Virus record (IMG/VR): IMGVR_UViG_3300035701_000011
Location: 33,146 to 97,145 of that record
Direction: 5' to 3' (one strand)
Origin: a virus
DNA: 64,000 nucleotides
Part shown: positions 1-64,000 of the stretch, piece by piece
Position numbering within the stretch: the first letter of the stretch is position 1
How the letters are laid out: every line of letters starts with the position of its first letter
The notes under the pieces: generated by a model
The model's input: only the letters and a program-made list of their open reading frames with translations
Databases searched by the model: none
Told to the model about the DNA's origin: nothing
Made by a program: the position numbers and the translations under genes

Positions 1-1
1 A

Positions 2-319
2 TTTGCTTGCGAGGTTTGTAATGCTCCTTTGAAAGATGGAAAATTTAAGAAATGTTATATGTGTAACAAATCTGGTGCAACCAAAAAAGAAGACCCAAAA
101 AGTAATCCAGCAGTAACAGAACCAAAAAAACCTTATACACCTTATGATAATCCTGAAAAAACAGCACAGATTCAAAGAGGTAATGCTTTAAATGCTGCTG
201 CTGCGGTTGTTGGTGGATGTAATTTGAATAATCCAAAAACATCAGAAGAAATAGAGGCAATAAAACAATTTACATTATTATTGGCAGAAGATTTTCTAAC
301 TTGGTTAAGAGGCGAATAA
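2..319 (+). CDS. Zinc-finger small protein, 5' end outside window
   Basis: The frame is open to the left edge, so the true start lies upstream; a TTG at 29 would give 96 residues. Before it the frame reads FACEVCNAPL, giving a CxxC pair followed by a second CxxC (CYMC), a classic zinc-ribbon arrangement. The C-terminal half (RGNALNAAAAVVGG, then a helical tail) has no recognised function. It is the first member of a run of small Cys-rich rightward genes before the primase. Confidence 0.6.
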   Translation, partial: FACEVCNAPLKDGKFKKCYMCNKSGATKKEDPKSNPAVTEPKKPYTPYDNPEKTAQIQRGNALNAAAAVVGGCNLNNPKTSEEIEAIKQFTLLLAEDFLTWLRGE

Positions 320-341
320 TTATTCATTATTTTTGAATAAA

Positions 342-524
342 ATGAGAAAAATAATTGCTTATTGCTTCCATTGTAAAAAAGATACAGAACAAAATGCAGT
401 AGCGGAATCGTATTTAGGACTCGATGGGATTACTATTTTTATTAATTATTGGACAAGATGTTTAGAATGTGGAGAGAACTGTATTAACAAAACTAAAGAA
501 ATTAATTCTGAGGATTTAGAATAA
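342..524 (+). CDS. Small zinc-ribbon protein
   Basis: About 60 residues with two CxxC knuckles (CFHC near the N-terminus, CLEC near residue 43), which predicts a single zinc-ribbon fold. ATG at 342 is preferred over an in-frame TTG at 333 because it is the first strong start. It sits between another zinc protein and a 39-residue Cys-rich gene in the pre-primase cluster. Function unknown. Confidence 0.55.
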   Translation: MRKIIAYCFHCKKDTEQNAVAESYLGLDGITIFINYWTRCLECGENCINKTKEINSEDLE

Positions 525-525
525 A

Positions 526-645
526 ATGAAAAAATGCAAATACGAACAATGTCAGTATGATAAAAGTATTTTTTGTATACATCCAAAAAATAAAGCACAA
601 TTATGTGAACAAAATTTTTGTCCATTATTAAAGAGGAAAAAATAA
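526..645 (+). CDS. 39-residue Cys-rich protein
   Basis: ATG at 526 follows the previous stop by one base and the stop overlaps the primase start (TAATG at 643-647). The product begins MKKCKYEQCQYDKSIFC and carries six cysteines (including CKYEQC, FC and NFC), consistent with a small metal-binding protein. The gene also carries the primase ribosome site (AAGAGG) in its last codons, so the two are probably translationally coupled. No family recognised. Confidence 0.5.
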   Translation: MKKCKYEQCQYDKSIFCIHPKNKAQLCEQNFCPLLKRKK

Positions 646-2477
646 TGATAACAACCGAACAATTATTCCAGTATCTTGAAAAAAAGATACCTACTTTTGT
701 TAAAACAAGAAAGGCAAAGACAGGCGAGATGCTTTTTACATGCCCAAACATTGCTAATCATAAATTTAAATCGGCTCCTTCTGCAACATTTTCTCCAAGT
801 GGAAATGTTGTATGTCTTATTTGTGGTTGGAAAGGCACAATGTTTGATGCCATTCGCATATTAGAAGAAGATAAGAAAAATAATACAGATGCTGATATTA
901 CTGATTATCTTATTGGTCTTTTACATCTCGATATGTATACTGAATTATCTTTTTATGAAAAGTATGGATTTGCTTTAATTCCTCTTCTTCAAAATTCTAA
1001 AGCAGCATTTGAAAAAGGATGGACAGAATCTCAATATAGAGATAAAGTACATTGGATAAAGTGGTTGAATAATTCTTTAAACATTGGACTTCGGACTGGA
1101 GAAGTTAATGGAATTACAGTCATTGATGCTGATTTTAAAGTTGCACCAATTGGATTTGAAGAAATTTATAAAGAATTAATTGGATTAAATACATTAATGC
1201 AAGATACACCTCATGGGAGACATTTTGTTATTAAGTATGATAAAGATATTCAACAAACTACAAAAATTGCAGGAATACATCTTGATATTCGTAATGATGG
1301 TGGACAGATTGTGGCTGCACCATCTCAAATTGATAATACTTCTTATAAATGGGTTAATTTAGGAATAGAAATTAAAACCATTACTCCAGAATTAAAAATT
1401 AAATTATTAGAATTAATGAAGAAACAAACTAATAATTCTGATAAAATTTCTGATGAAGAATCTTTGAAAGTAAAGAATAACGATTTGGCAGGATGTCGAA
1501 ATGATACGATGGTTTCTATTGGGGGTATGTTGATAAAACAATTAACTCCAGAGCATACCGAATTTGTTCTAAATATTATTAATAGACATCTTTTAGAAAA
1601 ATCAATGCCTTCTCATGAACTCCGAGCAATGATGGGCAGTTTAATGAATTATAAAGGGGATGATGAAGGAACTTATGAACAAACTATATACGATTATATG
1701 AGATTAATGCAGACAGATGTTACACCAAGAGATGTAATAGATAATACTAAATTACCAAGAGCCATTGTTGATAAGTATTTAAGTAAATTTGTTAAAGAAG
1801 GCAAAGCAGTAAGAATGGGAAGAGGTCGTTATCAATATAAAGAAAAAATTGAATGGTCTGATACTATTCCTGAAATGGTAACAGAATATAAATATAAAAT
1901 ACCTTATTTTAATGATATTGCTATTTTTCAGGATAAAGATGTTATTCTTTTGGGTGCCAAAACTAATGATGGTAAAACTACAATAGCATTAAATATGATT
2001 AAAGAAATGATAGTACAAGGAATTAAACCTTATTATATTTATTCAGAAGCTGGTTCAAGGTGGCAGAAAACATCAGAATTTTTAGGTATTACGGGAAAAT
2101 TTTATCGTACTTATCATGAGAATCCATTAGCAATAGAATTAGAATATAATGCTTTTAGTATTATAGATTGGTTACATTTAGAACATAAAGAGCTTACAGA
2201 TACTACATTAAAACATTTGAATGATGAATTACAGAGAAAAGGTGGTATTTTAGTTATTTTTACACAATTAAAAACTACAAATGAATGGTTCGCACCAAAT
2301 TTAATAGACCACTATCCTACATTTGCAGCTAGATACATACAAGATAATGATTCTAAGACTGAAGGGCATTGGGATATTCAGAAAATAAAAGAACCAAGAG
2401 GTAATTTCTGTACATACATTCTTCCTAGTGAATACAATCAAGAAACTCGTATTTTTAAGAAAAAGGATATTATCTAA
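645..2477 (+). CDS. Primase-polymerase/helicase fusion
   Basis: Replicative primase-helicase of 610 residues. Residues about 27-62 form a CHC2-like zinc finger (CPN...H...CLICGW). Residues about 105-265 match an archaeo-eukaryotic primase (Prim-Pol) domain: TVIDADF supplies acidic metal ligands, followed by PHGRHFVIKY and a glycine-rich APS segment. After a winged-helix-like linker, a RecA-fold helicase domain has Walker A GAKTNDGKTT near residue 435 and a hydrophobic strand ending in TQL. ATG 645 is chosen because of AAGAGG upstream; the longer TTG frame from 618 lacks this. It probably primes and unwinds DNA for the phage PolB encoded downstream. High confidence in domain content; processivity partners are not visible. 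Confidence 0.88.
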   Translation: MITTEQLFQYLEKKIPTFVKTRKAKTGEMLFTCPNIANHKFKSAPSATFSPSGNVVCLICGWKGTMFDAIRILEEDKKNNTDADITDYLIGLLHLDMYTELSFYEKYGFALIPLLQNSKAAFEKGWTESQYRDKVHWIKWLNNSLNIGLRTGEVNGITVIDADFKVAPIGFEEIYKELIGLNTLMQDTPHGRHFVIKYDKDIQQTTKIAGIHLDIRNDGGQIVAAPSQIDNTSYKWVNLGIEIKTITPELKIKLLELMKKQTNNSDKISDEESLKVKNNDLAGCRNDTMVSIGGMLIKQLTPEHTEFVLNIINRHLLEKSMPSHELRAMMGSLMNYKGDDEGTYEQTIYDYMRLMQTDVTPRDVIDNTKLPRAIVDKYLSKFVKEGKAVRMGRGRYQYKEKIEWSDTIPEMVTEYKYKIPYFNDIAIFQDKDVILLGAKTNDGKTTIALNMIKEMIVQGIKPYYIYSEAGSRWQKTSEFLGITGKFYRTYHENPLAIELEYNAFSIIDWLHLEHKELTDTTLKHLNDELQRKGGILVIFTQLKTTNEWFAPNLIDHYPTFAARYIQDNDSKTEGHWDIQKIKEPRGNFCTYILPSEYNQETRIFKKKDII

Positions 2478-2659
2478 TGAATAATATACATATTGAAATT
2501 TGTCCTTATTGTAATCAAAAAATAGAAGTAAGTTATGGAACTAGACCTTGCCCGAAATGTAATAAATTAATTAACATTTTTCCAGATGATTCAATTATAC
2601 TAAGGAGGATGATAAATGTTGGGATTGGAGAATTATTTACAAAACTTTTTACAAGATAA
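2477..2659 (+). CDS. Small zinc-ribbon protein
   Basis: Sixty residues. CPYC and CPKC knuckles in the first 30 residues define a zinc ribbon; the C-terminal half is hydrophobic/basic. The ATG overlaps the primase stop (TAATG). The next gene starts inside its 3' end, carried by an AAGGAGG at 2602-2608. Confidence 0.6.
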   Translation: MNNIHIEICPYCNQKIEVSYGTRPCPKCNKLINIFPDDSIILRRMINVGIGELFTKLFTR

Positions 2660-2780
2660 GAATTTAATTAAAAAATATTTAAAACAAATTAATACTATTA
2701 CATTAATTGAAATTATAAAAATTTTACAAGAAGAATTAAAATTAAGAATTAAAGAATTTGAGACAAAAAAGAATGAATAA
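2616..2780 (+). CDS. Small helical protein
   Basis: A 54-residue frame beginning MLGLENYLQNFLQDKN. ATG at 2616 lies seven bases after a full Shine-Dalgarno AAGGAGG, stronger than most sites here, so this short gene is likely real although it overlaps its neighbour by 44 bases. The product is an almost continuous amphipathic helix rich in Leu, Ile and Lys. Function unknown. Confidence 0.55.
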   Translation: MLGLENYLQNFLQDKNLIKKYLKQINTITLIEIIKILQEELKLRIKEFETKKNE

Positions 2781-3015
2781 TCTTATTAAACATATAAATA
2801 AATTAAATAATCTTTATCATTCTTTTAAAAAAAATTATTCTGACATGAAAAAAATGTTTCGCAATCATTCTTGTATTTTACAAAAAATTAAATTATCAGA
2901 AGAAATTTTAATGCAAGCATATATGTTAATTTCAGAAAAAACAGAAGAAACAGAACAACATAGAGAATTTAATAAAATTATAAAAGGGATAAAAAATGAA
3001 AACAAAAATCTATAA
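2773..3015 (+). CDS. Hypothetical coiled-coil protein
   Basis: Eighty residues, Lys/Asn/Leu-rich and predicted all-helical. ATG 2773 overlaps the previous stop (ATGAATAA), indicating coupling; an upstream TTG is less likely. No recognised domain. Confidence 0.5.
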   Translation: MNNLIKHINKLNNLYHSFKKNYSDMKKMFRNHSCILQKIKLSEEILMQAYMLISEKTEETEQHREFNKIIKGIKNENKNL

Positions 3016-3238
3016 AATTAATCCTACTAAGAAACAATTAGCCATAATGAAACTTTATTGGGATATGTTTCAAGCTGAACAAAGTAATTTGTGGATAAGA
3101 ATAGGTGAATTAGAAAGAGAAATGAGCAAGAAAACTGGAATTGAAGAACTTGAATTTTTTCAAGATGATAATGATTGGGTTGGAATAGGTCAGGGAAATA
3201 GAGAAATGAGATTAATTTATGGAGAAGATTTAAAATGA
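2996..3238 (+). CDS. Hypothetical protein, 80 residues
   Basis: Small soluble protein with a central helix (LYWDMFQAEQ) and an acidic middle (FFQDDNDW). GGGATAAAAAATG supplies a weak ribosome site within the preceding gene. It lies directly before the resolvase-like nuclease with a 4-base overlap. No family recognised. Confidence 0.5.
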   Translation: MKTKIYKINPTKKQLAIMKLYWDMFQAEQSNLWIRIGELEREMSKKTGIEELEFFQDDNDWVGIGQGNREMRLIYGEDLK

Positions 3239-3561
3239 ACACTAAAGATGTAGGAAGAAAACTCGAAGAATATATTCTTGCTAAAGTAAAAGAAATAGAC
3301 CCACAGGCAAGATTAAGTAGAGGGTCTGGTTGTGGCAATGATTATTCCGATATTACAAGTTCACTTTATTTTATTGAGTGCAAGAAACGTAATACAATAG
3401 ATTTTACAATTAAAGAAAGTGTGTGGAATCATCTAAATAATAATTTACCCATTAATACAAAAAAGATTTGTTTTATGGTGCACGAAAATAAGAATGGTAA
3501 ACGATTAGTAACATTGGATGCAGAAGATTTTTTTAGATTATTAAAGGAGAAAAATGAATAA
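3235..3561 (+). CDS. PD-(D/E)XK nuclease, Holliday-junction-resolvase-like
   Basis: A 108-residue protein with an N-terminal E in a helix (GRKLEEYI), then D of YSDI and the E-x-K of FIECKK, matching the PD-(D/E)XK core used by Hjc-type and phage resolvases. The C-terminal Lys-Arg stretch and LDAEDFFRLL helix are typical of small resolvase-like nucleases. ATG overlaps the prior TGA (ATGA). It may process recombination or packaging intermediates together with the RecA-like protein and RuvC. The fold call is good; the exact substrate is inferred. Confidence 0.6.
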   Translation: MNTKDVGRKLEEYILAKVKEIDPQARLSRGSGCGNDYSDITSSLYFIECKKRNTIDFTIKESVWNHLNNNLPINTKKICFMVHENKNGKRLVTLDAEDFFRLLKEKNE

Positions 3562-3721
3562 TAAAACATTTTTAAAAATAGATATTGAAACCGATAATGT
3601 CATTATTAATGGTATTTGTATGAATGATGGAACCTTATTATGTAATTTAGGTTATGCTTGTGATTGCTGTCCTTATAATTATGACCCAGAAGTAGAAGAA
3701 CGCTTACAGGTGGGATTATAA
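3554..3721 (+). CDS. 55-residue Cys-rich protein
   Basis: ATG 3554 follows AAAGGAGA. The product contains CDCC and ends in EERLQVGL. The following gene ends in EERLQTGL, so the two are diverged tandem relatives. Function unknown. Confidence 0.5.
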   Translation: MNNKTFLKIDIETDNVIINGICMNDGTLLCNLGYACDCCPYNYDPEVEERLQVGL

Positions 3722-3873
3722 TGTTACATATTACTTATTGTTATAAAGAGGATTCTGAAGTTACTTACGAAGCAAGTTGTGAAAAATGTGTTTATTTTAC
3801 TCATTTTGTGCAATTGTCTGTAGATTGGTTTGAATGTACTTATTTAGAAGAACGTTTACAAACAGGATTATAA
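3721..3873 (+). CDS. 50-residue Cys-rich protein, paralogue of preceding gene
   Basis: ATG overlaps the preceding TAA at 3719-3723. Contains CEKC and further cysteines, and shares the C-terminal EERLQxGL with its neighbour, which suggests local duplication. No known domain. Confidence 0.5.
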   Translation: MLHITYCYKEDSEVTYEASCEKCVYFTHFVQLSVDWFECTYLEERLQTGL

Positions 3874-3874
3874 A

Positions 3875-3970
3875 ATGGATTATTTTATAGATTTAATATT
3901 TGTAATAATAATAGGAATTGGTGTAGGAATAATTATTAGTAAATTATTACTTTTAATACCGATAGGATAA
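3875..3970 (+). CDS. 31-residue single-span membrane protein
   Basis: MDYFIDLIFVIIIGIGVG begins an almost wholly hydrophobic peptide, one membrane helix with no extra domain. It is packed between two coding genes with 1- and 2-base gaps. Phage micro-proteins of this type are common and mostly uncharacterised. Confidence 0.4.
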   Translation: MDYFIDLIFVIIIGIGVGIIISKLLLLIPIG

Positions 3971-3972
3971 TT

Positions 3973-4170
3973 ATGAAAAAATTATGTAATACATGTAAAA
4001 ATTGGACAAGATATTTAAAATTAGAAGATAACTGTTTATGTTCAATTCAATCAAGAAGTATGACTGATATTTATACAAATGCTAGAGATTCATGTGGACT
4101 ATATAAAAAATGGGAACATAATTTTAAAAAATTTAGAAATAGTATTAAACCTAAAATAAAAATAATATGA
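3973..4170 (+). CDS. Small Cys-rich protein
   Basis: Sixty-five residues with C-x2-C at the N-terminus (CNTC), then C.C and a later Cys-Gly-Leu, probably one metal site, and a basic C-terminal tail (KPKIKII). The stop overlaps the next start (ATGA). Function unknown. Confidence 0.5.
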   Translation: MKKLCNTCKNWTRYLKLEDNCLCSIQSRSMTDIYTNARDSCGLYKKWEHNFKKFRNSIKPKIKII

Positions 4171-4412
4171 AAAATAAACTAAAAATAAAAGAACCTATCT
4201 GGATTTCTCGTAGCGTGGGTATTGCTGCCAAAAGAGCATTTGCAGACCTTGAGATACAAATTATGTATAAGGACTCTTATGGTAATAAAGTTTATCCTGC
4301 TCTTTATAAAATTGCAAAAGAAAAGATTATAACATATCCATATAGATATATTGGTGGTAATAGAATTTATATAGTACCTATAAAAGATTTAACAATTATA
4401 AAGGAGAGATAA
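4167..4412 (+). CDS. Hypothetical basic protein
   Basis: Eighty-one residues, strongly basic, mixed alpha/beta by eye, no cysteine. Its 3' end supplies AAGGAGAG for the next micro-gene. No family recognised. Confidence 0.45.
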   Translation: MKNKLKIKEPIWISRSVGIAAKRAFADLEIQIMYKDSYGNKVYPALYKIAKEKIITYPYRYIGGNRIYIVPIKDLTIIKER

Positions 4413-4532
4413 ATGGACTATTGTGGAAGTTGCGATATTGCGTATGAAGGAAGAGATTGTCCACTTTGTGAAGCAATGAAAGAAATAGAGGAATTGAAAA
4501 AAGAAATAGAAAGAATAAATAATTTAGAATAG
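4413..4532 (+). CDS. 39-residue zinc-knuckle/coiled-coil micro-protein (copy 1)
   Basis: Begins MDYCGSCDIAYEGRDCPLCE: two CxxC knuckles, then a heptad helix (EIEELKKEIERINNLE). The shape is a zinc knuckle plus a short dimerising coil. A clear paralogue lies at 23391-23510 and ends with nearly the same helix. AAGGAGAG precedes the ATG. Conservation of both halves in two copies argues it is a real gene. Confidence 0.6.
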   Translation: MDYCGSCDIAYEGRDCPLCEAMKEIEELKKEIERINNLE

Positions 4533-4540
4533 GAGTAAAA

Positions 4541-4789
4541 ATGTCAAGAACTAAGAAGTATATTTACGGAAGAAATAATACAATACATCGTACTAAATTA
4601 TTAAATATAGAAGTAGATAAAAGAACAGGTGAGATAGTTTCAGTATGGTTTAGATGTATGATTCTTCCCTTTGATGTAACAAAAATAGATAAAAATAGAG
4701 CAAATGAAATGAGAAGAGTATATAAAGAAAATGAGATAATACAAATAAATGCTATAGAAATAGAGGAGGTTATAGATGGGAAGAACTAA
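4541..4789 (+). CDS. Hypothetical protein upstream of recombinase
   Basis: Eighty-two residues, basic N-terminus and beta-rich centre (TGEIVSVWFRCMILPF). AGGAG is 8 bases before ATG. Its last codons overlap the RecA-like gene by 14 bases, so translation is likely coupled. Unknown function. Confidence 0.5.
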   Translation: MSRTKKYIYGRNNTIHRTKLLNIEVDKRTGEIVSVWFRCMILPFDVTKIDKNRANEMRRVYKENEIIQINAIEIEEVIDGKN

Positions 4790-5792
4790 AGGTGCAAAAG
4801 GTAAAAAGAATAAAGCAGAAATTGCATTAGAAATTGTTAGAAAACAAGAATGTTCACCAGTAAATGAACATTCACAAATAGTGAACAATCCTTTAATAGA
4901 AAAAAATAATATACAAATCTCTCAAGAAAGAAAAGATAAATTAAATCAAACTCTGAGGGAGATTAATAAAATTATTCCTGATTCTGTTAAGTATGCTAAA
5001 GATATTGAAGTTAAGGAGAGGCAATCCTTTGGTTATAAATGTCTTGATAAATTAACAGGCGGTGGCATAATTAGAGGTAATTTTACGACTATTTGGGGGT
5101 CAAAAGCATGTGGAAAAAGTACAATTGCTTATAAAATGATTGCAACAGCCCAAAAAGAAGGTAAAATAGCAACTTATTTGGATATTGAGAGGTCTTACGA
5201 CCCCCTATGGGCTGCAAAATTTGAAGTAAATGTAAACGATTTAGTTATTGTGAATATAGAAACAGCAGAACAAGCATTAGATACAATTATAAAATTATGC
5301 CGAGAGGATGTTATTGATTTGATTGTTTTGGATAGTATTCAAGGTCTTACACCGAAACAAGAAAATTATGCTGGTAAAGGAGAAAAAGAAAGGTCTGTGG
5401 AAGACGATAGTATGGCATTACTTGCCCGTAAACTTTCACAATTTTTTAGAATGGCTGCTGCTCCAGTTTCTAAGGCTAAATGTGCAATATTATTGATTGG
5501 GCAAGCACGAATGGATTTATCATCATTTATTAAGTTAGAAACCTTATCAGGAGGTCATGCTTTGTTACACAATAGTCGTTTAATTTTAAGATGTAGAAGA
5601 GGACAGGGTGCAGATGCTCCCACAGAAAAAAAAGAAACAGGAAAAATAACAGAAAAAGGTAAACCAGAAATGAAATCTGTACCAATAGGATTTGATTGTG
5701 TTATTCATGTAAATAAATCACAGATACAAGGATGTACAGAAGGTGATGAAATACACGTACCCTTCTATTATAAGGATGGAATAAAAGAATGA
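4776..5792 (+). CDS. RecA/UvsX-like recombinase
   Basis: Strand-exchange ATPase of 338 residues. A lysine-rich N-terminal 75 residues precede the RecA core: Walker A GSKACGKST near residue 107, a Glu-containing YLDIERS strand, and Walker B LIVLDSI near residue 182; loop L2-like segments and IGQARM follow. ATG 4776 follows GAGG. It probably forms filaments on single-stranded DNA for repair, recombination-dependent replication and perhaps genome end processing, working with the SSB and SbcCD-like proteins downstream. Confidence 0.85.
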   Translation: MGRTKGAKGKKNKAEIALEIVRKQECSPVNEHSQIVNNPLIEKNNIQISQERKDKLNQTLREINKIIPDSVKYAKDIEVKERQSFGYKCLDKLTGGGIIRGNFTTIWGSKACGKSTIAYKMIATAQKEGKIATYLDIERSYDPLWAAKFEVNVNDLVIVNIETAEQALDTIIKLCREDVIDLIVLDSIQGLTPKQENYAGKGEKERSVEDDSMALLARKLSQFFRMAAAPVSKAKCAILLIGQARMDLSSFIKLETLSGGHALLHNSRLILRCRRGQGADAPTEKKETGKITEKGKPEMKSVPIGFDCVIHVNKSQIQGCTEGDEIHVPFYYKDGIKE

Positions 5793-5932
5793 AAAAAATA
5801 GGTATTTTTAAAATTTATTTTTATCCTTTAACAATTACTGGATTTGGAATTCATGCCGATTACAAATTATTAGAAATTAGTTTGATTTGGTATAATTTAA
5901 TTATTGATTGGGATGAGGAAGAAAATGGATAA
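5789..5932 (+). CDS. Hypothetical small protein
   Basis: Forty-seven residues, aromatic and hydrophobic (IFKIYFYPLTITGFGI) with an acidic end (WDEEENG). ATGA overlap with the recombinase stop and an 8-base overlap with the next gene. No function recognised. Confidence 0.45.
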   Translation: MKKIGIFKIYFYPLTITGFGIHADYKLLEISLIWYNLIIDWDEEENG

Positions 5933-6071
5933 CTTCACTTTAGATAAATGTTCAGTTTGTGGTGAACATAAGGCATTGAAGAATGGTGTATGTGTTGATT
6001 GTGATAAGAAGAATGATATGCCTAATTTTTTAAAAGATTTATTTGGAGGATTTAAAAATGAAAAAATATAA
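5925..6071 (+). CDS. 48-residue zinc-finger protein
   Basis: MDNFTLDKCSVCGEHK begins a CxxC...CVDC knuckle pair, followed by a short amphipathic tail (FLKDLFGGFKNEKI). GAGGAAGAAA precedes the start. One of the many mini zinc-binding proteins of this region. Confidence 0.55.
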   Translation: MDNFTLDKCSVCGEHKALKNGVCVDCDKKNDMPNFLKDLFGGFKNEKI

Positions 6072-6468
6072 AAGAACTCTATTAGATGAAATAAGATATT
6101 ATGGATTTTATATTTGGTGGAATTTTATTACTGATTTAAAATGGAAAATTCCTAATCTTATTCATCGTGCTTATTATGGATGGGGTAAGGCAGATACGTG
6201 GAGTTTTGATACTTATTTAGCAAAAATAATTAATGAAGGAATTACTTATCTCAAAAAAGATAAATCAGGAATACCTTGTGATTTAGCAGAAAAATATGAT
6301 GATGAAATTGCTATAATAAAACGAGATGAAAGATTAGATAAAATAATTCATGCTTTTAAATTACATCTTATTTGGGTAGACGGAAGAATATTAACAGAAG
6401 AAGAAAAAATAGAATACCAAGAAGGATTAGAATTATTTATAAAATATATGGGAGATTTGTGGAGTTAA
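6058..6468 (+). CDS. Conserved-looking phage hypothetical protein
   Basis: 136 residues rich in Trp/Tyr (YYGFYIWWNF), with a helical C-terminus (HAFKLHLIWVDGRILTEEE). GGAGG at 6045-6049 supports ATG 6058 over the TTG at 6043, which lies inside the ribosome site. I recognise the type from phage genomes but not a function. Confidence 0.55.
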   Translation: MKKYKRTLLDEIRYYGFYIWWNFITDLKWKIPNLIHRAYYGWGKADTWSFDTYLAKIINEGITYLKKDKSGIPCDLAEKYDDEIAIIKRDERLDKIIHAFKLHLIWVDGRILTEEEKIEYQEGLELFIKYMGDLWS

Positions 6469-6470
6469 TT

Positions 6471-6617
6471 ATGGCTAAATTACCTTTTTATTTTAAAGAT
6501 GTTAAAAACTATGTTAAAAATGGAAAATTATGGGTGGATTTTAAAATATCTAATATTGGTATATTATGTTTAATTATAGATTGTTTAATTAAAAAATTAA
6601 TTAGAATTAAAAAATGA
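6471..6617 (+). CDS. 48-residue hypothetical protein
   Basis: ATG 6471 two bases after the preceding stop; frame upstream of this is a shadow of the previous gene. The product has a basic first half and a hydrophobic segment (IGILCLIIDCLI), possibly a membrane anchor. The stop overlaps the next ATG (ATGA). Confidence 0.45.
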   Translation: MAKLPFYFKDVKNYVKNGKLWVDFKISNIGILCLIIDCLIKKLIRIKK

Positions 6618-6979
6618 AAATTCTTATTTTAGAAGATAATTTAGACCGTATAGAAAAATTTAAACAATTATTTAGAAATCAAGAATTATTTATTTGTGAA
6701 ACTGTAAATGCAGCCAAAGAAGCATGTTTATTAAATGATTTTCAAACGATTCTATTAGACCATGACCTCGGAAATGCAATTTGGGTAGATTCAAATGAAG
6801 AAAATACAGGGTATACATTTGTAAAATGGTTGGTTGATAATGAAAGTCAAAAGCAAGCATTATGTTATATTCATTCTATGAATTTTGTAGGGGCAAATAA
6901 AATGATGAATTATTTATTAGATAATGGAAGAGATGGAATTTGGATTCCATTTCATTTATTAAAATTGGAGGGCATGTAA
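6614..6979 (+). CDS. Receiver-like (cyclic-phosphate-processing type) protein
   Basis: 121 residues, CheY-like: ILILEDN at the start, LLDHDLG at the phosphoacceptor-strand position, and HSMNFVGANKM near residue 96. The DHDLG plus HSxNxxGA combination is characteristic of the divergent receiver family proposed to process cyclic phosphates rather than act as a classical response regulator. No kinase is visible nearby. Role in infection unknown; nucleotide-end or signalling chemistry is an inference from the family. Confidence 0.6.
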   Translation: MKILILEDNLDRIEKFKQLFRNQELFICETVNAAKEACLLNDFQTILLDHDLGNAIWVDSNEENTGYTFVKWLVDNESQKQALCYIHSMNFVGANKMMNYLLDNGRDGIWIPFHLLKLEGM

Positions 6980-7680
6980 TGGATAAAGATAGAATGATAC
7001 AGCAACAAACAAACCTAAAACAAAATAAAAATAAATCTTCTGAAGAAATTGAACAACTGGTTGATAAAAAAATTCAGGAAGAAGAATTATTAACTGCTTT
7101 TATTGGATTAAATGATACCGAAAAAATAAAAGCAATGCAATTATATAATCAGTATATAACCGAACATAGTTTTGAGTCTTTAGCCGAAAAGAGTACACTT
7201 ATTAATTTAGTCTATCTTGAAATTTTAAATGATAGAGTTAAATTATTTATTGAAAAAGAAGGTAATGAAAAACAAGGTGCTATACCATTAAGAATGACCG
7301 AACAACTTGTTGAAAATACTACACAAATAATGGTACTCAAAGAAAAATTAGGTATGCTCAAAAATAAAGAAGATGAATCTGCTTTAGATTTGATTAATGA
7401 ATTAAAAGAAAAAGCATTAACCTATTATAATGAACATGCTGGAGAGACCTATGTAAAATGCCCAGAATGTCAGAGTTTATTCAGATTATTAATGAAAGTA
7501 GATGGATTAGAACCTGCAAAAGCGACATTTTTTCGTGGCACGACCCTTTACAATGTTAAATTAATGGAACTTTATCATTATAAAAAAGTAACATTAGAAG
7601 ACTGTGCAGAAATAATGGGAGTTAATAGTAAGTATATTACTTTTATTTATGAAAATATTTATTTAAAAAAGGCGGAATAA
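6979..7680 (+). CDS. Possible small terminase subunit
   Basis: A 233-residue protein with a charged helical N-terminal region (dimer/oligomer candidate), a CPECQSLFRLL segment and a C-terminal helix-turn-helix-like end (VTLEDCAEIMGVNSKYITFIY). ATG 6979 overlaps the previous stop (TAATG). Position about 1.1 kb upstream of the large terminase and the DNA-binding-like C-terminus suggest a terminase small subunit; another DNA-binding role is equally possible. Confidence 0.4.
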   Translation: MDKDRMIQQQTNLKQNKNKSSEEIEQLVDKKIQEEELLTAFIGLNDTEKIKAMQLYNQYITEHSFESLAEKSTLINLVYLEILNDRVKLFIEKEGNEKQGAIPLRMTEQLVENTTQIMVLKEKLGMLKNKEDESALDLINELKEKALTYYNEHAGETYVKCPECQSLFRLLMKVDGLEPAKATFFRGTTLYNVKLMELYHYKKVTLEDCAEIMGVNSKYITFIYENIYLKKAE

Positions 7681-7896
7681 ATGAAAATTATTATAAAAAA
7701 TTTAATTCCACAATCAATAACAACTTTTAATAAAGATAGTAAAAGAATTAGATATGCTGGAAAGGATGTAGGAAAAATAATAGAATTTATCGAAACTGAT
7801 ACTGGAATAGATGCAATAGCAGAAATTACTAATAAAAAATTAATTATTAAACTTAGAAATGGAAATCATAATATTAATTTAAATAAAGGAGAATAA
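7681..7896 (+). CDS. Hypothetical protein, 71 residues
   Basis: Small beta-rich basic protein (KIIEFIET, IAEITNKKLIIKLR). Starts immediately after the preceding stop. No family recognised. Confidence 0.4.
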   Translation: MKIIIKNLIPQSITTFNKDSKRIRYAGKDVGKIIEFIETDTGIDAIAEITNKKLIIKLRNGNHNINLNKGE

Positions 7897-8055
7897 ATGG
7901 AATTTATTTATTCAAAAGAAATTCAGGATTTAATAGATAAACTTGAAGAAATAAGACATTTATATCCTAAAGATTTTATAGATAATCAAATTATTAAAAT
8001 AAAAGAATTAGCAATACCAATAATTTTGATTAAAAAACGACAAAAAATCTATTAA
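7897..8055 (+). CDS. 52-residue helical protein
   Basis: AAAGGAGAATAA precedes ATG 7897. The product is an amphipathic helix pair (EIQDLIDKLEEIRHLY; IIKIKELAIPIILI) with a basic tail. Function unknown. Confidence 0.45.
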   Translation: MEFIYSKEIQDLIDKLEEIRHLYPKDFIDNQIIKIKELAIPIILIKKRQKIY

Positions 8056-8078
8056 AGATTAAAGGAGATTAATAGGTT

Positions 8079-8240
8079 ATGGAAAATAATTGTGTTAAGA
8101 GATATAGTGCTTATAGACTTTCCAAAGATTTTAGAATTATCAATTTCGATAAACAAAGTCCTAAATGTAGAACTTGTTGTGATTACGATTGGTGTATTCA
8201 CGAACAGCCAGAAAGAGACAGATTGGGGAGAATTAAATAG
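8079..8240 (+). CDS. 53-residue Cys-rich protein
   Basis: MENNCVKRYSAYRL followed by CRTCCDYDWC, five clustered cysteines and a His, suggesting a metal site. AAAGGAG lies 11 bases upstream. This frame is preferred over an overlapping TTG frame without such features. Confidence 0.45.
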   Translation: MENNCVKRYSAYRLSKDFRIINFDKQSPKCRTCCDYDWCIHEQPERDRLGRIK

Positions 8241-8243
8241 ACT

Positions 8244-8486
8244 ATGGAGAAGAAAATTTTTATTTGGTTACAAATAGAACCAGAAGAAAATAATAGAATA
8301 AATAGAGATTTATTAGAATCTTTTGGCTTAGAAAATTCAGGAGGAAATGCTAAAGGTTATTCTGATTATGAAGGTTATATTACAGACGAACAAATTGAAA
8401 TAATTAAAAAAATTAATATAATTAAATTACATATTCATTCAGAATTTAAAAAAGGAGAGAAAGAAGATGAAAGATTGGCTAGATAA
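8244..8486 (+). CDS. Hypothetical protein, 80 residues
   Basis: Acidic small protein (IWLQIEPEENN...) ending in a charged helix. Overlaps the next gene by 20 bases, which starts at an AGGAGAG in its 3' end. No known domain. Confidence 0.4.
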   Translation: MEKKIFIWLQIEPEENNRINRDLLESFGLENSGGNAKGYSDYEGYITDEQIEIIKKINIIKLHIHSEFKKGEKEDERLAR

Positions 8487-8625
8487 AGCAAAGGAACATT
8501 TAGAAAAATGCAAACAATTCATAGATGAAGGTTGTTCTGAATGTAAGGATTGTATTGAAGATTGTGAGGGATTTAAAATTAAAAAATTACTTAATAGGGC
8601 ATATAAATTATTTACCCAAAAATGA
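8467..8625 (+). CDS. 52-residue Cys-rich protein
   Basis: MKDWLDKAKEHLEKC leads to GCSECKDCIEDC, a dense CxxC series likely to bind metal, then a basic helix. AGGAGAGAAAGAAG precedes ATG. The stop overlaps the next start (ATGATAA). Confidence 0.5.
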   Translation: MKDWLDKAKEHLEKCKQFIDEGCSECKDCIEDCEGFKIKKLLNRAYKLFTQK

Positions 8626-8822
8626 TAACTAATAAAAATTTAACTAAACAAGAAAAAAGAATATTAATTCATTTGACAAATGCTTGGAATGAATTTATTA
8701 AATTAGATACTCAACACCCTGATGAATTAAGAGATTTTGCAGATGGATTGCATAAATGTCAATATTTAATTGGTATGAGAATAGCAAGAAGAATAGAACC
8801 AAAAATATTTCCCATAAAATGA
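8622..8822 (+). CDS. Hypothetical protein before terminase
   Basis: Sixty-six residues; the ending HKCQYLIGMRIARRIEPKIFP resembles a short conserved phage family of unknown function. Its stop overlaps the terminase start (AAATGA), so translation of the terminase is probably coupled to it. Confidence 0.5.
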   Translation: MITNKNLTKQEKRILIHLTNAWNEFIKLDTQHPDELRDFADGLHKCQYLIGMRIARRIEPKIFPIK

Positions 8823-10435
8823 TAGCCAAAATTAAAGAAAACGATTTAAAAGCATTTCAGGTCTTATCTCATCCGATAAGTGCGTCTCAAATTCTTTTCC
8901 ATGATTTTGATTCATTAGGAACGTGGGATAAAGAAAAATTTGGACATATTCGTGTTTATCAGTATCCTATGATGTCATTTGATAGTTTATTTTTATATGA
9001 TAAGAAATTATCTAAAGAAAAGAATTGGGAAATTAAAAATAATTTAGCTGAAAATTATAATCTTGGGGGGAGACTTACTGGAAAATCAGCAATTTCTATT
9101 CTTATAGATTCTATAGTTGGCACTTTTAATAAAGTTTATACTTGGACTGTAATTAGTTCCTATGATAAGTTACATCTACAAGAAATCTTTGAAAAAATGA
9201 TTAATTGTTTTGAAAATCATAAAATAATGAGAATTTTAAATGTACATCCGTTAAGAAGTCCTACTTTTAAATTAAATTTTGCAAACGGATGTTTATTAGA
9301 AAGTGTAAATATGAATATTGCCAGCAAAAATCCAGGTGGTCAATTCTTTGGTAAACATTTTGGAAGACACTATATGGAAGAATCTTCGTATTTAACTAAA
9401 GAAGTTTCTGGAAAAATGCTTATGGCACAATCAGAACAAGGTTGTATAAATCGTTTTTCTGGTATGACTACATTTACAAAAACATCTCCAGTAGGCGAAA
9501 TATTTTTTGATTTAAAAAACAAAAAAAAGATTATTAATCTTCCTTCCTATATTAATCCTACTTGGAATGATAAAAAAGAAGCAGATGCTATAAAAGAATT
9601 TGGTGGTAAGGATTCTCCTGGTTATCAAGTACAGATTGATGGTAAGGTTATTGAAGGTGCCGAAAGTGTTTTTGATATTCAAAGAATTAGGCAAACTTAT
9701 TTAGTAGATAAAAAAGGCAATCCTATTTCTATTAAAGCATTTGAAGTAAATAAAGATAGTTTTTTTAGATATAAAGAAATTGTTATTGTTGAGAAACCTG
9801 TTAATGCTGAATTTTTAGGAATCTATGCAGACATTGGCGAGGGTGGGGCAGCATCTGAATATATTATTATTTCAAAAACAAATCAAATTTATAGATATAT
9901 ATATCGTATCACTACATTTCAATTATCACCCGAAGAAGAAAAAGAATTTCTCGGATATTTAATTAGTCTTTTACTACCTAATATTATAGGGTTGGATAAT
10001 ACTTCTGGAGTAGGCAAGGCATTGATAAGTGCATTAAGAAAAGATTATCCTGATAATGTTATTCCCGTTTCGTTTAATGAAAACATTCAAATTGGATTAG
10101 CCAGAGATAAAGATGGAAAATTTATTACAGATAAATCAGGGCAGATTGTATATGAAGAAGCCAATATGGTAGATTGGAGTATGCAGAGATTAAAAGATAT
10201 TTTCTATAGTAAAAAAATACAGATGTTGGAAGATATAAAATTCGATACAGAAATTAATAATGTTATTGTTGGAAGAACAAAACAAGGTAAGGTCATGTAT
10301 GGTTATAAAGTGGCTAACCATTTATTTCAAGCCTTTCAAGTATTTGCAATTTGTGATTGGTTAAAAGAGGGTTTACCTAATTTAAAACCCATTAAAAAAC
10401 GTCGCCCTGGGTTTGGGAGTTTCGGAAATGCATAA
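8819..10435 (+). CDS. terL: Terminase large subunit
   Basis: DNA-packaging motor of 538 residues. ATPase domain: Walker A-like GGRLTGKSA near residue 82, and the Walker B/catalytic pair in HYMEESS near residue 183. Nuclease domain: GIYADIGEGG near residue 335 and GLDNTSGVG near 391 supply acidic metal ligands in a RNase H-like fold. ATG 8819 is preferred to the TTG at 8756, which lies inside the previous gene. Unusually, it is in the rightward replication unit, about 50 kb from the portal and on the opposite strand. An HNH gene follows directly, starting inside its last codons. Confidence 0.88.
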   Translation: MIAKIKENDLKAFQVLSHPISASQILFHDFDSLGTWDKEKFGHIRVYQYPMMSFDSLFLYDKKLSKEKNWEIKNNLAENYNLGGRLTGKSAISILIDSIVGTFNKVYTWTVISSYDKLHLQEIFEKMINCFENHKIMRILNVHPLRSPTFKLNFANGCLLESVNMNIASKNPGGQFFGKHFGRHYMEESSYLTKEVSGKMLMAQSEQGCINRFSGMTTFTKTSPVGEIFFDLKNKKKIINLPSYINPTWNDKKEADAIKEFGGKDSPGYQVQIDGKVIEGAESVFDIQRIRQTYLVDKKGNPISIKAFEVNKDSFFRYKEIVIVEKPVNAEFLGIYADIGEGGAASEYIIISKTNQIYRYIYRITTFQLSPEEEKEFLGYLISLLLPNIIGLDNTSGVGKALISALRKDYPDNVIPVSFNENIQIGLARDKDGKFITDKSGQIVYEEANMVDWSMQRLKDIFYSKKIQMLEDIKFDTEINNVIVGRTKQGKVMYGYKVANHLFQAFQVFAICDWLKEGLPNLKPIKKRRPGFGSFGNA

Positions 10436-11075
10436 ATTAAAAGTATGTTCAAAATGTAAAAAAGAATTGAATATTAATAATTTTACAATAGATAATAGAG
10501 CTAAAGATAAATTATTAGGTTATTGTAAACAATGTGTTAAAGATTATCAAATTTTACATAAAAAAGAAAGAAAGATATATTTGGAAAATAATAAACAAAA
10601 ATTTATTTGTTACAGGAAAAAATATTATCAAATAAATAAAGAAAAAGCAAAACAATATTATCAGGAACATAAAATAGAAGTTATTCAAAAACATAAAAAT
10701 TATTATGAAAAAAACAAAGAAAAAATTTTATATCGTATTAAAATTTATCAAAATAAAAAAATAAAAATAGATATTAATTTCCGATTAGCTGCTTATCTAA
10801 GAACAAGAATTTGGCATGCTCTTAAAGGCAATCCTAAATTATCTACAACTATGAAATTGGTAGGATGTAATATTAAACAATTAAAACATCATCTTGAAAA
10901 ACAATTTATTAAAGGAATGACGTGGAAAAATTATGGTAAGTGGGAAATAGACCACATAAGACCTTGTGCTTCTTTTGACCTTAGCAAACCAAGTGAACAG
11001 AAGAAATGTTTTTATTATAAGAATCTTCAGCCTTTATGGAAAGAAATAAATAGACGTAAACAAGGAAAAATATAA
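10428..11075 (+). CDS. HNH homing-type endonuclease (family A, copy 1)
   Basis: 215 residues. An N-terminal zinc finger (CSKCKKELN...CKQC) is followed by Lys-rich tandem units of YYxxHKxxx type, then the shared C-terminal nuclease block: GMTWKNYGKWEIDHIRPC, SFDLSKPSEQKKC and YKNLQPLW. The DH pair and downstream N are the HNH catalytic core. It starts within the terminase stop region and ends in TAATG overlapping the DNA polymerase start, so it is a free-standing mobile gene slotted neatly between two core genes. Confidence 0.8.
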   Translation: MHKLKVCSKCKKELNINNFTIDNRAKDKLLGYCKQCVKDYQILHKKERKIYLENNKQKFICYRKKYYQINKEKAKQYYQEHKIEVIQKHKNYYEKNKEKILYRIKIYQNKKIKIDINFRLAAYLRTRIWHALKGNPKLSTTMKLVGCNIKQLKHHLEKQFIKGMTWKNYGKWEIDHIRPCASFDLSKPSEQKKCFYYKNLQPLWKEINRRKQGKI

Positions 11076-13144
11076 TGTTATCATTTGGAGTAACAAATAT
11101 TGCCAATGTTGGTCGGGAGATATATGTCTGGTATCGCATAGACAAGACTCTATCTTGTTTTAAGGATTCTACTTTTCGACCTTACTTTTATCAGATTTCT
11201 CCAAATGGTATTTACAAAACAATTGATGGCAAAAAAGTAGAAAAAATAATATGTAGTAGACCTTCAGATGTTAAGAATCGCAGAGACGAAGGAAGTTATG
11301 AAGCTGATATACTTTTCACGAAACGATATATAATAGATAAGATTACTAATTTTAATAAAATAGACCTACATTGGTCTTTTATAGACATTGAAGTACTTTG
11401 TAAAGAACTTCCTAATTATCTCAACCCATCTCAGCCTATCTCTTGTATTTCATGTTCTAATTCTTATACTGGGGAAATTAAGACTTTCTTTTTATTAGAT
11501 TATTATGATTCTGTAAAATCAGATGTTCCTCTTGCAGAGAATAAAGATTGGATTGAAATTGCAGAGGAAGAATTATTAAATGATTTTGTAAAATGGACAA
11601 AAGAACAACAATTTGATTTGGTATTGGGATGGAATTTTATTGAATTTGATTGGCTTTATCTTTGTGCTAGATATAAGAAAATATTTAGTTGTGAATTAGC
11701 AGAAATGTTAAGTCCAATAGCACAATCAAAATATTTAGGAAGTTCTCAAAAAGTGGAACCTACATTAATTCCTGCTGGATTAAGTGTATGCGATTATTTT
11801 GATATGTATAAAAAGATTTATCGCACAGAACCATCTTATGCTTTAGATATAATTGCTCAAAAGCGTTTAAATGAACAAAGTTTTAAAAAGGTAGATTTTA
11901 GTAGATTAATTCCAGAAATAAAGGAAAAGAATATAAATGATGTTAAAAGAATGATAGATATTGAAAAGAAATTAAAAATAATTGAATACTATGATGAACT
12001 TAGGCGAATGTCTATGTGTGAATGGAGTGATGTTACCTGGAATTCTAAAATGATAGATATGATTCTTCTTAGAGAAGCTAAACAAAAAGGAATAATACTT
12101 CCCTCTAAACATTACGGTGAAGGATTAGAAGTCGATGAAATCGGATTTGAAGGAGCCTATAGAAGATGTGATACTGGTCTTTATAAAGGTCTTTGGAAAC
12201 TTGACCTTTCCTCTGCTTATCCAATGGCAATAATTAATTTCTGCCTGGATATTTCAAACATTAAAAATGAAGGAATTACCATAAACATGGTAAAGTTTTA
12301 CCAGAATGAAAATGCTCTTCTTCCCACAATAGCCAGAAAATTAATTAGTAAGAAAGATATTTTAAAAGCACAATTAAAATCTTTAAATCCAGAAACTGAA
12401 GAAGCCAAAGATTTACAAATTAAATATGATGCAATTAAAGCGGTTGTTAATTCTCTTTTTGGAGTGTGCGGACTAAAGATTTTTAGATTGTTTGATTATA
12501 GAGTTGCTGCAAGTATTACATTTTTAATTAGAGATTTATTGCATTATGTAGAAGATAAATTAATAGAAAAAGGAATGAAAGTAATTTATATAGATACAGA
12601 TTCATTTTTTATAGATGCAAAAGAAAATCCTAAAGATTTATGTAATGAACTAGTCAAACAATGGGCAAAAGAAAAATATAACAAGGATAAGATTGGTATC
12701 GAATTTGATTTAGAAGGTAAGTTTGATAAGATTTTTATAATTGCTCTGTGCCATTATAAAGGATATTTAAATACACCAAGGGGTGTAAAAGAAGAAATAA
12801 AAGGTATAGAGGCTCGTAGGAAGGATAGTTCTAATTTTATTAGAGAATTCCAGACTAATCTTATTGAAAAAATAATGAATGAAAAGCCACAAGAAGAAAT
12901 AATTAAATGGATTAATTTAGAAAAAGAACGAATTAAAACATTACCCCTGCAAGATATTGGATTTCCTGCAAGATTAACAAAACAAGATGGAGAGTACAAA
13001 ACTATAGTAACAAATGCTAAAGGAACAACTTATAATAGAAAGTTACCAATTCATATCCAAGCAAAAAATAATAGCAAAAAAATATTTGGAAAATTTGATA
13101 AGCAATTGGGTGATAATTATTGGTGGATTTATTATGTGGACTAA
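11075..13144 (+). CDS. Family B DNA polymerase
   Basis: 689 residues. Exonuclease motifs: FIDIE near residue 104, LGWNFIEFDW near 183, YALDIIAQ near 254. Polymerase motifs: A as DLSSAYP near 376, B as KAVVNSLFG near 454, C as YIDTDS near 504. Motif B has Phe where Tyr is usual, and motif C has Ile in place of the usual Gly of YGDTDS; all catalytic acids are present, so activity is expected. The length is short for T4-type PolB. It would be the replicative polymerase working with the Prim-Pol/helicase and SSB. HNH genes flank it on both sides. Confidence 0.9.
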   Translation: MLSFGVTNIANVGREIYVWYRIDKTLSCFKDSTFRPYFYQISPNGIYKTIDGKKVEKIICSRPSDVKNRRDEGSYEADILFTKRYIIDKITNFNKIDLHWSFIDIEVLCKELPNYLNPSQPISCISCSNSYTGEIKTFFLLDYYDSVKSDVPLAENKDWIEIAEEELLNDFVKWTKEQQFDLVLGWNFIEFDWLYLCARYKKIFSCELAEMLSPIAQSKYLGSSQKVEPTLIPAGLSVCDYFDMYKKIYRTEPSYALDIIAQKRLNEQSFKKVDFSRLIPEIKEKNINDVKRMIDIEKKLKIIEYYDELRRMSMCEWSDVTWNSKMIDMILLREAKQKGIILPSKHYGEGLEVDEIGFEGAYRRCDTGLYKGLWKLDLSSAYPMAIINFCLDISNIKNEGITINMVKFYQNENALLPTIARKLISKKDILKAQLKSLNPETEEAKDLQIKYDAIKAVVNSLFGVCGLKIFRLFDYRVAASITFLIRDLLHYVEDKLIEKGMKVIYIDTDSFFIDAKENPKDLCNELVKQWAKEKYNKDKIGIEFDLEGKFDKIFIIALCHYKGYLNTPRGVKEEIKGIEARRKDSSNFIREFQTNLIEKIMNEKPQEEIIKWINLEKERIKTLPLQDIGFPARLTKQDGEYKTIVTNAKGTTYNRKLPIHIQAKNNSKKIFGKFDKQLGDNYWWIYYVD

Positions 13145-13679
13145 AGAAGATTGGAAACAATACGCAAAAGAATATTATCAATTATATAAGAAAAAAATTC
13201 TTTTAATTCGAAAAATTTATAATAAAATTCATAAAAAAGAAATTGCTTTATATAAAAAAGAGTATGACCAACTAAATAAAGAAAAAATAAGTTTACAAAG
13301 AAAAAAGTATTATCAAGACCATAAAAAAGAAACCATCGAACAAGATAATGTTTACAAATATAATAGGTACCATAGAGATATTAATTTTAGAATACGAATT
13401 TGTCTTAGACAAAGATTGCGAAAAGTATTAAAAAAAATTCATAAATCTACTTCCATATTGAAATTAATTGGTTGTTCTTTAAAAGAATTAAAACAACATT
13501 TAGAATCACAGTTTTTAAAAAATATGTCGTGGTCTAACTATGGATTGTGGCACATAGACCATATTAAACCTTGTGCTTCATTTGATTTGCGAAAAAAGTC
13601 AGAACAACGCAAATGTTTCCATTATACTAACTTACAACCTCTGTGGGCAGTTGATAATTTAAAAAAAGGAGCAAAATAA
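13134..13679 (+). CDS. HNH homing-type endonuclease (family A, copy 2)
   Basis: 181 residues starting MWTKEDWKQYAKEYYQ. Four or so YYQxHKKEx-type units precede the shared core: NYGLWHIDHIKPC, SFDLRKKSEQRKC and YTNLQPLW. No N-terminal zinc finger, unlike copy 1. ATG 13134 lies inside the polymerase 3' end; the longer in-frame TTG start lies deep in the polymerase and is rejected. Confidence 0.78.
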   Translation: MWTKEDWKQYAKEYYQLYKKKILLIRKIYNKIHKKEIALYKKEYDQLNKEKISLQRKKYYQDHKKETIEQDNVYKYNRYHRDINFRIRICLRQRLRKVLKKIHKSTSILKLIGCSLKELKQHLESQFLKNMSWSNYGLWHIDHIKPCASFDLRKKSEQRKCFHYTNLQPLWAVDNLKKGAK

Positions 13680-13867
13680 TGATTCCAATTGCTTTTGATG
13701 AAAATACTATAGATTTATTAGATAAAACAAAAATTGCTTGGACTAAAATGATAGAAAGAAGTATAATTTCAAAGGTTGAACATATTTTTTTAGCATTAAA
13801 ATGGGATTTATCACTTATTAAGGAAATTAAACCTAAAAAAGAAAGAAAAAAGAAATGCATTATATAG
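13679..13867 (+). CDS. Hypothetical protein, 62 residues
   Basis: AAAAAAGGAG precedes ATG 13679, which overlaps the previous stop. Helical with a strongly basic tail (KPKKERKKK). The next gene starts inside its last codons. No family recognised. Confidence 0.45.
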   Translation: MIPIAFDENTIDLLDKTKIAWTKMIERSIISKVEHIFLALKWDLSLIKEIKPKKERKKKCII

Positions 13868-14604
13868 TTAGTTATTCAGGTGGAAAAGATTCAACTGCGA
13901 TGCTTATAAGACTTATAGAAGAAAAAAGACCTATAGATGAAATTTTATTTTTTGATACAGGATGGGAATTTTCTGCTATTTATTCTACAGTTAAAAAAAT
14001 CGAAGAATATATTAAAAGACCTATTGTTTGGCTTAAACCTGAAAAATCTTTTGAATGGTACATGTATCAGAAATCAAATAAACGTGGATTAGGTTTAGGA
14101 TTTCCTCGATTTAATATTCGTTGGTGTACAGGTTTAAAGAAAAATACGATTAAAACATATTTAAAAGATAAAAAACCATATATTAACTATCTCGGTCTTA
14201 CTAAAGGAGAAGAATATAGAGCAAAAAGATATGCAGATGATAAAACAATATTACTTCCTTTAATTGAATGGAAAATGACAGAACAAGATTGTTTAAATTA
14301 TTGTAAAAATAAAGGATTTGATTTTGAAAATCTTTATAGTTGTATGAGTAGTGCTTCATGTTGGTGTTGTCCTTTGCAACCTATGACATCATTAAGAGGT
14401 TTATATAAAAATTTTCCCGATTTATGGAAAAAATTATTAGAAATGCAATCTAAAACTAAAAGTGCTTTTAAAGTGGGTCATATTAATAATAAAAAAGGAA
14501 AAGATAGATTTCCTCCAATTTATGTTACAGATTTAGATATTCGTTTTAAAAAAGAAATAGAAGATGGAACATTTAATAAAAAAATGCAAAAGAAAAATGA
14601 CTAA
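13855..14604 (+). CDS. PP-loop ATPase, PAPS-reductase-like (1)
   Basis: 249 residues. The PP-loop SYSGGKDSTAML is at the very N-terminus, followed by FFDTGWEF (the usual second motif), WCTGLKK and a cysteine-rich CMSSASCWCCP that could hold a metal or Fe-S centre. This fold adenylates a substrate or reduces PAPS/APS; distant relatives include tRNA thiolation and DndC-type DNA phosphorothioation enzymes. It overlaps a second PP-loop gene, so the two may act together. Substrate unknown. Confidence 0.7.
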   Translation: MHYIVSYSGGKDSTAMLIRLIEEKRPIDEILFFDTGWEFSAIYSTVKKIEEYIKRPIVWLKPEKSFEWYMYQKSNKRGLGLGFPRFNIRWCTGLKKNTIKTYLKDKKPYINYLGLTKGEEYRAKRYADDKTILLPLIEWKMTEQDCLNYCKNKGFDFENLYSCMSSASCWCCPLQPMTSLRGLYKNFPDLWKKLLEMQSKTKSAFKVGHINNKKGKDRFPPIYVTDLDIRFKKEIEDGTFNKKMQKKND

Positions 14605-15568
14605 TAAAATTCAAATCTGGGAATTAAAACAAAGACAGTCATTACCTTTAGAAGCTAAAATAACTTTGGCTAAAACAAGAATAGAACAATTTCATACAAA
14701 AATGGATGGTAATGTATGTGTATCTTTTTCTGGAGGTAAGGATAGTACCGTTCTTCTTCATTTAGTAAGGTCAATTTATCCAGATGTTAAAGCAGTTTTT
14801 GTTAATACAGGACTAGAATGGCCGGAAGTGGTGCAATTTGTCCGAGAAACTGAGAATACAGAGATTATACGTCCCGAGATGACTTTTAAAGAGGTCTTAG
14901 ATACTTATGGTTATCCAGTTACTAGCAAAAAGATTGCCAAAATGATTGATACTCTACAAAATCCCACAAAAGGAAATAAAGTTATTAGAAATCTTTATTT
15001 AACAGGTATTAGGGGAGATGGCAAAAAAGCAACTGGAAGTTGGAAGGTACCAAAGAAGTGGAGATTTTTAATTAAGGCTCCTTTTAAAATTTCCGACCAA
15101 TGTTGTGCAGTTATGAAAAAACAACCATTTAAAGAGTATACTAAAAAGACAGGATTACACCCCTATGTTGGCACACAAGCAGCAGAAAGTAGATTAAGAG
15201 AAATTTCTTATTTACAGTATGGATGTAATTCTTTTAAAGGTAAGATTCAATCCAGACCTTTAAGTGTTTGGTTTGAAGATGATATTTGGACATATATTAA
15301 GAAGTTTAATTTAAAGTATGCTACCATCTATGATAAAGGTCAGAAAAGAACTGGATGTATGTTCTGTATGTTTGGTACACATTTGGAAGATGAACCAAAT
15401 AAATTTCAATGTATGGCAAAGACACATCCGCAACTTTGGAATTATTGTATTAATGAAATAGGTGTAGGTAAAGTATTAGATTATATTAATGTACCTTATA
15501 AATTATTAGAAAATAGTACAAATGATGGACAACCTGACCATGAATTACCAATTCATGAACTGGAGTAA
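14597..15568 (+). CDS. PP-loop ATPase, PAPS-reductase-like (2)
   Basis: 323 residues. SFSGGKDSTVLL near residue 47, FVNTGLEWP, SDQCCAVMKK near residue 165 and CMFCMFGTH near residue 255 match the longer PAPS-reductase-family proteins common in phages. The paired cysteines could bind a cluster. It is more like sulfonucleotide reductases (GTQAAESRLRE) than its neighbour. ATG 14597 overlaps the previous gene by 8 bases, implying coupled expression. Confidence 0.72.
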   Translation: MTNKIQIWELKQRQSLPLEAKITLAKTRIEQFHTKMDGNVCVSFSGGKDSTVLLHLVRSIYPDVKAVFVNTGLEWPEVVQFVRETENTEIIRPEMTFKEVLDTYGYPVTSKKIAKMIDTLQNPTKGNKVIRNLYLTGIRGDGKKATGSWKVPKKWRFLIKAPFKISDQCCAVMKKQPFKEYTKKTGLHPYVGTQAAESRLREISYLQYGCNSFKGKIQSRPLSVWFEDDIWTYIKKFNLKYATIYDKGQKRTGCMFCMFGTHLEDEPNKFQCMAKTHPQLWNYCINEIGVGKVLDYINVPYKLLENSTNDGQPDHELPIHELE

Positions 15569-15570
15569 AA

Positions 15571-16146
15571 ATGAATTTTAAAATTAAAGACATTGAAAAA
15601 CGATTAGGATTTAAATTAAGAAGAAATACTTATTGTATTGGCGTTGATACAGCCTCAACAACAGGATTAGCGATATTAGAAACTGATGATAAAATGTTAA
15701 AGATTAAGACTTCTATTTTTAAATTACCTGTAGTTAAAAAGGCTGACGAATTATCAGATAAATTTGTAGAGAAACTTGAATTTATGTTACGTTCAATTCG
15801 TGATTTTAAGCAAAAAGAATTTGGAAATAAAAAAGCATCTAAAACAGTTTTAGTATTGGAGAATAGTTTTCTTTCTTTCAATCCAGTAACTTTTGGATTA
15901 TTAAGAATGTTGTGTGGTATTATTTTTGCTGAACTATTTGATAATTTTGAGGAGATTAAAATAATATTTCCTATGTCAGCAAGAAAACAAGTTGGATTTA
16001 AATCTCAATTGAAAAGAGGAAGCAAGAGAGAAGAAAAGAAAAAAGAATTAATAACTTTTATAAATAATATTTTTAATACAAAAGAGACATCGGATGATAT
16101 TTGTGATGCAATAATTTTATCTCTTTGTGGATTAAAGGAGGAATAA
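15571..16146 (+). CDS. RuvC-like Holliday junction resolvase
   Basis: 191 residues with the RNase H-like acidic set: CIGVDTAS near residue 24, VLENSF near residue 93, and DDICDAIILSLC at the C-terminus. These match RuvC-type resolvases, probably cutting branched DNA before packaging. A second, unrelated resolvase-like nuclease lies at 3235-3561. The SSB gene begins at the base after its stop. Confidence 0.75.
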   Translation: MNFKIKDIEKRLGFKLRRNTYCIGVDTASTTGLAILETDDKMLKIKTSIFKLPVVKKADELSDKFVEKLEFMLRSIRDFKQKEFGNKKASKTVLVLENSFLSFNPVTFGLLRMLCGIIFAELFDNFEEIKIIFPMSARKQVGFKSQLKRGSKREEKKKELITFINNIFNTKETSDDICDAIILSLCGLKEE

Positions 16147-16503
16147 ATGACAGATTTAAATAAGATTTTGGTTACAGGAATTTTGGTTCAGGATGTAGAA
16201 CTTCGATTTACACCAACTGGAACGAAGACTGCTAACTTGCGAATTGCTATTCATAGGAGATATAAAAATAAAACTCAAGAAATCAAAGAAGAGACTGAAT
16301 TTATTACTGTGGTAGTATGGCAGATTTTAGCAGAAAATTGTGCCAATTATTTAAAGAAAGGTAGTAGAATTTTTGTTGAAGGAAGATTACAGACTAGAGA
16401 ATTTATTGACAAATACCAACAGAAAAGAACAGTAACAGAAATTGTAGCAGAAGATGTAGAATTTTTAGACAGACCTGAAAAGAAAGAAATTAAGGAAGAA
16501 TAA
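16147..16503 (+). CDS. ssb: Single-stranded DNA-binding protein
   Basis: 118 residues, OB-fold of bacterial SSB type: NKILVTGILVQDVELRFTP, ANLRIAI, FITVVVWQ, NYLKKGSRIFVEGRL. The usual acidic C-terminal tip is replaced by RPEKKEIKEE, so the partner-binding tail is degenerate. AAAGGAGG precedes the start. It would coat single strands for the polymerase and recombinase. Confidence 0.88.
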   Translation: MTDLNKILVTGILVQDVELRFTPTGTKTANLRIAIHRRYKNKTQEIKEETEFITVVVWQILAENCANYLKKGSRIFVEGRLQTREFIDKYQQKRTVTEIVAEDVEFLDRPEKKEIKEE

Positions 16504-16889
16504 TGGATTGGAAAGACGAATTAATAAAAAAAGAAAAAGAACTTAATCTACCAAAAGGAGGAGAAGATGGACAGATTATTTCATCTAGTAGTATTAGTAA
16601 TAGGAATAATACTAGGAGCAACAGCGATGTACATAGGGTATCCGTACATAAAGAAATAAATAATATTAAAAAAGGAGGTAATGTAATGATTACAAAAGAA
16701 GCAGCAGTTAGTGATTTAGAAAAAATTGATGTTAATGGTCCAGTAGGTAAAGTTATTGTTGAAGTAGGTAAAGTTATTATTAAAGTTTTAGCAACTATTA
16801 GGTCTAATCAACTTTTGACTGATGAAGAAAAAGTTAAAATTCGTGAAGCAAGAAAATTAAGAGACAGCAGAAAAGAACCACAGAAATAA
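16503..16889 (+). CDS. Open frame containing nested genes; hypothetical protein
   Basis: A 128-residue frame starts in the SSB stop (TAATG). Its middle (about residues 24-56) is Ser/Asn-rich and coincides with a membrane-peptide gene in another frame, so this middle may be an accidental reading. A strong internal start at 16686 could supply the C-terminal half alone. Which starts are used cannot be decided from sequence. Confidence 0.4.
   Translation: MDWKDELIKKEKELNLPKGGEDGQIISSSSISNRNNTRSNSDVHRVSVHKEINNIKKGGNVMITKEAAVSDLEKIDVNGPVGKVIVEVGKVIIKVLATIRSNQLLTDEEKVKIREARKLRDSRKEPQK
16567..16659 (+). CDS. 30-residue single-span membrane protein, overlapping frame
   Basis: AAAAGGAGGAGAAG precedes ATG 16567. 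The peptide begins MDRLFHLVVLVIGIILG, a clean membrane helix with a basic C-terminus (YIKK). It lies wholly inside the longer frame 16503-16889. The strong ribosome site and hydrophobic pattern suggest this is the real reading here. Confidence 0.5.
   Translation: MDRLFHLVVLVIGIILGATAMYIGYPYIKK
16686..16889 (+). CDS. Hypothetical protein from strong internal start
   Basis: AAAAAAGGAGG at 16670-16680 lies 5 bases before ATG 16686 (and overlaps a preceding ATGTAA). The 67-residue product has a valine-rich centre (GKVIVEVGKVIIKVLATI) and a charged helical end. It shares frame and stop with 16503-16889. I consider it the more likely product of this region. Confidence 0.5.
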   Translation: MITKEAAVSDLEKIDVNGPVGKVIVEVGKVIIKVLATIRSNQLLTDEEKVKIREARKLRDSRKEPQK

Positions 16890-16897
16890 TTCAAGAT

Positions 16898-16924
16898 GGA
16901 AGGGTTGATAATAATCACCCTTCC
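16898..16924 (+). terminator. Hairpin, possible weak terminator
   Basis: GGAAGGG pairs with CCCTTCC, extended by TGAT/ATCA after one bulged base, loop AATA. No T-run follows on the + strand (CCAAGAC), so it may be a processing or attenuation hairpin rather than a full terminator. It closes the SSB gene block. Confidence 0.4.
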
Positions 16925-16937
16925 CCAAGACAAAATG

Positions 16938-16946
16938 TGCTATACT
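16938..16946 (+). promoter_or_regulatory. Candidate extended -10 promoter
   Basis: TGCTATACT fits an extended -10 (TGn plus TATACT) just after the hairpin at 16898-16924 and 17 bases before the next ATG. No convincing -35 at the right distance. A restart of transcription after the hairpin is plausible but unproven. Confidence 0.3.
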
Positions 16947-16963
16947 TATAGTATAAAAATAAA

Positions 16964-17050
16964 ATGTTAATATTAGGATTACAAATTTGGGTAATAACTA
17001 TGGCATTAGGTATTGGTATAATTATTTTAACTGATAAAGGGGAATTATGA
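16964..17050 (+). CDS. 28-residue single-span membrane protein
   Basis: Reads MLILGLQIWVITMALGIG then IIILTDKGEL; one membrane helix. The stop overlaps the next ATG (ATGA). No clear ribosome site, so moderate support only. Confidence 0.35.
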   Translation: MLILGLQIWVITMALGIGIIILTDKGEL

Positions 17051-17196
17051 TTTATTGTGAAAAGATAAAAAATTATATAGACCAGGAAGAAAAATGTCTT
17101 GCATGTATTTTTTATATAAAAGATGAAGATACTTGTGATTGGGAAAATTGGCATCCTGGATTAATTAAAGGAAAAGATGAATCCAATCTTAATTAA
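17047..17196 (+). CDS. 49-residue Cys-rich protein
   Basis: GGGGAATT precedes ATG 17047. Contains CEKIK...CLAC...C, probably a metal site, and Trp-rich end (CDWENWHPG). Overlaps the following membrane-protein gene by 20 bases. Confidence 0.45.
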   Translation: MIYCEKIKNYIDQEEKCLACIFYIKDEDTCDWENWHPGLIKGKDESNLN

Positions 17197-17545
17197 AGAT
17201 ATTTTAGGAGGATTATTAATATTAACATCTATTGGAGATGCAATAAAATATACTATTCAAGCCAATAAAATTTCGAGAGCAAAAACCGCTAAATCAATGT
17301 CTCGTAAATTTATTAATCTTGCTCTTCTAAATGATTTTGTAAAATTATCTTATGGCATAACAATCAAAGATTTATTTATTATAAGTTCAAGTATTTTAGC
17401 TTTAATTTGTATGATTCATTTATTTGGAATAATTTATAAATTTTATCCTTATAGAATGAGAGGATGTTCTAATTTTAAACGACCTAATATATTTTTATAT
17501 ATAATTAATAGTTTAATTCCAAATCGAATTAGAAAGAGGTTATAA
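17177..17545 (+). CDS. Small membrane protein, PQ-loop/SemiSWEET-like
   Basis: 122 residues with about three hydrophobic helices (IKDILGGLLILTSIGDAIKY; KDLFIISSSILALICMIHLF). The segment KSMSRKFINLALLNDFVKL between helices is like the conserved loop of small PQ-loop proteins met in phage genomes. AAAGGAAAAG precedes ATG. A transport role is only suggested. Confidence 0.4.
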   Translation: MNPILIKDILGGLLILTSIGDAIKYTIQANKISRAKTAKSMSRKFINLALLNDFVKLSYGITIKDLFIISSSILALICMIHLFGIIYKFYPYRMRGCSNFKRPNIFLYIINSLIPNRIRKRL

Positions 17546-17872
17546 TTGTTAGTTAATTATTGTGATTTATGTGGGCAACCACTAAAAGAAAATAATTTTC
17601 ATTCTTTATATTGTTCTTCTCCTGATATAAATGCTCCTGACCCAAATAAATACGAAGAAATGGATAAATATTATAAAGATTATGCTCGTTATTTACTTCA
17701 AGTACAAAAAGAAGTAAAAGAAATTTGTCCTACATGCAAATATGTTTATGATAAAATTTTTGAATATAGATTACAAGGATTAAGTAAGATGACAGAAGAA
17801 TGTGCAAATTTATTTAATTTACCTTCAAAAAAGAATCCAAAGGAGAGAGGAAATGGCAAAGAAAAAAAGTAA
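17546..17872 (+). CDS. Zinc-binding hypothetical protein, TTG start
   Basis: 108 residues starting with TTG directly after the previous stop; AGAGG lies 6 bases upstream. CDLCG near the N-terminus and CPTCKYVYDKI near residue 61 suggest one zinc site. Its end carries the AGGAGAGG of the next gene. Confidence 0.5.
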   Translation: MLVNYCDLCGQPLKENNFHSLYCSSPDINAPDPNKYEEMDKYYKDYARYLLQVQKEVKEICPTCKYVYDKIFEYRLQGLSKMTEECANLFNLPSKKNPKERGNGKEKK

Positions 17873-18122
17873 AGAAAAATCTAATTGCTGCCATGCAAAA
17901 GTAAGAGTAAGTGGTATAGGAGATTTTGAAGGTGATAAAATTGCATGTACACTATATTATATTTGTACAAAATGTAATCAACCTTGTGATGTTTATATTC
18001 CTATAAGAAGGACTTGGAATATTAATCCTGTTACTAAAGTTAAAGGAGATAGTCGTGGAAAAGAAAAAGAAAAACTTACAAAAAAGGAAATCGAAGAATT
18101 TAGACGTAACGAAGATTTTTAA
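17853..18122 (+). CDS. Zinc-ribbon protein
   Basis: 89 residues: basic start (MAKKKSKEK), CCHAKV, then CTKCNQPC, consistent with a zinc ribbon, and a charged helical tail. ATG 17853 after AGGAGAGG. Similar proteins are common in phages, function unknown. Confidence 0.55.
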   Translation: MAKKKSKEKSNCCHAKVRVSGIGDFEGDKIACTLYYICTKCNQPCDVYIPIRRTWNINPVTKVKGDSRGKEKEKLTKKEIEEFRRNEDF

Positions 18123-18192
18123 ATTATTCGGAGAACAACCACAACGAACTTGTTCTTACGATGGTCATCCCCATTACGATAATTGGAGATAA
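18055..18192 (+). CDS. 45-residue basic protein, GTG start
   Basis: TAAAGGAGAT lies 5 bases before GTG 18055. The product is a Lys-rich stretch followed by RTCSYDGHPHYDNWR, with Cys and two His. It overlaps the previous gene by 68 bases in another frame and ends TAATG on the SbcD-like start. The strong ribosome site is the main support. Confidence 0.4.
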   Translation: MEKKKKNLQKRKSKNLDVTKIFKLFGEQPQRTCSYDGHPHYDNWR

Positions 18193-19226
18193 TGATAATG
18201 AATAATGTTTTAATCTATTCTGATTTGCATATCAATCAATCCTCCCTAAAAGAATGTATAACAATCCTTGAAGAAATAGGTATGCTTACTAATAAGTATA
18301 ATATTGATACACTTATTAATTTAGGTGATACATTCGATGGTCTAAAACCAAGTAGTCAAGAGTTAGATGTTTTTGCAACTTTTATTAAAAGATTAGGAAA
18401 TGATAAAAAACATATTATCCTGGCTGCGGACAGCCATGAAAGTACCACGCAAGAAGAATCAATTTTAAATCATTATGGAATTCTTTCTGATAATGTGCAA
18501 ATTGTCAAAGAATATAAAGATGGTAATCATCTTTATTGTGGACATTTTAGTATTAAGGAATCTATTGTAAATTATGGAGCCAAACTTTCTAAAGAAGATT
18601 TAAAAAATTATATATATGTTTTTCTTGGACACATTCACAGTTATCAAGTTATAAAGCCTAACATTTGTCATTTAGGAAGTTGTAGATATGTTGATTTTGA
18701 TGAGGCAAAAGATGAGTATAAAGTCATAACCATTATTAGCGATTATAAAACAGAACAGGAAGAAGTTCATTTTATGAAGTTAAAAAGTCCTATCCCAATG
18801 ATTCAATTAGAGTTAGGTAAAAATAACCCAAAAGAGGCGATTTTAGACACGATTTCGGACCAAAACAAAGGTATAGAGAAAGATACTCTGGAACCTAAAT
18901 CGAGGCAAATTGCCTGTATAAACCCCCTAAATTCCTATAGTTTTGAGGCAGTATGTCAATTTTTAGATAAAGCAGACCACAAGACTAAAGTTAAGGTTAA
19001 AATCCTCGATTTTGAATCTTTCCGCCAATTCCTTCCCTTATGTAGTAAATACAATACAAAATTTGAGACATTTAAGTATGAAACTGATTTTACAATCATT
19101 TCGGTAGATAATCAAAATTGTAAAGATACTGCAATAGTTAGTTTTAAAGAAGCATTTATTAATTGGCTCAATAATCAGAAAATAGATGATAAGATTAGAG
19201 AAATCCTACAAAAAGAGATAGAATAA
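18192..19226 (+). CDS. SbcD/Mre11-like nuclease (gp47-type)
   Basis: 344 residues of the calcineurin-like phosphoesterase fold: YSDLHIN (motif I), NLGDTFDG (motif II), ADSHES (motif III), CGHF and LGHIHSY (motifs IV/V). Motif III normally reads GNHD/E; here Asn is Ser, so the transition-state residue is changed. Start is ATG 18192 or 18198, both after GGAG. It should pair with the SbcC-like ATPase encoded 180 bases downstream to trim DNA ends and feed recombination. Identity is strong; the effect of the altered motif is unknown. Confidence 0.75.
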   Translation: MIMNNVLIYSDLHINQSSLKECITILEEIGMLTNKYNIDTLINLGDTFDGLKPSSQELDVFATFIKRLGNDKKHIILAADSHESTTQEESILNHYGILSDNVQIVKEYKDGNHLYCGHFSIKESIVNYGAKLSKEDLKNYIYVFLGHIHSYQVIKPNICHLGSCRYVDFDEAKDEYKVITIISDYKTEQEEVHFMKLKSPIPMIQLELGKNNPKEAILDTISDQNKGIEKDTLEPKSRQIACINPLNSYSFEAVCQFLDKADHKTKVKVKILDFESFRQFLPLCSKYNTKFETFKYETDFTIISVDNQNCKDTAIVSFKEAFINWLNNQKIDDKIREILQKEIE

Positions 19227-19408
19227 TGATAGAACACAGAGTTTGGTGGGAAGAAATAGAAAGATGTAAAGGAAAAAATAAAAATGGTTCTCCTTGTCAT
19301 TTACCAACTCGTAGGGGATTTGAAATTAGTCCTGGAAATTTATTTGTTCCTTTAACTTGTTGGAGACATCAAGAACAAGAAAATAAATTAAGGCAAATCA
19401 AAACATGA
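19226..19408 (+). CDS. 60-residue Cys/His zinc-finger protein
   Basis: Pattern CKGKNKNGSPC...CWRH: C-x6-GxxC then C-x2-H, a recurring small phage/bacterial zinc-finger type with unknown function. Start overlaps the SbcD stop and its end overlaps the SbcC start (ATGA), so it is embedded within the SbcCD operon. Confidence 0.55.
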   Translation: MIEHRVWWEEIERCKGKNKNGSPCHLPTRRGFEISPGNLFVPLTCWRHQEQENKLRQIKT

Positions 19409-20184
19409 TAATTAAATCCTTAAAGATTAATAATCTACAACTTATCAAATCAGCTCAGGTTAATTTTGATAAGATTAATATTATTTCTGGAATAAATAAA
19501 GATAATCCTTCCGAAAGTGGTAATGGGTCTGGTAAGTCTACTTTTGTTTTGCGTGCCATTTTATTTTGTCTCTACGGGTATTGCGAGGAAGGTCTAACCC
19601 TCAAAGATTTAATTCGCTTTGAAGAAAAAGAATGTTCAGTTACTTGTGAAATAACCAATAACAATGAACATTACAGAATAATAAGAAAAATACCTAGTGA
19701 ATTACAACTTTTCCTTAATGATAAGGAAATTCAAGCAAATACCGCAACTATTAAACAAAATTTAATAAACGAATATTTTGGTGATGTTAGTTTTTTCAGA
19801 CAATATAGATGTGTTGATTTAAAGAATGGAATAAATGTTTTAGATATGGGTATTGTATCTCTTCGCAAGACATTAATGAGTTTTATAGAAGGTATCTTTA
19901 CTGAAATAAGAACTCGATTATTGGCACAAAAAGTAGAAAGAGAAAGGTATTCAATTGATAAAAAATTATTCAAAAATTTCCTCTCAGAGAAGCGATTAAA
20001 TATCTTAAATGCTTCATTAATTGAAGCAAAAACTGATTATCAACGATTTGAAAAAGAAAGAGATATACAACAAAATATTATTAATAAAATCAAATCAGAA
20101 ATACAATCAAGAGAACAAATTATCTATTATAAAAAATCAGAATTAGAAAAATTAAAAAAAGGACAATGTCCTATAATAAAATGA
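19405..20184 (+). CDS. SbcC/Rad50 homologue, N-terminal half (split gene)
   Basis: 259 residues. Rad50-type ATPase N-lobe: KSLKINNLQLIKSA strand, Walker A NGSGKST near residue 36, Q-loop region FFRQYRC near 130, then an ascending coiled coil. It ends at the apex with GQCPIIK and a stop. The normal protein would continue to a zinc hook and descending coil. The missing half is the separate gene at 20852-21544, with an HNH endonuclease gene between. Both halves keep good coding quality, so assembly in trans is likely. ATG overlaps the previous TGA. Confidence 0.8.
   Translation: MIIKSLKINNLQLIKSAQVNFDKINIISGINKDNPSESGNGSGKSTFVLRAILFCLYGYCEEGLTLKDLIRFEEKECSVTCEITNNNEHYRIIRKIPSELQLFLNDKEIQANTATIKQNLINEYFGDVSFFRQYRCVDLKNGINVLDMGIVSLRKTLMSFIEGIFTEIRTRLLAQKVERERYSIDKKLFKNFLSEKRLNILNASLIEAKTDYQRFEKERDIQQNIINKIKSEIQSREQIIYYKKSELEKLKKGQCPIIK
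20165..20174 (+). repeat. Direct repeat flanking HNH insertion, left copy
   Basis: AATGTCCTAT occurs here at the end of the SbcC N-half and again at 20856-20865 at the beginning of the C-half. Both encode the Cys-Pro-Ile of the hook. It marks the insertion point of the HNH gene. Confidence 0.6.
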
Positions 20185-20852
20185 ACAAATGTATAATTTG
20201 TAAAGAAAAATTTCAACCAAATAGTAATAATCAAAAATGTTGTTCAATTGACTGTTATAAAATTCATAAGAACAACTATCAAATAATTTATCGCAGTAAC
20301 AGGAACCAAGAAAAGAAAATGATTTGTTTGATTTGTAAAAATGAATTTATTAAGATTGGTAATCAAATATGTTGCAGTAAAAAATGTTCTACTATTAATA
20401 AAAAAGAGAAACATATAATTTATCGATTAAATCATAAAAAAGTAAAAGAAATTTATGATAATAATTATCGGCAAATTCATAGAATAGCAATAAATGAATC
20501 ACATAAAAAACGTTTTGAATCTGATATTAATTTTAGAATAATGTGTAATTTAAGAAGTAGATTACTTTCAGCAATTAGGGGTAATCCAAAATTAGAAACT
20601 ACTACAAAATTAGTTGGATGTAGTATAGATAAATTTAAGAAACATCTTGAAAAACAGTTCAAAATAGGGATGAATTGGAATAATTGGGGTAGGGGTTGGA
20701 GTGGAATGGGCATGAAAGAATGGCATATAGACCATATTATTCCTTGTTGTCAATTTGATTTAACGAAAAAATTGGAACAAAAGAAGTGTTTTCATTATAC
20801 TAATCTTCAACCTCTGTGGGCAATAGAAAACATGCAAAAAAGGAAAAAATAA
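20181..20852 (+). CDS. HNH homing-type endonuclease (family A, copy 3) splitting SbcC
   Basis: 223 residues from ATG 20181 (an ATG at 20166 is an alternative). Two zinc fingers at the N-terminus (CIICKEKF...CCSIDC; CLICKNEF...CCSKKC), a basic middle, then the shared core: EWHIDHIIPCC, QFDLTKKLEQKKC, YTNLQPLW. A glycine/tryptophan insertion (NNWGRGWSGMGM) precedes the core, unique among the copies. It overlaps both SbcC halves (ATGA and TAATG), leaving no room for a self-splicing intron. Confidence 0.8.
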   Translation: MNKCIICKEKFQPNSNNQKCCSIDCYKIHKNNYQIIYRSNRNQEKKMICLICKNEFIKIGNQICCSKKCSTINKKEKHIIYRLNHKKVKEIYDNNYRQIHRIAINESHKKRFESDINFRIMCNLRSRLLSAIRGNPKLETTTKLVGCSIDKFKKHLEKQFKIGMNWNNWGRGWSGMGMKEWHIDHIIPCCQFDLTKKLEQKKCFHYTNLQPLWAIENMQKRKK

Positions 20853-21544
20853 TGGAATGTCCTATTCTAAAAGAAAAATATAACCTAATATATAAAGAAA
20901 AAGAGCAAGAAATTTTAAAATTAAATGAAGAGATTAACGATTATAAGAAACAATTAGAATTAGAACAAGATTCTATTTCTTATTATAATGATATGTTGGA
21001 ATCAATTCGCAATAAAGAAGAAAAAGTACGACAAAAATTAACACAATTAAAGTCTGCATTTCAATTTGCTGATTATAAATATACTAAAGCCGACATCGTA
21101 ATCTATGATGAAGCGGTAAAAATTTTAGATACATTTGCTGGTGAATATATAAAGGAATGGTTATCTTCTCTTTCAGTAATTATAAATAACCTTCTTCAAC
21201 CTATAAATATTTCAGTAGAGTTTACTGCGGATAAAGATTTTTTACATGTTTATGATAATGAACAAATGTTAAAGTATGACCAATTATCGAAAGGTCAGAA
21301 GACATTTTTGGGGTGTTTATTTAAATTTGCTATCTTAATGCAGCAAAATAAATCGGGGATAGTGATTTTAGACGATGGACTCAATGATATTGATTGGATT
21401 AATTTTAAAAATTTAATAAATATAATTAAAACTCTTCCCTTTCAAGCAATCTGTGTGTATCAGGGATTGCAAGAAAAAATAGAAGATACAAAACATTTTT
21501 TAGTTATAAGAGAAAAAGGAATTTCAAATGTTAAAACTGAATAA
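20852..21544 (+). CDS. SbcC/Rad50 homologue, C-terminal half (split gene)
   Basis: 230 residues. Begins MECPILKEKY, which repeats the hook sequence ending the N-half, then a descending coiled coil, and the ATPase C-lobe: signature QLSKGQKTFLG near residue 143, Walker B GIVILDDGL near residue 170, and a QGLQEK end region near the usual H-loop. AAGGA is 8 bases before ATG. Together with 19405-20184 it rebuilds a complete but short gp46-like ATPase. Confidence 0.8.
   Translation: MECPILKEKYNLIYKEKEQEILKLNEEINDYKKQLELEQDSISYYNDMLESIRNKEEKVRQKLTQLKSAFQFADYKYTKADIVIYDEAVKILDTFAGEYIKEWLSSLSVIINNLLQPINISVEFTADKDFLHVYDNEQMLKYDQLSKGQKTFLGCLFKFAILMQQNKSGIVILDDGLNDIDWINFKNLINIIKTLPFQAICVYQGLQEKIEDTKHFLVIREKGISNVKTE
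20856..20865 (+). repeat. Direct repeat flanking HNH insertion, right copy
   Basis: Second copy of AATGTCCTAT, 691 bases from the first; see the left copy at 20165-20174. Confidence 0.6.
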
Positions 21545-21803
21545 GAAAAAACATTTTAATTGTAAAAATTGTATCTGCCAAGAAAAGGTAAAATTTCAGA
21601 ACAATGTATTATTTTGTTTTGGATTAATTAAAAAAACTTATTATAAAGAAGACCACTATCGTTTTTGTATAATTAAAGGAAAAAAACGTTCAGCAAATGA
21701 TATAATGTTAGAAGAACTTCATAGTATGTTAATGGGATTGTCAAGGATTCTTTTTCAAAAAAGATTAGAAGAAGTAAATAAAGATAGGAGATTAAAAAAA
21801 TGA
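21528..21803 (+). CDS. Cys-rich hypothetical protein
   Basis: 91 residues: FNCKNCICQEK, then CFGL and FCII, possible metal site, followed by a helical basic C-terminus. ATG inside the SbcC C-half end; its stop overlaps the M16 start (ATGA). Function unknown. Confidence 0.5.
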   Translation: MLKLNKKKHFNCKNCICQEKVKFQNNVLFCFGLIKKTYYKEDHYRFCIIKGKKRSANDIMLEELHSMLMGLSRILFQKRLEEVNKDRRLKK

Positions 21804-22954
21804 ATACTATTCAAATTAATAAGCCAGGGAATTCTACTATGGTATTAGTTATGGCTCCTACAGGAGCCTATTACGAAGATGATAAATATAAAGGTATATC
21901 TCATTTTTTAGAACATATGTGTTTTAAGGGAACTAAAAAAAGAACCAGAGAAGAAATAAATTCTACAATAGAAAATGTAGGTGGTGATATTAATGCTTTT
22001 ACTGATTGGGAAGTTACTGCTTATTGGGCAAGAGTTGGAAATGCCTACAAAAAAATAGCATTTGATATTATTGAAGATTTAGTTACTAATCCTATTATTC
22101 CTGATAAAGAAGTAGATAAAGAAAGAGAAGTAATTATACAAGAATTAAAAATGGGCGTGGATGATGCCAAAGGATATACTTGGGATTTATTTCATTCTGC
22201 TCTTTATGAAAAAAAATCTGGATTTCATATATCAATTATAGGAACCAAAGAATCTCTTTATAGAATTAAACAAGAGGATTTGGAAAAATATCACAATCAA
22301 TATTATAAATCAAATAATTTAACTAAAATAATCGTGGGTGATGTTCCCAATATTGAAAAATTTCAAATGAAATCCTACAATATAAAAGAAAATTTTGTGA
22401 ATAAAAATCCTAAAGATAAATTAGTTACTCGCAAAGATATGACTCAAGCAAATATTATTATAGGAAATAGTACAAAACCTTTTGTATCTACTCAAGAAGG
22501 AGAAATTTTAAATTGGTTATTATCTTCTCTCTATAATGATATGAGTGGTAGATTGTTTTCTGTTATTAGAGAACAAAATCATTTAGTTTATAGAATAAGA
22601 TTTGGAATTGATTATAATAGAAATAGAGAAATGACTTGGAGTGTTTCTCTGGGATTAGATAAGAAGAATATTGAAAAAGCAAGAAAATTAATTGTTCAAG
22701 AATTAATCAGACCTGCTACAAAAAAAGAAATTGAAACTATCATAAATAAAACTATAGGTACTTTAGATTTATATTTGGATGATAATATTCATATAGCAAA
22801 TCAAATCGCTTATTTTGTTACTCGTAATATTGATTATAAATTCTTTATTTATGACTACAAAAAATATATAAAGCAAACTGCAAATTTAATTAATGATTAT
22901 ATTCAAGATTTACATTTTGAAAAAAATGTATTAGCTGGAGTAGTAGGAGAATAG
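21800..22954 (+). CDS. M16-family zinc peptidase
   Basis: 384 residues. The inverted zinc motif HxxEH appears as HFLEHMCFKGT near residue 36, with the distal Glu in EREVIIQEL near residue 113 and NAFTDWEVTAYW between. The second, substrate-contact half includes RLFSVIREQNHLVYRI. These mark the full M16B fold (processing peptidase, PqqL and RiPP-maturing peptidases). All zinc ligands are present. Such a peptidase is rare in phages. It starts a run of protein-processing genes (deformylase, M50, ClpP). Substrate unknown. Confidence 0.85.
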   Translation: MNTIQINKPGNSTMVLVMAPTGAYYEDDKYKGISHFLEHMCFKGTKKRTREEINSTIENVGGDINAFTDWEVTAYWARVGNAYKKIAFDIIEDLVTNPIIPDKEVDKEREVIIQELKMGVDDAKGYTWDLFHSALYEKKSGFHISIIGTKESLYRIKQEDLEKYHNQYYKSNNLTKIIVGDVPNIEKFQMKSYNIKENFVNKNPKDKLVTRKDMTQANIIIGNSTKPFVSTQEGEILNWLLSSLYNDMSGRLFSVIREQNHLVYRIRFGIDYNRNREMTWSVSLGLDKKNIEKARKLIVQELIRPATKKEIETIINKTIGTLDLYLDDNIHIANQIAYFVTRNIDYKFFIYDYKKYIKQTANLINDYIQDLHFEKNVLAGVVGE

Positions 22955-23389
22955 ATGATTAAATATTTTATATTTACCTTAATTTTAGCCATTATAACTG
23001 CTCTATGGGAGATTCAGGCTGAAGGACATGATGGTTGGGCTAGGAATTTACCTACTTTCCGCATCAATGTATTCTTTAAAAAGTTATTAGGTGGTAAAAG
23101 TTTGACTGGTTATCATATCTTTTTATTACTCTTATTTATAACAGTATTTCATGGATTATTTATTAATGAATTAGGAACTTGGAAAATAGAATGTACTATT
23201 ATTGGACTAGTATCTTGGTTTTTTGTAATAGAAGATGCATTGTGGTTTATTTTTAATCCTCATTATACATTAAAAAAATTCTGTAAAGGAAAGATAGATT
23301 GGCATCGCAGATGGTTCTGTAAATTACCGATTACTTATTGGTGGGGAATGATTATAGGTACTTTATTATTAATTTTAGGAGGAAAATAA
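22955..23389 (+). CDS. Four-helix membrane protein, conserved type
   Basis: 144 residues with about four hydrophobic helices and the conserved-looking segments EIQAEGHDGWARNLPTFR (after helix 1) and SLTGYHIF. I recall bacterial hypothetical membrane proteins with the same EGxxGWAxxLPT motif, but no function. Starts at the base after the M16 stop, so the two are likely co-translated. Confidence 0.55.
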   Translation: MIKYFIFTLILAIITALWEIQAEGHDGWARNLPTFRINVFFKKLLGGKSLTGYHIFLLLLFITVFHGLFINELGTWKIECTIIGLVSWFFVIEDALWFIFNPHYTLKKFCKGKIDWHRRWFCKLPITYWWGMIIGTLLLILGGK

Positions 23390-23390
23390 A

Positions 23391-23510
23391 ATGTATTATT
23401 GTAATGATTGTGATATTGCACATGAAGAAAGAAATTGCCCTCTTTGTGAAGCAAAAAAAGAAATTAAACAACTAGAACAAGAAATAGAAAGATTAAATAA
23501 TTTAGAATAA
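23391..23510 (+). CDS. 39-residue zinc-knuckle/coiled-coil micro-protein (copy 2)
   Basis: Begins MYYCNDCDIAHEERNCPLCE and ends EIERLNNLE, matching the gene at 4413-4532 along its whole length. TTAGGAGGAAAATAA precedes ATG. The heptad helix could form a homodimer or mixed dimer with copy 1. Confidence 0.6.
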   Translation: MYYCNDCDIAHEERNCPLCEAKKEIKQLEQEIERLNNLE

Positions 23511-23514
23511 TAAA

Positions 23515-24102
23515 ATGCCATATAAAAATAAAAAAGTTAGAACTAAATACCATAAAATATATTATTCGAAGCATAAAGATAAAATTTTAAGAATTGCAAA
23601 AAAATACATAAAATTACATAAAATAAAAGTTTCTATTTATCAAAAAAATTATCGCAAGAAGCATAAAGAAAAAATTAAACAATATAATGAACAACATAAG
23701 AAAAAAATTAATTTACAGATGAGAAAATGGAGAAAAGAAAATAGAAAAAAGATAACTCATTATATCAGGCAACGTAGAAATAATAATTTAGATATTAAAT
23801 TAAAAGATTATTTAAGAAATAGATTATATCAAACTTTAAAAGGACTTTATAAATCTAAATCAATTTTAAAATTACTCGGTTGCTCTATTAATTTTTTAAA
23901 AAATCATTTAGAAAAATTATTTGCTAAAGGTATGAATTGGCAAAACTATGGTAAGTGGCATATAGACCACATCAAGCCTTGTGCTTCATTTGACTTGAGC
24001 AAACCCGAAGAGCAACGTAAGTGCTTTCATTATAAAAATCTTCAGCCCTTATGGGCGAAAGAAAATTATATTAAACACGATAACATTATAAAAGAGGAAT
24101 AG
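23515..24102 (+). CDS. HNH homing-type endonuclease (family A, copy 4)
   Basis: 195 residues: a very Lys-rich array of YxxxHKxKI units, then NYGKWHIDHIKPC, SFDLSKPEEQRKC and YKNLQPLW. No zinc finger at the N-terminus. It separates the M16/membrane genes from the deformylase gene, whose ATG follows its stop directly. Confidence 0.78.
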   Translation: MPYKNKKVRTKYHKIYYSKHKDKILRIAKKYIKLHKIKVSIYQKNYRKKHKEKIKQYNEQHKKKINLQMRKWRKENRKKITHYIRQRRNNNLDIKLKDYLRNRLYQTLKGLYKSKSILKLLGCSINFLKNHLEKLFAKGMNWQNYGKWHIDHIKPCASFDLSKPEEQRKCFHYKNLQPLWAKENYIKHDNIIKEE

Positions 24103-24729
24103 ATGCTCAAAGATAAATTTCAAAATATTGAAGAATTTGATTTATATATAAAAGAACAATTGGATAGACAAGTTAAAGGATATTTGACTTATACAGAAAG
24201 AAAACAATTAAAAATATTATCGGATAAGAATTATAAACCTATTTTTACAAAAGAAGAAAAACCTAAACTTCCTATAGTTACTGATATAAATGAATTAAAA
24301 AAACCTTGCCAAGAAGTAACTAAGGAAGATAACATTTCCGAAATAATCCAAAAACTTAAAGATACCTTAGAAAGTAGAGGTGGGCTTGGAATTTCAGTCA
24401 ATCAAGTAGAAATTAAAAAAAGAATCTCTTATATAAAAATCCCTAAATTCACCAAAGATAAAAGAATAGAATTTAATGAATATATCTTGATTAATGCTAA
24501 AATAATAGAAAAAGATAAACCTATTAAGGTTAAAAATGAAGGATGTTTGTCTTTCCCTGGAGTTTATGTAGATACATTAAGATATGTATTTTGTACAGTA
24601 CAATTTTTAAATGAAAAAATGGAACAACAAACTGGAACGTTTCAAGATTTAGAGAGTCTTGTGGTACAACACGAATGTTCGCATCAAGAAGGTAAAACCA
24701 TTTTCGATTATAAATGGAGAAATAAATGA
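24103..24729 (+). CDS. def: Peptide deformylase
   Basis: 208 residues. The three deformylase motifs are present: GLGISVNQ (GxGxAAxQ type), EGCLSFPG near residue 145 with the metal Cys, and QHECSH near residue 189 with two metal His and the catalytic Glu. About 60 extra N-terminal residues form a helical extension. It would remove N-formyl groups from nascent peptides. Phage deformylases are known mostly from marine phages, so presence here is notable. Overlaps the M50 gene by 4 bases. Confidence 0.85.
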   Translation: MLKDKFQNIEEFDLYIKEQLDRQVKGYLTYTERKQLKILSDKNYKPIFTKEEKPKLPIVTDINELKKPCQEVTKEDNISEIIQKLKDTLESRGGLGISVNQVEIKKRISYIKIPKFTKDKRIEFNEYILINAKIIEKDKPIKVKNEGCLSFPGVYVDTLRYVFCTVQFLNEKMEQQTGTFQDLESLVVQHECSHQEGKTIFDYKWRNK

Positions 24730-25304
24730 TTTTATTATTTTTAATAAGTTTAATAATTTGTATTTTTTGTCATGAATTTGCACATTTAATAACAGCAAAA
24801 AAATGTGGTTGTGGAGTTTTAGTTTTTAGTATAGGATTTGGAAAACCAATTTATAGTTTTGAATGGAAAAAAACTCGTTATAATTTCACTCCTTTTTTAC
24901 TGGGAGGATATTGTAAATTAGAAGGAGAATTAGATGGCAAATCAAACTCTCCAATAGCATTTACCAATTTATCCTATAGAAAAAAATTAATGATTGCTTT
25001 GGCAGGAGTAACTACAAATATGTTAATGGGCTCAATGATTTTTTTAATAGGTAGATTTATTCATTGTTATACATTAACTTATTTTGGATATTTAAGTTTT
25101 CTTTTAGGTCTTACAAATGCTATCCCATTTCCTGCATTAGATGGTAGTTATCCTATTTTAGTTTGGTTAGAAAAATTTTATGGAAAAGAAAAAGGATATA
25201 AATTAATGGGAATTGTTTGTAAATGGGGATTTATTATTCTTATGATATTAAATATATTATGTATTCCTTATCTTATTCATTTAATAAAACAAGGGATTTT
25301 ATAA
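24726..25304 (+). CDS. M50 (site-2 type) intramembrane protease
   Basis: 192 residues, mostly membrane helices. HEFAH at residues 16-20 in the first helix and NAIPFPALDG near residue 130 give the complete zinc site of site-2 proteases. GGYCKLEGELDG and a GVTTNMLMG helix match the family. No PDZ domain, so this is a minimal S2P. It could cut a membrane-bound regulator or signal-like peptide of the host. ATGA overlap with the deformylase and TAATG overlap with the transporter. Confidence 0.82.
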   Translation: MILLFLISLIICIFCHEFAHLITAKKCGCGVLVFSIGFGKPIYSFEWKKTRYNFTPFLLGGYCKLEGELDGKSNSPIAFTNLSYRKKLMIALAGVTTNMLMGSMIFLIGRFIHCYTLTYFGYLSFLLGLTNAIPFPALDGSYPILVWLEKFYGKEKGYKLMGIVCKWGFIILMILNILCIPYLIHLIKQGIL

Positions 25305-26476
25305 TGAAAATAAATAAAAAACTTTTTTGGATTTTTGTACTCAGTTCCTCTGTTTATTTTACTCAAGGAATTGAAGGTCTTCCTGGATTGGCTTTAACAT
25401 TTTATTTAAAAGAAAAATTACATCTTAATCCTTCAACTATAATGTATCTTGGGTCAATCATAGGTCTTGCTTGGTTAATAAAACCATTATGGGGATATTT
25501 ATGTGATAATTATTTAACAAAAAAGAAATGGATAGTATTTTCTTTATTAGGAAGTTTAATAACTTGTCTTTATTTAGGATTAAATCCTTTTCTTGCCTTA
25601 CCTATTATTATCTTGTTGGCTTCAATAGGAAGTTGGACTACAGCAATAAGAGATGTAGCGGTAGATGGGATTATGTGTGTGGAAGGGAAAGAAGCAAATG
25701 AATGTGGTAGAATTCAAAGTATCCAGTGGACATCTATTACTATTGCAGGAATTATTGCAGGTCTTATTGGTGGATATGTTGCTGACCATTTTAATTATCA
25801 ATTTGGATATTTATGTTTAATTCCCTTCTATTTAATAATTATGGGAGTCGTATTAAGATATAGAACAACTGTACCAAAAAATAGAATAAAATCTATATCT
25901 ATTATAGATTCTATTTTATCTTATAAAGAATTATTTACTAATAAAAAATTCTTAATTGGTTGCTTATTTTTATTTCTCTATAATTTTAATCCTTCATTTG
26001 GTACTCCATTATTTTTTATAGAGAGAGATTCGTTTCATTGGTCTGGTACATTTATGGGGATATTGGGAGCCATTACTTCAGGTATAAGTATTATTGGGTC
26101 GATTTTATATTGGAAATTTGGAAAGAAAATAAATATTAAAAAATGTCTATTCTGGTCTGTATTTATTGGAGCTGGAACTACATTATGTTATCTTTATTTT
26201 ACACCAATTAGTGCTGTAATTTATGGTCTAATATTTTCATTGGCAGGAATGTTCATTTTTCTTAATGTGATGGCATGGATGGCTGAATCTACTATCACAG
26301 GGAAGGAAGCCACTTCATTTGCCTTACTTTGTAGTATAAATAATCTTGCAGGAACTTGTTCTGGTCTTACTGGAGCATTTCTTTTTCCAAAAATAGGATT
26401 ACAACCATTGATTATAGTTTCGGCATTAACGAGTTTTGCATGTTTACCTATTTTAAAAAGATTGGAAATAAAATGA
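25304..26476 (+). CDS. MFS transporter, folate/biopterin-transporter-like
   Basis: 390 residues, about 12 membrane helices. YFTQGIEGLPGLALTFYLKE, WLIKPLWGYLCDN and AIRDVAVDGI resemble the BT1/folate-biopterin branch and AmpG-like major facilitator proteins (conserved KP-GxxxD loop). The start at 25304 follows the M50 stop. Transporters of this size are very unusual in phages. Substrate unknown; peptide, pterin or muropeptide are candidates by family only. Confidence 0.75.
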   Translation: MKINKKLFWIFVLSSSVYFTQGIEGLPGLALTFYLKEKLHLNPSTIMYLGSIIGLAWLIKPLWGYLCDNYLTKKKWIVFSLLGSLITCLYLGLNPFLALPIIILLASIGSWTTAIRDVAVDGIMCVEGKEANECGRIQSIQWTSITIAGIIAGLIGGYVADHFNYQFGYLCLIPFYLIIMGVVLRYRTTVPKNRIKSISIIDSILSYKELFTNKKFLIGCLFLFLYNFNPSFGTPLFFIERDSFHWSGTFMGILGAITSGISIIGSILYWKFGKKINIKKCLFWSVFIGAGTTLCYLYFTPISAVIYGLIFSLAGMFIFLNVMAWMAESTITGKEATSFALLCSINNLAGTCSGLTGAFLFPKIGLQPLIIVSALTSFACLPILKRLEIK

Positions 26477-26577
26477 ATAACGAAAAATTTGAATACGATT
26501 TATTAGAAGATTTAAGATTTTTAGAAGAGAAATATTCTCATATAGAAAAAGATTACCAACCCAGACAGGAGGAATAA
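26473..26577 (+). CDS. 34-residue acidic protein
   Basis: ATGA overlap with the transporter. A short acidic helix (YDLLEDLRFLEEKYSHIEKDY) ending in the GACAGGAGG site of the ClpP gene. Could be a true mini-protein or only a leader for coupling. Confidence 0.4.
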   Translation: MNNEKFEYDLLEDLRFLEEKYSHIEKDYQPRQEE

Positions 26578-27168
26578 ATGAATAGACCAAGAAGAGAAGA
26601 AGAACCAATAGAAGAATCTTTGGGAGACAAAAAAAACCGTTTCAATGAAGAATATTATTTTAAAATGTTAAACAAGAACAGAATAATATTATTATATGAT
26701 GAAATTGGTAATATTTCTGCTGATGTAGTATGTTCCAAAATTAAAGTCATGAATATTCTTGATACTAAAAAAGAAATAACAATCGAAATAAATTCCCCTG
26801 GAGGAGATATTTCTTACGGATTTTCTATAATTAATGCTATGGAACAAAGTAAGGCACCAATTCATACAATAATTAGTGGACAATGTTGTAGTATGGCAGC
26901 TATGATTAGTATAGTAGGCAAAAAAAGAAGTATATATTATAATTCTTACTGGATGAATCATCCTCTTTCTGAGGGGCAAGCAGACTATTTAAGTTTTATT
27001 AAAGATAGAACTACTTTTTTAATACATTTGGATAAAATGACAGAAAATCTTTTAAAAAAATATACTAAACTAAATAGAAAAGATTTAATAAAGATTGCTA
27101 CTGGCGAATTATGGTTATCAGCAGAAGAATGTTTGAGAAAAGGTATTGTAGATAAAATAATAAAATAA
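26578..27168 (+). CDS. ClpP-like serine protease
   Basis: 196 residues. INSPGGDISYG near residue 75 is the conserved hairpin; catalytic Ser is in GQCCSMAAM near residue 104; catalytic His in YWMNHPLS near residue 126. The Asp position appears to be Glu (GELWLSAEE), a change seen in other phage ClpP-like proteins. It may act in protein turnover or capsid processing; being in the rightward unit beside M16 and M50 suggests turnover. CAGGAGGAATAA precedes ATG. Confidence 0.8.
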   Translation: MNRPRREEEPIEESLGDKKNRFNEEYYFKMLNKNRIILLYDEIGNISADVVCSKIKVMNILDTKKEITIEINSPGGDISYGFSIINAMEQSKAPIHTIISGQCCSMAAMISIVGKKRSIYYNSYWMNHPLSEGQADYLSFIKDRTTFLIHLDKMTENLLKKYTKLNRKDLIKIATGELWLSAEECLRKGIVDKIIK

Positions 27169-27178
27169 GGAAAATAAA

Positions 27179-28792
27179 ATGACACTTGGTGTGGCTATAA
27201 TAGTTAAAAATGAAGAAAAAGTAATTGAACGAGCTTTATCTTCTTGCAAAGATATAATTGATAAAATCATTATATGTGATACTGGGTCTACAGATTCTAC
27301 TATTGAAAAGATTAGAAATTTTGCAGAAATTAATCATATACAATATGAAATTCATTCAAGAGAATGGAAAAATTTTAGTTGGAATCGTACAGAATTATTA
27401 AAAATTGCTAAAGATAAAACCGATTATTTATTATTACTTGATGCAGATGAAATAGTTGTTATTTCTAAAGATTTTAATAAAGAAAAACTTAATGCCGATG
27501 CCTATTATTTACATTATATAGGTGAATTAGATTATGCTCAACTTCTTTTGATTAACAACAGAATTAATTGGAATTATATAGGAGTAACTCATGAATATAT
27601 AGAATCAAAAGAAGCCAATACTTATATAGATTTGAAAGAAATTAAAATGCAAGATTTTTGTGATGGAACAAATCGTAAAGATAAATTTACAAGAGATATA
27701 CAGTTATTACAACAAGGAATTATAGATGAACCAAGCAATAGTCGTTATCATTTCTATTTAGGACAAAGTTATAAAGATTTAAAAAAATATGAAGAAGCCA
27801 TAAATTATTATTTAAAAACTATAAAATTAAGTTATTGGGTTAAAGAAATTTTTTATTCAAAATATCAAATTGGTAGATGCTTTGAAAATTTAGGAAAGAC
27901 CGATGAAGCAAAAATTGCTTATTTAAAAGCATGGGAATTTAGACCTGGAAGAGCAGAACCATTATATCGTTTAGCAGTTTTATGCCGAAATAATAAAGAG
28001 TATTATCAGGCTTATTTATTTTGTAAAAGAGCATTAGAAATTTCTTATCCTACAGACCATTTATTTTTGGAGAAATCAATATATGATTATTTATTAATAT
28101 TCGAATTGAGTATAAATGCATATTATGTAGGTCGTTATACAGAATCCTTAGAACTTTGCAAAAAATTAATGAAAATGGAAAATATTCCCGAATCAATTCT
28201 AATGCAGAACAGAATTAATATCCAATTCAGCGAATTAAAATTATATGGTAGTATTCTTACTTCTACTTTTGATAGAGAATCTGCTTTAGAAAATTTAAAA
28301 GATGTTTATAATATTTGTAATAAGTTAAATATTCCTGTTTTTCCAAATGCAGGAACTTTATTAGGAATTATTCGAGAAGGAGATTTTATCAGTCATGATG
28401 AAGATATAGATTTTGGAATAGAAATAAATAATTATTCTCCTCAATTAATAAAAGAATTAGAAAATAATGGATTTAAATTTGAACATACTTTTGGAACCGT
28501 AGAATTAGGTTATGAATTAAGATTTACAAAAAGAGGAATACAAACTGAATTTTCTTTATTTTATAATAAAAAAGATTATATTTGTACCTATTGTTATAGT
28601 GATGATGGCAAAATTTATGAATTAAAATATAAAAAATTTAAATTAGAAAAGTTTAATTTTAAAAATATAAAAATTAAAGTACCGAATAATCCCGAAGAAT
28701 ATTTAAGACAACAATATGGAGATGATTGGAGAGTTCCAAAAAAAGATTGGAATTATCTGACTGACCCCAAAAATATAATATTGGAGAAATAA
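27179..28792 (+). CDS. GT2 glycosyltransferase - TPR - LicD fusion
   Basis: 537 residues in three parts. Residues 1-110: GT2 family (AIIVKNEEKVIERAL, CDTGSTDST, LLLDADE). Residues about 170-300: tetratricopeptide-like helices (YHFYLGQSYKDLKKYEEA; YQIGRCFENLGKTDEA). Residues about 365-535: LicD-type transferase (AGTLLGIIREGDFISHDEDI, D-x-D metal site; end YLRQQYGDDW). LicD proteins transfer phosphocholine-like groups to glycans. The fusion suggests one enzyme adds a sugar and then a phospho-substituent. First gene of the glycan island. Confidence 0.8.
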   Translation: MTLGVAIIVKNEEKVIERALSSCKDIIDKIIICDTGSTDSTIEKIRNFAEINHIQYEIHSREWKNFSWNRTELLKIAKDKTDYLLLLDADEIVVISKDFNKEKLNADAYYLHYIGELDYAQLLLINNRINWNYIGVTHEYIESKEANTYIDLKEIKMQDFCDGTNRKDKFTRDIQLLQQGIIDEPSNSRYHFYLGQSYKDLKKYEEAINYYLKTIKLSYWVKEIFYSKYQIGRCFENLGKTDEAKIAYLKAWEFRPGRAEPLYRLAVLCRNNKEYYQAYLFCKRALEISYPTDHLFLEKSIYDYLLIFELSINAYYVGRYTESLELCKKLMKMENIPESILMQNRINIQFSELKLYGSILTSTFDRESALENLKDVYNICNKLNIPVFPNAGTLLGIIREGDFISHDEDIDFGIEINNYSPQLIKELENNGFKFEHTFGTVELGYELRFTKRGIQTEFSLFYNKKDYICTYCYSDDGKIYELKYKKFKLEKFNFKNIKIKVPNNPEEYLRQQYGDDWRVPKKDWNYLTDPKNIILEK

Positions 28793-28793
28793 A

Positions 28794-29330
28794 ATGTATT
28801 ACTTTTGGTCTGATACTCATTTGGGTCATTGGAACATTGTAAAATATTGTAATAGACCATTCAAAACATTGAAAGAAATGGATTCTACTTTAATTAAAAA
28901 TTTCAATGATAGAGTAGATGAAAATGATGTCGTATTCTTTTTCGGAGATTTTTGTATGAAAAAATCTTCTGAAGCTAGTGAAGCTCCACAAGATGCCTTT
29001 GATTATTATCGGAATCAGTTAAAATGCAAAAATATTATTTTTATTAAAGGAAATCACGATAAAAATAATTCAACCAAAACTATAATTGAATCTGTTGTAA
29101 TCGATTTTGGTGGAAGTCACATCTACATGACTCACGACCCTAAGTATGCCAAAGAAGACTTTCAATTTAATTATTGCGGTCATACACATGGAAAATTCGG
29201 AAAGTTCCGAAAATTAGGACATAAATCTGTTATTGTAGACCTTTCGGTAGAAAATTGGGATTATAGACCTGTAAATATTAATGATATTAATCAAGCGTAT
29301 TCGAAATGGATAAGGGGAAATAAAAAATGA
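28794..29330 (+). CDS. Metallophosphoesterase
   Basis: 178 residues with the full calcineurin-like set: SDTHLGH, FFGDFC, KGNHDK, MTHDP and CGHTHGK. All metal ligands are present. Small stand-alone members in phages hydrolyse phosphodiesters or pyrophosphates; place within the glycan island could mean nucleotide-sugar clean-up. Substrate not predictable. Confidence 0.75.
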   Translation: MYYFWSDTHLGHWNIVKYCNRPFKTLKEMDSTLIKNFNDRVDENDVVFFFGDFCMKKSSEASEAPQDAFDYYRNQLKCKNIIFIKGNHDKNNSTKTIIESVVIDFGGSHIYMTHDPKYAKEDFQFNYCGHTHGKFGKFRKLGHKSVIVDLSVENWDYRPVNINDINQAYSKWIRGNKK

Positions 29331-29518
29331 AAAATCGAATTAATTGGGGAATTTTATTGTGGGCTGCATTTTTAATTTTAATAACTTCTGATTGTAAAAA
29401 TTTAAAATATTTGCCTAACTTAATAAAAGAATTACATAAACTATTTAAAAAAGGTTCTGGTTATACGGAAGATAGTGGATTTATCCTGATTCATAAAAGT
29501 AAAGTAAAGGATTTATAA
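29327..29518 (+). CDS. Small membrane-anchored protein
   Basis: 63 residues: one N-terminal hydrophobic helix (WGILLWAAFLILIT) followed by a basic helix and a beta-like end. The residues before Cys23 (TSDC) do not make a good lipobox. Overlaps both neighbours by 1-4 bases. Function unknown. Confidence 0.45.
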   Translation: MKNRINWGILLWAAFLILITSDCKNLKYLPNLIKELHKLFKKGSGYTEDSGFILIHKSKVKDL

Positions 29519-30318
29519 TGAAGATTTTAATTACTGGAGCAGATGGATTTTTAGGTAAACAATTAATGTTTACTCTTTATCCTACCAATAATGTAGTAGA
29601 TATTGATAAAGAAATAGATATTACTGAATATTCTAATTTACAACAAACTATACTTCATTATGCTCCGAATATTATTATTCATTGTGCTGGAATTGTTGAC
29701 CCAGCCATTTGTGAAGAAAATAAAGAATTGGCATATAAAGTAAATATAATTGGAACTGCTAATTTAATACAAATTTGTAAAGAATTGAATATTAAATTAA
29801 TTTTTATATCTACCGATTGCATTTTTTCGGGAATAAAAGAAGAATATTATGAAAATGATATTCCCGACCCAATTAATTATTATGGTTGGACTAAATATTG
29901 TGGAGAAAATTTAGTTAAAACTTTAGATAACTATTTAATTCTTAGACTTTCTTGGCTTTATGGAAAAGATTCTAAATTTATAAAACAAATATTAAACTGT
30001 AATTCTCCAATTTATTTAGACCATAATCAAATTCGCTATCCTCTTTTAGTAGACGATTTGACTTATATAATTTCTGATTTAATCAATGATAATAGCAAAA
30101 GAATATATCATATTAGAGGACAAGAAGGAGTTACTAAATTTTATCTAGCTCATTTAATCTCTGAAAAATTTAATTTAAAAAATTCTTATAATTTTTTAGA
30201 AGAAAAAGATGATTCTTACCTTAGACCAAATATTAAATTCAATTATAATTATTTTAGTCAGATTCATAGTTTAATTGATGGACTAGAAATAATTAAACAT
30301 CAATCGGAGAATAGATGA
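29518..30318 (+). CDS. SDR sugar-nucleotide reductase, RmlD-like
   Basis: 266 residues. Rossmann GADGFLGKQL at the N-terminus, IIHCAGIVDP, FISTDCIFSG with catalytic Ser/Thr, and YGWTKYCGE with the Y-x3-K pair: the extended SDR pattern of RmlD (dTDP-4-dehydrorhamnose reductase). LRLSWLYG supports this subfamily. It would make a deoxyhexose donor from a host intermediate. No RmlABC partners in the window, so host enzymes must supply substrate, or the product is another reduced nucleotide sugar. Confidence 0.75.
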   Translation: MKILITGADGFLGKQLMFTLYPTNNVVDIDKEIDITEYSNLQQTILHYAPNIIIHCAGIVDPAICEENKELAYKVNIIGTANLIQICKELNIKLIFISTDCIFSGIKEEYYENDIPDPINYYGWTKYCGENLVKTLDNYLILRLSWLYGKDSKFIKQILNCNSPIYLDHNQIRYPLLVDDLTYIISDLINDNSKRIYHIRGQEGVTKFYLAHLISEKFNLKNSYNFLEEKDDSYLRPNIKFNYNYFSQIHSLIDGLEIIKHQSENR

Positions 30319-32093
30319 AAGTAATAATTTTGGCTGCTGGACAGGGTACTCGTTTAGGACAATTAGGAGAAAAAATTCCAAAATGTTTATTGCCTTTAAA
30401 TGGAAGTACTTTGCTGGAACAATCGATACAAACATTAAAAAAACTAAATTTAACTGACATTACTGTAATTATTGGATATATGGCAGAAAAAATACAAATT
30501 GTTTGTCATGAGGTTAAAACAGTAATTAATTCAGAATATTCTACTTCTCAACCTCCATATTCTGCAAGATTAGGAATTATATCTAATGGTTTTTTAGAAG
30601 ATGATTATTTAATAATTGATGGAGATTTAATATTTGATTCTTCAATTATTGAAAATTTGATTAATAATTATGTTAATAAATCTGTTTTAGTAACTTATAC
30701 TGCATTAACTCCACTTGAAGCAGGGAGTCGTATTGAAGAAGACAATAACAAAATAAAATCCATTGGAAGATACATTTCTCCTACTTTTCCTTTTCAAATT
30801 CATGCAGGAATAACTAGAATTACAAAAAACGATTCTAAACAATACATTGAATTAATAACCTCCAATAAATTCAAAAAAATGGAAATGCATGTTCTTTTAA
30901 ATGAATTTTGTCGAAATAATGACCTATATTATTATTCCATAGATAAAGAGAAAATTAATATTAAACCTGCTCATCTTAATTTAATCGGCGGTTCTTTTTC
31001 AGAAGTTATAACAGTTAGAGATAATGATATAATTAAAAAACAATGCACAAAAGACCCAAAAAGATTAATTAATGAAATTGAATATTTAAAACAATTACCA
31101 GAATCTTTAAAATCTTATTTTACTGAATTAATCGATTCAGAAATAGGAGAAGACTTTGCATGGTATACGATGAAATTTTTTCCTGAACTCTCATTTAAAA
31201 AATTGATTTTATCTGGAAAAATTACAACTACCGATTCCATTGACTTCTTAATTTATTTGGTTAATTTTATGAAAAATAACGTATATAATATAAATCCTAC
31301 AGCAACACATAAAAATTATGTAAATTCAGTTCATTATTATAGAGTTTTAGTTAGAAAAGATATTACGTGTGAGCGAGCCCCAATTTTTCAAAAAATATTT
31401 AATGCCGATTCAATATATTTAAATGGAGTAGAATATACTAATATTTTACCATTAATTAATCAAATGTATTGTTGTGAACAACTTACTAAGAAATTAACTC
31501 CCCCCCAATTAAATCTTATTCATGGAGATTTACATTTTGATAATATTTTAGTAAATCCTAATAAACATCCCTTTAATTTTAAATTAGTTGACCCGAAAGG
31601 ATTTAAAGTTGGAGATTCAATGTATGATATTTCAAAATTAATACATGATTTTAATGGATTGTATGATTTTATTTATGAATATATGTTTGATTTAAAATGG
31701 AAAATAAAAAATAATAAACTTTATGCTACTTTAAATTTCCATAATTGTAAAGCTGTAGATGAATTTAATAAAATTAAAGATTATTTTATAATAGAATTAA
31801 CTAAAATTTTTGAGGAAGACCAAAATTGGTATTTACGAGCTAAATTTATTGAAGCAATTAATTTCTGTTCTCTTCAACCATTCCATTTAGTCAATGATGG
31901 TATTGAGAGTAAAAGTATTGCTATGTATTTAATAGGAGTAAAATTAATTAATTATTTTTGGGATTGTTTACCTAAAGAATTAAAAATAAGTAATAATCAT
32001 TATAAAGTAATTAATATTAATACAATTGAAGATTATACTATAACCCAAAATTTAAATCAAAATAAAGAAATAGAAAAGTTCCCAGGAATATAA
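30315..32093 (+). CDS. Nucleotidyltransferase - kinase fusion (LicC/LicA-like)
   Basis: 592 residues. Residues 1-230: sugar/choline-phosphate nucleotidyltransferase (ILAAGQGTRLG, KIPKCLLPLNG, LIIDGDLIF). Residues about 235-560: aminoglycoside/choline kinase fold (IHGDLHFDNIL near 401, VDPKGFKVGDSMYD near 425). The order is a cytidylyltransferase or uridylyltransferase joined to a small-molecule kinase. With two LicD-type transferase genes alongside, it could activate choline or a similar alcohol, or a sugar-1-phosphate. The substrate cannot be read from sequence. ATGA overlap with RmlD. Confidence 0.75.
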   Translation: MKVIILAAGQGTRLGQLGEKIPKCLLPLNGSTLLEQSIQTLKKLNLTDITVIIGYMAEKIQIVCHEVKTVINSEYSTSQPPYSARLGIISNGFLEDDYLIIDGDLIFDSSIIENLINNYVNKSVLVTYTALTPLEAGSRIEEDNNKIKSIGRYISPTFPFQIHAGITRITKNDSKQYIELITSNKFKKMEMHVLLNEFCRNNDLYYYSIDKEKINIKPAHLNLIGGSFSEVITVRDNDIIKKQCTKDPKRLINEIEYLKQLPESLKSYFTELIDSEIGEDFAWYTMKFFPELSFKKLILSGKITTTDSIDFLIYLVNFMKNNVYNINPTATHKNYVNSVHYYRVLVRKDITCERAPIFQKIFNADSIYLNGVEYTNILPLINQMYCCEQLTKKLTPPQLNLIHGDLHFDNILVNPNKHPFNFKLVDPKGFKVGDSMYDISKLIHDFNGLYDFIYEYMFDLKWKIKNNKLYATLNFHNCKAVDEFNKIKDYFIIELTKIFEEDQNWYLRAKFIEAINFCSLQPFHLVNDGIESKSIAMYLIGVKLINYFWDCLPKELKISNNHYKVININTIEDYTITQNLNQNKEIEKFPGI

Positions 32094-32094
32094 A

Positions 32095-32679
32095 ATGAAT
32101 AAAATAGAAGCAAAACAAGTATTATTTGATGTTATCGATACTCTAGAAAAATATCAAATCGATTATTTCCTTTTTGGCGGAACTTTATTAGGAGCAATAA
32201 GAGAAAAAGATTTCATAGAAAATGATAATGATATTGATATAGGAATTTTACAACCTTTTTGGGAAAATAATATATTATTTCAGCAAATAACCTGGAATTT
32301 ATTATCAAAAGATATAAAAATATGTAATCTAGCAGCAACTCATGTAATGAATTTAAATAAAAATGGGATAGGTGTTGATTTATGTTATTTCAAAAAAGAA
32401 AATAATTATCACGTTACAGAGGGGTGTGGCTGGAAAATTAAAATTCCTAGTCATTATTTAAAAAAATTAGAATCTATAACTTTTTTAGGAAAAAAATGTT
32501 ATATTCCTAATAATATAGAAAATTTTTTAACTGAATTTTATACCGATACTTGGAAGAATAAAATTTCTCATAACGATACTAAATTTGGTTTACTGGAATG
32601 GTATGGCGAAAAGGAAAAAATAATAACATTTACAACTTTTTTATATATTTATAAAGATATTATAAATAAGGAAAATTAA
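32095..32679 (+). CDS. LicD-family transferase
   Basis: 194 residues of a single LicD/nucleotidyltransferase domain: YFLFGGTLLGAIREKDFIEN, then NDIDIGI with the D-x-D metal pair, and FLTEFYTDTW at the end. It shares all these with the C-terminus of the gene at 27179. Likely acceptor is a glycan made by neighbouring glycosyltransferases; the donor is unknown (phosphocholine in the best known members). Confidence 0.75.
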   Translation: MNKIEAKQVLFDVIDTLEKYQIDYFLFGGTLLGAIREKDFIENDNDIDIGILQPFWENNILFQQITWNLLSKDIKICNLAATHVMNLNKNGIGVDLCYFKKENNYHVTEGCGWKIKIPSHYLKKLESITFLGKKCYIPNNIENFLTEFYTDTWKNKISHNDTKFGLLEWYGEKEKIITFTTFLYIYKDIINKEN

Positions 32680-32682
32680 AAA

Positions 32683-35130
32683 ATGGAAACAAATCCTAAT
32701 TCAAAAAAATGGTTAAAAATAATAGACCAATATGGTTGGGCATATTATTTTACTACCAAAGAGCAACAACGTTATTCTTATCATCAATTAGATTTAATGT
32801 CTTTTTTTGAATTCGAAGATATTCTAAATCAAATCCCAAAAATTGATTATGAAGTAATATATTATTCTGACCCTGCTATTTGGTATGATAAAGAAAAAAA
32901 GCAAATAGAAAATTTACGTAAAAATTTTCCAAAAATTAAAATTATAGGAGCAATTTCTGGAAATACTACAAATTATAAATATGATAATGTAGATTTAATT
33001 GTTCCTATCTCCTATAAAGATATAAATAATTTAAAATTAATTTATCCTAACATTCCTATAATTTTCTTACCTGAAAGTGTAGATACTAATTATTTTATCC
33101 CAAAAAATCAATATAATAATTTTATAGTAGGCTGGGCTGGTAGATTGTCTGCCCCAGATAAACGATGCCATCTATTAGATAAATTAAAATATACTGTGGA
33201 AAAACAAGCCGAACATAATGATAAAGACTTAATTAATGGTCGGTCTCTAGAACCTATGTTAAAATTTTATCACAAATTAGAATGTTTAATTTTATTGAGT
33301 AAACATGAATGTATGCCTAGAGTCGTTATGGAAGCAATGAGTTGTGGATTGCCTGTAATAGCAACAGATTGTGGGTCTATTAGATTATTATTAGATAAAG
33401 AATGGATTATTTCTAATAATCTAACTGATGAAGAAATTATAAAACAATGTAATAAAAAATTAGATATGCTAGCAAATAATTCTGTACTTCGGAAAAAAGT
33501 AGGAAAAAGAAATAGATTACATATAGAAAAATATTTTAGTTGGAAAATTAATCAACCTATGTGGGATAGAGTAATTAATTCCCTATATAATAATGATATG
33601 AAAGATATTCAAAAAGTTCATCAATATTATATGAATTTATTTCAGCCTATGTGGGAAAAAGATAAATTAGACATTTTAAAAATTATTGATGAATATGGAT
33701 GGGCATATCATTTTGTCAATCAAGAACAAATAAGATATACTAAACATAATCTTAGTTATCAAACTATTGAAGAAAGTAGTACTCTTACTACCGTACCTGA
33801 TTATGATATTATTTATTTCCACAGTTCAAATATGTATAGTTCTTGGGAAGATAAATTGATTATTAAATTACAAAAAGAAAATCCTTATACAAAAATTATA
33901 GGGGCTTATGGTGGAGAAACAGAACAAATATATCAAGACTGTGATATTGTTGTTTCTATTTCGTTAAAATATATGGAATTTTTGAAAAAAGAATATCCAA
34001 ATAAACCTGTTATCTTTCTCCCCGAATCGGTAGATACTAATTATTTCAAACCAAATAATATTTTAAATCGGTGTATTTTTGGTTGGGCTGGTAGATTATC
34101 TTCAGTCAAAAGACATCATTTATTAGATAAATTAAAATATCCTATTATAAAAAAATCCGATTGGGATAAGAAATTTTTTGTAAAAGAAAGAACTCTAGAA
34201 CCAATGAAAGATTTTTATAAAAGTATAGATGTATTTGTCCTAACTAGTCAATCCGAATGTATGCCCAGAGTAGTTTTAGAGGCTATGGCTTGTGGATTAC
34301 CTATAATATCTACCGATGTAGGGTCATTGAAACTCATAATAGAAGATGAGTGGTTAATTTTTAATACAGAGGATGAAAAAAATGTAATTGCAGAAATAAA
34401 TAAACGAATGGAAATATTAAATAAATATCCCGAAATTAGAAAACGAGTTGGAGAAAGAAATCGGAAATTTATAGAAGAACATTTCAGTTGGAAGATAACC
34501 CAACCATTATGGGATTCTGTTTTTAAATTAATTTATAATGGAGATTATAAAGGATGTGTAAATATAACAAATAAATTTTTATTAGATTTAGACGATTCTG
34601 TAACTTCTCATTTAGGCAGAGAAGCAATTGATATTCCAATAACTTCCAATCATATTAAAATTAAACTAGAAAAAATTAATTCTATACCTGTAGCAAAACC
34701 AATTATTCCTTTAAAGATTATTAAAGAAGAAAAGCAAGAAACCTTATTAGAAAAAATGTTTAAACCAAAACCTAAAATAGAAAATATAACTAAAGAAGAA
34801 CGATATAGAACCTTTTTTAAAGAACTTAATTCTAATGATATAAAATATTGGTTAATAAAAAATAGTTGTTTAGAACGGATTGTTTTAAGAGAATTAAAAA
34901 CTGAACTTCTCAATTTAGGTACCTGTGATATTAATAATCAAAATAAAATTAATTTAATTGCCGAACAATTTAAAATTCCTGTAGAAATAACTATAGAAAA
35001 CAGGAAAATTAAAGAATTTTCTATTTATGGAGAAACTATTTTTGTTCCGATACCTGTTGTAGAATATTTATATCGTATTTTTGGAAAAGATAATTTAATT
35101 AAAAAATATGGAGAAGAATGGATAAAATGA
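32683..35130 (+). CDS. Tandem GT4 glycosyltransferase with LicD-like tail
   Basis: 815 residues. Two homologous GT-B domains: the first has VGWAGRLSAPDKRCHLL and HECMPRVVMEAMSCGLPV, the second FGWAGRLSSVKRHHLL and SECMPRVVLEAMACGLPI. Both retain the nucleotide-sugar Glu motif, and each has the same start (KIIDQYGWAY; KIIDEYGWAY), so it is an internal duplication. Residues about 690-815 look like a degenerate LicD unit (DIKYWLIKNSCLE; FGKDNLIKKYGEEW). It could polymerise an alternating disaccharide. Low similarity at the catalytic Asp means activity of both halves should be tested. Confidence 0.78.
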   Translation: METNPNSKKWLKIIDQYGWAYYFTTKEQQRYSYHQLDLMSFFEFEDILNQIPKIDYEVIYYSDPAIWYDKEKKQIENLRKNFPKIKIIGAISGNTTNYKYDNVDLIVPISYKDINNLKLIYPNIPIIFLPESVDTNYFIPKNQYNNFIVGWAGRLSAPDKRCHLLDKLKYTVEKQAEHNDKDLINGRSLEPMLKFYHKLECLILLSKHECMPRVVMEAMSCGLPVIATDCGSIRLLLDKEWIISNNLTDEEIIKQCNKKLDMLANNSVLRKKVGKRNRLHIEKYFSWKINQPMWDRVINSLYNNDMKDIQKVHQYYMNLFQPMWEKDKLDILKIIDEYGWAYHFVNQEQIRYTKHNLSYQTIEESSTLTTVPDYDIIYFHSSNMYSSWEDKLIIKLQKENPYTKIIGAYGGETEQIYQDCDIVVSISLKYMEFLKKEYPNKPVIFLPESVDTNYFKPNNILNRCIFGWAGRLSSVKRHHLLDKLKYPIIKKSDWDKKFFVKERTLEPMKDFYKSIDVFVLTSQSECMPRVVLEAMACGLPIISTDVGSLKLIIEDEWLIFNTEDEKNVIAEINKRMEILNKYPEIRKRVGERNRKFIEEHFSWKITQPLWDSVFKLIYNGDYKGCVNITNKFLLDLDDSVTSHLGREAIDIPITSNHIKIKLEKINSIPVAKPIIPLKIIKEEKQETLLEKMFKPKPKIENITKEERYRTFFKELNSNDIKYWLIKNSCLERIVLRELKTELLNLGTCDINNQNKINLIAEQFKIPVEITIENRKIKEFSIYGETIFVPIPVVEYLYRIFGKDNLIKKYGEEWIK

Positions 35131-35762
35131 AAATATTAACTATAGGAAGTCATTTTGACGATTTGGAATTATCTTGTGGAGGTACAATAGCAAAATTTGC
35201 CTCTCAAGGACATATTATTTGGAGTATTATGACTGCAAAATCAGATTATACCTCTTATAATGGTATTATTTTACGTACAGAACAACAAGCCAAAGAAGAA
35301 GGAACTAAAGGATTATTATCTTTAGGAGTGGAAAAAGTAATCTGTCTGAACTATCCTACCAAAGATGTACCATTTGATTCTAAAATAATTGAATCGTTAA
35401 ACAGATGGATTGATATTTTTAATCCCGATATTATAATTACACACGCTCTCAATGAAAGTCATCCCGACCATTATAATACTGCTAAAAGTGTTATGGCTGC
35501 TGCTCGTTATCAAAAGACTATTTGGATGTTTGAAACTTTATATCCTTCCAAAACATCTACTCAATTATTTAGACCCTTAATTTATGTAGATATTAGTAAT
35601 TTTCTTAATTTAAAATTAAAATCTTTACAAGAACATAAAAGTCAAATTGAAAAATATTCATATTGGAAAGATTTAATTATTTCTTTAGCAAGAGTAAGAG
35701 GAATAGAAATAGGAACTCAATATGCCGAAGTATTTGATGTTATAAAAATGGAGTACAAATGA
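35118..35762 (+). CDS. PIG-L/LmbE-family deacetylase
   Basis: 214 residues. SHFDDLELSCGG near the N-terminus is the HxDD zinc motif and SHPDH near residue 115 supplies the third ligand. The family removes acetyl groups from N-acetylglucosamine-type sugars in glycolipids and mycothiol-like compounds. It overlaps the previous gene by 13 bases; ATG 35118 or 35127 both possible. Here it would deacetylate an amino sugar of the glycan being built. Confidence 0.8.
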   Translation: MDKMKILTIGSHFDDLELSCGGTIAKFASQGHIIWSIMTAKSDYTSYNGIILRTEQQAKEEGTKGLLSLGVEKVICLNYPTKDVPFDSKIIESLNRWIDIFNPDIIITHALNESHPDHYNTAKSVMAAARYQKTIWMFETLYPSKTSTQLFRPLIYVDISNFLNLKLKSLQEHKSQIEKYSYWKDLIISLARVRGIEIGTQYAEVFDVIKMEYK

Positions 35763-36388
35763 TAATAACTATACATCAAATAGAACATTTACCACATATA
35801 TCATTATTTAAAAAGTTCGCAAAAGCAAATATTATTGTTTTAGGAGATACTTTTCAATTTAAAAAGAATTATTTTGAAAATCGGAACAAAATAAAAGCCA
35901 ATAACAAACAAGGATGGCAATGGATAACCGTTCCTGTTCAATCTCATAACCATAAACAAATGAAAGATATTCAGATAAGTTATAGTTATGATTGGCAAAA
36001 AAAATATTTGTCATCTATAAAATTCAATTATGAAAAAGCAATCTATTTTTGCAAGTATTACGAAGATATTCAATATATAATCTCAAAAAATTATAAATAC
36101 CTCCGAGATTTAAATTATCATTTAATCAAAATATTTTTAAAATGGTTCAATATAAAAAAAGAAATTATTTTAACTTCTGAATTAAACTTAAATCCTGAGT
36201 TAAAAGGAACTGATTTGTTAGTAGAAATCTGTAAAAAAGTAGGTGCAGATACTTATTTATCTGGTGCAAGTGGAAGGGATTATTTGGAATTAAATAAATT
36301 CGGAGATATTAAAGTCATTTTTCACGAAAAAGAAGAAGGATTGAGTGCTATAGACCATTTATTTAGAATAGGAGGGTTTCTTGAATAA
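35759..36388 (+). CDS. WbqC-like protein
   Basis: 209 residues. IHQIEHLPHISLFKKFAKA, NYFENRNKIK, WITVPV and TYLSGASGRDYL match the WbqC family, met in O-antigen and lipid-glycan clusters beside LmbE deacetylases and sugar aminotransferases. The catalytic role in those clusters (a sugar-amine acyl transfer or condensation) is not firmly established. The start overlaps the preceding stop (ATGA). Confidence 0.7.
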   Translation: MIITIHQIEHLPHISLFKKFAKANIIVLGDTFQFKKNYFENRNKIKANNKQGWQWITVPVQSHNHKQMKDIQISYSYDWQKKYLSSIKFNYEKAIYFCKYYEDIQYIISKNYKYLRDLNYHLIKIFLKWFNIKKEIILTSELNLNPELKGTDLLVEICKKVGADTYLSGASGRDYLELNKFGDIKVIFHEKEEGLSAIDHLFRIGGFLE

Positions 36389-37313
36389 ATCTTATTCTTT
36401 AGGATTATCTGGATGGAGACCTAATTCATTAGGAGAAGCAACATCAAGTAATGATATGATATTTGCTGAATTAGAAAATGGATTTAAACAATTAAATCAT
36501 GTAGATTTGCATATTCTACCAGTAACTTGGGGGGCTATGGAAAAAAATTCGGATATTTATTTTAATGTTCTTCCAGAATTGGATTTCCTCTTATTACATA
36601 TTTATAATGGTTATTCTGTTATTCAAAATATTGAAAAAGCAAGAAACAAAATTAAATATCAAATTTGTTCATTTATTGAACATCCTCAAGAAAAGATGGA
36701 CTTCACTTTTGGATATTTAAAAAATTTTGAACCTAATTGTTACATCCCTTTTCCTTATAGTAAAGAATTCATGATTAATAAACCAAAAATACCAAAAACA
36801 ATATTATTAGAGAGTCCTCATCTTTTAAATGGTATACCAATGTTAAAATGGGATATATCCGAAAAATTAATTATGTGGTTAAAACCTTTAATTGAAGAAA
36901 ATTATAGAATTTATCAATTAACTACAAAAAAATCTATAGTAGATTTTGTGGAACCAATAATAATTTGCAATTATGAAAAATATATGGAATCAACTTCTCA
37001 AATAGAAACATTTATTCAATCCCATGTTGGAAGTTACGAACATTCTATTATAGATATGGTAGGAAGAGGTATCAGAACTTTAATTCCAGAAAATCAATTA
37101 AAAAACCATACTTCTACATTTATCCCTACAGAAATAGTTTATAATTTACAATTACCCGTATTCACAACTCAAGAAGAATTTTTAAATATAATAAGAACTC
37201 CAGTAGATATTGATTTATGGAATTCTAAAATTAATAAAATGACCGAAATGAAAGAAGTAATTAAAATAATAGATAATCATTTTCAAGAGGTCTTGGATAA
37301 AAATGATAAATAA
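36381..37313 (+). CDS. Probable glycosyltransferase, TTG start
   Basis: 310 residues starting TTG at 36381, five bases after GGAGG, within the previous gene's end. SLGLSGWRPNSLGEATSSND at the N-terminus, and HVGSYEHSIIDMVGRGIRTLIP, which resembles the donor-binding region of GT-B enzymes. I recognise no precise family. Position in the island and the GT-B-like pattern support a glycan role. Confidence 0.45.
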   Translation: MNKSYSLGLSGWRPNSLGEATSSNDMIFAELENGFKQLNHVDLHILPVTWGAMEKNSDIYFNVLPELDFLLLHIYNGYSVIQNIEKARNKIKYQICSFIEHPQEKMDFTFGYLKNFEPNCYIPFPYSKEFMINKPKIPKTILLESPHLLNGIPMLKWDISEKLIMWLKPLIEENYRIYQLTTKKSIVDFVEPIIICNYEKYMESTSQIETFIQSHVGSYEHSIIDMVGRGIRTLIPENQLKNHTSTFIPTEIVYNLQLPVFTTQEEFLNIIRTPVDIDLWNSKINKMTEMKEVIKIIDNHFQEVLDKNDK

Positions 37314-37329
37314 AAGGAAAAAATAATCT

Positions 37330-38133
37330 ATGAATAACTATAAAATTGCAATATTGATTACTACATTTTTGCGTGATAATCTCCTTTATAAGACACTTCA
37401 GACTATCGTAGATTATCATTCTGACAATTATATAGTTTTAATTGCTGACCAAGGATATACTTCTTCTGAAAAAGATATAACTATAGATTATTATAAATCG
37501 CAAATACCTTTAGAGTATTATAAAATTCCTTTTGATTCTGGACTTAGTTATGCTAGAAATTATTTAGTTAAAAAAGCATCCGAAATGAATATTCCTTATC
37601 TACTTCTTTCAGCAGATTCTATTCAATTTACACAACCTTATGATTTTCAATCAATTATAAATTTTTTAGAACAAGATATTAAACGAGGAATTGTGGGATT
37701 TAACCTAATAGGAAGTAAATGCCCCTGGGAATTTTTAATGGAAGTTATTCCTACTGGTATCAAATTAACTTCTTCATTAAATTATATTGATTTTGAAGAA
37801 ATTAAATATAAAAAAGTCGATATTTGCAGAAATATATTTATTGCAAAAACACCGACAGTTATTAATCTGTGGGATGAAGAAATGAAACTTTGTGAACATG
37901 AATTAGCTTTTTTAGAATATAAAAAAAGAGGTTATGAAGTTTATTGGACCGATTCTTATAAATTTAAAAAGGTTTCTGGGCGTAATACAGAAGAATACGA
38001 ATCTTATAGAAAAAGATTACATGATTATCAAAAAATATTAAAGCAAAAATTAAATATATCTGGATGGGTAATTTATTCTCCAGAAGTAATGAAAGAAATA
38101 AGAGAATATAAAGAGAAAAATAAATGTATATAG
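37330..38133 (+). CDS. GT2-family glycosyltransferase
   Basis: 267 residues. ILITTFLRDNLLYKTLQTI, LIADQGYT, SGLSYARNYLV and LLLSADSI match the GT-A fold; the usual DxD is the less standard SADS here. C-terminal helices are basic. TAAAAGGAAAAAATAATCT precedes ATG. Probably adds one sugar to the glycan built by this island. Confidence 0.7.
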   Translation: MNNYKIAILITTFLRDNLLYKTLQTIVDYHSDNYIVLIADQGYTSSEKDITIDYYKSQIPLEYYKIPFDSGLSYARNYLVKKASEMNIPYLLLSADSIQFTQPYDFQSIINFLEQDIKRGIVGFNLIGSKCPWEFLMEVIPTGIKLTSSLNYIDFEEIKYKKVDICRNIFIAKTPTVINLWDEEMKLCEHELAFLEYKKRGYEVYWTDSYKFKKVSGRNTEEYESYRKRLHDYQKILKQKLNISGWVIYSPEVMKEIREYKEKNKCI

Positions 38134-38285
38134 GACAAAAACTATTAGTTAAACATGAAGGTAAAGTACAAGAAGGAATTGTAGAAAATATTTATCTAGA
38201 AGATTTAGATATTCGTTTAAATAATAGAGAATTAATTAGTCGTAAATTCTGGGAAGTGAGAAAAGTTGATGAAAAAAAAGAATAA
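38124..38285 (+). CDS. 53-residue beta-rich protein
   Basis: MYIGQKLLVKHEGKVQEGIV continues as a small SH3-like beta protein ending in a charged helix. The start overlaps the previous gene by 10 bases. No function recognised. Confidence 0.45.
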   Translation: MYIGQKLLVKHEGKVQEGIVENIYLEDLDIRLNNRELISRKFWEVRKVDEKKE

Positions 38286-38406
38286 TAAAAAAGATGAGTT
38301 ATTAGAATTGGCAAGAGAATTTTGTCTTACTTGTCCTTGTTGTGGCAGAAAAATGCCCAATTTTAAATTTAAAAGAAATAAAGGCTGTAAATGGTGTAAA
38401 AAATGA
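38269..38406 (+). CDS. 45-residue zinc-ribbon protein
   Basis: Basic N-terminus, then CLTCPCCGRKMP and CKWCKK, the knuckles of a zinc ribbon. Overlaps both neighbours; the stop and the next start share ATGA. Another of the many mini zinc proteins. Confidence 0.5.
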   Translation: MKKKNNKKDELLELAREFCLTCPCCGRKMPNFKFKRNKGCKWCKK

Positions 38407-39128
38407 CCAATATTAATGAAATAATGATAATAGGGGGTGGGAAATCAATCCAGGATGGCTTAAATCAAGGGTTGCAGCCTCTTCTTGCCACGAAGTTCGT
38501 TATAGGCACTAATTATAGCTTTAAGACCTTTTCCAGCACATTTTTGTGCTTCCAGGACCGAGAATTTTATGTACCTGATTATGCCAAAAATTATCCTGAT
38601 GAAAAAACTATACGTCATCCTGATATTTATAATGAATTAAAACAGTTACCTCTTATAATAGGAATTAATATTAATGGAATAGAAGAGTTTAAATTAGATA
38701 ATACTATTTTATTAGATAAAAAAGAAATGGAAAAACTAACGGGAATTTTTGCTTTAAAATTAGCAGAAAAGATAATGGAAAAAGGTACTATTTATTTGTT
38801 AGGATTTGATTGGAACCGCAGGATAGGACTTCCAGAAAGAGACCCAAATTATAATCCAAAAACTGATTTACAAATTCATTATTATAATAATATTAAACAT
38901 AGAGGAGTAGGTTATGTAGGTTATTATGAAAATCATAATCCAGATAAAATATTTGTACAATTCATAAAAAAAGACGTTAAAATATTTAACGTCTCTTTAC
39001 AGAGTAACATAAATTGTTTTCCTAAAATTTCTTACGAACACATGTACACATTGCTGAACAAAGAAAAAATAAATCAAAAAGAAGCAAGGCAAGAAATAAA
39101 AAATAAATTCAATCATGATTTGAAATAG
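38403..39128 (+). CDS. Rossmann-like DUF115/sialyltransferase-like protein
   Basis: 241 residues. MIIGGGKSIQDGL, VIGTNYSF, KLTGIFALKLAEKI and IYLLGFDWN follow the layout of bacterial CST-type (GT42) and DUF115 proteins: N-terminal GGGxS loop, Asn-containing second strand, and a LLGFD strand. I infer nucleotide-sugar binding; catalytic residues are not proven. It is the last rightward gene, contains a terminator for the opposite unit (38966-38994), and its final 20 bases overlap the leftward tail gene. Confidence 0.5.
   Translation: MTNINEIMIIGGGKSIQDGLNQGLQPLLATKFVIGTNYSFKTFSSTFLCFQDREFYVPDYAKNYPDEKTIRHPDIYNELKQLPLIIGININGIEEFKLDNTILLDKKEMEKLTGIFALKLAEKIMEKGTIYLLGFDWNRRIGLPERDPNYNPKTDLQIHYYNNIKHRGVGYVGYYENHNPDKIFVQFIKKDVKIFNVSLQSNINCFPKISYEHMYTLLNKEKINQKEARQEIKNKFNHDLK
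38966..38994 (-). terminator. Intrinsic terminator for leftward unit
   Basis: AGACGTTAAA (38972-38981) and TTTAACGTCT (38985-38994) form a 10-bp perfect stem with a 3-base loop. On the minus strand the stem is followed by seven U (A-run 38966-38972), a strong intrinsic terminator 115 bases past the last leftward stop. It lies inside the coding sequence of the rightward gene at 38403-39128. On the + strand only CTCTTTAC follows, so it is mainly for leftward transcripts. Confidence 0.75.
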
Positions 39129-40260
39129 TAATAATTCCCATACTTATATTAACTAAAGTACTTTGAAAATAATTAAAAGGAATATCTCCCTCAAGAGGAT
39201 AACTTGCTGATTGCCCTAGAGACTCAAAATCACATTGAAAAGCAATACTATTGATAAGTTGTACACCATCATTATATAAATTTCTCGCAAAACTTCCATC
39301 AAAAGTATCAGATATATATATATCATAAGATGGTGGTTCTCCTGGGCGACCAAAACGATATTTTTTTCCACCTATCGAAATTTGAAAATAAGGCAGTTCA
39401 AAATTAGGGTATAAATTTTTTGAACCATTAGTTCTGATAAAATTAAATAAAAGATTATTTATTGTTAATTCTGTATTTGGTTTTGTAGCAAAAATTAAAT
39501 CAAAATCACAAATAAAATCAAAATAAACTCTTGCCCAGGGATTAGCAGCCCACCCTGTAGGTTCAGCATAAGAATAGGCGGTATAATTAAATTTAGATAA
39601 ACTATAATTACCGCTTGCCTCTACATTACCTATACCAAAAGGACACGCAGCAGTAGCTTGTAACATTCGTTTTTTAAAATCCACATCATTATATTTCCAA
39701 AGATAGTTGCACATAAATGTTCCAGTTGCTGTATCGGATTTCGGTGGCTCCCAATATCCCCAGTTCAAATTGTCGTATTTTAGATAAACTGATTTATAGG
39801 GTGAAGAATATTTTTCAATCCATGTTTCTTTCCACCCCATAGAAATAAAATGTCTTAAATCTTCTATATGGATTGCTTTACATTGATATTTTTCAGTCAA
39901 TTCAAGGTCTGTCCAGTTATCTTTAGAATTCATTGAATTTCCATCTTCATCAGTACTTAAAAAATCATGTAAAGACATACCTGTAATTGTTAATATTTTT
40001 TCTGTAGAACTTCTTAATTCTAAAATGTATTGTTTTATATTTTGATAAAAATAAAGAATACTTATAGGAGTAAAATTAGTGAGAGGAGTAACTCCATTAT
40101 CAATTTCTTGTTGATGCCTTTCATCTTGTAATTCTTCTATGTGAGTTGTAATTAATTGAATAAATCCCTTAAATTCATCTGTAGAAAGACTTGGAATAAC
40201 TAAAAGAGGGTCGTTAGTATAAATTCCAACCGTTCTTCCACAAATCGGACATTTTCCCAT
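39109..40260 (-). CDS. Tail/baseplate-associated protein
   Basis: 383 residues. Starts MGKCPICGRTVG (zinc knuckle; only one CxxC seen), then a helical region and a beta-rich C-terminal half with aromatic segments (WGYWEPP, NFELPYFQISIGGKKYRFG). ATG 40260 is 7 bases from AGGAG; a longer reading from 40302 lacks this. Last gene of the leftward unit after the hub protein, so a distal tail component, function inferred from position. Confidence 0.5.
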   Translation of the reverse strand: MGKCPICGRTVGIYTNDPLLVIPSLSTDEFKGFIQLITTHIEELQDERHQQEIDNGVTPLTNFTPISILYFYQNIKQYILELRSSTEKILTITGMSLHDFLSTDEDGNSMNSKDNWTDLELTEKYQCKAIHIEDLRHFISMGWKETWIEKYSSPYKSVYLKYDNLNWGYWEPPKSDTATGTFMCNYLWKYNDVDFKKRMLQATAACPFGIGNVEASGNYSLSKFNYTAYSYAEPTGWAANPWARVYFDFICDFDLIFATKPNTELTINNLLFNFIRTNGSKNLYPNFELPYFQISIGGKKYRFGRPGEPPSYDIYISDTFDGSFARNLYNDGVQLINSIAFQCDFESLGQSASYPLEGDIPFNYFQSTLVNISMGIITISNHD

Positions 40261-40262
40261 TA

Positions 40263-40955
40263 TTATACTCCTGGAGCATAAACCGAAAATAGTCTCCAAC
40301 AATTACCTGATTCATCCCATGTGATTGATGTTTTTGTAGTATCTGGATTGTATAATAAACTTTTCTTTTCTTGACCTTTACTATCTAACATAATATCCCC
40401 ATTTTCATCTCTTTCCACCAGAAAGCATTTTTTAACATCTATTTCATAAGATGCGACCCCCCAAGTTCCTTTATCTGGATTAAAAATCAAATCTAATAAT
40501 CCAATTTTATCTACTTGTTCACCATTTGTATTTATTTCCTTTTTTATTTGTGGTTGTGTTACCCAAAATTGTTGACTATGTTTGTTTGTAACAGGAGTAG
40601 CAACAAAATCATATTCTACAATTTCTAATACATCTTTTATTAGTGCTCCTCCAGAAAAACGAGAGTGAGAATGTTTATTATATCCTTTTCCTGTAATTGT
40701 ATCTGGAACTGGAGGTTCTACATTTGCTGGAGGATTCCCTAATTCCGAAGTATTCCAAATTATTGACCCCCCTAACATTTGACCCATTCCTGTTTTAATA
40801 TCAACAGAACTTATTAATCCTCTATCTCTACCGCCACCAGTAACTGTAATTGGTTTTTTATAGGTTCCTTCTGTATTACGGGATAGGTCTTCGACTTTAG
40901 AAGTTAATTCAATTATTTTATCTTCGAGTTCTTTTATTCTAGTATTAAGAGACAT
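40263..40955 (-). CDS. Structural protein with N-terminal coiled coil
   Basis: 230 residues. MSLNTRIKELEDKIIELTSK begins a heptad helix, then a Gly-rich bridge (TVTGGGRDRG) and a beta domain with KGYNKHSHSRFSGG. Typical of short tail-tip or fibre-attachment proteins. AAGGAGAA precedes the start. Between the hub and the last tail gene. Confidence 0.5.
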   Translation of the reverse strand: MSLNTRIKELEDKIIELTSKVEDLSRNTEGTYKKPITVTGGGRDRGLISSVDIKTGMGQMLGGSIIWNTSELGNPPANVEPPVPDTITGKGYNKHSHSRFSGGALIKDVLEIVEYDFVATPVTNKHSQQFWVTQPQIKKEINTNGEQVDKIGLLDLIFNPDKGTWGVASYEIDVKKCFLVERDENGDIMLDSKGQEKKSLLYNPDTTKTSITWDESGNCWRLFSVYAPGV

Positions 40956-40973
40956 ATATTTTCTCCTTACTTG

Positions 40974-43568
40974 TTATTCTCCGTGATTCTGAATCGATAT
41001 AGACCGATTATAGTATCTACTATTTTCTAAAGTCAAACTTACAGCAAATGAACTGATATTATAAGTTATTCCTGTTATATTCATTGCTTCATCTGTAATT
41101 CCTGCAATATAAATTCGTTTAGATAGGTCTATATTATAAAAACATAATGCGTCTAATGTAATAGTAATAGTTCCTGTAATTTTTTTATCACAAATCTTAC
41201 TTAATTCCCAATCTGCTATATCATATGCAAAAGCAGTATCATCCCAAGAAGGAATAATAGTATCTACTCCTGTAGCATAATTATGTTGAACATATCCGAC
41301 TTGAATTGATAGATTGGATAAATTTAAATCTTTTATAATAGTGTCATCATAATCTCCCATTTTACCAGTAAAAAACATTAGTGGATTAGATATATCAGTT
41401 TCTGGGTCATCCGTTGGGTTTGAAGTATAAGTATAGTAATCCTTTTTCCATAAAAATACTTTTATTATTGGTGCTCGAACCGCAATACATTCTCCATTAG
41501 CATCGGTTTGATATAAATATTTTGGTTCGTTAAATTTTATAGTTTTATTTTCATAATCAATAGTAAATCCTTCTTTTATAGTTTCTATTCGTTCAAGATT
41601 CAATAAACCAACAAATCCAAAAGCATTTCCTACATTATATATTTCTATATATGGAGGATAACGGTCTGACCAAGAAGATAATTCAGGATTTAAATAAGGC
41701 ATATTATATTTTGTAAATACATCACTATAATCTAATGCTGGATTCCGATGGTCAAATCCATAACCAGTACCAGTTTGGTTAGATAATAATTCTAAACTAT
41801 TATCCCATGCTGGAGTAACAAATTGATGATAAGAAGAATAATTATATCCAGTATATGTACGAGTACGATTATCTTTTTGAACAATTTTATTACCCATTTG
41901 TACTCTAAATTTATTAACAATGTCCTCTACCGATTCATCAAAAGAATGATTTATAATATTATAAAGATTTATATTTTCTCCTAATATTTGCCTTTCTAAT
42001 TCTATAATAGACCCTTCGCCAGCAGTCCACAACTTCTTAGTTCCATCTACATCATAAAACCAACCATAATTACCCATTTCTTTAATAAGATTAGTAATTG
42101 CGTCTGATTTTCCAACTGCAAAATTATCCATTGTTTCTGGAGTAAAATTACCAATTCCAGGAGTCCAACTATGTTCTGCTGTTAATGCTACTGCAAGAGT
42201 TTCATAATAAAGTTCTTTATCATCGGTTGGTTTGTGTCCTATATGATAATAAACGTTAGTCTTATTTTGTTCCCAATATTTATTTTGACAATTTATTCTT
42301 ATTTTTTCTGGGTCTTCAGCAGGAGAAATTTGAGTAATGTATCCAGAATATAATTCCCAATAATTAGTATAAGAATTATTGTAATATCTTATAGATACTG
42401 TTGCTTCTATTGTAGGTTTTGTTGCATCATAAGCTCTTCCTAAATCAAATGTTGCTGTATGAGAAGTATTTATATCTTTTGAAATACTAATAGAATCAAT
42501 ATCTATATCGATTTGTTCAATTCCACCAATGTAAACTTTGATGTATTCTTTTCCTAAAGATTGAATCGTACCATTTGTAGCTTTTTGCCAACTATGCATG
42601 AATCTTACATCATTAGTTATATTATTTAAAGTTAATTTTTGGGTTCTAAAATCATTAGTAACATCTGAAATAACAGATTTACATGTGTTAATAAAATTAT
42701 TAATATTTGAAAAGACTCTTATTACTGTATTTACTTTATTGTTTATGTCAGATAAGACCTGTTTTGTAAAAATAAATTTATTAATTATATCATATAATAC
42801 TTCAATAGCAATTTTTGCATCTGATAAGATTGTCTTTTGAATACCAATTGCCAAAATTTTAGTATCAGATAAAATAGTTTCTTGATATTGGTCGACAACT
42901 TTTGTATCTGATGTTATTGTTTTTTGGTCCCCTATTACTTTTATTTTAGTATCAGATAAAATAGTTTTATTAATAATGTTTGTAATAATAGCATCTGATA
43001 AAATAGTTTGTTGTTGTCCTATGACTTTTATCTTTGTATCTGATAAAATTGTCTTTATTTTTGTAGGATTTTCTACATAAGTTTCAAAATATAAATCATT
43101 AACATCATTCATTGTCCAAGAACTGCCACTATCAAATGACCTACCTGCTTTCCCATCTGGATATGGATTGGTAACACTTTTCCCAAAATGGTCATAACAA
43201 TGAGTCATATCTCCATCTACTTGATGACAAACTATAGCATAAGAAGTTCCTGAAACAACACTTGCAGGAGTAAGAAATGTTGCAATAACTTCAGCACCCC
43301 ATCCATCAGTTGAAAAACTTGCTTTAGGTATAGTAGTAGTTGCTAAAATAGTAGAGCCAGGATAATCACTAATAACATTTCTTATTTCTACTATCAAATC
43401 ATTAATTGGGTCGCTTGCTGACTTCATCATCCATAAATGAAGTTCAGTTAAATTTCCAGAAGCACCTGCCTTAAAAGTTTGACATAACCATCTAGTATCA
43501 TATATCCATTGTACACCGGCTGGTATCCAACTAGAATGGTCTAATTGATATTGGTCTAAAACTGCCAT
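40974..43568 (-). CDS. Large tail hub/adhesin with internal repeats
   Basis: 864 residues. Residues 1-165: a jelly-roll-like domain of lectin type (TRWLCQTFKAGASGNLTELH). Residues about 168-330: some nine imperfect 14-15-residue repeats of TILSDTKIKVIG type. Residues about 340-864: a hub-like region (YWELYSGYITQISPAEDPE; KYWEQNKTNVYYH) as in distal tail and baseplate hub proteins. It probably forms the tail tip and contacts the host surface. An HNH gene sits directly upstream. Confidence 0.6.
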   Translation of the reverse strand: MAVLDQYQLDHSSWIPAGVQWIYDTRWLCQTFKAGASGNLTELHLWMMKSASDPINDLIVEIRNVISDYPGSTILATTTIPKASFSTDGWGAEVIATFLTPASVVSGTSYAIVCHQVDGDMTHCYDHFGKSVTNPYPDGKAGRSFDSGSSWTMNDVNDLYFETYVENPTKIKTILSDTKIKVIGQQQTILSDAIITNIINKTILSDTKIKVIGDQKTITSDTKVVDQYQETILSDTKILAIGIQKTILSDAKIAIEVLYDIINKFIFTKQVLSDINNKVNTVIRVFSNINNFINTCKSVISDVTNDFRTQKLTLNNITNDVRFMHSWQKATNGTIQSLGKEYIKVYIGGIEQIDIDIDSISISKDINTSHTATFDLGRAYDATKPTIEATVSIRYYNNSYTNYWELYSGYITQISPAEDPEKIRINCQNKYWEQNKTNVYYHIGHKPTDDKELYYETLAVALTAEHSWTPGIGNFTPETMDNFAVGKSDAITNLIKEMGNYGWFYDVDGTKKLWTAGEGSIIELERQILGENINLYNIINHSFDESVEDIVNKFRVQMGNKIVQKDNRTRTYTGYNYSSYHQFVTPAWDNSLELLSNQTGTGYGFDHRNPALDYSDVFTKYNMPYLNPELSSWSDRYPPYIEIYNVGNAFGFVGLLNLERIETIKEGFTIDYENKTIKFNEPKYLYQTDANGECIAVRAPIIKVFLWKKDYYTYTSNPTDDPETDISNPLMFFTGKMGDYDDTIIKDLNLSNLSIQVGYVQHNYATGVDTIIPSWDDTAFAYDIADWELSKICDKKITGTITITLDALCFYNIDLSKRIYIAGITDEAMNITGITYNISSFAVSLTLENSRYYNRSISIQNHGE
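42570..43060 (-). repeat. Coding tandem repeats (TILSDTKI type)
   Basis: Encodes consecutive units such as KTILSDTKIKVIGQQ, KTILSDTKIKVIGDQ, ETILSDTKILAIGIQ, KTILSDAKI; later units diverge (VLSDINNKV, VISDVTNDF). Period 14-15 residues. They could form a stalk between the binding domain and the hub. Confidence 0.65.
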
Positions 43569-43569
43569 A

Positions 43570-44145
43570 TTATTCTCCTAAAATCTTGTCGTTCTTACTT
43601 AAGTTATCAAACGCCCATAAAGGTTGAAGATTAGTATAGTGAAAACATTTACGTTGCTCTTTAACTTTACTTAAATCAAACGAAACACATGGTCTAATAT
43701 GGTCAATATGCCAAAGACCATAATTATTCCAGGTCATACCTAATTGAAACTTAGATTGTAAATGATTCTTTAATTGTTCTACATTGCACCCTAATAATCT
43801 CATGGTAGATTCTGATTTGGAGATTCCTTTTAATACTTTATAAATTCTAATTCTTAAATTAACAATAATTTTATTTTTTATTTTTCTATAGTATTTTAGA
43901 TTATAAGAAATTCTTTTTTCTCGATTATTATAATAATTTTTTTTAGCCCATTCTCTTGCTTTTTCATAATTATCATAATAATACTTCAAACTATAATCAT
44001 TTACTTCTTTTTTATGAGATTCTCTATATTTTTTCTTATATTGTTTAATTTCTTCAGCATGTTCTTTTCTGTATTCAGAATTTCTTTTATTTAATTCATC
44101 TTTATGTTTTTGATAATATATTTTTCTATATTCTTTTATATCCAT
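43570..44145 (-). CDS. HNH homing-type endonuclease (family A, copy 5)
   Basis: 191 residues. MDIKEYRKIYYQKHKDELNK begins an array of YxxxHKxE units, then NYGLWHIDHIRPC, SFDLSKVKEQRKC and YTNLQPLW. ATG 44145 gives a 1-base gap to the upstream gene. It is on the leftward strand inside the tail cluster, so family A has spread to both transcription units. Confidence 0.78.
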   Translation of the reverse strand: MDIKEYRKIYYQKHKDELNKRNSEYRKEHAEEIKQYKKKYRESHKKEVNDYSLKYYYDNYEKAREWAKKNYYNNREKRISYNLKYYRKIKNKIIVNLRIRIYKVLKGISKSESTMRLLGCNVEQLKNHLQSKFQLGMTWNNYGLWHIDHIRPCVSFDLSKVKEQRKCFHYTNLQPLWAFDNLSKNDKILGE

Positions 44146-44146
44146 T

Positions 44147-44602
44147 TTAATCACCGATAATCCAATTACCTTGTTCATCTATGATAAGTATTATTTTCTG
44201 ATTTTTTCCATCTTTAAGCCATTGTAAACCCAAATGATATTCTATTGTATGAGATTTTTCTTTTAAATCTTGGGTTCCTATTTCTACTTTATGCCTACGG
44301 AAGAATACTAATCTACAATTTTCTTTTTTTTGTTCTGTTTCTATATAAGGAAATTCTAATCTATTATAACCAATAAGTCCGTTTGTTAAGTTTACACTAA
44401 ACATCTTACCATTGTTATTTGTTAAATTAAAATAAACTAAATCATTAAATTTTTCTTGTACTTCTCTGAATTGATGCTCTATACCGTTTTTGTCAAATTG
44501 AAAAATATGAGTACCATCTTTGAAAATTGCGTTCCAATAAAAAGATAGCGAATTCATTGAATTGTTTCCGCCATTAATATTTATGTCCATTGTATTGTCC
44601 AT
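44147..44602 (-). CDS. Hypothetical phage protein
   Basis: 151 residues: SLSFYWNAIFKDGTHIFQFD, EHQFREVQEKFNDLVYF, then beta strands. The type is common among tail-region hypotheticals and is distantly like the gene at 45255. Contains no metal or catalytic motif. Function unknown. Confidence 0.5.
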   Translation of the reverse strand: MDNTMDININGGNNSMNSLSFYWNAIFKDGTHIFQFDKNGIEHQFREVQEKFNDLVYFNLTNNNGKMFSVNLTNGLIGYNRLEFPYIETEQKKENCRLVFFRRHKVEIGTQDLKEKSHTIEYHLGLQWLKDGKNQKIILIIDEQGNWIIGD

Positions 44603-44611
44603 TTTTATCCT

Positions 44612-45103
44612 TTAAATTTCATCGTACTGAAAAAGTAACGTTTTTTGGAAAACACTACCTGCTGGTGTTGAACCTGTTGTATGAAGTTGTAATCTTATAT
44701 ATTTTGTATACCCAGAAACTCCAGTAACACCATATTCGATTGTATTTGCACCTTCTGCTGATAGAATTGCTAAAGATGCACCTTCATTTAATGGTATATC
44801 AGAATCTCCATTAGCAACATCAGATGGTTGAACATAAGCTACATTAGCTGCTGCTTTTAATGTTTCTCCTGTTTTATATCCATTTGCATCAGAACGCCAA
44901 AATTTCAAATTACTAATTTCAGTCCATGTACCACTAAAGAAACAACGAATATATTTCTCAAAAGAAGCGTCGCCTCTAGTAATAGGATTTGTTGCAGGAA
45001 CTATTTCTGCTGCATCAATAGAACCAAAATTCACGTTTGCTACATCTGGGGTTTCAACTTCACCCGATTCATTACTTTCGTAAAAATGGTGAACAGCACT
45101 CAT
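44612..45103 (-). CDS. Beta-rich tail structural protein
   Basis: 163 residues, Ala/Thr/Ser-rich beta pattern (NVNFGSIDAAEIVPATNPIT; YIRCFFSGTWTEISNLKFWR). Codon and composition style match other virion genes. AAGGAGGAATAAT precedes ATG. Probably a minor tail or decoration protein; no family recalled. Confidence 0.5.
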   Translation of the reverse strand: MSAVHHFYESNESGEVETPDVANVNFGSIDAAEIVPATNPITRGDASFEKYIRCFFSGTWTEISNLKFWRSDANGYKTGETLKAAANVAYVQPSDVANGDSDIPLNEGASLAILSAEGANTIEYGVTGVSGYTKYIRLQLHTTGSTPAGSVFQKTLLFQYDEI

Positions 45104-45115
45104 TATTATTCCTCC

Positions 45116-45253
45116 TTATTTTATAAATTTTTGTAATAATTCATTCCTTTTTTCTATCATTTCATTGAGTATTGCTTCTTTGGGTAAATTTTTTTCTAAA
45201 AGTTTTCTAATTAAATATAATGTTCTCTCGACAATATCATACCGTTTTTCCAT
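45116..45253 (-). CDS. 45-residue helical protein
   Basis: A continuous charged helix beginning MEKRYDIVERTLYLIRKLLE. Precedes the tail protein gene and ends with AAGGAGG of that gene. Too short for the usual ORF size cut. Function unknown. Confidence 0.45.
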   Translation of the reverse strand: MEKRYDIVERTLYLIRKLLEKNLPKEAILNEMIEKRNELLQKFIK

Positions 45254-45254
45254 A

Positions 45255-45620
45255 TTATCCTCGCCAAAAATCTGGATTTAATGCTGCTATATATTTAGAA
45301 TCTTTTTCTAAAATATTTATTTCAACATCACCATTTTTTTGATTAATTCTATATTGAATATATTTATTATCTCTCTCTATTATTAAATAAGTATATTCTA
45401 TTTTTATTTTCCCACTTTCAGAACCATTTAAATCTTTTATTGCTTCAACATAATGATATATTCTTTTAAATCCTGATAACATTAATCCTGCCTGAGTTGG
45501 AATGAAATAAATTATAGTTCGAATTTTTTTATCTTTAGGAATTTTAGTCCATTTAGTATCAAATAAAGAATCACCACTATTAAATATTTCATTATTATTA
45601 AAAATTATTTGATAAATCAT
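45255..45620 (-). CDS. Hypothetical protein
   Basis: 121 residues, beta-rich with IIFNNNEIFNSGDSLFDTKW and KIEYTYLIIERDNKYIQYR. No recognised domain. Upstream of the helical mini-protein and co-transcribed with tail genes. Confidence 0.45.
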   Translation of the reverse strand: MIYQIIFNNNEIFNSGDSLFDTKWTKIPKDKKIRTIIYFIPTQAGLMLSGFKRIYHYVEAIKDLNGSESGKIKIEYTYLIIERDNKYIQYRINQKNGDVEINILEKDSKYIAALNPDFWRG

Positions 45621-45644
45621 TCTAACTCCTTTATTATCAATGAG

Positions 45645-46265
45645 TTATGCCCACGTATAACGCACACAACTTACAAAAGTTTCCGCAGCAGGTGTTGAAT
45701 AAGCAGCAAGAATAACTATTTTTAAATTCGCATAAAGTGTTCCTGCTCCTAATAATGCACCAGCACCCTCATTTAATAAAATAACATTACTCGCCCCTGC
45801 TATTGGCAACCATGCCCCTGTACCTATAGTTTTTGTACATCTTCCATTTAACATCGAGCTTAATGCAGTTCCATGTCCTAAACAATGATTGAGAATAGTA
45901 GTATGTGCAGAAGTATCCCATGCTTCTAGTTGAGGTTCTGTTGCAGTTGGACCATCAAAGGTAAAAGCAAAAACATGTAAATTATCTAATCCCATTCCCA
46001 CAACTAAACGTTGATAATAAGTATTAGCATGGGAATAATCATATAACAAACATTTAGAAACTGTTACTGGTGATGATGGGTTGATTATTTCGGCAGCAGC
46101 ATTTAACAAAGCAGTAGTAACTTGACCACCATTATCTTTTATATAATCACTACCTTTTGTCCAAATTAAATAATCATTTCCTAAATCCATTGCAATATAA
46201 CTTGCAGGAGTTGATATAGGTAAATCTCCTGAAGCAATATTTACACTTACAATTAAACTTGTCAT
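45645..46265 (-). CDS. Structural protein, beta-rich
   Basis: 206 residues (SVNIASGDLPISTPASYIAM...), Ala/Gly/Thr-rich, similar in style to the gene at 44612 (INLNEGAGALL, like PLNEGASLAIL there), so the two are related virion proteins. AAGGAGGAAATAA precedes ATG. Downstream of the tail gene 46283. Confidence 0.5.
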   Translation of the reverse strand: MTSLIVSVNIASGDLPISTPASYIAMDLGNDYLIWTKGSDYIKDNGGQVTTALLNAAAEIINPSSPVTVSKCLLYDYSHANTYYQRLVVGMGLDNLHVFAFTFDGPTATEPQLEAWDTSAHTTILNHCLGHGTALSSMLNGRCTKTIGTGAWLPIAGASNVILLNEGAGALLGAGTLYANLKIVILAAYSTPAAETFVSCVRYTWA

Positions 46266-46282
46266 TATTTATTTCCTCCTTA

Positions 46283-46699
46283 TCAATATGCAACAATTAA
46301 AAAAGTACACTCATATTCCTGCTCCCAAGTCCTTAATGATTCGGGAAAATTTATCGGTTGAATTCTTTTAACTGTAAATTGCCAATCTGTAACGTAAGTA
46401 GTTCCATTGAAATGTTCTAATGTTAATGTTGCTTGGTCTCTTGTAACCATATTTCTCATTGTAGTCATCAAACTAGTTAAATCTGCATAACCATCATTAT
46501 CAATAAGTCTACCTCTTATAATTATTTCTTCACTCTTCTTACCCGATGGAATAACTATACATCCATCTCCTCTAATTCCTTCGATAATAGTATCTTTTCC
46601 ACCTGCTTCTGGGTCAGAAATATAAAAAACATGAGGAAAAATATATTCTGAACCAGAAATATCTGAGTTAAGAACTACTCGGACAATATAACTCGCCAT
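46283..46699 (-). CDS. Distal-tail/baseplate-like protein
   Basis: 138 residues. SGSEYIFPHVFYISDPEAGG, SGKKSEEIIIRGRLIDNDGY and TWEQEYECTFLIVAY fit small tail proteins that follow the tape measure gene (Dit/baseplate-ring type). AAGGAGAAATAAT precedes ATG. Function inferred from position. Confidence 0.5.
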   Translation of the reverse strand: MASYIVRVVLNSDISGSEYIFPHVFYISDPEAGGKDTIIEGIRGDGCIVIPSGKKSEEIIIRGRLIDNDGYADLTSLMTTMRNMVTRDQATLTLEHFNGTTYVTDWQFTVKRIQPINFPESLRTWEQEYECTFLIVAY

Positions 46700-46710
46700 A
46701 TTATTTCTCC

Positions 46711-49242
46711 TTAAATTTTAGGACTTATTCTTTTTGCAAAAATATTAATAAAAGTTTCATCTGTCATTAATTTTTCCTCTAACATTTTACTCATTAATTT
46801 TATAACTTCTTCTGCTGTTGCCATACCACCAGCATCTACATTAACATTAACATTTTGAGCACCGTAATTAGTAATATTTGCTGTTGGTGCAATCGTTCCA
46901 CCCCCAATTATCGTTGTAGGAGTTACTGTAGGAATTTTTATTTCTGGTAATCTTATAGACAATTCTTTAAATAAATTAGTAGTTTTTGCTATTGCTAATT
47001 GAGCTTCTTCAGAAAAAGAAGTCCAATATTCTTGAATTATTTTTCTATCAAACATAGAACCAGTATATTTAGTACTGATTTCTTCTGGTTTCATTTGTTG
47101 TAATTCTGCTAATCGACGAATTCTAGATTTTTCAAACATATCTGCTTGTTCATATTTCATCGATAAATCAGTTAATGTATTTATTTCTTTTTGTCTTTTT
47201 TGTAATTTAACATCTATTAATTTATTACCTAATTCTTCTAATTTTAGATTTTTTGTATGACTATCATATAAAGTTTTTGATTGTCTAACTAATTCAATTT
47301 CTTTTTTTACCTGTACTTCTACTGCATCAACACCATTATAGCGAATTTTAATTAATTCTTTTTCGATATTTAGTCTTTCTTTTTCTGATTCTGTTAATTC
47401 TGTAGATAAAGATTCTTCTTCATCAAATCCTTCTATTAATGCTTGTTTGGCAGCATCCTGACCTTTTTGAATTTTATATTGTTCATCAATAGATTTTGTT
47501 TGGTCTTCATATAATTTGTTAATTTCTTTTTGTTTTTCTGCTAATTGTATTTTCACTTTTATTGCTTCGGTTCCACCCGTAAATTTTAATTGATTTTGTA
47601 ACTCTTGAAGTTCTTTTTCAGCTGATGCGATTTTTGGTTCAAATTCTAGACTAACATTTAGTCTAATTTTTGTCATTTCTAATTCTTTTGATATATCTTC
47701 TATAGATTTCTTTAATTCTTCTGGTTTGCCTGTTTCTAAAGCTACTTTAATTCTTAATTCTTTTGTTGATATTGCAGTTATTGCATCTTGAACCTTTTTT
47801 AATCTTTCAACATTTTCGACTGTCTGAGGAGCTTTTGCTAATTTATTTCTAACATTTAATAATTCTTCTAATGATTTTACTTCGTTTAATCTTGTTTCAT
47901 TTGCTAATTGTACTTTATTAATTTCTCTAGTATAAAGTGCTCCGTAGGCTTTTTCATAATTAATAAGAGCAGCAAAATTAATTATCATTTTATCAAACAA
48001 AGATAAACTTGCTTTAAATCCTGAAGTATCCCCTATAGCAGTAGTTAATACATTCCATGCAGCACTAACTCGTTGTATTTTAATTGCTGTTGTATCTTGA
48101 ATTAATGCAAATGCTTTTTCTGCTGCACCAGCAGATGTTAAAGCTGCAATTCTAGCATCGAGTGAAGCAGTATAATTCTGCATTAACGCATATAAACCAA
48201 CCATCTGTCGTTTACTACCTAACGATGTTGCTATCTGTAATTTTTCTTGAACAGTTAAGGTTTCCCATTTACCAGCTAAATCTTCTATAATACTAGAAAC
48301 ACTACGCATTTGTGTTCCAATTACATTCGTAGCTTTTCCTGTAGAATCTAAATAAAATGGTACTTTAGCTATTTGTTCAATAGTTTTTTTACCAGAAGTT
48401 AATAATCTAGCATAAACAAATGATAATGCTCTTGCTGCTTCAGAACCACTTTTTCTAGTAACTTCAACTATAGCAGTTACGTCTCCCAAAAATTCAGACA
48501 TAGTAATTCCTAACTGATTGGCTGAAGCACCAGCCACTTTAGTTGCATCTGCTAAATCTTTAGAAGTTACAGCAAATTGTCTTTCAACATTAATCCATTT
48601 ATCTACAATTGAAGTTGCATCTCCTATACCTAATTTAAATCCCTCAATTGCAGCAGTCATGTCATTAACTGCTGTTTTTATATCGGTACCTAAAATTTTT
48701 GAGGCTAACATAGCTGCTCTTGTTAATTCTATAGTTTCTTTAACCGTTCTACCTTGTTGTGCAAAAATTAATGCTGCATCAGCAGCTTCTGAACCAGTTG
48801 TTCCATAAGCATAAGCCAAACCAACAAGGACATTTTGTAAATTTTTATACTCATCTGAAGTACCTTTACCAACTATTTTTATTCTAGTCATTGCTGTTTC
48901 TAAATCTATTAAAAATTTTATTTGAGCTTGTATAGTATTAGTAACTGCCATTATAGCACCACGTAAAATCATCCATACAGGAGCAACAATTAAAGCCCTT
49001 CTCATAGCTAATCCAAATTGTTCCATCATTGGAGTGGCTTTTTGAGTAGTATCTTTAACTTTAGTAAATGTTTCTTCTATTTGTTTACCTGTTGCTAATC
49101 CTTCTTTATCAAACATTGTCGTGATTTTTGTTTTAGATAAATTTTGAGCAGCTTTCTGGGTTTCTTGTAAACCAGCAACTACTTTTTCTTTACCCTCTAG
49201 GGCAAGCCGAATTTTTGCAAGGAAGTCTCCACCTTGTGCCAT
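46711..49242 (-). CDS. Tape measure protein
   Basis: 843 residues. N-terminal helices, then a TP901-type minor-tail core (VGLAYAYGTTGSEAADAAL; NQLGITMSEFLGDVTAIVEV) with a hydrophobic segment (MRRALIVAPVWMILRGAIMAV), and a long coiled coil. It sets tail length; by the usual 0.15 nm per residue the tail would be about 125 nm. Downstream of the assembly-chaperone candidates as in most siphoviruses. Confidence 0.85.
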   Translation of the reverse strand: MAQGGDFLAKIRLALEGKEKVVAGLQETQKAAQNLSKTKITTMFDKEGLATGKQIEETFTKVKDTTQKATPMMEQFGLAMRRALIVAPVWMILRGAIMAVTNTIQAQIKFLIDLETAMTRIKIVGKGTSDEYKNLQNVLVGLAYAYGTTGSEAADAALIFAQQGRTVKETIELTRAAMLASKILGTDIKTAVNDMTAAIEGFKLGIGDATSIVDKWINVERQFAVTSKDLADATKVAGASANQLGITMSEFLGDVTAIVEVTRKSGSEAARALSFVYARLLTSGKKTIEQIAKVPFYLDSTGKATNVIGTQMRSVSSIIEDLAGKWETLTVQEKLQIATSLGSKRQMVGLYALMQNYTASLDARIAALTSAGAAEKAFALIQDTTAIKIQRVSAAWNVLTTAIGDTSGFKASLSLFDKMIINFAALINYEKAYGALYTREINKVQLANETRLNEVKSLEELLNVRNKLAKAPQTVENVERLKKVQDAITAISTKELRIKVALETGKPEELKKSIEDISKELEMTKIRLNVSLEFEPKIASAEKELQELQNQLKFTGGTEAIKVKIQLAEKQKEINKLYEDQTKSIDEQYKIQKGQDAAKQALIEGFDEEESLSTELTESEKERLNIEKELIKIRYNGVDAVEVQVKKEIELVRQSKTLYDSHTKNLKLEELGNKLIDVKLQKRQKEINTLTDLSMKYEQADMFEKSRIRRLAELQQMKPEEISTKYTGSMFDRKIIQEYWTSFSEEAQLAIAKTTNLFKELSIRLPEIKIPTVTPTTIIGGGTIAPTANITNYGAQNVNVNVDAGGMATAEEVIKLMSKMLEEKLMTDETFINIFAKRISPKI

Positions 49243-49244
49243 TT

Positions 49245-49589
49245 TTATTTCCCCTTAGCTGGAAAGTTTATTTTTTTTCCTGCCACTAAATGTACATCGC
49301 TTTGTTTATTATCTTTCATAATTTTTTTCATATTCTTTCTTTTCCAAATCATGTACGCATCCCAATAAATTTGATTATCTAAAACATGAGGACTAATTTT
49401 ATCTAAAATAATATCTCTATTTATAGAATCAAAATTATAAAGCCAACTTAAAAATATACTTTGAATATTAGATAAATCTATGCTGTTCCTGAATAATTTG
49501 ATACCATATACTTCTTTAGAAGCTGTGAAAAGGTTCTGATATTTTACACTTTTAGCTAACTCACAAAGATTATCCCAAATATTTGTCAT
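49245..49589 (-). CDS. Tail assembly protein candidate
   Basis: 114 residues between the next upstream gene and the tape measure, the place where GT-type assembly chaperones are found. YDAYMIWKRKNM and the basic end are not diagnostic. It has its own AAAGGA site; I saw no slippery heptamer fusing it to the upstream gene. Confidence 0.4.
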   Translation of the reverse strand: MTNIWDNLCELAKSVKYQNLFTASKEVYGIKLFRNSIDLSNIQSIFLSWLYNFDSINRDIILDKISPHVLDNQIYWDAYMIWKRKNMKKIMKDNKQSDVHLVAGKKINFPAKGK

Positions 49590-49600
49590 TTTAGTTCCTT

Positions 49601-50233
49601 TTAAATATTTTGTAAAAGTACCGAATAAGACCCTGCTTTATTAATTAATTCCGAATCTGGATATTTCTGGAAATTTTCAAGAGTTTCAAACATCCTACTC
49701 CATTTACCATCTTTTTTTTCGTCTAAAGAAAGATAACAAATAATTTGATATACATAGTTCAAAAGAGCATTTTCCAGACTGAACTCTAACAACAATGTTT
49801 TCTGAGTATTTATAATTTGTTTTTTGGTTCTTAATTCTTCAATTTGGTCTTTATAGGTTTTAAGAATTATTTCAGTTTCATTTTTTGAAATAGATTCACC
49901 TAATTTTGTTTGTAATTCTAAATCTTCAGCATTTAATTTTTTTATTTGGTCATCAAGTTCGTCAATATTAATTCCTCTTTCTTTATATTGCAAAATTAAA
50001 TCTTTCTCAAGAAATATATCTTTATCTTTCATCAATTGTCCAAATTTCTTTCTACGAAGAAGGTCTAATTCTTCTTTTTCTGCTAAATTAAGTAAACGAA
50101 CACGATATTTTTTGTCTTTATATTCGAAAGAAATTTTATTTTCTTTCACCAATTCTTCAACTCGACTTAACTCTAGTTCTTTAGCCATATCTTTAACTAT
50201 CTGTTCAGCCTGACCTAATTTATTATCATCCAT
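49601..50233 (-). CDS. Tail assembly chaperone candidate (G-like)
   Basis: 210 residues, strongly charged with a central coiled coil (LDDQIKKLNAEDLELQTKL). KKYRVRLLNLAEKEELDLLR in the N-terminal half is like phage tail assembly chaperones. Position two genes before the tape measure supports it. Long coil is unusual for the family. Confidence 0.45.
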   Translation of the reverse strand: MDDNKLGQAEQIVKDMAKELELSRVEELVKENKISFEYKDKKYRVRLLNLAEKEELDLLRRKKFGQLMKDKDIFLEKDLILQYKERGINIDELDDQIKKLNAEDLELQTKLGESISKNETEIILKTYKDQIEELRTKKQIINTQKTLLLEFSLENALLNYVYQIICYLSLDEKKDGKWSRMFETLENFQKYPDSELINKAGSYSVLLQNI

Positions 50234-50238
50234 TTTAA

Positions 50239-50472
50239 TTACTCCTTCCTTACATTTGTGTTAGTTAATGAAATACCTTCCTTACCGTTCAAAATGATTA
50301 TATCTAAAATATTTCGTAAACTCTCATATAATACTTCTTTAATAGCTTTTTTTTGGTCTTCTGGATTGCTATGAATCTCGAAGCGTTTCATACAAATACC
50401 TACTACTTTTTTAGATTCTTGGTCAAAAATTTGTCTTAATAATCTTTCGGTAACAATTATTTTAGCATCCAT
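50239..50472 (-). CDS. Hypothetical protein
   Basis: 77 residues, helical (VTERLLRQIFDQESKKVVG; AIKEVLYESLRNILD). Upstream of the chaperone candidate; no function recognised. Confidence 0.45.
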   Translation of the reverse strand: MDAKIIVTERLLRQIFDQESKKVVGICMKRFEIHSNPEDQKKAIKEVLYESLRNILDIIILNGKEGISLTNTNVRKE

Positions 50473-50474
50473 TT

Positions 50475-50597
50475 TTATTCCTTTTCAAATAATTTATAAG
50501 CCAAATCAAAAATACATGAAAGTATTACTGTCATTCCCCAATAAATAAAAGCAAGAATAGAAAATATTGCACTTAAAATTAATTTACATTTTTTCAT
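50475..50597 (-). CDS. 40-residue membrane protein
   Basis: MKKCKLILSAIFSILAFIYW leads one or two hydrophobic helices and a basic end. AGGAATAAA precedes ATG. A small membrane protein in the late region; holin-like or spanin-like function possible but not shown. Confidence 0.45.
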   Translation of the reverse strand: MKKCKLILSAIFSILAFIYWGMTVILSCIFDLAYKLFEKE

Positions 50598-50598
50598 T

Positions 50599-50799
50599 TT
50601 ATTCCTCACAAATACAAAAAATTATATGTAATTTTAAAAATAAAATTTCTATTAATAGATAATATTGTTTTATACTGAAATAAATTTTTCTTCCTTGATA
50701 ACAATAAATAGAAAAAGGCAGAGACCAAGATTTATCAATTTTAATCTTGATTCTGCCTAATTTAATTGCTATTAATATTTTTTGCCTTACTTTATTCAT
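50599..50799 (-). CDS. 66-residue basic membrane-associated protein
   Basis: Starts after an AAGGAGTAACA site. Basic first half (KVRQKILIAIKLGRIKIKI), hydrophobic end (EILFLKLHIIFCI). Its leader shares a 22-base repeat with that at 62251-62272. Confidence 0.45.
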   Translation of the reverse strand: MNKVRQKILIAIKLGRIKIKIDKSWSLPFSIYCYQGRKIYFSIKQYYLLIEILFLKLHIIFCICEE

Positions 50800-50819
50800 T
50801 GTTACTCCTTACTTTATTA
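50798..50819 (-). repeat. 22-base leader repeat, copy 1
   Basis: Identical over 22 bases to 62251-62272 (core on + strand TTGTTACTCCTTACTTTATT). In both places it provides the ribosome site (minus AAGTAAGGAGTAACAA) just before a small leftward gene. May be a shared leader or expression signal. Confidence 0.6.
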
Positions 50820-50949
50820 TCGACTTAGTAATAAAAACTAATATTAATGATATAAGAAAACATAATATAATCTTATAAAAAAACTTACAATATTTGTTAT
50901 CTTTTGCAATAATTTTAATTATTTCTCTTAAAACTATATAATATATCAT
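50809..50949 (-). CDS. 46-residue membrane protein (weak)
   Basis: Begins MIYYIVLREIIKIIAKDN and has a hydrophobic second half (IILCFLISLILVF). No good ribosome site, and its stop lies inside the leader repeat, so support is low. The stretch 50950-51060 beyond it holds no convincing gene. Confidence 0.3.
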   Translation of the reverse strand: MIYYIVLREIIKIIAKDNKYCKFFYKIILCFLISLILVFITKSIIK

Positions 50950-51060
50950 ATTTAATTTTAAATTGCATAAATATTATTGATTCAATTAAATATAAAATAG
51001 CATTTATTTTTTGTTTTATTTAATACTCTTTTATAATTATCCATTATCTAACCCATATTA

Positions 51061-51285
51061 TTAAATATCTAATTTATCGGCTGATAAATATTCTTTATCT
51101 ATTCTGTGTTCCCATTCTATATCATAATTACAATCTGTTAAATAATAACGAGCTAATGTACCTAATTTATCATAACGGATTATTAAGACTTTATTTTTAC
51201 TATTAACAAATCCAGCATAATCATAATTGGGGTCTGAAGTAGTATCTAAATTCATAAAAGCAAAACTCATAAAAAATAATTCCAT
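51061..51285 (-). CDS. Hypothetical protein after RNA hairpin
   Basis: 74 residues from ATG 51285, preceded by AGGAGAATAATTAAT. Sequence MELFFMSFAFMNLDTTSDPN and VNSKNKVLIIRYDKLG; no known domain. A longer in-frame reading from 51405 crosses the hairpin at 51306-51350 and is rejected. Confidence 0.45.
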   Translation of the reverse strand: MELFFMSFAFMNLDTTSDPNYDYAGFVNSKNKVLIIRYDKLGTLARYYLTDCNYDIEWEHRIDKEYLSADKLDI

Positions 51286-51305
51286 ATTAATTATTCTCCT
51301 AAAGC

Positions 51306-51350
51306 AAAAAGGGATAAACCCTTCTTCATATACGGTGAAAGGCTTATCCC
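51306..51350 (-). terminator. Intrinsic terminator downstream of tRNA
   Basis: On the minus strand GGGATAA (51344-51350) pairs with TTATCCC (51311-51317), with inner TTCA/TGAA pairing, followed by five U (51306-51310). It is 45 bases after the tRNA and 20 bases before the next gene's ATG region, so it could end the tRNA transcript or act as an attenuator for the gene below. Confidence 0.55.
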
Positions 51351-51395
51351 CTGCGTGTTTACTTATTTTATGCCTTACCGTACATATTACAATTT

Positions 51396-51470
51396 TGGAG
51401 CCCAAAGAGTGATTCGAACACTCCTCTGAAGTTTACAAAACTACTGCTCTTCCTACTGAGCTATTCGGGC
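51396..51470 (-). tRNA. tRNA-Thr (UGU anticodon)
   Basis: Reads from 51470 to 51396. Acceptor 7 bp GCCCGAA with UUUGGGC (one G-U), D-stem GCUC/GAGC, anticodon loop UUUGUAA giving anticodon UGU, T-stem GAGUG/CACUC with loop UUCGAAU, and an encoded 3' CCA. One U-U mismatch lies in the anticodon stem (positions 28-42). Reads the ACA/ACG codons frequent in this AT-rich genome. It is embedded between the tube gene and the downstream small genes rather than in a tRNA cluster. Confidence 0.9.
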
Positions 51471-51473
51471 TGG

Positions 51474-51507
51474 TAGGAGGCTCAGATTATATCCTGAGAC
51501 CTCCTAT
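51474..51507 (-). other. RNA hairpin between tube gene and tRNA
   Basis: TAGGAGG pairs with CCTCCTA, extended by CTCAG/CTGAG with one bulge, loop of eight bases. No U-run follows on the minus strand. It lies 10 bases after the tube gene stop and 4 bases before the tRNA, so a processing site or mRNA 3' stabiliser is more likely than a terminator. Confidence 0.5.
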
Positions 51508-51516
51508 TTTATTCAA

Positions 51517-52722
51517 TTATGCAAAAACTAATTCAGTTACGTCATCACTTATTTTTAAATTGTCTGATTCTAAATTACAGGTGCGAGCTTGATAAGCCTC
51601 AACATCCTGAGTTGTTCCAATGGTTGTAGGTGATAATCCTGTTATTAAATAACCTATTTTAATATCTCCTGTATGAGCTTTATTACCATAAATTAATATT
51701 TGCATTTGAATATTTTCAGCAAAATCTCTAGGATTAATATAAGGATAAGTAGTATCACTTGCCAAAATATCTTCAAGTGCAAAATCTTCAGCAAATCTAT
51801 TTAATGCTACTGTAACTGTTTTATTATTGACACCACGTTGCACAACTTCACTATTACCAATTTCTTTATAATCTGCTCTATCAAATGCGACATCAATACC
51901 AACCGATTGTAAACGATAGATTCTTGTACCAGTACTACCTACTTTTAATCTAATTTCACAATATTCGGCTAATAATAAATCAGAATCAGGTTCATTATCT
52001 GTCCATAAAGTAGTATATGCAGAAGCAGATTCATAATAAACTTTTATTATGTCTCCATTTACTCCACCAGTAACTGTTACTGTTGCTGGGGCAGCAAATG
52101 TATAATCAGTAGTTTCTACTAATTCTGTTACAACACCACTACGAACTCTCAAAACTCTAAGAATATAATCTCCAGAAGCATATTCTACAGGAACTGGGTC
52201 TAATACTATAACTGTAGATGCTCCTGCTGCTGTTGCTTTTTGAAAAGCAAGATATTTTCCATCTAACATTTTATAATCTTCACCAATGAGGTCAAAACTT
52301 CTTTCTATTGTTGCATCTGGGTCGCCAATATTAATAGAAAATCCATTAACTCTTAATCCAGGGAACCAAATAGTTCCTCTAAATGTAGCGTTGTCATCTG
52401 TTAAAAATGCAGCAATATCCATCTGTGTTTCAACTAAATCGTCTAAATCTATAGAATTATCTAAACCTCCCGAAGCAGGAGTTTCTTTGTTAGCTAAACA
52501 ATACCAAAAATCCATTGAACCATATTCAAACTGAGTTGCAGAATACGCAAATGAAGGGGTCGACTTTTTAAATCCTAACCTACCTACACGACCTATCTCA
52601 TACTTTTTTTCTCTATTAAGCGTTAAATCACCCGATAAATTCTGCAACCTATCAATCTGTTCGGGGTCTCGGTCATTGTTCCAGGGAAAAGCCCTGGGTT
52701 TACACATTTTCGCATGAAGCAT
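51517..52722 (-). CDS. Major tail tube protein
   Basis: 401 residues, beta-rich. KCKP-like start MLHAKMCKPRAFPWNND, then strands typical of tube/virion proteins, an Ig-like-looking insertion (YTFAAPATVTVTGGVNGDI) and a C-terminal IGYLITGLSPTTIG. Long for a tube protein; the insertion explains this. AAAGGAGG precedes ATG. Its position upstream of the chaperones and tape measure and downstream of connectors supports the tube call. Confidence 0.6.
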   Translation of the reverse strand: MLHAKMCKPRAFPWNNDRDPEQIDRLQNLSGDLTLNREKKYEIGRVGRLGFKKSTPSFAYSATQFEYGSMDFWYCLANKETPASGGLDNSIDLDDLVETQMDIAAFLTDDNATFRGTIWFPGLRVNGFSINIGDPDATIERSFDLIGEDYKMLDGKYLAFQKATAAGASTVIVLDPVPVEYASGDYILRVLRVRSGVVTELVETTDYTFAAPATVTVTGGVNGDIIKVYYESASAYTTLWTDNEPDSDLLLAEYCEIRLKVGSTGTRIYRLQSVGIDVAFDRADYKEIGNSEVVQRGVNNKTVTVALNRFAEDFALEDILASDTTYPYINPRDFAENIQMQILIYGNKAHTGDIKIGYLITGLSPTTIGTTQDVEAYQARTCNLESDNLKISDDVTELVFA

Positions 52723-52726
52723 AGTT

Positions 52727-52798
52727 TTAATCCTCCTTTGATTTGACTATGATTGGTTTCTCTTTCTCTTCATAGAAAGATTTAATTCTTCTTTTCAT
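52727..52798 (-). CDS. 23-residue leader-like frame
   Basis: MKRRIKSFYEEKEKPIIVKS and three more residues, ending on the AAGGAGG of the tube gene. May be a coupling leader or chance. Low support. Confidence 0.2.
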   Translation of the reverse strand: MKRRIKSFYEEKEKPIIVKSKED

Positions 52799-52822
52799 AC
52801 TTATTTTTTAATTCCATACTTA

Positions 52823-53374
52823 TTACTTTATCTTTTGTTTAGGTTTGCTTAAATTATCTTTTGCCCATAAGGGTTGAAGATTTGTATAACGGAAACATTT
52901 CTTCTGTTCACTTGGTTTACTAAGGTCAAAAGAAGCACAGGGTTTTATATGGTCTACATGCCATTTACCATAATTAGACCAAGTCATACCAGATTGAAAC
53001 TTAGATTGTAAATATTCTTTTAATCGTTCCACAGAACAACCGACTAATTTCATAGTAGTAGATGATTTGGGATTATTTTTTAATACCAAATATAATCTAG
53101 TTCTTAAATTGCATAAAATTTTAAAATTTATATTTGTAGACCTTTTAATTCTATAATATTTAGTTATTTTATTAAGTATAGATTTTTTATTTTTTAGATA
53201 GTATTTTTTCTTTTTAGCCAAAATTTGTTCTCTGTGAGTTTCATAATATTTTTTATCAACTTTAACACATTTTACTTTATTTATTTTTACATATTCTTTT
53301 CTTTGCAACAAAAGTTTAATTCTATTTTTTAAATAATAAGCCTTCTGATATTCTTGTTTATTAAATTTTTTCAT
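52823..53374 (-). CDS. HNH homing-type endonuclease (family A, copy 6)
   Basis: 183 residues: Lys-rich YYxxxKxxI array, then GMTWSNYGKWHVDHIKPC, SFDLSKPSEQKKC and YTNLQPLW. Located between the holin-like membrane gene and the tube gene. Its core is nearly identical in wording to copy 1. Confidence 0.78.
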   Translation of the reverse strand: MKKFNKQEYQKAYYLKNRIKLLLQRKEYVKINKVKCVKVDKKYYETHREQILAKKKKYYLKNKKSILNKITKYYRIKRSTNINFKILCNLRTRLYLVLKNNPKSSTTMKLVGCSVERLKEYLQSKFQSGMTWSNYGKWHVDHIKPCASFDLSKPSEQKKCFRYTNLQPLWAKDNLSKPKQKIK

Positions 53375-53383
53375 ATTATCTTT

Positions 53384-53590
53384 TTATTTTAATCTACCTT
53401 CGATAGTTGCTACTTTTTCTGCTACACCATCGAGTCTTTTATCCATATCATTAACTTTATTTTTTATTTCGGTTAAATCTTTTTGAACATGTTTTAAATC
53501 ATTACCCATTATTTTAACAAAGCAACAAGCAGAAACAATTAAAACAATAACATTTAATCCAAGTGATAAAAATGGAATTAAATTAATCAT
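53384..53590 (-). CDS. Membrane anchor with coiled coil
   Basis: 68 residues. One N-terminal membrane helix (FLSLGLNVIVLIVSACCF) and a heptad helix (LTEIKNKVNDMDKRLDGVAE). A holin, spanin or membrane-tethered regulator could look like this; none can be chosen. Confidence 0.45.
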   Translation of the reverse strand: MINLIPFLSLGLNVIVLIVSACCFVKIMGNDLKHVQKDLTEIKNKVNDMDKRLDGVAEKVATIEGRLK

Positions 53591-53600
53591 AATTATCTCC

Positions 53601-54077
53601 TTAACTTAATGCAACTAAACATTCAAATTCGAAAATATGTCTAGATTTATCTTCTTTTTCTAAAATTTCTGTATTCACTAATTCTTTAGAATTTCTAAAC
53701 CATTTAGCAATTACTATTCTTCCTGCTAACGTTCCAACTGCCACGTTATTAGTAATAATATATGTATTATAATTTATATCATCTTCTAATAAATCAAATA
53801 ACCAATCACTTAAATCTAATCTCTGTCCATCATCAGATGCAAAAATTCTAATTTTAACAGTATAATATTTAATATTAGTTTTACTTCCTATTTCTTTTTT
53901 TTGTGGTCTAATTTCGAGTGCTTCTACTCCTATCATTGGAACTTTTCCTTTATAATCTTTAGGAAAACCTTTTTCTACCCTAATTCCAGTCCAAACTGGA
54001 GTAGCATGTGCTAATTGATAAGTAATAAAATCTAATAAAGACTTTTCTATATTTCTAGATATTCTATAATTTGCCAT
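53601..54077 (-). CDS. Tail terminator/completion-like protein
   Basis: 158 residues with MANYRISRNIEKSLLDFITY, KVPMIGVEALEIRP and RLDLSDWLFDLLEDDI, pattern of small ring proteins that close the tail. Sits between the tube and connector genes, the usual place. AAGGAGATAAT precedes the start of the next gene. Confidence 0.5.
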   Translation of the reverse strand: MANYRISRNIEKSLLDFITYQLAHATPVWTGIRVEKGFPKDYKGKVPMIGVEALEIRPQKKEIGSKTNIKYYTVKIRIFASDDGQRLDLSDWLFDLLEDDINYNTYIITNNVAVGTLAGRIVIAKWFRNSKELVNTEILEKEDKSRHIFEFECLVALS

Positions 54078-54079
54078 TT

Positions 54080-54598
54080 TTATTTACTCGCTTGGGAGGC
54101 TCCGCCTAAAAATTTCTCTCCCCATTTTTCCATCATTGTTCTTAATTCTTTATCAAGATTACGAATGGATTTCCCAATGTAATCTATTCCAGTAATTGTG
54201 TGAGAAGACCCCTCTTTAAAAGTTATAAAACCACTTCCTGCATCTGCAAAATAAGTTGTAGGTACTATATGTGTTTTTTTTGTAATATAAGTAGCCCCAG
54301 CATCTATCATTTCCCAATAAGGGGCTTCTGTATTTAATGTAGAAATTCTACCAATACCAACTTCTACTCCACCAGTTGTTGATAATGTTTCGGCAATGAT
54401 GGCACTAACCAATTTATCATCTGGTCTTTTAGGATTTTTTCTTTCATTATTTATTGTATTCCGCATATTATCTGCGGTTCTATGTCCTAAAATTCTAACT
54501 TCTTCTTGTGCTTCTGCATAGATTAAATTATTTTCTATATATCTGATTAAATTATCAAATTTTTTGCCATCGACCCAATCTATAGTTATTTTAATCAT
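54080..54598 (-). CDS. Head-tail neck protein (HK97 gp10-like)
   Basis: 172 residues. IRYIENNLIYAEAQEEVRIL followed by RTADNMRNTINNERKNP and a beta-rich C-terminus are typical of the neck protein family. Position between two connector genes agrees. Confidence 0.5.
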   Translation of the reverse strand: MIKITIDWVDGKKFDNLIRYIENNLIYAEAQEEVRILGHRTADNMRNTINNERKNPKRPDDKLVSAIIAETLSTTGGVEVGIGRISTLNTEAPYWEMIDAGATYITKKTHIVPTTYFADAGSGFITFKEGSSHTITGIDYIGKSIRNLDKELRTMMEKWGEKFLGGASQASK

Positions 54599-54599
54599 A

Positions 54600-54980
54600 T
54601 TATTCTACTTTTTTTGCTAGAATCACAACTACATAATCTGGTCTTTCCAAAATAGCAAAACCTTTAGAATCATCTTTATAACATTTAAAATAATCATCCT
54701 TATATTTTATTTTATTTGCTGTTCTAAAAAGTGTTAAGTATTTTTTTTCAGCAATTACTTCGATTGACCCAACTGGGATGAGACCATAATATTTCCAATG
54801 TAATGCCTCAAAAGAAACTTGCCTTATTAATCCCTTTATAGGAATAGGATTCATATAAATTAAATCCGTTGTATGTTCAGTAGGGTCAGTTTCAATTTCT
54901 TTAGCTGCATAAACATAAAGAGTTGATAATTTTCCCTCATTTTTAAATAAATTAAATAAATCTATACGTTTCTCAGACAT
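54600..54980 (-). CDS. Head closure/connector protein
   Basis: 126 residues, beta-rich (PIPIKGLIRQVSFEALHWKY; DSKGFAILERPDYVVVI). The IPIKGLIRQV pattern with Trp/Tyr following is met in small head-closure proteins. Function by position. Confidence 0.5.
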   Translation of the reverse strand: MSEKRIDLFNLFKNEGKLSTLYVYAAKEIETDPTEHTTDLIYMNPIPIKGLIRQVSFEALHWKYYGLIPVGSIEVIAEKKYLTLFRTANKIKYKDDYFKCYKDDSKGFAILERPDYVVVILAKKVE

Positions 54981-54983
54981 TTA

Positions 54984-55802
54984 TTATTCCTCATCCTCGT
55001 CTTCAAGAACTGTAGTTTCTGATAAATCTATATAATCTAGTACTCCCATTGTTTTTTTAAATTGTCTTATAAATTTTTTAATTTTTACTTCCTTAGAATC
55101 TCCTCTTTCAAAAATCATTGTTAGTTCTGGAGTACGATATTGAACTATATCATCTTTAATAAGAATAGATGCAATAACTGCAATAAGATAAATTTCGGAT
55201 TGTGTAGGAGTAGGAAAAATTAAACTTGGCGGTTTTACTAAAAAACATTTATATTTCTCTATCGCCAAATAACTTATAGCACCTCTAATATGTCCTGATA
55301 ATTCTGTATCTGAATATTTTTCATAATAAGAATAATCTACTTCTAATGAATCTCCTACTACTAAAGTTCCTCCTATTGTTATTTTTCCTGTTGTCGTAGA
55401 ATAAACATAATTACTCCATGTACACGTTCCATTTGCTGTACCAGTATTTATACCTACGATTGTAAATGTATTGGCAGTTAATGTTGTTATTGTATAAGTT
55501 CCTAAAGGTAATCCTGCTGGAACACTAGAAGCAGTTATAGTTATTACATCTCCAGTAACAAGACCATGTGCTGTTTTTGTAATTGTAATAACTGTTCCTA
55601 CTCTGGTCCAATTTTCACTACTGCCAGTAACAGACCATAAAATTCCATTTTTATATACTAAAATTGTAGTTGAAGAAATGTTCGATTCGGTCAATGTAAA
55701 GATTTTGGAGGATATTATACTTTCGTATATAAATACATCTCTTCCTGTTGTGATAAGTAAATCTCCTATTAAATCTCTCGTTGCTAAAATTACATCATCC
55801 AT
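54984..55802 (-). CDS. Connector protein with inserted beta domain
   Basis: 272 residues. Helical ends (residues 1-40 and about 170-272: VQYRTPELTMIFERGDSKEVK) match the gp6-like connector layout, while residues about 60-135 hold a domain with HGLVTGDVITITASSVP and YTITTLTANTFTIVG. That domain type is common in phage tail and neck proteins, so the protein looks like a connector carrying a decoration domain. Confidence 0.5.
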   Translation of the reverse strand: MDDVILATRDLIGDLLITTGRDVFIYESIISSKIFTLTESNISSTTILVYKNGILWSVTGSSENWTRVGTVITITKTAHGLVTGDVITITASSVPAGLPLGTYTITTLTANTFTIVGINTGTANGTCTWSNYVYSTTTGKITIGGTLVVGDSLEVDYSYYEKYSDTELSGHIRGAISYLAIEKYKCFLVKPPSLIFPTPTQSEIYLIAVIASILIKDDIVQYRTPELTMIFERGDSKEVKIKKFIRQFKKTMGVLDYIDLSETTVLEDEDEE

Positions 55803-55803
55803 G

Positions 55804-56376
55804 TTATTCTCCTCTTATATATTTAAAATATGCAAACCAATAATCTCTGCTACCATTTGTTTTTGCATGACAATTAGAGCATAATAAAATCAAATTATTT
55901 TCTTTACAGTTCTGTTTATTATAATCTATGTGATGAACACTTTTTCCTTTTTTATTACAAATTATACATTTATTATTAAATTTATTTCTAATTTTAATTC
56001 TTATCTCGAACCATTCTACAGGATATGGTAGATAACATTTTCCATGTATATAACCTGGAGATTTTTTACCATATCTGTGAATATTATACATTGGATTGCT
56101 TTTACCCTTATTATTTAATTTGCCTATCTTATGTAAATGAACATCGCTACAATGAATACATCTTTTTACATCGTGTCTGCTAATTTCTTTTTTACAATCT
56201 ATACAGTAATAAATTTTTAATGTTCTTCCATCAATATAACGTTGATGATTCTTAGGATTTTCAAATTGTTTTTTTGCTGCACAAGATTGACAGCGTTTTG
56301 TTCCATTATATTGAGCATTTTTACCTAATGGTTTGTTACAATCATCACAATATTTTTGTTTATGCCATTTAATCAT
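55804..56376 (-). CDS. HNH endonuclease, family B (copy 1)
   Basis: 190 residues. Four zinc knuckles (CDDCNKPLG...CQSC; CIDCKKEI...CIHC), a GKKSPGYIHG linker, then the HNH core CIICNKKGKSVHHIDYNK with QNCKENNLILLCSNCH. Related along its C-terminus to the gene at 59742 but not to family A. Sits between connector and a hypothetical gene. Confidence 0.78.
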   Translation of the reverse strand: MIKWHKQKYCDDCNKPLGKNAQYNGTKRCQSCAAKKQFENPKNHQRYIDGRTLKIYYCIDCKKEISRHDVKRCIHCSDVHLHKIGKLNNKGKSNPMYNIHRYGKKSPGYIHGKCYLPYPVEWFEIRIKIRNKFNNKCIICNKKGKSVHHIDYNKQNCKENNLILLCSNCHAKTNGSRDYWFAYFKYIRGE

Positions 56377-56377
56377 T

Positions 56378-56863
56378 TTAATATAATCTATGTTCTTCGT
56401 CTTTTAAATAATCATCTTTTGGAGTAATTTTAAATAATTGTTTTAAACCTTTTTTATAAAATAATAATTCTTTACCTCTATCACCGATTTTTATAAATCC
56501 AGTTTTAATTATCATAGTTGAAAGTGGATTTTCTTTTTTAAATTTAGCATATAAATCTTTTTCGAAATACGTCCAACGCAAAAATTTAAGCATATCGATA
56601 GTATATTTACTATTTTCTGCCAATAATTTCACATATGGACGAAACCCTTTATCTTTTACGATAATTAGTATGGCTTTTAATCCATTATTATCTAATCCAT
56701 ATATTTCTTGTTTTTTTAAAACTTCTTCTATCAAAGACCAATTATTTTTTAAAAAATGCCTTGCCTTATTTTTTGTCAGATAAAAATCTTCAAATTTGTC
56801 TGGTATACGAGAAAGAAATTCGTACATATCAATTTTATTTTGTATCTTTAATTTTTGAATCAT
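56378..56863 (-). CDS. Hypothetical protein, GNAT-like C-terminus
   Basis: 161 residues. The C-terminal STMIIKTGFIKIGDRGKELL part is like degenerate GNAT acetyltransferases (GxxKIG). N-terminal half (FLSRIPDKFEDFYLTKNKAR) not recognised. Placed between capsid and the HNH/connector genes; no clear role. Confidence 0.35.
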   Translation of the reverse strand: MIQKLKIQNKIDMYEFLSRIPDKFEDFYLTKNKARHFLKNNWSLIEEVLKKQEIYGLDNNGLKAILIIVKDKGFRPYVKLLAENSKYTIDMLKFLRWTYFEKDLYAKFKKENPLSTMIIKTGFIKIGDRGKELLFYKKGLKQLFKITPKDDYLKDEEHRLY

Positions 56864-56902
56864 CCCCTCAACCTTTCTATTTTAGTGATATAATCTTTTT
56901 GG

Positions 56903-56930
56903 GAAGGGGAAAATTTTATTCTTCCCCTTC
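56903..56930 (-). terminator. Hairpin after capsid gene
   Basis: GAAGGGGAA and TTCCCCTTC form a 9-bp stem with a 10-base loop, 20 bases after the capsid gene stop. On the minus strand no U-run follows, so it may protect or attenuate the capsid message rather than fully terminate. Confidence 0.5.
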
Positions 56931-56949
56931 ATTTATATTAAACTAAATA

Positions 56950-57903
56950 TTATACACCTAACAAAATATCATCACTCCAACAAACAGCACGATAATTTGT
57001 TAATACCTGTATAATACTTTCATATCCGAATATACCATAACCCAATGTATTAAAACCAGCACCTGTAATATTAATGGGTGTAGGTGTTCTTGCAACGTCA
57101 ATTAAACGAACAGCACCTTCCGCAGCACCACTAAGTTGAGCAATTTCACCATTAAATTTTCTACGTAAGAAGGAAATAGGTCTACCAACAGCTAAATTAG
57201 AATTACGACCAACTAAAATTGCTGTTCCAGCAGCTATAACAGGATGTGTCGTACCAGCTAAACCAGAATCTCCAAGAACTTTTACTATTTTAACAATACC
57301 TAAATTTGTAATTTCTTCTTTAATCGACATCTTATAATTGAAATTATCAACGTTGTCTTTATCATATTTTTCGATAGTATCCATAACATCAGAAGCTACC
57401 AATAAAACGTAATCTGTCGCATAGTTAGAAATTTTTTGTTTCATCTTTATAATAGTATCAAGTATATCATCACCTGTAGTTGCTCCAGTAACTTCCTGAG
57501 AAGGTACTGCGATTATTAAAGCAAGAATTCTGCGAATTTCTTCACAATCCATAGCACGAATAATACCATCTTTCTTCGCAGCTAAAGCTGACTGGTCTTT
57601 AGAATTTAAAATCTCATCAATTAACACTACTTCTAACTTAGACTGCAATCCAACAAAGGTAAGAGGAAGTGCTGTCTGATTAGTTAAAACATGATATACT
57701 AAAGAACCATTCGCATCAGCAGCATAAATATTATCAACTTCTCTTTCATATGCACCACCAACTCTAAAATATTCAACTGTCTCGCCAGCTTCAGATTCTT
57801 TATAATTAACAATATCTGCTAACTCTACTGCACATTTTTGATTAGGGTCTATCGGTTCACTTATTAACTGATAGGCTCTCTCAATTACATCTTTTCTTTC
57901 CAT
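56950..57903 (-). CDS. Major capsid protein, HK97-type
   Basis: 317 residues. VIERAYQLISEPIDPNQ at the N-arm, then beta-rich A/P-domain-like segments (GRNSNLAVGRPISFLRRKF; GTAILVGRNS) and a C-terminal EGAVRLIDVARTPTP strand. Directly follows the protease/scaffold gene, as expected. CAAAGGAGAAATAA precedes ATG. The length is close to HK97-fold capsids of mid-size siphoviruses; identification rests on position and composition. Confidence 0.75.
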   Translation of the reverse strand: MERKDVIERAYQLISEPIDPNQKCAVELADIVNYKESEAGETVEYFRVGGAYEREVDNIYAADANGSLVYHVLTNQTALPLTFVGLQSKLEVVLIDEILNSKDQSALAAKKDGIIRAMDCEEIRRILALIIAVPSQEVTGATTGDDILDTIIKMKQKISNYATDYVLLVASDVMDTIEKYDKDNVDNFNYKMSIKEEITNLGIVKIVKVLGDSGLAGTTHPVIAAGTAILVGRNSNLAVGRPISFLRRKFNGEIAQLSGAAEGAVRLIDVARTPTPINITGAGFNTLGYGIFGYESIIQVLTNYRAVCWSDDILLGV

Positions 57904-57973
57904 TTTTTATTTCTCCTTTATTTCATCTTTGTTTCTATCTTTTAAACTAATTCATTCCTTTATCTGAGGAATT

Positions 57974-59026
57974 TTATTTTTTATGTTTAGAAGCAATTAT
58001 TGCATTTATATTTTCTGCTTGCTTCTGTGTATCAGTTTTTGTTTTTACTTCAACAGTACCTACTGCCATTTCTTTTTTTACTTCAACTTCAGGAGGTTTT
58101 AACTCCGCAATCTCTTGGTCTTTTTTACCAAGTTCTTGTTTTATTATAGTTATTTCTTTATCTTTTTCGACTAAAATTCTTTCTTGTTCAGCTTTAAGAG
58201 TAGCAATTTCTGCATCCTTTTCGGCTTTTGCAGCATTTACTTTCTCTTCGACTTCTGCAAAATCAAATTTCTTTTTGATTTCTACTTCTGTTTCAACTTC
58301 ATCTTTTGTACCATCTTTATATTCAGTTATTGTTTTGGTATAACCTTTAACTTCCTGAGTACCAGATGGTGTACCATCGATATAAGTATCTATTCTTACT
58401 TCGCTGTAAATACTTGTAGTCTTAACTATTATTTTTGGCTCGATAACTTCTAAAGGTTGAGCTTCCTCTTTTTTCTCTTCTGGTTTCACTTCGGCTTCAG
58501 TTTTTACTTCTAGAGTTACTTCGACTTTCGGTTCTTCAATTTTCGTTTCAGCGACAACAGGAATTTCCTGTGCCTGGGTTTCGATTGGTTTCACTTCAGT
58601 CTTAGGTTCCTCAGAAGATTTTTCCAAAGCATCCTTGTGTCTTTCTAGGTGAGTACTTGCTTTTGCTTGTAAATCTTCAGCAGAAATCGAATCAGAAATT
58701 GGTTTAATCTGATTACATCTTGCTAAAGCATTTTTGTAATGAGGTAAATCTAAATTTGCATTAGATTTCTCTTTACCTAAATCACCTTCACCATTGTGAT
58801 GAGGAAGATGTCTGGCATTTTTATCTTCTGTCTTTTCTGGATAAGCAGGTTCAATTGCAGCAAATGCTGAATCTGGCAAACCATTAATAAATTTTTTGGT
58901 CCATTTTGCAGCATCTTCTGTTAATTTTGCTTTATCCTCATCAGAAGAATAATAAAATGCCATAGCTAATTCAAATGTAATCTCTTCTTCTTTTGTAACA
59001 TTAGCAAATAATTCAACTAACTCCAT
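57974..59026 (-). CDS. Nested scaffold protein (internal start)
   Basis: ATG 59026 is in frame within the protease gene and follows a full AAGGAGG (59035-59041, on the minus strand) at eight bases. It gives a 350-residue product MELVELFANV... that contains the whole scaffold region without the protease. This matches the C/Nu3-type arrangement of lambda. The strong site is seen directly; production of a separate protein is inferred. Confidence 0.6.
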   Translation of the reverse strand: MELVELFANVTKEEEITFELAMAFYYSSDEDKAKLTEDAAKWTKKFINGLPDSAFAAIEPAYPEKTEDKNARHLPHHNGEGDLGKEKSNANLDLPHYKNALARCNQIKPISDSISAEDLQAKASTHLERHKDALEKSSEEPKTEVKPIETQAQEIPVVAETKIEEPKVEVTLEVKTEAEVKPEEKKEEAQPLEVIEPKIIVKTTSIYSEVRIDTYIDGTPSGTQEVKGYTKTITEYKDGTKDEVETEVEIKKKFDFAEVEEKVNAAKAEKDAEIATLKAEQERILVEKDKEITIIKQELGKKDQEIAELKPPEVEVKKEMAVGTVEVKTKTDTQKQAENINAIIASKHKK

Positions 59027-59755
59027 TTTGTTTTCCTCCTTATCTTTTATACAATTACATTTTCCACAATTTACGCAGATTGGTTCTTCTATAACCAAAG
59101 CTGCAAAAACTAAGTCTTGATTAAAGACTTCATTTGTTATCTTTTCTGCTTCATCTATTATTTTTTTATTGGCTGTAGCTAGTAATTTTTCTGCATATGC
59201 TTCTTTACATGCTGGAGTTTCGCCTTCAATAAGAATACCCACTCCATGATAAATTATCGGGTCGATTGATTTAATACCATTTCCTAAATCATGTAAAACA
59301 GAATTACCATTTTCATCTTTGTTCCATATCTCAAAGGAGACCGCCATTTTATTTCCTTTTACCATTTCTTTCATTTTTTCAAATTCTTCTGGAAATAAAG
59401 ATTTATATATTGCTATATAAGTAACAATTAAATCTTTTTCTAACTTTGCATCTAAAATCCACCCACATATATAATTCTTTCCTAAATGCGACCAGTTGGC
59501 TTGCTTTCCCACAAGTGTAGGAAGTGCTTTTTTAGCTGCTTCTTTAGGCAATACAATATTATTTCTGTTTGGAACATCTGTTCTTGCGTAAATTGTTTTT
59601 AGTATAGCTATATCTGGGCTGGGAACAACCAAATTCATTTTTTCTGCTATTTTTATAAGTTCAGAATCTTTTGATATTTCAATAAATTCACTTTTTGATT
59701 CTTTTGCTAAATCATAAAGATATTGAGCCAATATTTTCTTGTTACAATTTTTCAT
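57974..59755 (-). CDS. Prohead protease with C-terminal scaffold
   Basis: 593 residues. Residues 1-190 look like the prohead protease fold (VRIDT-like strands, MAVSFEIW near residue 134, IDPIIYHGVGILIEGETP). Residues about 228-234 form a Cys-rich bridge (CVNCGKCNC). The rest is an acidic scaffold: ARHLPHHNGEGDLGKE, then Glu/Lys-rich coiled coil. An internal start at 59026 allows the scaffold to be made alone. The family normally cuts itself and the scaffold during maturation. Confidence 0.7.
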   Translation of the reverse strand: MKNCNKKILAQYLYDLAKESKSEFIEISKDSELIKIAEKMNLVVPSPDIAILKTIYARTDVPNRNNIVLPKEAAKKALPTLVGKQANWSHLGKNYICGWILDAKLEKDLIVTYIAIYKSLFPEEFEKMKEMVKGNKMAVSFEIWNKDENGNSVLHDLGNGIKSIDPIIYHGVGILIEGETPACKEAYAEKLLATANKKIIDEAEKITNEVFNQDLVFAALVIEEPICVNCGKCNCIKDKEENKMELVELFANVTKEEEITFELAMAFYYSSDEDKAKLTEDAAKWTKKFINGLPDSAFAAIEPAYPEKTEDKNARHLPHHNGEGDLGKEKSNANLDLPHYKNALARCNQIKPISDSISAEDLQAKASTHLERHKDALEKSSEEPKTEVKPIETQAQEIPVVAETKIEEPKVEVTLEVKTEAEVKPEEKKEEAQPLEVIEPKIIVKTTSIYSEVRIDTYIDGTPSGTQEVKGYTKTITEYKDGTKDEVETEVEIKKKFDFAEVEEKVNAAKAEKDAEIATLKAEQERILVEKDKEITIIKQELGKKDQEIAELKPPEVEVKKEMAVGTVEVKTKTDTQKQAENINAIIASKHKK

Positions 59756-60488
59756 TTTTATAAACCTCCAATTTTTCTATATAATATTTTTGCCAATAAT
59801 CACGATTATGATTGACTCTTAAATTACATTGTTCACATAATGTTATTAAATTATCTTTAGAACAATTATTTTTATTATAGTCTATATGATGCACAGGTAA
59901 TTCTATTCCTCTGACTATAAGGTGCTCTTCTTCGGTCATACCGCAATTCTGACAAGTATAATCGTCTCTTTTACGAATTAATTCTTTTAAATTATCATTA
60001 AATTCGTTAGGATATGGTGCATTTGCTTGACCATGTATGAAACTGTGGTGATTTTTTCCAAAATTATGTTTTCTATAACATTCATTGCATCTTCCATCTA
60101 CGGTAGTATAAGAACTTAATCTTTTTCCACAATCTTTGCATTTCGGTTTACCACCTTTAAAATTTGGATGGTTATCACCTGTATTAAATTTATTCCAACA
60201 TTTTCTACATCTTTTAGTTCCAACTTTCCAAGAAGAATAACTTATTTCTTTAGTTTTACAATCTATACAATAATATTTTTTAAATGTACTACCGTCTTTA
60301 TAAGCAGGATTATTTTCTTTTTCTTGAATTCCTTGATGCGATTCTGAATTAGAACGAATTTTAATCCCATATTTTTTCATAGTGTATGTTAATTTATGTC
60401 TACTAATTCCCAAAGAATTAGCAATAATTACTAATGTTTTTCTTTTTGTTATATATTCTTTTTGTAGAAATTTTTTAGTTATTTTCAT
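59742..60488 (-). CDS. HNH endonuclease, family B (copy 2)
   Basis: 248 residues. N-terminal helix-turn-helix (LVIIANSLGISRHKLTYTMK), three zinc pairs (CIDCKTKEI, CKDCGKRLSS, CNECYRK), then the HNH core CQNCGMTEEEH...VHHIDYNK, NNCSKDNLITLCEQC. It shares VHHIDYNKxNC with copy 1 at 55804. It lies between the portal and protease genes, overlapping both by 14 bases, a neat insertion between core head genes. Confidence 0.8.
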   Translation of the reverse strand: MKITKKFLQKEYITKRKTLVIIANSLGISRHKLTYTMKKYGIKIRSNSESHQGIQEKENNPAYKDGSTFKKYYCIDCKTKEISYSSWKVGTKRCRKCWNKFNTGDNHPNFKGGKPKCKDCGKRLSSYTTVDGRCNECYRKHNFGKNHHSFIHGQANAPYPNEFNDNLKELIRKRDDYTCQNCGMTEEEHLIVRGIELPVHHIDYNKNNCSKDNLITLCEQCNLRVNHNRDYWQKYYIEKLEVYKNEKL

Positions 60489-62133
60489 TTATTATTTCCG
60501 ATTTAACCCACTTGTCGCCTACTTTTTTATAACCGTGCTTTTTTAACCAACGTTTCATTGCCGACCAAGCTACTGGAAATGCGTAATCTTCTCCTTTGGG
60601 TAATGATTTATTAAAAACTTGTATAAAAACTTCTTGAGCACCTTTAGGATATTTCTTTAAAAATGCTGGAGGATTATCTTTATCATAAGGAGCAATTATT
60701 AAATCATCTGCTAAACTAGCAGTTTTATTTTTTGTTTCAGGTGTATTTTTCTTTTTATTTTGGTCTTCTAATTTAGTTGTGTCTTTAGGTTTTGCTGGAA
60801 TTCCCATTCTATCAGGAATGTCTTCTCTATTCTGAATTAGATGAGGATAGAATAAATCTTCATCACCATTTTCTAATTCTTTTTGTCGTCTTTCTTTTTC
60901 AGTTATTGGGTCTAATCCTAATATTTCTTGATATGTCTGAATACTCATTGAACCTCTATCGAATCCACTTCTTAAATCTGCGAGTAAATTTTCTACATTA
61001 ATCCTAAGTGGACTATTTACAATAATAATATTACCCTTATCACTAAATAGTTTTTTATGAGCATTTTTATTTCTTTCTTCTATTAAATATATTGCTTCTA
61101 ATAAAATTCCTTTAAATCCTTCTACTCCTTCATTAACTTCAGAAATAAATGCTTTGGGATTTAATCTTGATTCTTGTCTTGAAGGACTTATTTCAAGCAT
61201 ATCGATAAAACCGAGACCTGCTAAAATAGAACGATAACCCTGACGATATAAATCTTCTGCTAAAATTTTACTCAAATCAGGAATTAAGTGGTCATATTTT
61301 GTATCAAATGTATCGGCTAAAAATGGTGTTTTTCCTTTTTCACTTTTATATTTTTTAATTTGTTCTTTCCAACTTTCAGCTAATTCTTTTAATTCATCAT
61401 CTCCCCAATCGATTCCTGCTTGAGATAATTCTGGAGAACCTTTTTGAATTAAAAATAAATAAGGTAAAATCTTAGAAATAACTTCATCAGATTTATCTTG
61501 TAATGTTTTCATTCCTAACCAATTTTTATAAACACCTTTTCTAATTAAATAAGGTGTAGCATATTCATCAAACCAACGATTATAAGGTTTTTGCACAATT
61601 ATTTCTTCATTTTCAGTTCCAGGAATTCCTATTTTATTTGCTTCATCTAAATAATATTTATCACTACCTAATTTATAATTTGGGTCTTTTGGTCTTGCTA
61701 CATAAATAGACCCACCATTAACAAACCACATTGTGGTTGGAACTTCTATTGTAACATTATCTACTGAAATTTTTTCCCAACCAGAAACTCTCAAAATACA
61801 AAAAGAAGAACCTTCCCATCTCTCTTTGAAATATTCTTTGGAAAGGGCTTGTAATCCAGTTGGAATTCCTTTAATTTCTATATTTATATCTTCCAACCAA
61901 ATATTTAATAATTTTTGGAGAGTACTTTCAGAACATTCTACTCTATATTTGGCTTCTGATGCAGAATTAACTGCATAATCCAAAATACTATTTATTGTTC
62001 CTGAAATATCAGAATCCAACATCTCTTTAATTTTGGAACATCTATCGTGATAATCGGAAGGAACTGAAATACCTCCACTTTCAAATAAATAATTTAAAAA
62101 TTTTTGAAAATAACCACCCAATGCATCTGCCAT
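60475..62133 (-). CDS. Portal protein with C-terminal ChaB-like domain
   Basis: 552 residues. N-terminal portal body (SILDYAVNSASEAKYRVEC; NRWFDEYATPYLI; FIDMLEISPSRQESRL; SMSIQTYQEILGLDPITEKE) and a linker rich in Lys/Asn, then residues about 480-545: AFLKKYPKGAQEVFIQVFNK, AFPVAWSAMKRWLKKHGYKK, the ChaB type (small, helical). Extra ChaB ends are known on some phage portal proteins. It forms the packaging entrance. CTTTTCCTACTCC-type leader gives AAGGAGTAG before ATG. Confidence 0.82.
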   Translation of the reverse strand: MADALGGYFQKFLNYLFESGGISVPSDYHDRCSKIKEMLDSDISGTINSILDYAVNSASEAKYRVECSESTLQKLLNIWLEDINIEIKGIPTGLQALSKEYFKERWEGSSFCILRVSGWEKISVDNVTIEVPTTMWFVNGGSIYVARPKDPNYKLGSDKYYLDEANKIGIPGTENEEIIVQKPYNRWFDEYATPYLIRKGVYKNWLGMKTLQDKSDEVISKILPYLFLIQKGSPELSQAGIDWGDDELKELAESWKEQIKKYKSEKGKTPFLADTFDTKYDHLIPDLSKILAEDLYRQGYRSILAGLGFIDMLEISPSRQESRLNPKAFISEVNEGVEGFKGILLEAIYLIEERNKNAHKKLFSDKGNIIIVNSPLRINVENLLADLRSGFDRGSMSIQTYQEILGLDPITEKERRQKELENGDEDLFYPHLIQNREDIPDRMGIPAKPKDTTKLEDQNKKKNTPETKNKTASLADDLIIAPYDKDNPPAFLKKYPKGAQEVFIQVFNKSLPKGEDYAFPVAWSAMKRWLKKHGYKKVGDKWVKSEIINENN

Positions 62134-62168
62134 CGCCTACTCCTTTTCTATAAAATATTTATTCATTT

Positions 62169-62249
62169 TTATACTAATATAATTCTTTTTCTTGGAATAA
62201 GAGCATACATATTATCTATATAAAAAGTATTATCTGCATCAGCATCCAT
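62169..62249 (-). CDS. 26-residue mini-protein with strong ribosome site
   Basis: MDADADNTFYIDNMYALIPR and six residues. AAGTAAGGAGTAACAATA precedes ATG, within the repeat at 62251-62272. Too small to assign; the leader is its main support. Confidence 0.35.
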   Translation of the reverse strand: MDADADNTFYIDNMYALIPRKRIILV

Positions 62250-62250
62250 T

Positions 62251-62272
62251 ATTGTTACTCCTTACTTTATTA
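62251..62272 (-). repeat. 22-base leader repeat, copy 2
   Basis: Identical to 50798-50819; see there. Confidence 0.6.
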
Positions 62273-62290
62273 CTCTATAAAGAAATTTAG

Positions 62291-62527
62291 TTATACCAGA
62301 TATGTCTGTAATAATTTTTTATAATTGGCGATAACTTGTTCTTTCTGTTTCTGTAATTCGTCTATTTTTGTCTGATAATCATTGATAATTGTTATTTTAT
62401 TAGCATTTACTTTAGTATCTTCTGTTACTAATAAAGTATCTCTTTCAGAAATAAGTTCATCTAATTTCATAGTTATACTATCTACTTCAATTTTTGAAAG
62501 AATAACTATTTCTTCATTTTCAGTCAT
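62291..62527 (-). CDS. Hypothetical coiled-coil protein
   Basis: 78 residues, continuous charged helix (SKIEVDSITMKLDELISERD; KIDELQKQKEQVIANYKK). AAAGGAGAAAAACAAA precedes ATG. A small assembly or regulatory protein; unknown. Confidence 0.45.
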   Translation of the reverse strand: MTENEEIVILSKIEVDSITMKLDELISERDTLLVTEDTKVNANKITIINDYQTKIDELQKQKEQVIANYKKLLQTYLV

Positions 62528-63246
62528 TTTGTTTTTCTCCTTTTACAATACATTAATCCGATTATTATTATTCCTAAAATTCCAGTAATTGTTCTATGAA
62601 ATGGTAAATCGATGATACCTTGTAACAATAAACATAGATAACTTATAGAAAGATAATCATATCCTATCCACTTTAATGGTAAAAGTATTAAAAATAAAAT
62701 TATCATCATTTTTAATACTCCAAATTCATAAAATCCTTGAATTAAATCTGACTCAACAAATTTTGTACCTTTTTTTATAACTGTTCCATTTTCAATTATT
62801 GATTTATTTTGTGGCAACTTTGAAAATGTATTTATTCCCTCGCCTATCCAAATATGTTTCCAATTACTTAAAGTATAATCATAAAGTTCAATTCTTGTCT
62901 TAAAATCTTTAAACAAATTTCTATTTTGGTTTAGAAAATTTCCTCCAATCATTCCAAATAAAATACCAAAGATAATTATAAATATTGCTAATAATCTATT
63001 TTTTTGCCAGGATTTTATTAATAAAAATAACCCTATACATTCCCATCCTATCCAACTTCCACCTTTTGCCATAGCAATTAAACATATTACTATACTCCAT
63101 ATTTTTAATAACTTATTTTTTATAGTGAATAATATAGGAAATCCCATTCCAATAATAAAGGGATAAGTCTTTGGAATATAAATTATTCCTTGTGGTAACA
63201 AAGATAAATATGCTATCATCATTATAATAAATTTAATTATTTTCAT
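62524..63246 (-). CDS. O-antigen ligase/polymerase-like membrane protein
   Basis: 240 residues with about seven membrane helices and a periplasmic-type loop. AMAKGGSWIGWECIGLF and the loop ending FVESDLIQGFYEFGVLKM follow the WaaL/Wzy layout (GSW in helix; conserved polar-then-LQ-E-G element). The family joins or polymerises glycans at the outer membrane or cell surface. It is short for the family, so a trimmed form. Next to the collagen-like fibre gene; it could change the surface glycan the fibre recognises. Confidence 0.55.
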   Translation of the reverse strand: MKIIKFIIMMIAYLSLLPQGIIYIPKTYPFIIGMGFPILFTIKNKLLKIWSIVICLIAMAKGGSWIGWECIGLFLLIKSWQKNRLLAIFIIIFGILFGMIGGNFLNQNRNLFKDFKTRIELYDYTLSNWKHIWIGEGINTFSKLPQNKSIIENGTVIKKGTKFVESDLIQGFYEFGVLKMMIILFLILLPLKWIGYDYLSISYLCLLLQGIIDLPFHRTITGILGIIIIGLMYCKRRKTK

Positions 63247-63455
63247 AATTTAAACATAATCAAATTTTTAAAATTTAAAATAAATACTTCTTCTATTGTT
63301 GTTAATGCCATTGTTCTATAAAAGGTCCTTTGAAGTTCAGAATAACTTTTCTTCATTGACGCAGAATTATTAAAAATAATAAGTAATGATGTTAAAAATA
63401 TAATTAATATTTCAATTTTCTTTTTTAGTAAGTAATAAGAAAAATTAATAATCAT
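63243..63455 (-). CDS. Small membrane protein
   Basis: 70 residues: basic/hydrophobic start (KKKIEILIIFLTSLLIIF), then a polar region and end (VFILNFKNLIMFKL). Overlaps the O-antigen-ligase-like gene by 4 bases. Function unknown. Confidence 0.4.
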   Translation of the reverse strand: MIINFSYYLLKKKIEILIIFLTSLLIIFNNSASMKKSYSELQRTFYRTMALTTIEEVFILNFKNLIMFKL

Positions 63456-63471
63456 TTATTTCTCCATTTCA

Positions 63472-64000
63472 TTATTGAAAAAATAATCTAATATCAAGAC
63501 CTCTTGTTCCTGTTCCTGCCACATCTACATCTATTCTTATCTGGTCTCCAGTTTGTACATCATCGGCTGTTGTATCTATCACAGGTTGTACATTCGCATT
63601 ATTAGAATTCCATTCATTTTCGTCTATAGTAATACGAGTAGAAAGCATATCAACATAAGTCATTCCCGAGGTTGGAGTAGCAGGGCGACCTCTGGTTATC
63701 TGAATAGTAGGAGTTCCCGATGAAGAACGAGTATATACATTTGCTTCTATTCCGATTAAATTTAATCCATTTAAATTGGCTGTAATAGTAACATATCTTT
63801 GTCCGTCGCCAGTAACAACTAAAGTTGCTTCTTCAAAAACTCTTAAATAATATCCCTTTACTCCTGTTGGTCCAGTCGGACCTGTTGGTCCAGTCGGACC
63901 TACTACGGTAGAGTCAGCTCCTGTGGGTCCTGTTGCACCTGTTGGTCCAGTCGGACCTACTACGGTAGAGTCAGCTCCTGTGGGTCCTGTTGCACCTGTT
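63472..64000 (-). CDS. Collagen-like tail fibre, 5' end outside window
   Basis: The frame is open to the right edge. Reading leftward it encodes Gly-x-Thr triplets ([20 protein letters not shown] repeated in 19-residue units), then [20 protein letters not shown] and a C-terminal beta domain ending [14 protein letters not shown]. Collagen-like triplets plus a terminal knob are common in phage fibres and form trimers. ATG 63663 is only an internal Met. An O-antigen-ligase-like gene follows downstream. Confidence 0.75.
63864..64000 (-). repeat. Tandem repeat coding collagen-like triplets, 57-base period
   Basis: TACTACGGTAGAGTCAGCTC recurs at 63901 and 63958, giving a 57-base (19-residue) unit. 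Richer in G and C than the surroundings, as expected for Gly/Pro codons. Continues past the right edge. Confidence 0.75.

Follow-up and report, generated by a model that had tools for sequence, protein, structure and literature searches.

In an uncultured phage, the gene for an SbcC/Rad50-like ATPase is divided into two reading frames at the codons of its zinc hook, and the gene that divides it encodes an HNH endonuclease of the endonuclease VII type. The most probable explanation, to which we assign a probability of about 0.75, is that homing-endonuclease genes have repeatedly inserted in this phage group and that one of them, entering sbcC at the hook codons, left an SbcC made of two polypeptides that is probably functional.

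The stretch analyzed, hereafter the window, comprises 64,000 nt (positions 33,146–97,145 of IMG/VR record IMGVR_UViG_3300035701_000011). The whole 97-kb record (G000) is a linear fragment and may be incomplete. Four related groups were obtained from viral-contig scans (IMG/VR): G001 (105 kb), G002 (110 kb), G003 (48 kb), and G004 (a 33-kb contig with two near-identical contigs). Additional viral-contig scans returned the same contigs again, and no relatives were found in bacterial or archaeal genomes, nor with SbcD as search bait. The hook-site split itself is known from a single metagenomic assembly.

Organization of the Divided sbcC Locus

The genes follow one another in the order SbcD-like gene, sbcC N-half, HNH gene, sbcC C-half, and M16 peptidase gene (Table 1). 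An earlier note on this DNA had described an sbcC split by an HNH gene that overlaps both halves, with GQCPIIK closing the N-half, MECPILK opening the C-half, and a 10-base direct repeat on either side of the HNH gene; the three reading frames, both peptide ends, and the repeat were all recovered as described. In the sequence ATGA, the stop codon of the N-half overlaps the HNH start, and in TAATG the HNH stop overlaps the start of the C-half. The N-half contains ATPase lobe I, the Q-loop region, and the first coiled-coil arm, and the C-half contains the second arm and the motifs of lobe II. Immediately 5' of the HNH start, a weak hairpin (z −2.0), AGGACAATGTCCT (AGGAC-AAT-GTCCT, 20160–20172), covers a Shine-Dalgarno-like AGGA and is a possible regulatory element. 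Promoter scans gave background-level signals only.

Table 1. Coordinates of features in the window.
Feature	Position	Strand	Basis
SbcD/Mre11-like nuclease gene, 347 aa, intact in window	18183..19226	+	profile matches
sbcC N-half, 259 aa, ends KKGQCPIIK*	19405..20184	+	ORF; alignment to residues 1–259 of intact relatives
Walker A GNGSGKST of N-half	19519–19542	+	sequence
Left direct-repeat copy AATGTCCTAT, hook codons (CPI)	20165..20174	+	sequence
HNH gene, endonuclease-VII-type, 223 aa from ATG 20181, splits sbcC	20181..20852	+	homologs and paralogs
AAGGA, putative Shine-Dalgarno-like motif, 7 bases 5' of C-half ATG, within final HNH codons	20840..20844	+	sequence
sbcC C-half, 230 aa, starts MECPILK	20852..21544	+	ORF (ATG chosen at 20852); alignment, hook to C-terminus of intact relatives
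Right direct-repeat copy AATGTCCTAT, hook codons (CPI)	20856..20865	+	sequence
ABC signature LSKGQ of C-half	21284–21298	+	sequence
Walker B GIVILDD of C-half	21356–21376	+	sequence
Example HNH genes of the record	10413–11075, 23515–24102, 43570–44178, 52823–53374, 55804–56376, 59742–60488		

The assignment to the SbcC/Rad50 family rests on several lines of evidence. The Walker A, signature, and Walker B motifs found in the window halves are conserved in relatives, and the expected operon partner is present: the SbcD/Mre11-like product matches Metallophos PF00149 above cut-off, PHROG 100 (SbcD-like, E 1.4e-7), and NCBIfam TIGR00619 (sbcd, E 2e-9, below cut-off). The N-half matches PHROG 21388 (exonuclease, E 8e-17) and the C-half SMC_N (E 3e-6, below cut-off); searched against isolated phages, the C-half gave no match. 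Undivided relatives reach E 7e-13 with the NCBIfam Rad50 models (below the curated cut-off), 4e-11 with SMC_N, and 3.5e-5 with a solved Rad50 chain (PDB 3qku). The AlphaFold2 models were poor, with mean pLDDT of 52 (intact SbcC homolog; low confidence outside the coil helices) and 69. For the intact homolog, helices are predicted at residues 184–251 and 273–328 (block means mostly 71–88 pLDDT), joined by a loop at 252–272. The window break falls in this predicted loop, the place where separate chains would be best tolerated. A fold search with the low-confidence SbcC model pointed to SMC/Rad50 heads, which lends weak support, and a fold search with the HNH model found nothing.

Hook Residues and the Direct Repeat

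The earlier note had also proposed that the usual CPxC hook was replaced by a single cysteine in each half. The single cysteines are there, but CPxC is not the motif of this family: the hooks of intact relatives (L002/L008, L005/L010, L013) read CPILKTSC in G001 and CPVLKTKC in G002 and G004, and the family hook is thus CX6C. Since the relatives have CX6C rather than a standard CXXC hook and each window half has one Cys-Pro, the window protein is filed, on its sequence, as SbcC/Rad50-like with a variant hook. Alignment with intact relatives identifies the N-half cysteine as the first hook cysteine. That of the C-half looks like a second copy of the same residue, and the second ancestral cysteine has become a tyrosine (CPILKEKY). 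The stretch 3' of the hook is shorter in the C-half than in intact relatives.

Both copies of AATGTCCTAT code for the hook residues CPI(I/L)K in homologous register, and imperfect similarity extends past the 10 bases. From base composition, about 0.003 matches of 10 bases would be expected by chance between the two flanks of ~30 bases. Since CPI is encoded in one and the same register by both copies, a short duplication of target sequence accounts for the repeat more simply than chance does. In addition, the hook codons form a local peak of DNA conservation within the variable coil (0.76 versus 0.45–0.60 in several nearby scanning windows), as would be expected of a homing target.

Intact and Differently Divided Genes in Related Phages

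A search of related phages for an intact gene, as the earlier note had suggested, was successful. Three of the four groups (G001, G002, and G004) have an intact sbcC of 488 aa, counted from the aligned Met, and both window pieces align with it end to end, at ~65–77% identity for the N-half and ~56–69% for the C-half. These uninterrupted genes represent empty sites for the HNH insertion, and since the hook of all three lies at the point of interruption, the window insertion falls on hook codons.

The fourth group, G003, also has a divided sbcC; here the break follows codon 96 and is caused by an unrelated, zinc-ribbon type of HNH gene, with an ATGA overlap and an overlap of 17 bases. In G002 and G004, a third HNH type divides sbcD instead, separating its nuclease part from its C-terminal domain. 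The two sbcD splits (L013 3698–5191 and L008 4116–5731) are at the same place and involve related HNH genes. Outside the operon, a zinc-ribbon HNH gene interrupts a transporter-like gene of G001 at about codon 70 (G001:C1:75780–77870, minus strand; L010 12406–13393); the window phage and relatives have this transporter-like gene intact. The frames overlap or nearly adjoin at the splits of the window, G003, the G004 sbcD, and the G001 transporter. To judge from these contigs, HNH elements have hit the small sbcCD repair operon repeatedly, since close relatives carry sbcC either intact or broken elsewhere by an unrelated HNH gene. The three HNH types found in the operon have nuclease parts without detectable similarity to one another, which means that they invaded separately.

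Co-conversion of flanking sequence is a known outcome of homing (PMC2988022). The ~55 codons 3' of the G003 insert are only 43–50% identical to all other copies, which share 74–87% among themselves, and G003 sbcC returns to 74–82% identity further downstream; this divergent stretch is likely a co-conversion tract. The flanks of the window insert are also locally divergent (49–63% to L011/L008/L013, versus 69–79% among those three), but this is weak evidence of co-conversion because the G001 coil, which has no insertion, diverges as well (~23%).

The HNH Protein and Its Family

The window HNH protein has two N-terminal cysteine clusters resembling zinc fingers, a helical middle, and a C-terminal nuclease motif, WHIDHIIP...FHYTNLQPLW. 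Among 13 HNH homologs, 30 columns are invariant, including D184, H185, and N208 of the DH...N motif. PHROG 1035 (endonuclease VII) is matched by 11 of these 13 family members, and the window member matches only phrog_28061. The family, recognized by WHIDHIxP...NLQPLW, has at least six members in the 97-kb record (at least five paralogs of the window copy) and more in the relatives; the paralogs in the record are ~40–50% identical in protein. No direct relatives of the window HNH were found in viral contigs with exact peptide patterns. Distant relatives in isolated phages amount to 115 records.

State of the Two Halves and Alternative Explanations

The earlier note had considered that its interpretation would be refuted by an intact SbcC elsewhere in the genome or by stops or frameshifts in either half in other isolates. 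The 97-kb record contains no SbcC other than these two pieces, although an intact copy could lie elsewhere in the virus if the record is incomplete, and neither window half has a stop or frameshift. Changes specific to the window comprise 16 synonymous and 7 non-synonymous substitutions in the N-half (omega-like value 0.14) and 18 and 6 in the C-half (0.10); these values integrate over all of the window branch, some of which may be older than the split. Whole-gene omega-like values in relatives are 0.06–0.20. Similarly, pairwise pN/pS is 0.26–0.47 for the window halves and 0.27–0.53 for pairs among the relatives. These values show purifying selection on both halves, similar to that on the relatives' copies, and lend support, short of proof, to a function that persists after the split.

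Decay, splicing, and an assembly chimera are all less likely explanations than insertion of a homing-endonuclease gene. It is unlikely, in our judgment, that the insertion inactivated sbcC and that the pieces have simply not yet decayed. The loss of one CX6C cysteine and the shortened stretch in the C-half are what a dying gene could display, and phages can depend on host nucleases. However, both halves are fully open, none of the three ATPase motifs (Walker A, signature, Walker B) has been lost, their starts appear to be coupled to the HNH gene, the omega-like values on the window branch are low, and further sbcC and sbcD splits are found in relatives, there too with pieces that are open and conserved. 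An assembler could also have joined an HNH gene into sbcC, given the six related HNH genes in the same genome, the 10-base repeat at the edges of the insert, and the reliance on one assembly. This is scarcely credible when the HNH paralogs are so divergent in protein, when sbcC, sbcD, and the transporter gene are seen divided by other HNH genes in assemblies independent of this one, and when the start/stop overlaps are too tidy for random joining.

Very improbable, too, is the removal of the HNH segment from the RNA or the protein, by a group I or II intron, IStron-like splicing, or split inteins, which would restore a single-chain SbcC. Introns and inteins often carry HNH genes. Split inteins flanking a homing-endonuclease gene have also been reported (Dassa et al., 2009, as cited in PMC10448857). 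In the window, however, 672 of the ~690 inserted bases are HNH reading frame, which leaves no space for an intron core, and an Rfam search found no intron at E ≤ 1. Moreover, the halves end and begin at hook residues, with no intein-sized extension, and lie in different frames, each with its own stop and start.

A Proposed Course of Insertion and Reassembly

According to the homing-endonuclease explanation, the endonuclease-VII-type HNH gene would have inserted into the phage sbcC at the codons for the tip of the coiled coil, the zinc-hook loop, and turned it into two translationally coupled genes. Chain 1 would then supply lobe I and the ascending helix of one SbcC, and chain 2 the descending helix and lobe II. 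In crystals of P. furiosus Rad50, the N and C parts of the head are separate chains and still form a working head. The halves would most likely re-associate through their ATPase lobes and the antiparallel coiled coil, the break lying in a loop where the chains can meet, and the reassembled SbcC would act with the neighboring SbcD. For its part, the HNH protein would most likely nick or cut uninterrupted sbcC alleles of co-infecting relatives, whose repair would copy the HNH gene in, while the interruption would shield the gene's own sbcC copy from cutting.

Within this explanation, the divided protein could be a functional split enzyme that has no zinc hook, with tip cysteines left over from the ancestral hook and arms held together through different contacts, a reading that we regard as a serious contender at somewhat under even odds. 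The replacement of the second CX6C cysteine by tyrosine is in line with it. In addition, a MukB hinge can substitute for the Rad50 hook in fission yeast (PMC6969161), so that the tip can be said to tolerate change. On the other side, each half retains one Cys-Pro at its tip, so that a dimer of the split SbcC would still have four cysteines. One cysteine per half might rebuild a zinc hook. In its full form this proposal is tentative and, to us, rather doubtful: the insertion would have rebuilt the hook as an inter-polypeptide device, with duplicated hook codons, one Cys-Pro tip per half, an original second cysteine that then became dispensable, and a Rad50-type dimer held by four cysteines from four chains. 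More broadly, and just as tentatively, homing endonucleases in this phage group would repeatedly aim at the sbcCD nuclease, recombination machinery that may perform their own homing.

Relation to Known Split Genes

Genes in pieces through homing endonucleases are known. The precedent named in the earlier note holds: in Aeromonas phage Aeh1, nrdA is split by mobE, a free-standing HNH homing-endonuclease gene, and the split enzyme is functional (PMC2988022). There, as here, a phage gene of DNA metabolism has become two coding regions through an HNH homing-endonuclease gene. In the window, however, it is an SbcC/Rad50 ATPase gene that is broken, at the codons for the coiled-coil tip, the HNH protein is of the endonuclease VII type, and the split enzyme is only probably functional; in related phages, moreover, different HNH types have struck the sbcCD operon at more than one site. 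Replication enzymes in pieces and associated with homing endonucleases also include the T4 topoisomerase with mobA and gene 43A/43B of phages 25 and 44RR, and gene 43 of phage 25 is a precedent for a functional split enzyme (PMC2988022). These cases concern other genes and other endonuclease families, and the origin of 43A/43B by insertion is uncertain. The fractured genes with split inteins (Dassa et al., 2009) also have a homing-type endonuclease gene between gene halves, as far as the citing paper describes them, whereas the window has no intein parts and hook residues stand at the inner ends of both halves.

The nearest relatives of the N-half in isolated phages are the SbcC-like recombination exonucleases of staphylococcal Kayvirus/Twort phages (36–38% identity over the first ~126 residues). 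Their genes share the order sbcD – small ORF – sbcC, but the protein is a single 639-aa polypeptide with a normal CPVC hook. As the earlier note had supposed, searches of the open-access literature yielded no description of a split SbcC/gp46, and the splitting of SbcC, at the hook and repeatedly, appears to be new. If the proposed explanation is true, this would be, as far as we found, the first description of a selfish element that causes an SbcC/Rad50 to be produced from two genes. A break at the loop where Rad50 arms dimerize would offer a natural test of whether the arms and the hook need chain continuity. Likewise, three HNH types at two sbcC sites and one sbcD site within one small phage group constitute a natural experiment on the survival of a useful gene under repeated insertion, and the same group bears on whether homing elements favor recombination genes.

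Other Features of the Record and Its Relatives

Some 10 HNH genes that resemble homing-endonuclease genes and belong to three types occur in the 97-kb record; most of them overlap their neighbors by a few bases. Two HNH-flanked gene pairs, 57974–59755 and 60475–62133, were considered as further split genes and rejected, as they are separate genes in relatives. Downstream of sbcC, the window carries a phage-borne gene for an M16 (insulinase-type) zinc peptidase with an HFLEH motif (21800–22954), which relatives lack at this position. In G001 and G002, nuclease genes abut the 3' end of sbcC (L010 7464–8129 and L013 7448–8137); the nuclease domain of the former looks like PD-(D/E)XK/VSR and not HNH. 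The last residues of these nucleases, FIVIREKGVSKVD and YIIREKGESKID, resemble the SbcC tail, a pattern that might arise if an element had inserted close to the 3' end of sbcC, so that the endonuclease kept the original tail and SbcC gained a new one.

Follow-up and report, generated by a model that had tools for sequence, protein, structure and literature searches.

Within the 64,000-nt stretch of viral DNA analysed here (the window), five genes between positions 21800 and 27168 encode an M16 metallopeptidase, a peptide deformylase (PDF), an M50 protease, an MFS transporter and a ClpP-like protease, all with Pfam matches far over the cut-off. They are located on the same strand (+), with intergenic gaps of 0–4 bases or overlaps. 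The preliminary description had reported five protease or export genes in 5.4 kb, in agreement with the Pfam matches; its statement that only an HNH gene and mini-proteins lie between them did not hold, since a sixth real gene, mem144, had been overlooked. Four of the six non-HNH open reading frames of at least 100 aa inside the cluster encode peptidases or the deformylase, and none of the approximately 51 elsewhere in the window does so (Pfam). With these denominators, which are hand counts, the Fisher test for peptidase enrichment gave p ~4e-5, or ~2e-4 once three peptidase-like genes upstream of the window were included; therefore, the density of peptidases in the cluster exceeds chance. 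The 33 kb upstream of the window, from the same record, was covered as two loci. No relatives were found by nucleotide search among cultured phages, nor by tblastn with the presumed terminase.

Genes of the cluster

The first gene (21800..22954, +) encodes a 384-aa M16 metallopeptidase (PF00675, 2.9e-30; PF05193, 3.3e-16). It is a processing-peptidase-like two-domain chain, with a predicted active N-terminal domain and a predicted inactive C-terminal domain, and the nearest solved structure is the "processing protease" 3hdi. The residues H35-x-x-E38-H39 and the downstream Glu residues are unchanged in the alignment of all four phage copies. A single-query scan of IMG/VR with M16 returned no matches, its patterns being too specific. 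The closest cellular M16 proteins sampled by a scan with two peptide patterns were those of Omnitrophota and DPANN archaea, which are also of the HxxEH type; in a tree with 80 sampled cellular relatives, the four phage copies formed a single clade apart from them. The host was not assigned from this kinship, given the use of two peptide patterns and the distance of the phage clade from all cellular M16s. Likewise, gp2 of Bacillus phage G is an HxxEH-type M16, with 35% identity over 65% of the length; phage G was not among the M50 matches.

The gene mem144 (22955..23389, +) encodes a 144-aa predicted four-helix membrane protein that is conserved in relatives. It is conserved more strongly than any other cluster gene, with identities of 76–82% in five relatives and 43–46% in others, and a dN/dS of 0.11–0.21. 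No family matches were found in Pfam, PHROG or NCBIfam, no cellular relatives were detected in a scan of genomes with two patterns, and its AF2 model, of moderate confidence (pLDDT 68), had no fold match in the PDB. It is followed by sm39 (23391..23510, +), encoding a Cys-rich mini-protein with a charged helical tail and homologues of 53–73% identity at the equivalent site in four relatives (L002, L010, L011 and L018), and by a free-standing HNH/endonuclease VII-like gene (23515..24102, +; phrog_1035, 6.8e-08). The latter is mobile and lies outside the proteolysis system; seven further HNH genes, similar or of other type, are found elsewhere in the window.

The PDF (24103..24729, +; PF01327, 1.1e-32) carries an N-terminal extension of ~60 aa and retains the motifs GxGxxxNQ, EGCLS and HExxH, the catalytic Gln and Cys and the HExxH being invariant across 14 copies. 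Single PDF genes are already known in phages (PMC5591237; PMC7162821) and have been interpreted as translation helpers (PMC5591237). As in cyanophage S-SSM7 and Vibrio phage Vp16 (PMC5591237), the PDF is here a phage-borne accessory gene with intact active-site motifs; in contrast to those, it is a constant neighbour of M50 and mostly bears the N-terminal extension.

The predicted M50 intramembrane metalloprotease (24726..25304, +; PF02163, 9.9e-32) is a minimal RseP-type core of 192 aa, in which the motifs HExxH (CHEFAH) and NxxPxxxxDG (NAIPFPALDG) lie in membrane segments. Residues His16, Glu17, His20, Asn131 and Asp139-Gly140 are invariant in nine copies. The AF2 model (pLDDT 85) has the S2P core fold, matching RseP (Foldseek E 5e-08), mjS2P (6e-04) and also SpoIVFB. 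RseP has one or more periplasmic PDZ domains; no PDZ match to M50 was found in Pfam, and 192 aa leave no room for one.

The adjacent MFS transporter (25304..26476, +) belongs to the BT1 (folate-biopterin)/AmpG-like branch (PF03092, 1.4e-28; phrog_2034, 8.4e-24), its match to PF03092 covering the whole chain and scoring 100 bits (cut-off, 22). The NCBIfam folate/biopterin and AmpG models also match, with scores under their cut-offs. Its start is most likely position 25304, which overlaps the M50 stop, rather than 25223, and its identity in most relatives is 55–89%. The MFS stop is overlapped by sm34 (26473..26577, +), an acidic 34-aa mini-gene with 74% identity to a homologue in L011 and found in no other relative.

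M16, M50 and MFS proteins are types known in peptide maturation and export systems, and the preliminary description had proposed the production of a secreted peptide, with the tiny genes at 23391 and 26473 as possible precursors. A RiPP-like cluster of this kind, although the M50 does match daptide and epipeptide protease models of NCBIfam very weakly (6.5e-07 and 0.009), appears highly improbable: the same M50 matches RseP at 5e-29, the transporter falls in the BT1/AmpG branch, and the small genes are missing or different in most relatives. Neither a RiPP modification enzyme (Pfam) nor a precursor peptide was found in the window, the small open reading frames not being conserved as such; the former candidate is the Cys-rich mini-protein of four relatives and the latter is shared with a single one.

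The last gene (26578..27168, +) encodes a ClpP-like serine protease of family S14 (PF00574, 2.6e-30). Ser105 and His128 are invariant in 12 phage copies, but the Asp position of the triad is occupied by Glu here and by Gln in a few relatives, so the complete Ser-His-Asp triad is not retained. The intact catalytic motifs previously noted for the cluster were hence upheld for M16, PDF and M50, and not for ClpP. No ClpX-type unfoldase was detected in the phage records, with AAA_2 matching weakly in two; it is possible that ClpP works with a host unfoldase.

Conservation and the exchange of peptidases

The order SbcD-SbcC-mem144-PDF-M50-[slot]-MFS-ClpP recurs across 16 related IMG/VR records, down to ~45–60% protein identity, and PDF, M50 and MFS remain grouped in two records at 31–37% identity. 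PDF, M50, MFS and ClpP were also in this order in a record retrieved via a non-peptidase neighbour gene. M50 is present in 15 of 17 records, the two misses being a 28-kb fragment and a contig that ends within mem144. PDF is present in 14 of 17, at 0.34–1.64 kb from M50 in all 14 records having both. The dN/dS values of the cluster genes (0.11–0.32) correspond to purifying selection. ClpP and PDF are dispensable, since two large M50-bearing records (G006 and G015) lack ClpP and G015 also lacks PDF.

The absence of co-occurrence in relatives had been named beforehand as the result that would point to independent gene capture; instead, PDF, M50, MFS and ClpP were found in order in nearly all of them. 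The check proposed for M16 gave a similar result, as M50 and MFS are present in all four M16-bearing records, where M16 is an accessory and not a core gene. The single clade of the phage M16 copies means that they do not derive from separate captures. Independent capture of the cluster genes was rejected on the basis of synteny and the M16 tree. A looser version, in which genes with unrelated roles were gathered by accident one by one (PDF for translation, ClpP as a head protease, the rest as cargo), is very improbable in view of the gene order kept across a deep lineage and the M16 clade, even though phages with single PDFs exist and ClpP matches the head-maturation family phrog_94 at 3e-31. 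ClpP-like proteases of phage head maturation (phrog_94; NCBIfam NF045542) share the ClpP fold and the Ser and His of the triad, and the lineage protein scores alike against cellular and phage NCBIfam models. However, its gene lies outside the structural block, on the opposite strand and ~30 kb away from the genes presumed to encode portal and capsid, and it is duplicated in four records, where the two copies flank the MFS gene.

Unrelated peptidases are exchanged at the cluster edges and in the slot that separates M50 from MFS. These include a second ClpP (L008, L009, L012 and L018), M16 (L011, L032 and the window), M17 (L005 and L026, among three records with this family), M42 (L030 and L031, the two records with it), an HslV-like protein (L002; phrog_1040, 5e-16), M48-like proteins (L016, L030, L031 and L032) and a weakly matching SprT-like protein (L008 and L009). 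Non-peptidases also occur there, namely a methylase, GNAT, a deaminase, Mom and glycosyltransferases. In L005, L008, L010 and L012, a membrane protein of 175 aa is encoded between M50 and MFS. Such swapping at a fixed site, together with the DNA methylases and Mom (DNA modification) nearby in some relatives, would suit a counter-defence or superinfection-exclusion island, whose proteases degrade receptors or defence proteins of the host and whose slot follows the host's defences. Nevertheless, the core enzymes are kept under purifying selection and not swapped, and they have no known defence target, which makes this reading improbable.

An HtrA/DegS-like protease in the same genomes

A further protease gene, HtrA/DegS-like (L034:12311-13162; PF13365, 1.1e-21), was located 3.5 kb before the window. 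It was detected by PF13365 in 14 of 15 records, the miss being a 33-kb fragment, and additionally in G015 by blastp. The residues His118, Asp166 and Ser232 are invariant in ten aligned copies, and the best PDB matches are DegQ, DegP and DegS. A hydrophobic segment spans residues 11–29, an N-terminal segment being present in all eight copies tested, and the protein is therefore predicted to be membrane-anchored. No match to a C-terminal PDZ domain was found. The gene lies 20–74 kb from M50 in most members and adjoins the cluster in four relatives; 12 of 15 records carry all three of the HtrA-like, M50 and ClpP genes.

In this phage and in most relatives, the enzyme types are identical to those of the DegS-RseP-ClpXP system of the sigma-E pathway: a membrane-anchored HtrA-family protease, an RseP-type M50 core and ClpP. 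The phage set differs in being virus-encoded, in lacking, in both proteases, the regulatory PDZ domains of RseP and DegS, in the mostly distant location of the HtrA and M50 genes, and in having neither its own ClpX-type unfoldase nor any anti-sigma substrate that could be found. Control of host stress signalling by intramembrane cleavage had been suggested in the preliminary description. The cleavage role is plausible, and is strengthened by the HtrA/DegS-like gene encoded in these genomes, but the signalling part was left without a substrate. A signalling cascade in which the three enzymes cleave a single anti-sigma factor or other membrane-tethered regulator, or a small number of them, and so switch host or phage transcription is judged unlikely. 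Upstream, outside the window, the phage encodes a weak sigma-70-like protein (L034:4700-5410; Sigma70_r2, 2e-4, under the cut-off), but no anti-sigma or membrane-tethered regulator gene was noticed next to the cluster, none of the latter was recognised in or near it in a non-exhaustive search, the PDZ sensor domains are absent, and the swapped M17 and M42 exopeptidases would be superfluous.

Another reading is amino-acid salvage to feed the phage's translation, with ClpP or HslV converting host proteins into peptides, M16, M17 or M42 releasing amino acids, PDF unblocking N-termini and the MFS protein carrying a nutrient. Several slot enzymes are peptide-finishing aminopeptidases and oligopeptidases. 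Salvage is, however, rather unlikely, as it fails to account for M50 and the membrane-anchored HtrA-like protein as the most constant parts, and only a minority of the records encode exopeptidases (M16, four; M17, three; M42, two).

Proposed role of the locus

Since an HtrA-like protease, an RseP-like M50 and ClpP are co-encoded, these genomes hold the parts list of serial (site-1, site-2, Clp) membrane proteolysis. The explanation that we tentatively prefer, at somewhat less than even confidence, is that the locus is a "proteolysis island", common to this whole lineage of uncultured tailed phages, that may cut host membrane or envelope proteins. The HtrA-like enzyme would trim the outer portion of the infected cell's membrane proteins, and M50 would then cut the leftover membrane stub. 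ClpP with a host unfoldase, together with the swapped M16, M17, M42 and HslV-like peptidases, would finish the fragments, and PDF would strip the N-terminal formyl group, opening N-termini to processing. MFS and mem144 are assumed to be membrane partners. Overall, a set of envelope proteins of the host would be removed or re-set in the course of infection. A narrower form, a virus-encoded cascade of regulated intramembrane proteolysis in which the HtrA-like protease, M50 and ClpP would process in turn a selected membrane protein of the host or phage, with the peptidase slot and PDF coupled to it, is possible but rather doubtful.

Phages are known to degrade the DNA of their hosts and to borrow individual proteases. 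We know of no earlier account of two-step intramembrane proteolysis encoded by a phage, and the literature searched contained no published description of this gene combination or of such a locus, with an intramembrane protease core and a peptidase-exchange slot. If the proposed function is true, the island would represent a new way of taking over the host, one that acts at the membrane, and would supply for study a set of HtrA and site-2 proteases in minimal, PDZ-free form. Met-tRNA is not formylated in archaea, and thus the presence of PDF argues for a bacterial rather than an archaeal host.

Organization of the cluster

Judged from its genes, G000, the 97,145-base linear IMG/VR virus record of which the window covers bases 33146–97145, comes from a tailed phage. 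Genes for a tape-measure protein (Pfam), family B DNA polymerase, RecA, SSB and Prim-Pol were found in the window, together with a large minus-strand gene block that looks structural. The protease-transporter cluster claimed at 21800–27168 in the preliminary description was confirmed, with corrections: the genes for M16, a 144-aa predicted four-helix membrane protein (mem144), the mini-protein sm39, HNH, peptide deformylase (PDF), M50, MFS, the mini-protein sm34 and ClpP lie there, all on the plus strand. From M16 to ClpP the intergenic gaps are 0, 1, 4, 0, -4, -1, -4 and 0 bases, and AGGAG- or GGAG-like Shine-Dalgarno sequences precede most gene starts; therefore, the cluster was read as one translationally packed run. 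It is flanked by SbcD/SbcC-like genes upstream and by a glycosyltransferase and a phosphoesterase downstream. The earlier interpretation was partly supported. A new arrangement of known enzyme families is well supported, and the mechanism is a proposal that we infer.

No paper on this gene combination was found in the open-access literature. Phage PDFs are already known, some active in vivo (PMC5591237), PDF occurs among the translation genes of huge phages (PMC7162821), and plasmids and integrons commonly carry accessory PDFs (PMC12690207). A cultured-phage collection gave few M50 and HtrA matches, mostly in records resembling bacterial contigs.

Enrichment and conservation in relatives

Peptidases or deformylase account for 4 of the 6 non-HNH ORFs of at least 100 aa inside the cluster (Pfam; Fisher p about 4e-5 vs the rest of the window), and no Pfam peptidase was found among the other ~51 such ORFs in the window, covered by two scans, the first at E 1e-8. 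Conservation across relatives is the stronger argument against chance. Related loci, first fetched using M50, mem144 and MFS as queries, showed the order SbcD-SbcC-mem144-(sm39)-PDF-M50-variable slot-MFS-ClpP-phosphoesterase. Since cluster genes had been used for this fetch, another was made with a non-cluster small membrane protein (17177–17545, 5 kb upstream), which is kept in nearly all relatives (54% in distant L030). Two new records were obtained: in G015 (locus L056), HtrA-like, M50, MFS and M16 genes all lie inside one 11 kb, and in G016 (L061) the contig ends inside mem144, shortly past SbcC. PDF was present in 14 of 17 whole records and M50 in 15, each in single copy, and the two are 0.34–1.64 kb apart in all 14 records with both; several records are closely related (sampled loci L005/L006/L007, L008/L009, L026/L027), so these counts are not independent events. 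By sequence comparison, the cluster genes are under purifying selection (dN/dS 0.11–0.32 for mem144, PDF, M50, MFS, M16, ClpP and ClpP2). The ~60-residue N-terminal extension of PDF (24103–24280) occurs in most relatives and is missing from L005, L029, L030 and L031.

M16 was restricted to G000, G006, G014 and G015, and its suggested co-occurrence with M50 and MFS held in relatives, both lying within about 10 kb in 4/4 M16 records. The phage copies, found at three different positions, grouped as one clade (support 100/100) when placed in a tree alongside 80 cellular relatives, sampled with two peptide patterns; the closest of these were from DPANN archaea and Omnitrophota. The single clade indicates that M16 moved within the virus lineage and was not captured separately each time.

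The M50–MFS slot or the cluster edges of relatives carry differing peptidases: a second ClpP (L008, L009, L012, L018), M16 (L011, L032; the window's copy lies at the upstream edge), M17 leucyl aminopeptidase (L005, 1e-55; L026; near the cluster in L029, 1.6e-64), HslV-like (L002, phrog_1040, 5e-16), trypsin-like/HtrA (L029–L031), M42 (L030, 2e-72; L031), M48-like zinc proteases with scores near the cut-off (L016, L030, L031, L032) and SprT-like matches below it (L008, L009). GNAT, deaminase, Mom, methylase, LicD, glycosyltransferase and HNH genes are likewise found there. A conserved 175–180-aa membrane protein without family match, of which the window has no copy, lies between M50 and MFS in four relatives (L005 12856–13389, L008 11966–12493, L010 12139–12675, L012 10531–11073).

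Proteases and proposed mechanism

M50 appears to be an RseP core by sequence (RseP chains, E 1e-19) and by the fold of its predicted model (pLDDT 85; Foldseek: RseP 5e-08, mjS2P 6e-04, SpoIVFB 4e-03); it has no PDZ domain. A Pfam Trypsin_2 search gave a match in 14 of 15 whole records, the sole miss being a 33-kb fragment. In G000 this HtrA-like gene (C1:28810–29661, contig coordinates) lies ~3.5 kb before the window, adjoining an M14/AstE-like gene (weak match), with an amidoligase gene close by. His, Asp and Ser are kept in 10/10 aligned copies, the copies tested have a hydrophobic segment at the N-terminus and lack a PDZ domain, and the closest solved structures are DegQ, DegP and DegS. Its distance to M50 is 2–4 kb in L029, L030, L031 and L056, and 20–74 kb in other records.

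In ClpP, Ser and His are invariant and the triad Asp position is Glu; L008, L009 and L018 have Gln there in their MFS-distal copies. No ClpX-like gene was found in the phage records; the enzyme could act together with a host unfoldase, or could be altered in activity. Phages are known to encode adaptors for the Clp proteases of their hosts (PMC6873191). ClpP could also be a head protease, a reading against which gene place, strand and duplication speak.

From the gene set, conservation, motifs and the predicted M50 fold, we propose that the HtrA-like protease would cut membrane proteins on the outside, M50 would then cleave within the membrane, and ClpP and the swapped peptidases would act in the cytosol, with N-termini deformylated in step with serial cleavage. 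Membrane-protein cutting is preferred over amino-acid salvage because the two most constant members are membrane proteases. Cleavage may serve signalling, with a single regulator as target, or the turnover of many proteins.

Other genes nearby

Free-standing HNH genes lie at window positions 10413, 13014, 20166, 23515, 43570 and 52823 (endoVII-like) and at 55804 and 59742 (other). The one at 20166–20852 splits an SbcC-like gene into ORFs 19405–20184 and 20816–21544, and in relatives SbcD, SbcC or MFS genes are interrupted by HNH genes at other points. A glycan cluster (27179–38133: LicD, glycosyltransferases, PIG-L, WbqC, RmlD and a nucleotidyltransferase-kinase-like fusion) is in part common to L002, and two adjacent PAPS-reductase-like genes lie at 13855–15568. 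Upstream of the window in G000, amidoligase, M14/AstE-like hydrolase and ThiF-like E1 genes were found (L034 10059–11977 and L033 11433–12023); in L030 and L056, an amidoligase gene adjoins the cluster itself. A possible sigma-70-like factor (L034 4700–5410, C1:21199–21909; region 2 match below the cut-off) carries a Cys-rich insert, with an HTH at its C-terminus.

Follow-up and report, generated by a model that had tools for sequence, protein, structure and literature searches.

A phage tRNA-Thr(UGU) gene, probably inserted behind a recurrent hairpin-CCA element at the end of a tail-tube gene

A tRNA-Thr(UGU) gene stands behind the tail-tube gene of an uncultivated phage, whose IMG/VR virus record comprises 97,145 bases. 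We analysed a stretch of 64,000 nucleotides of this record (its bases 33146-97145; G+C 27%), hereafter the window, and conclude that the tRNA gene is genuine and was probably inserted whole, G1 through CCA, behind a pre-existing hairpin-CCA at the end of the tail-tube gene. The sequences compared show the tRNA itself, a hairpin spread more widely than the tRNA, clean CCA-CCA junctions, patchy presence of the tRNA and HNH genes at the same spot. The tRNA gene itself is ordinary; the interest lies in the role of the hairpin-CCA element as a site of insertion. The features of the locus are as follows.

46711-49242, minus strand: tape-measure protein gene, downstream of the tube gene
51061-51285, minus strand: 74-aa gene (open reading frame) of unknown function, behind hairpin 2
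51306-51351, minus strand: hairpin 2 with U-run (-21.5 kcal/mol, UUUUU), putative terminator or attenuator ahead of the next genes
51373-51383, minus strand: motif GTACGGTAAGG, partly complementary to the hairpin 2 loop (duplex p 0.002, loop shuffles)
51396-51470, minus strand: tRNA-Thr(UGU) with encoded CCA and one U28-U42 mismatch (ARAGORN, Rfam RF00005, cloverleaf)
51471-51473, minus strand: CCA directly 3' of the hairpin 1 stem
51474-51506, minus strand: hairpin 1, a copy of the recurrent element, with a 12-bp stem (-18.9 kcal/mol), a purine-rich 5'-arm base and no U-run
51517-52722, minus strand: predicted tail-tube (major tail) protein gene, 401 aa (AlphaFold2 and Foldseek against PDB; tape-measure gene downstream)

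The tRNA gene and its setting

ARAGORN found one tRNA in the window, a tRNA-Thr with anticodon TGT at 51396-51470(-), which was also the sole gathering-level Rfam match there (RF00005, 60.1 bits, E 1.7e-10). A first-pass annotation had described a single tRNA-Thr(UGU) with an encoded CCA and one U-U mismatch in its anticodon stem, and this description was borne out on each point: no second tRNA was found by Rfam in the whole 97,145-base record, the CCA is encoded, and 20 of the 21 cloverleaf pairs are standard, U28-U42 in the anticodon stem being the exception. The low covariance score feared from this mismatch did not materialise, the cut-off being 29 bits.

As had been proposed, the gene lies between the tube gene and a small gene, here the open frames 51517-52722(-) and 51061-51285(-). 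The label of the former was supported by modelling. The AlphaFold2 model of the 401-aa protein (mean pLDDT 71.7) matched, by Foldseek against PDB, the P74-26 tail tube (E 4.6e-4) and the SH-Ab15497 major tail protein (E 9.0e-4), and more weakly the T5/DT57C tail proteins; together with the tape-measure gene downstream, this supports the prediction of a siphophage tail tube. Neither Pfam nor PHROGs named the protein, and searches of a phage collection and of bacterial genomes gave no relative. A pattern based on the tRNA matched six unrelated bacteria and was uninformative on the host. The 74-aa gene 51061-51285(-) had no match in PHROGs, nor a relative in any of nine further loci used for comparison, and the 158-aa late gene, used as a query, gave no match. 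Elsewhere in the window, the 559-aa gene 8756-10435 looks by eye like a terminase large subunit; its homologue in the related locus L006 (3101-5833) is split by about 1.1 kb.

The tRNA would most likely be excised from a transcript of the structural genes, since it lies on the same strand as the tube gene, with 46 nt from the tube stop codon to G1, and has a good cloverleaf and a terminator-like hairpin behind it. A 240-nt stretch at the locus folds at -71.3 kcal/mol (z -4.69), better than any of 200 dinucleotide-preserving shuffles.

Empty and filled sites and the origin of the tRNA

Relatives of the tube protein were gathered from IMG/VR and one locus was kept per distinct relative, giving 20 tube loci including the window (L002 was left out, its tube region repeating that of L001). 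ARAGORN detected a tRNA behind the tube gene in two of them, the window and L006, the one further carrier found. Whole-record searches of 19 tube-bearing records, by which the presence of a tRNA was judged for L014, L017, L029 and L030, gave tRNAs in three: those of the window, L006 and L048. For L077 and L078 the scan covered the loci only. L051 and L052, records from a pattern search and outside the count of 19, had no tRNA. In G017, the record of L048 and a distant relative, ten tRNA matches form an array at 4859-5610, away from the tube locus.

In the tube-protein tree a clade of 12 loci including the window (support 100/99) is split from the eight others. The window pairs with the tRNA-less L001 (100/100) and L006 with the tRNA-less L003 (84/78), so the two carriers are not sisters. 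The tree is compatible with entry of the tRNA as well as with its loss in most lineages.

Related phages thus carry the site both with and without the tRNA, and comparing the two states defines the junctions. In the tRNA-less L029 the stem is followed by CCAAAATTGTAATAAATGTAAGGTAAGG. In the window the stem-CCA is followed by the tRNA, whose own CCA precedes AAATTGTAATATGTACGGTAAGG, and the empty-site sequence CCAAAATTGTAATA of L029 is preserved across the 3' junction. When the 75-nt tRNA was removed in silico, the window aligned without gap at the junction, as did L006. The tRNA therefore occupies the site as one piece, G1 through CCA, with a CCA on either side, and appears by this alignment as a clean insertion right behind the CCA of hairpin 1.

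The L006 locus runs in the order tube gene, hairpin, HNH gene, second hairpin, tRNA and U-run hairpin, so that its HNH gene adjoins hairpin and tRNA. In the window no such gene adjoins the tRNA; the closest (52823-53374) is found across the tube gene. The last 20 nt of the L006 HNH gene, TTTTGCATAATTGAATAAAA, are identical to the end of the window tube gene; a pattern built on TTTTGCATAATTGAATAAAA retrieved no further IMG/VR contig. The 77-aa gene behind is 81% identical between the window and L006 over 70 residues (75% at full length), above the 67-69% of the tube proteins. These observations fit a transfer between L006 and a phage resembling that of the window, with hairpin, tRNA and 77-aa gene moving as one stretch; its direction and mechanism we infer.

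In three of the 12 clade loci (L006, L039 and L041) the CCA of the tube hairpin is followed, at a distance of 5-7 nt, by the start of an HNH or endonuclease-VII-like gene. An endonuclease gene in L041 (5210-6210) stands between two hairpin-CCA copies behind the tube gene, an arrangement as if the hairpin had been duplicated upon insertion of that gene. The window itself holds six related endonuclease-VII/HNH-like genes, five of them 40-54% identical to the copy at 52823-53374:

10569-11060, 13158-13670, 20259-20849 and 23548-24093, plus strand: endonuclease-VII/HNH-like genes, by similarity to the copy at 52823-53374
43594-44148 and 52823-53374, minus strand: endonuclease-VII/HNH-like genes, the latter being the reference for comparison

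A single origin of the two tRNAs was weighed against their separate gain. Aligned to each other, the window and L006 tRNAs are identical in only 58 of 78 columns, which makes a second gain at the same hairpin-CCA spot possible, perhaps one kept for decoding of Thr(ACA) codons in late genes. Codon usage is in line with such a demand: Thr codons reach 6.9% on the late strand against 4.9% on the other, and ACA makes up 45.6% of Thr codons against 36.6% (Fisher p 0.004). However, the idea of a codon demand, for which the first-pass annotation had put forward counts of ACA codons in virion versus host genes, found little support. In the 18 tRNA-less loci the tube genes resemble those of the two carriers in Thr density, and their ACA shares (0.11-0.62) span the carriers' 0.51 and 0.53; the enrichment is therefore no argument for selection. 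The same isotype, the same junction and the 20-nt identity just upstream point instead to a shared origin, and we regard two gains as doubtful.

The mismatch in the window tRNA could mark a decaying gene. The L006 tRNA also carries one mismatch, at a different pair, and together with the patchy presence of the tRNA on the tube tree this would suit a decayed passenger, unexpressed or uncharged, at a locus that matters for its hairpins only. Such decay is unlikely, and somewhat more so than two gains, given the good Rfam scores of both tRNAs (62.3 bits for that of L006) and the intact CCA, anticodon loop and T-loop. Moreover, the bases G1-C72, C2-G71, G35 and U36, the identity set for Thr, can all be read in the sequence.

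The hairpins directly frame the tRNA in both carriers, as would be expected if the three had evolved as one module in which the hairpins release or protect the tRNA, but this is very improbable, as 17 of the 18 tRNA-less loci keep a strong hairpin behind the tube gene and nine tRNA-less clade loci keep both hairpins.

We thus favour insertion of the tRNA as a unit behind a hairpin already in place. Every step of processing, termination and mobility in the following scheme is one that we infer. The tRNA would be mobile cargo spread by recombination between phages, HNH nucleases probably helping. Tube gene and tRNA would be co-transcribed, and an RNase P cut at 51471/51470 would free the tRNA at G1, after which the tube mRNA would end in hairpin 1. 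Where the tRNA is absent, the message would presumably come to end in this hairpin by another route. Hairpin 2 would limit transcription into the next genes whether the tRNA is present or not.

The hairpin-CCA element and the downstream hairpin

The first-pass annotation had noted an upstream stem without U-run, and hairpin 1 answers to this description: CCA follows the stem in place of the U-run of an intrinsic terminator. A hairpin of -10 kcal/mol or better was found within 80 nt of the tube stop codon in 19 of the 20 loci (mean -19.9), L027 being the only one to miss this value in the automatic pass. Among control gene ends, of which these loci offer 183 and 120 were sampled, 17.5% reached it; their mean was -7.5 kcal/mol. 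With the hairpin in 19 of 20 tube loci and the tRNA in two, the hairpins would be the older of the two, and the earlier idea that both are tied to the tRNA was not supported.

Across 14 hairpin copies the stem pairs vary on both sides yet stay paired. CCA directly follows the stem in all 12 loci of the window clade and in none of the eight others (for L004 the program extended the stem beyond the CCA and the shorter stem was used). The window copy, with 7+5 bp and CCA, recalls a tRNA minihelix; a strict reading of this kind was rejected because stem length ranges from 8 to 17 bp among the 14 copies.

Hairpin 1 is one copy of a recurrent element, with a consensus of roughly AUAAAA-GARGG...CCYUC-CCA-AAA, of which the window holds two more:

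56903-56930, minus strand: second copy, part of a stretch at 56895-56936, with CCA at 56900-56902 and then an A-run, behind the 317-aa late gene 56950-57903(-)
16898-16924, plus strand: third, looser copy, with CCA at 16925-16927, after the 128-aa gene 16503-16889(+)

The hairpin-CCA was present behind the homologue of the 317-aa gene in five of the six relatives whose gene end was read; in the sixth, L017, the hairpin lacks the CCA. At this second site, too, an HNH gene begins 3 nt (L014) or 25 nt (L005) after the hairpin-CCA. The 317-aa gene 56950-57903(-) is a capsid candidate by position only; its AlphaFold2 model was too poor to use (mean pLDDT 40.3) and profile searches gave no useful match. 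The 128-aa gene 16503-16889(+) and a 129-aa gene of G008 (L090, near 12803, minus strand) have similar N-termini and a hairpin-CCA behind both. G008 carries at least seven copies, and the element also stands behind genes in the G001 stretch.

The CCA was invariant in all 20 element copies aligned with MAFFT, an alignment in which the 5' arms are out of register. Scans for the element covered 371 kb in four records (that of the window, G001, G004 and G008). A tolerant hairpin-CCA scan gave 20 matches against 2.3 in block shuffles. Taken alone it is weak evidence, because CCT is as frequent as CCA after hairpins (17 in 7,222 triplets and 20 in 8,668, respectively) and some matches look unrelated to the element. 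A strict pattern gave 13 matches against 0.95 in shuffles. It misses two copies in the window, the one at 16898 and the tube copy with the tRNA behind it. All 13 matches fall in the 13.3% of the sequence that lies outside open frames of at least 60 aa; the pattern had been shaped in part on six of them, and the remaining seven are likewise intergenic.

A accounts for 69% of the six bases ahead of the stem and for 35% of intergenic DNA. The opposite strand therefore reads as a stem followed by a U-rich stretch, and use of the element as an antisense terminator is possible. More tentatively, and with the odds in our view against it, the hairpin-CCA would be an undescribed phage RNA 3'-end signal as well as a docking site for tRNA and HNH genes. 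Transcripts may then be ended or trimmed at the stem with its invariant CCA and A-run, without a U-run. The element may be placed behind chosen genes, the mRNA end resembling a tRNA acceptor end, and at the docking site the tRNA may join CCA to CCA.

Downstream of the tRNA, hairpin 2 has a stable stem (-21.5 kcal/mol) and ends in UUUUU, in agreement with the terminator that had been proposed there; a mechanical terminator scan, which takes loops of 3-8 only, did not list it. A U-run hairpin ahead of the next gene was found in 11 of the 12 window-clade loci, L041 lacking it. A weak resemblance of hairpin 2 to Rfam Spy392987 (25.7 bits, cut-off 47) was taken as chance.

Upstream of hairpin 2 lies a GTAxGGTAxGG motif to which its loop is complementary. 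The duplex energy was better than in loop shuffles at p < 0.05 in six of 11 loci (window, L003, L005, L006, L014 and L039) and not in L001, L004, L007, L029 and L030; the combined p of 1e-6 assumes independence of the 11 loci, which are related. Hairpin 2 and the motif may thus form an attenuator or a pseudoknot. A role of GTAxGGTAxGG as a general late promoter was rejected, as the whole record of the window has a single exact site (GTANGGTANGG, at 51373-51383). Open frames lie between the two hairpins in some relatives, as judged by eye. A leader peptide was discarded for the window, where no start codon there has a fitting ribosome-binding site.

Known systems and significance

With its cloverleaf and encoded CCA the gene resembles ordinary phage tRNA genes, and the tRNA-Thr genes of many phages match it weakly. 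It differs from them as a single gene in a structural operon, abutting a hairpin. The T7 terminator that stands after gene 10 is likewise a hairpin behind the gene of an abundant virion protein. In contrast to it, hairpin 1 has no sense U-run and carries the invariant CCA and an A-run instead.

T4 SegB is described as a nuclease encoded beside tRNA genes, in a stretch that moves between related phages (PMC2988022, PMC6409571). L006 is similar, with an HNH gene adjoining hairpin and tRNA. SegB is, however, a GIY-YIG enzyme in a tRNA cluster, whereas the nuclease gene here is of the HNH type and the tRNA a single one in a structural operon. The window, unlike the T4 case, has no nuclease gene adjoining its tRNA, and homing here is putative, judged from the genes alone.

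Homing nuclease genes beside essential phage genes have been reported for ICP1 and others (PMC10448857). The likeness lies in HNH genes near virion genes at exchange boundaries, and the difference in the entry point, here a conserved hairpin-CCA element which also takes a tRNA. A literature search over titles and abstract beginnings returned no description of a comparable element. That a homing endonuclease encoded nearby can move phage tRNA genes is already known from T4 SegB; new are the empty, tRNA-filled and HNH-filled states of one site, together with the recurrent element.

Taken together, these results indicate that a phage tRNA gene can enter an operon of virion genes with little disturbance, the slot being between a hairpin that would end the message and a terminator-like hairpin that would guard the next gene. 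As related phages carry the site in three states, the movement of phage tRNA genes can be asked about at base resolution. As a candidate RNA 3'-end signal, the hairpin-CCA belongs to a group of phages with a tube protein unmatched in the phage collection searched.
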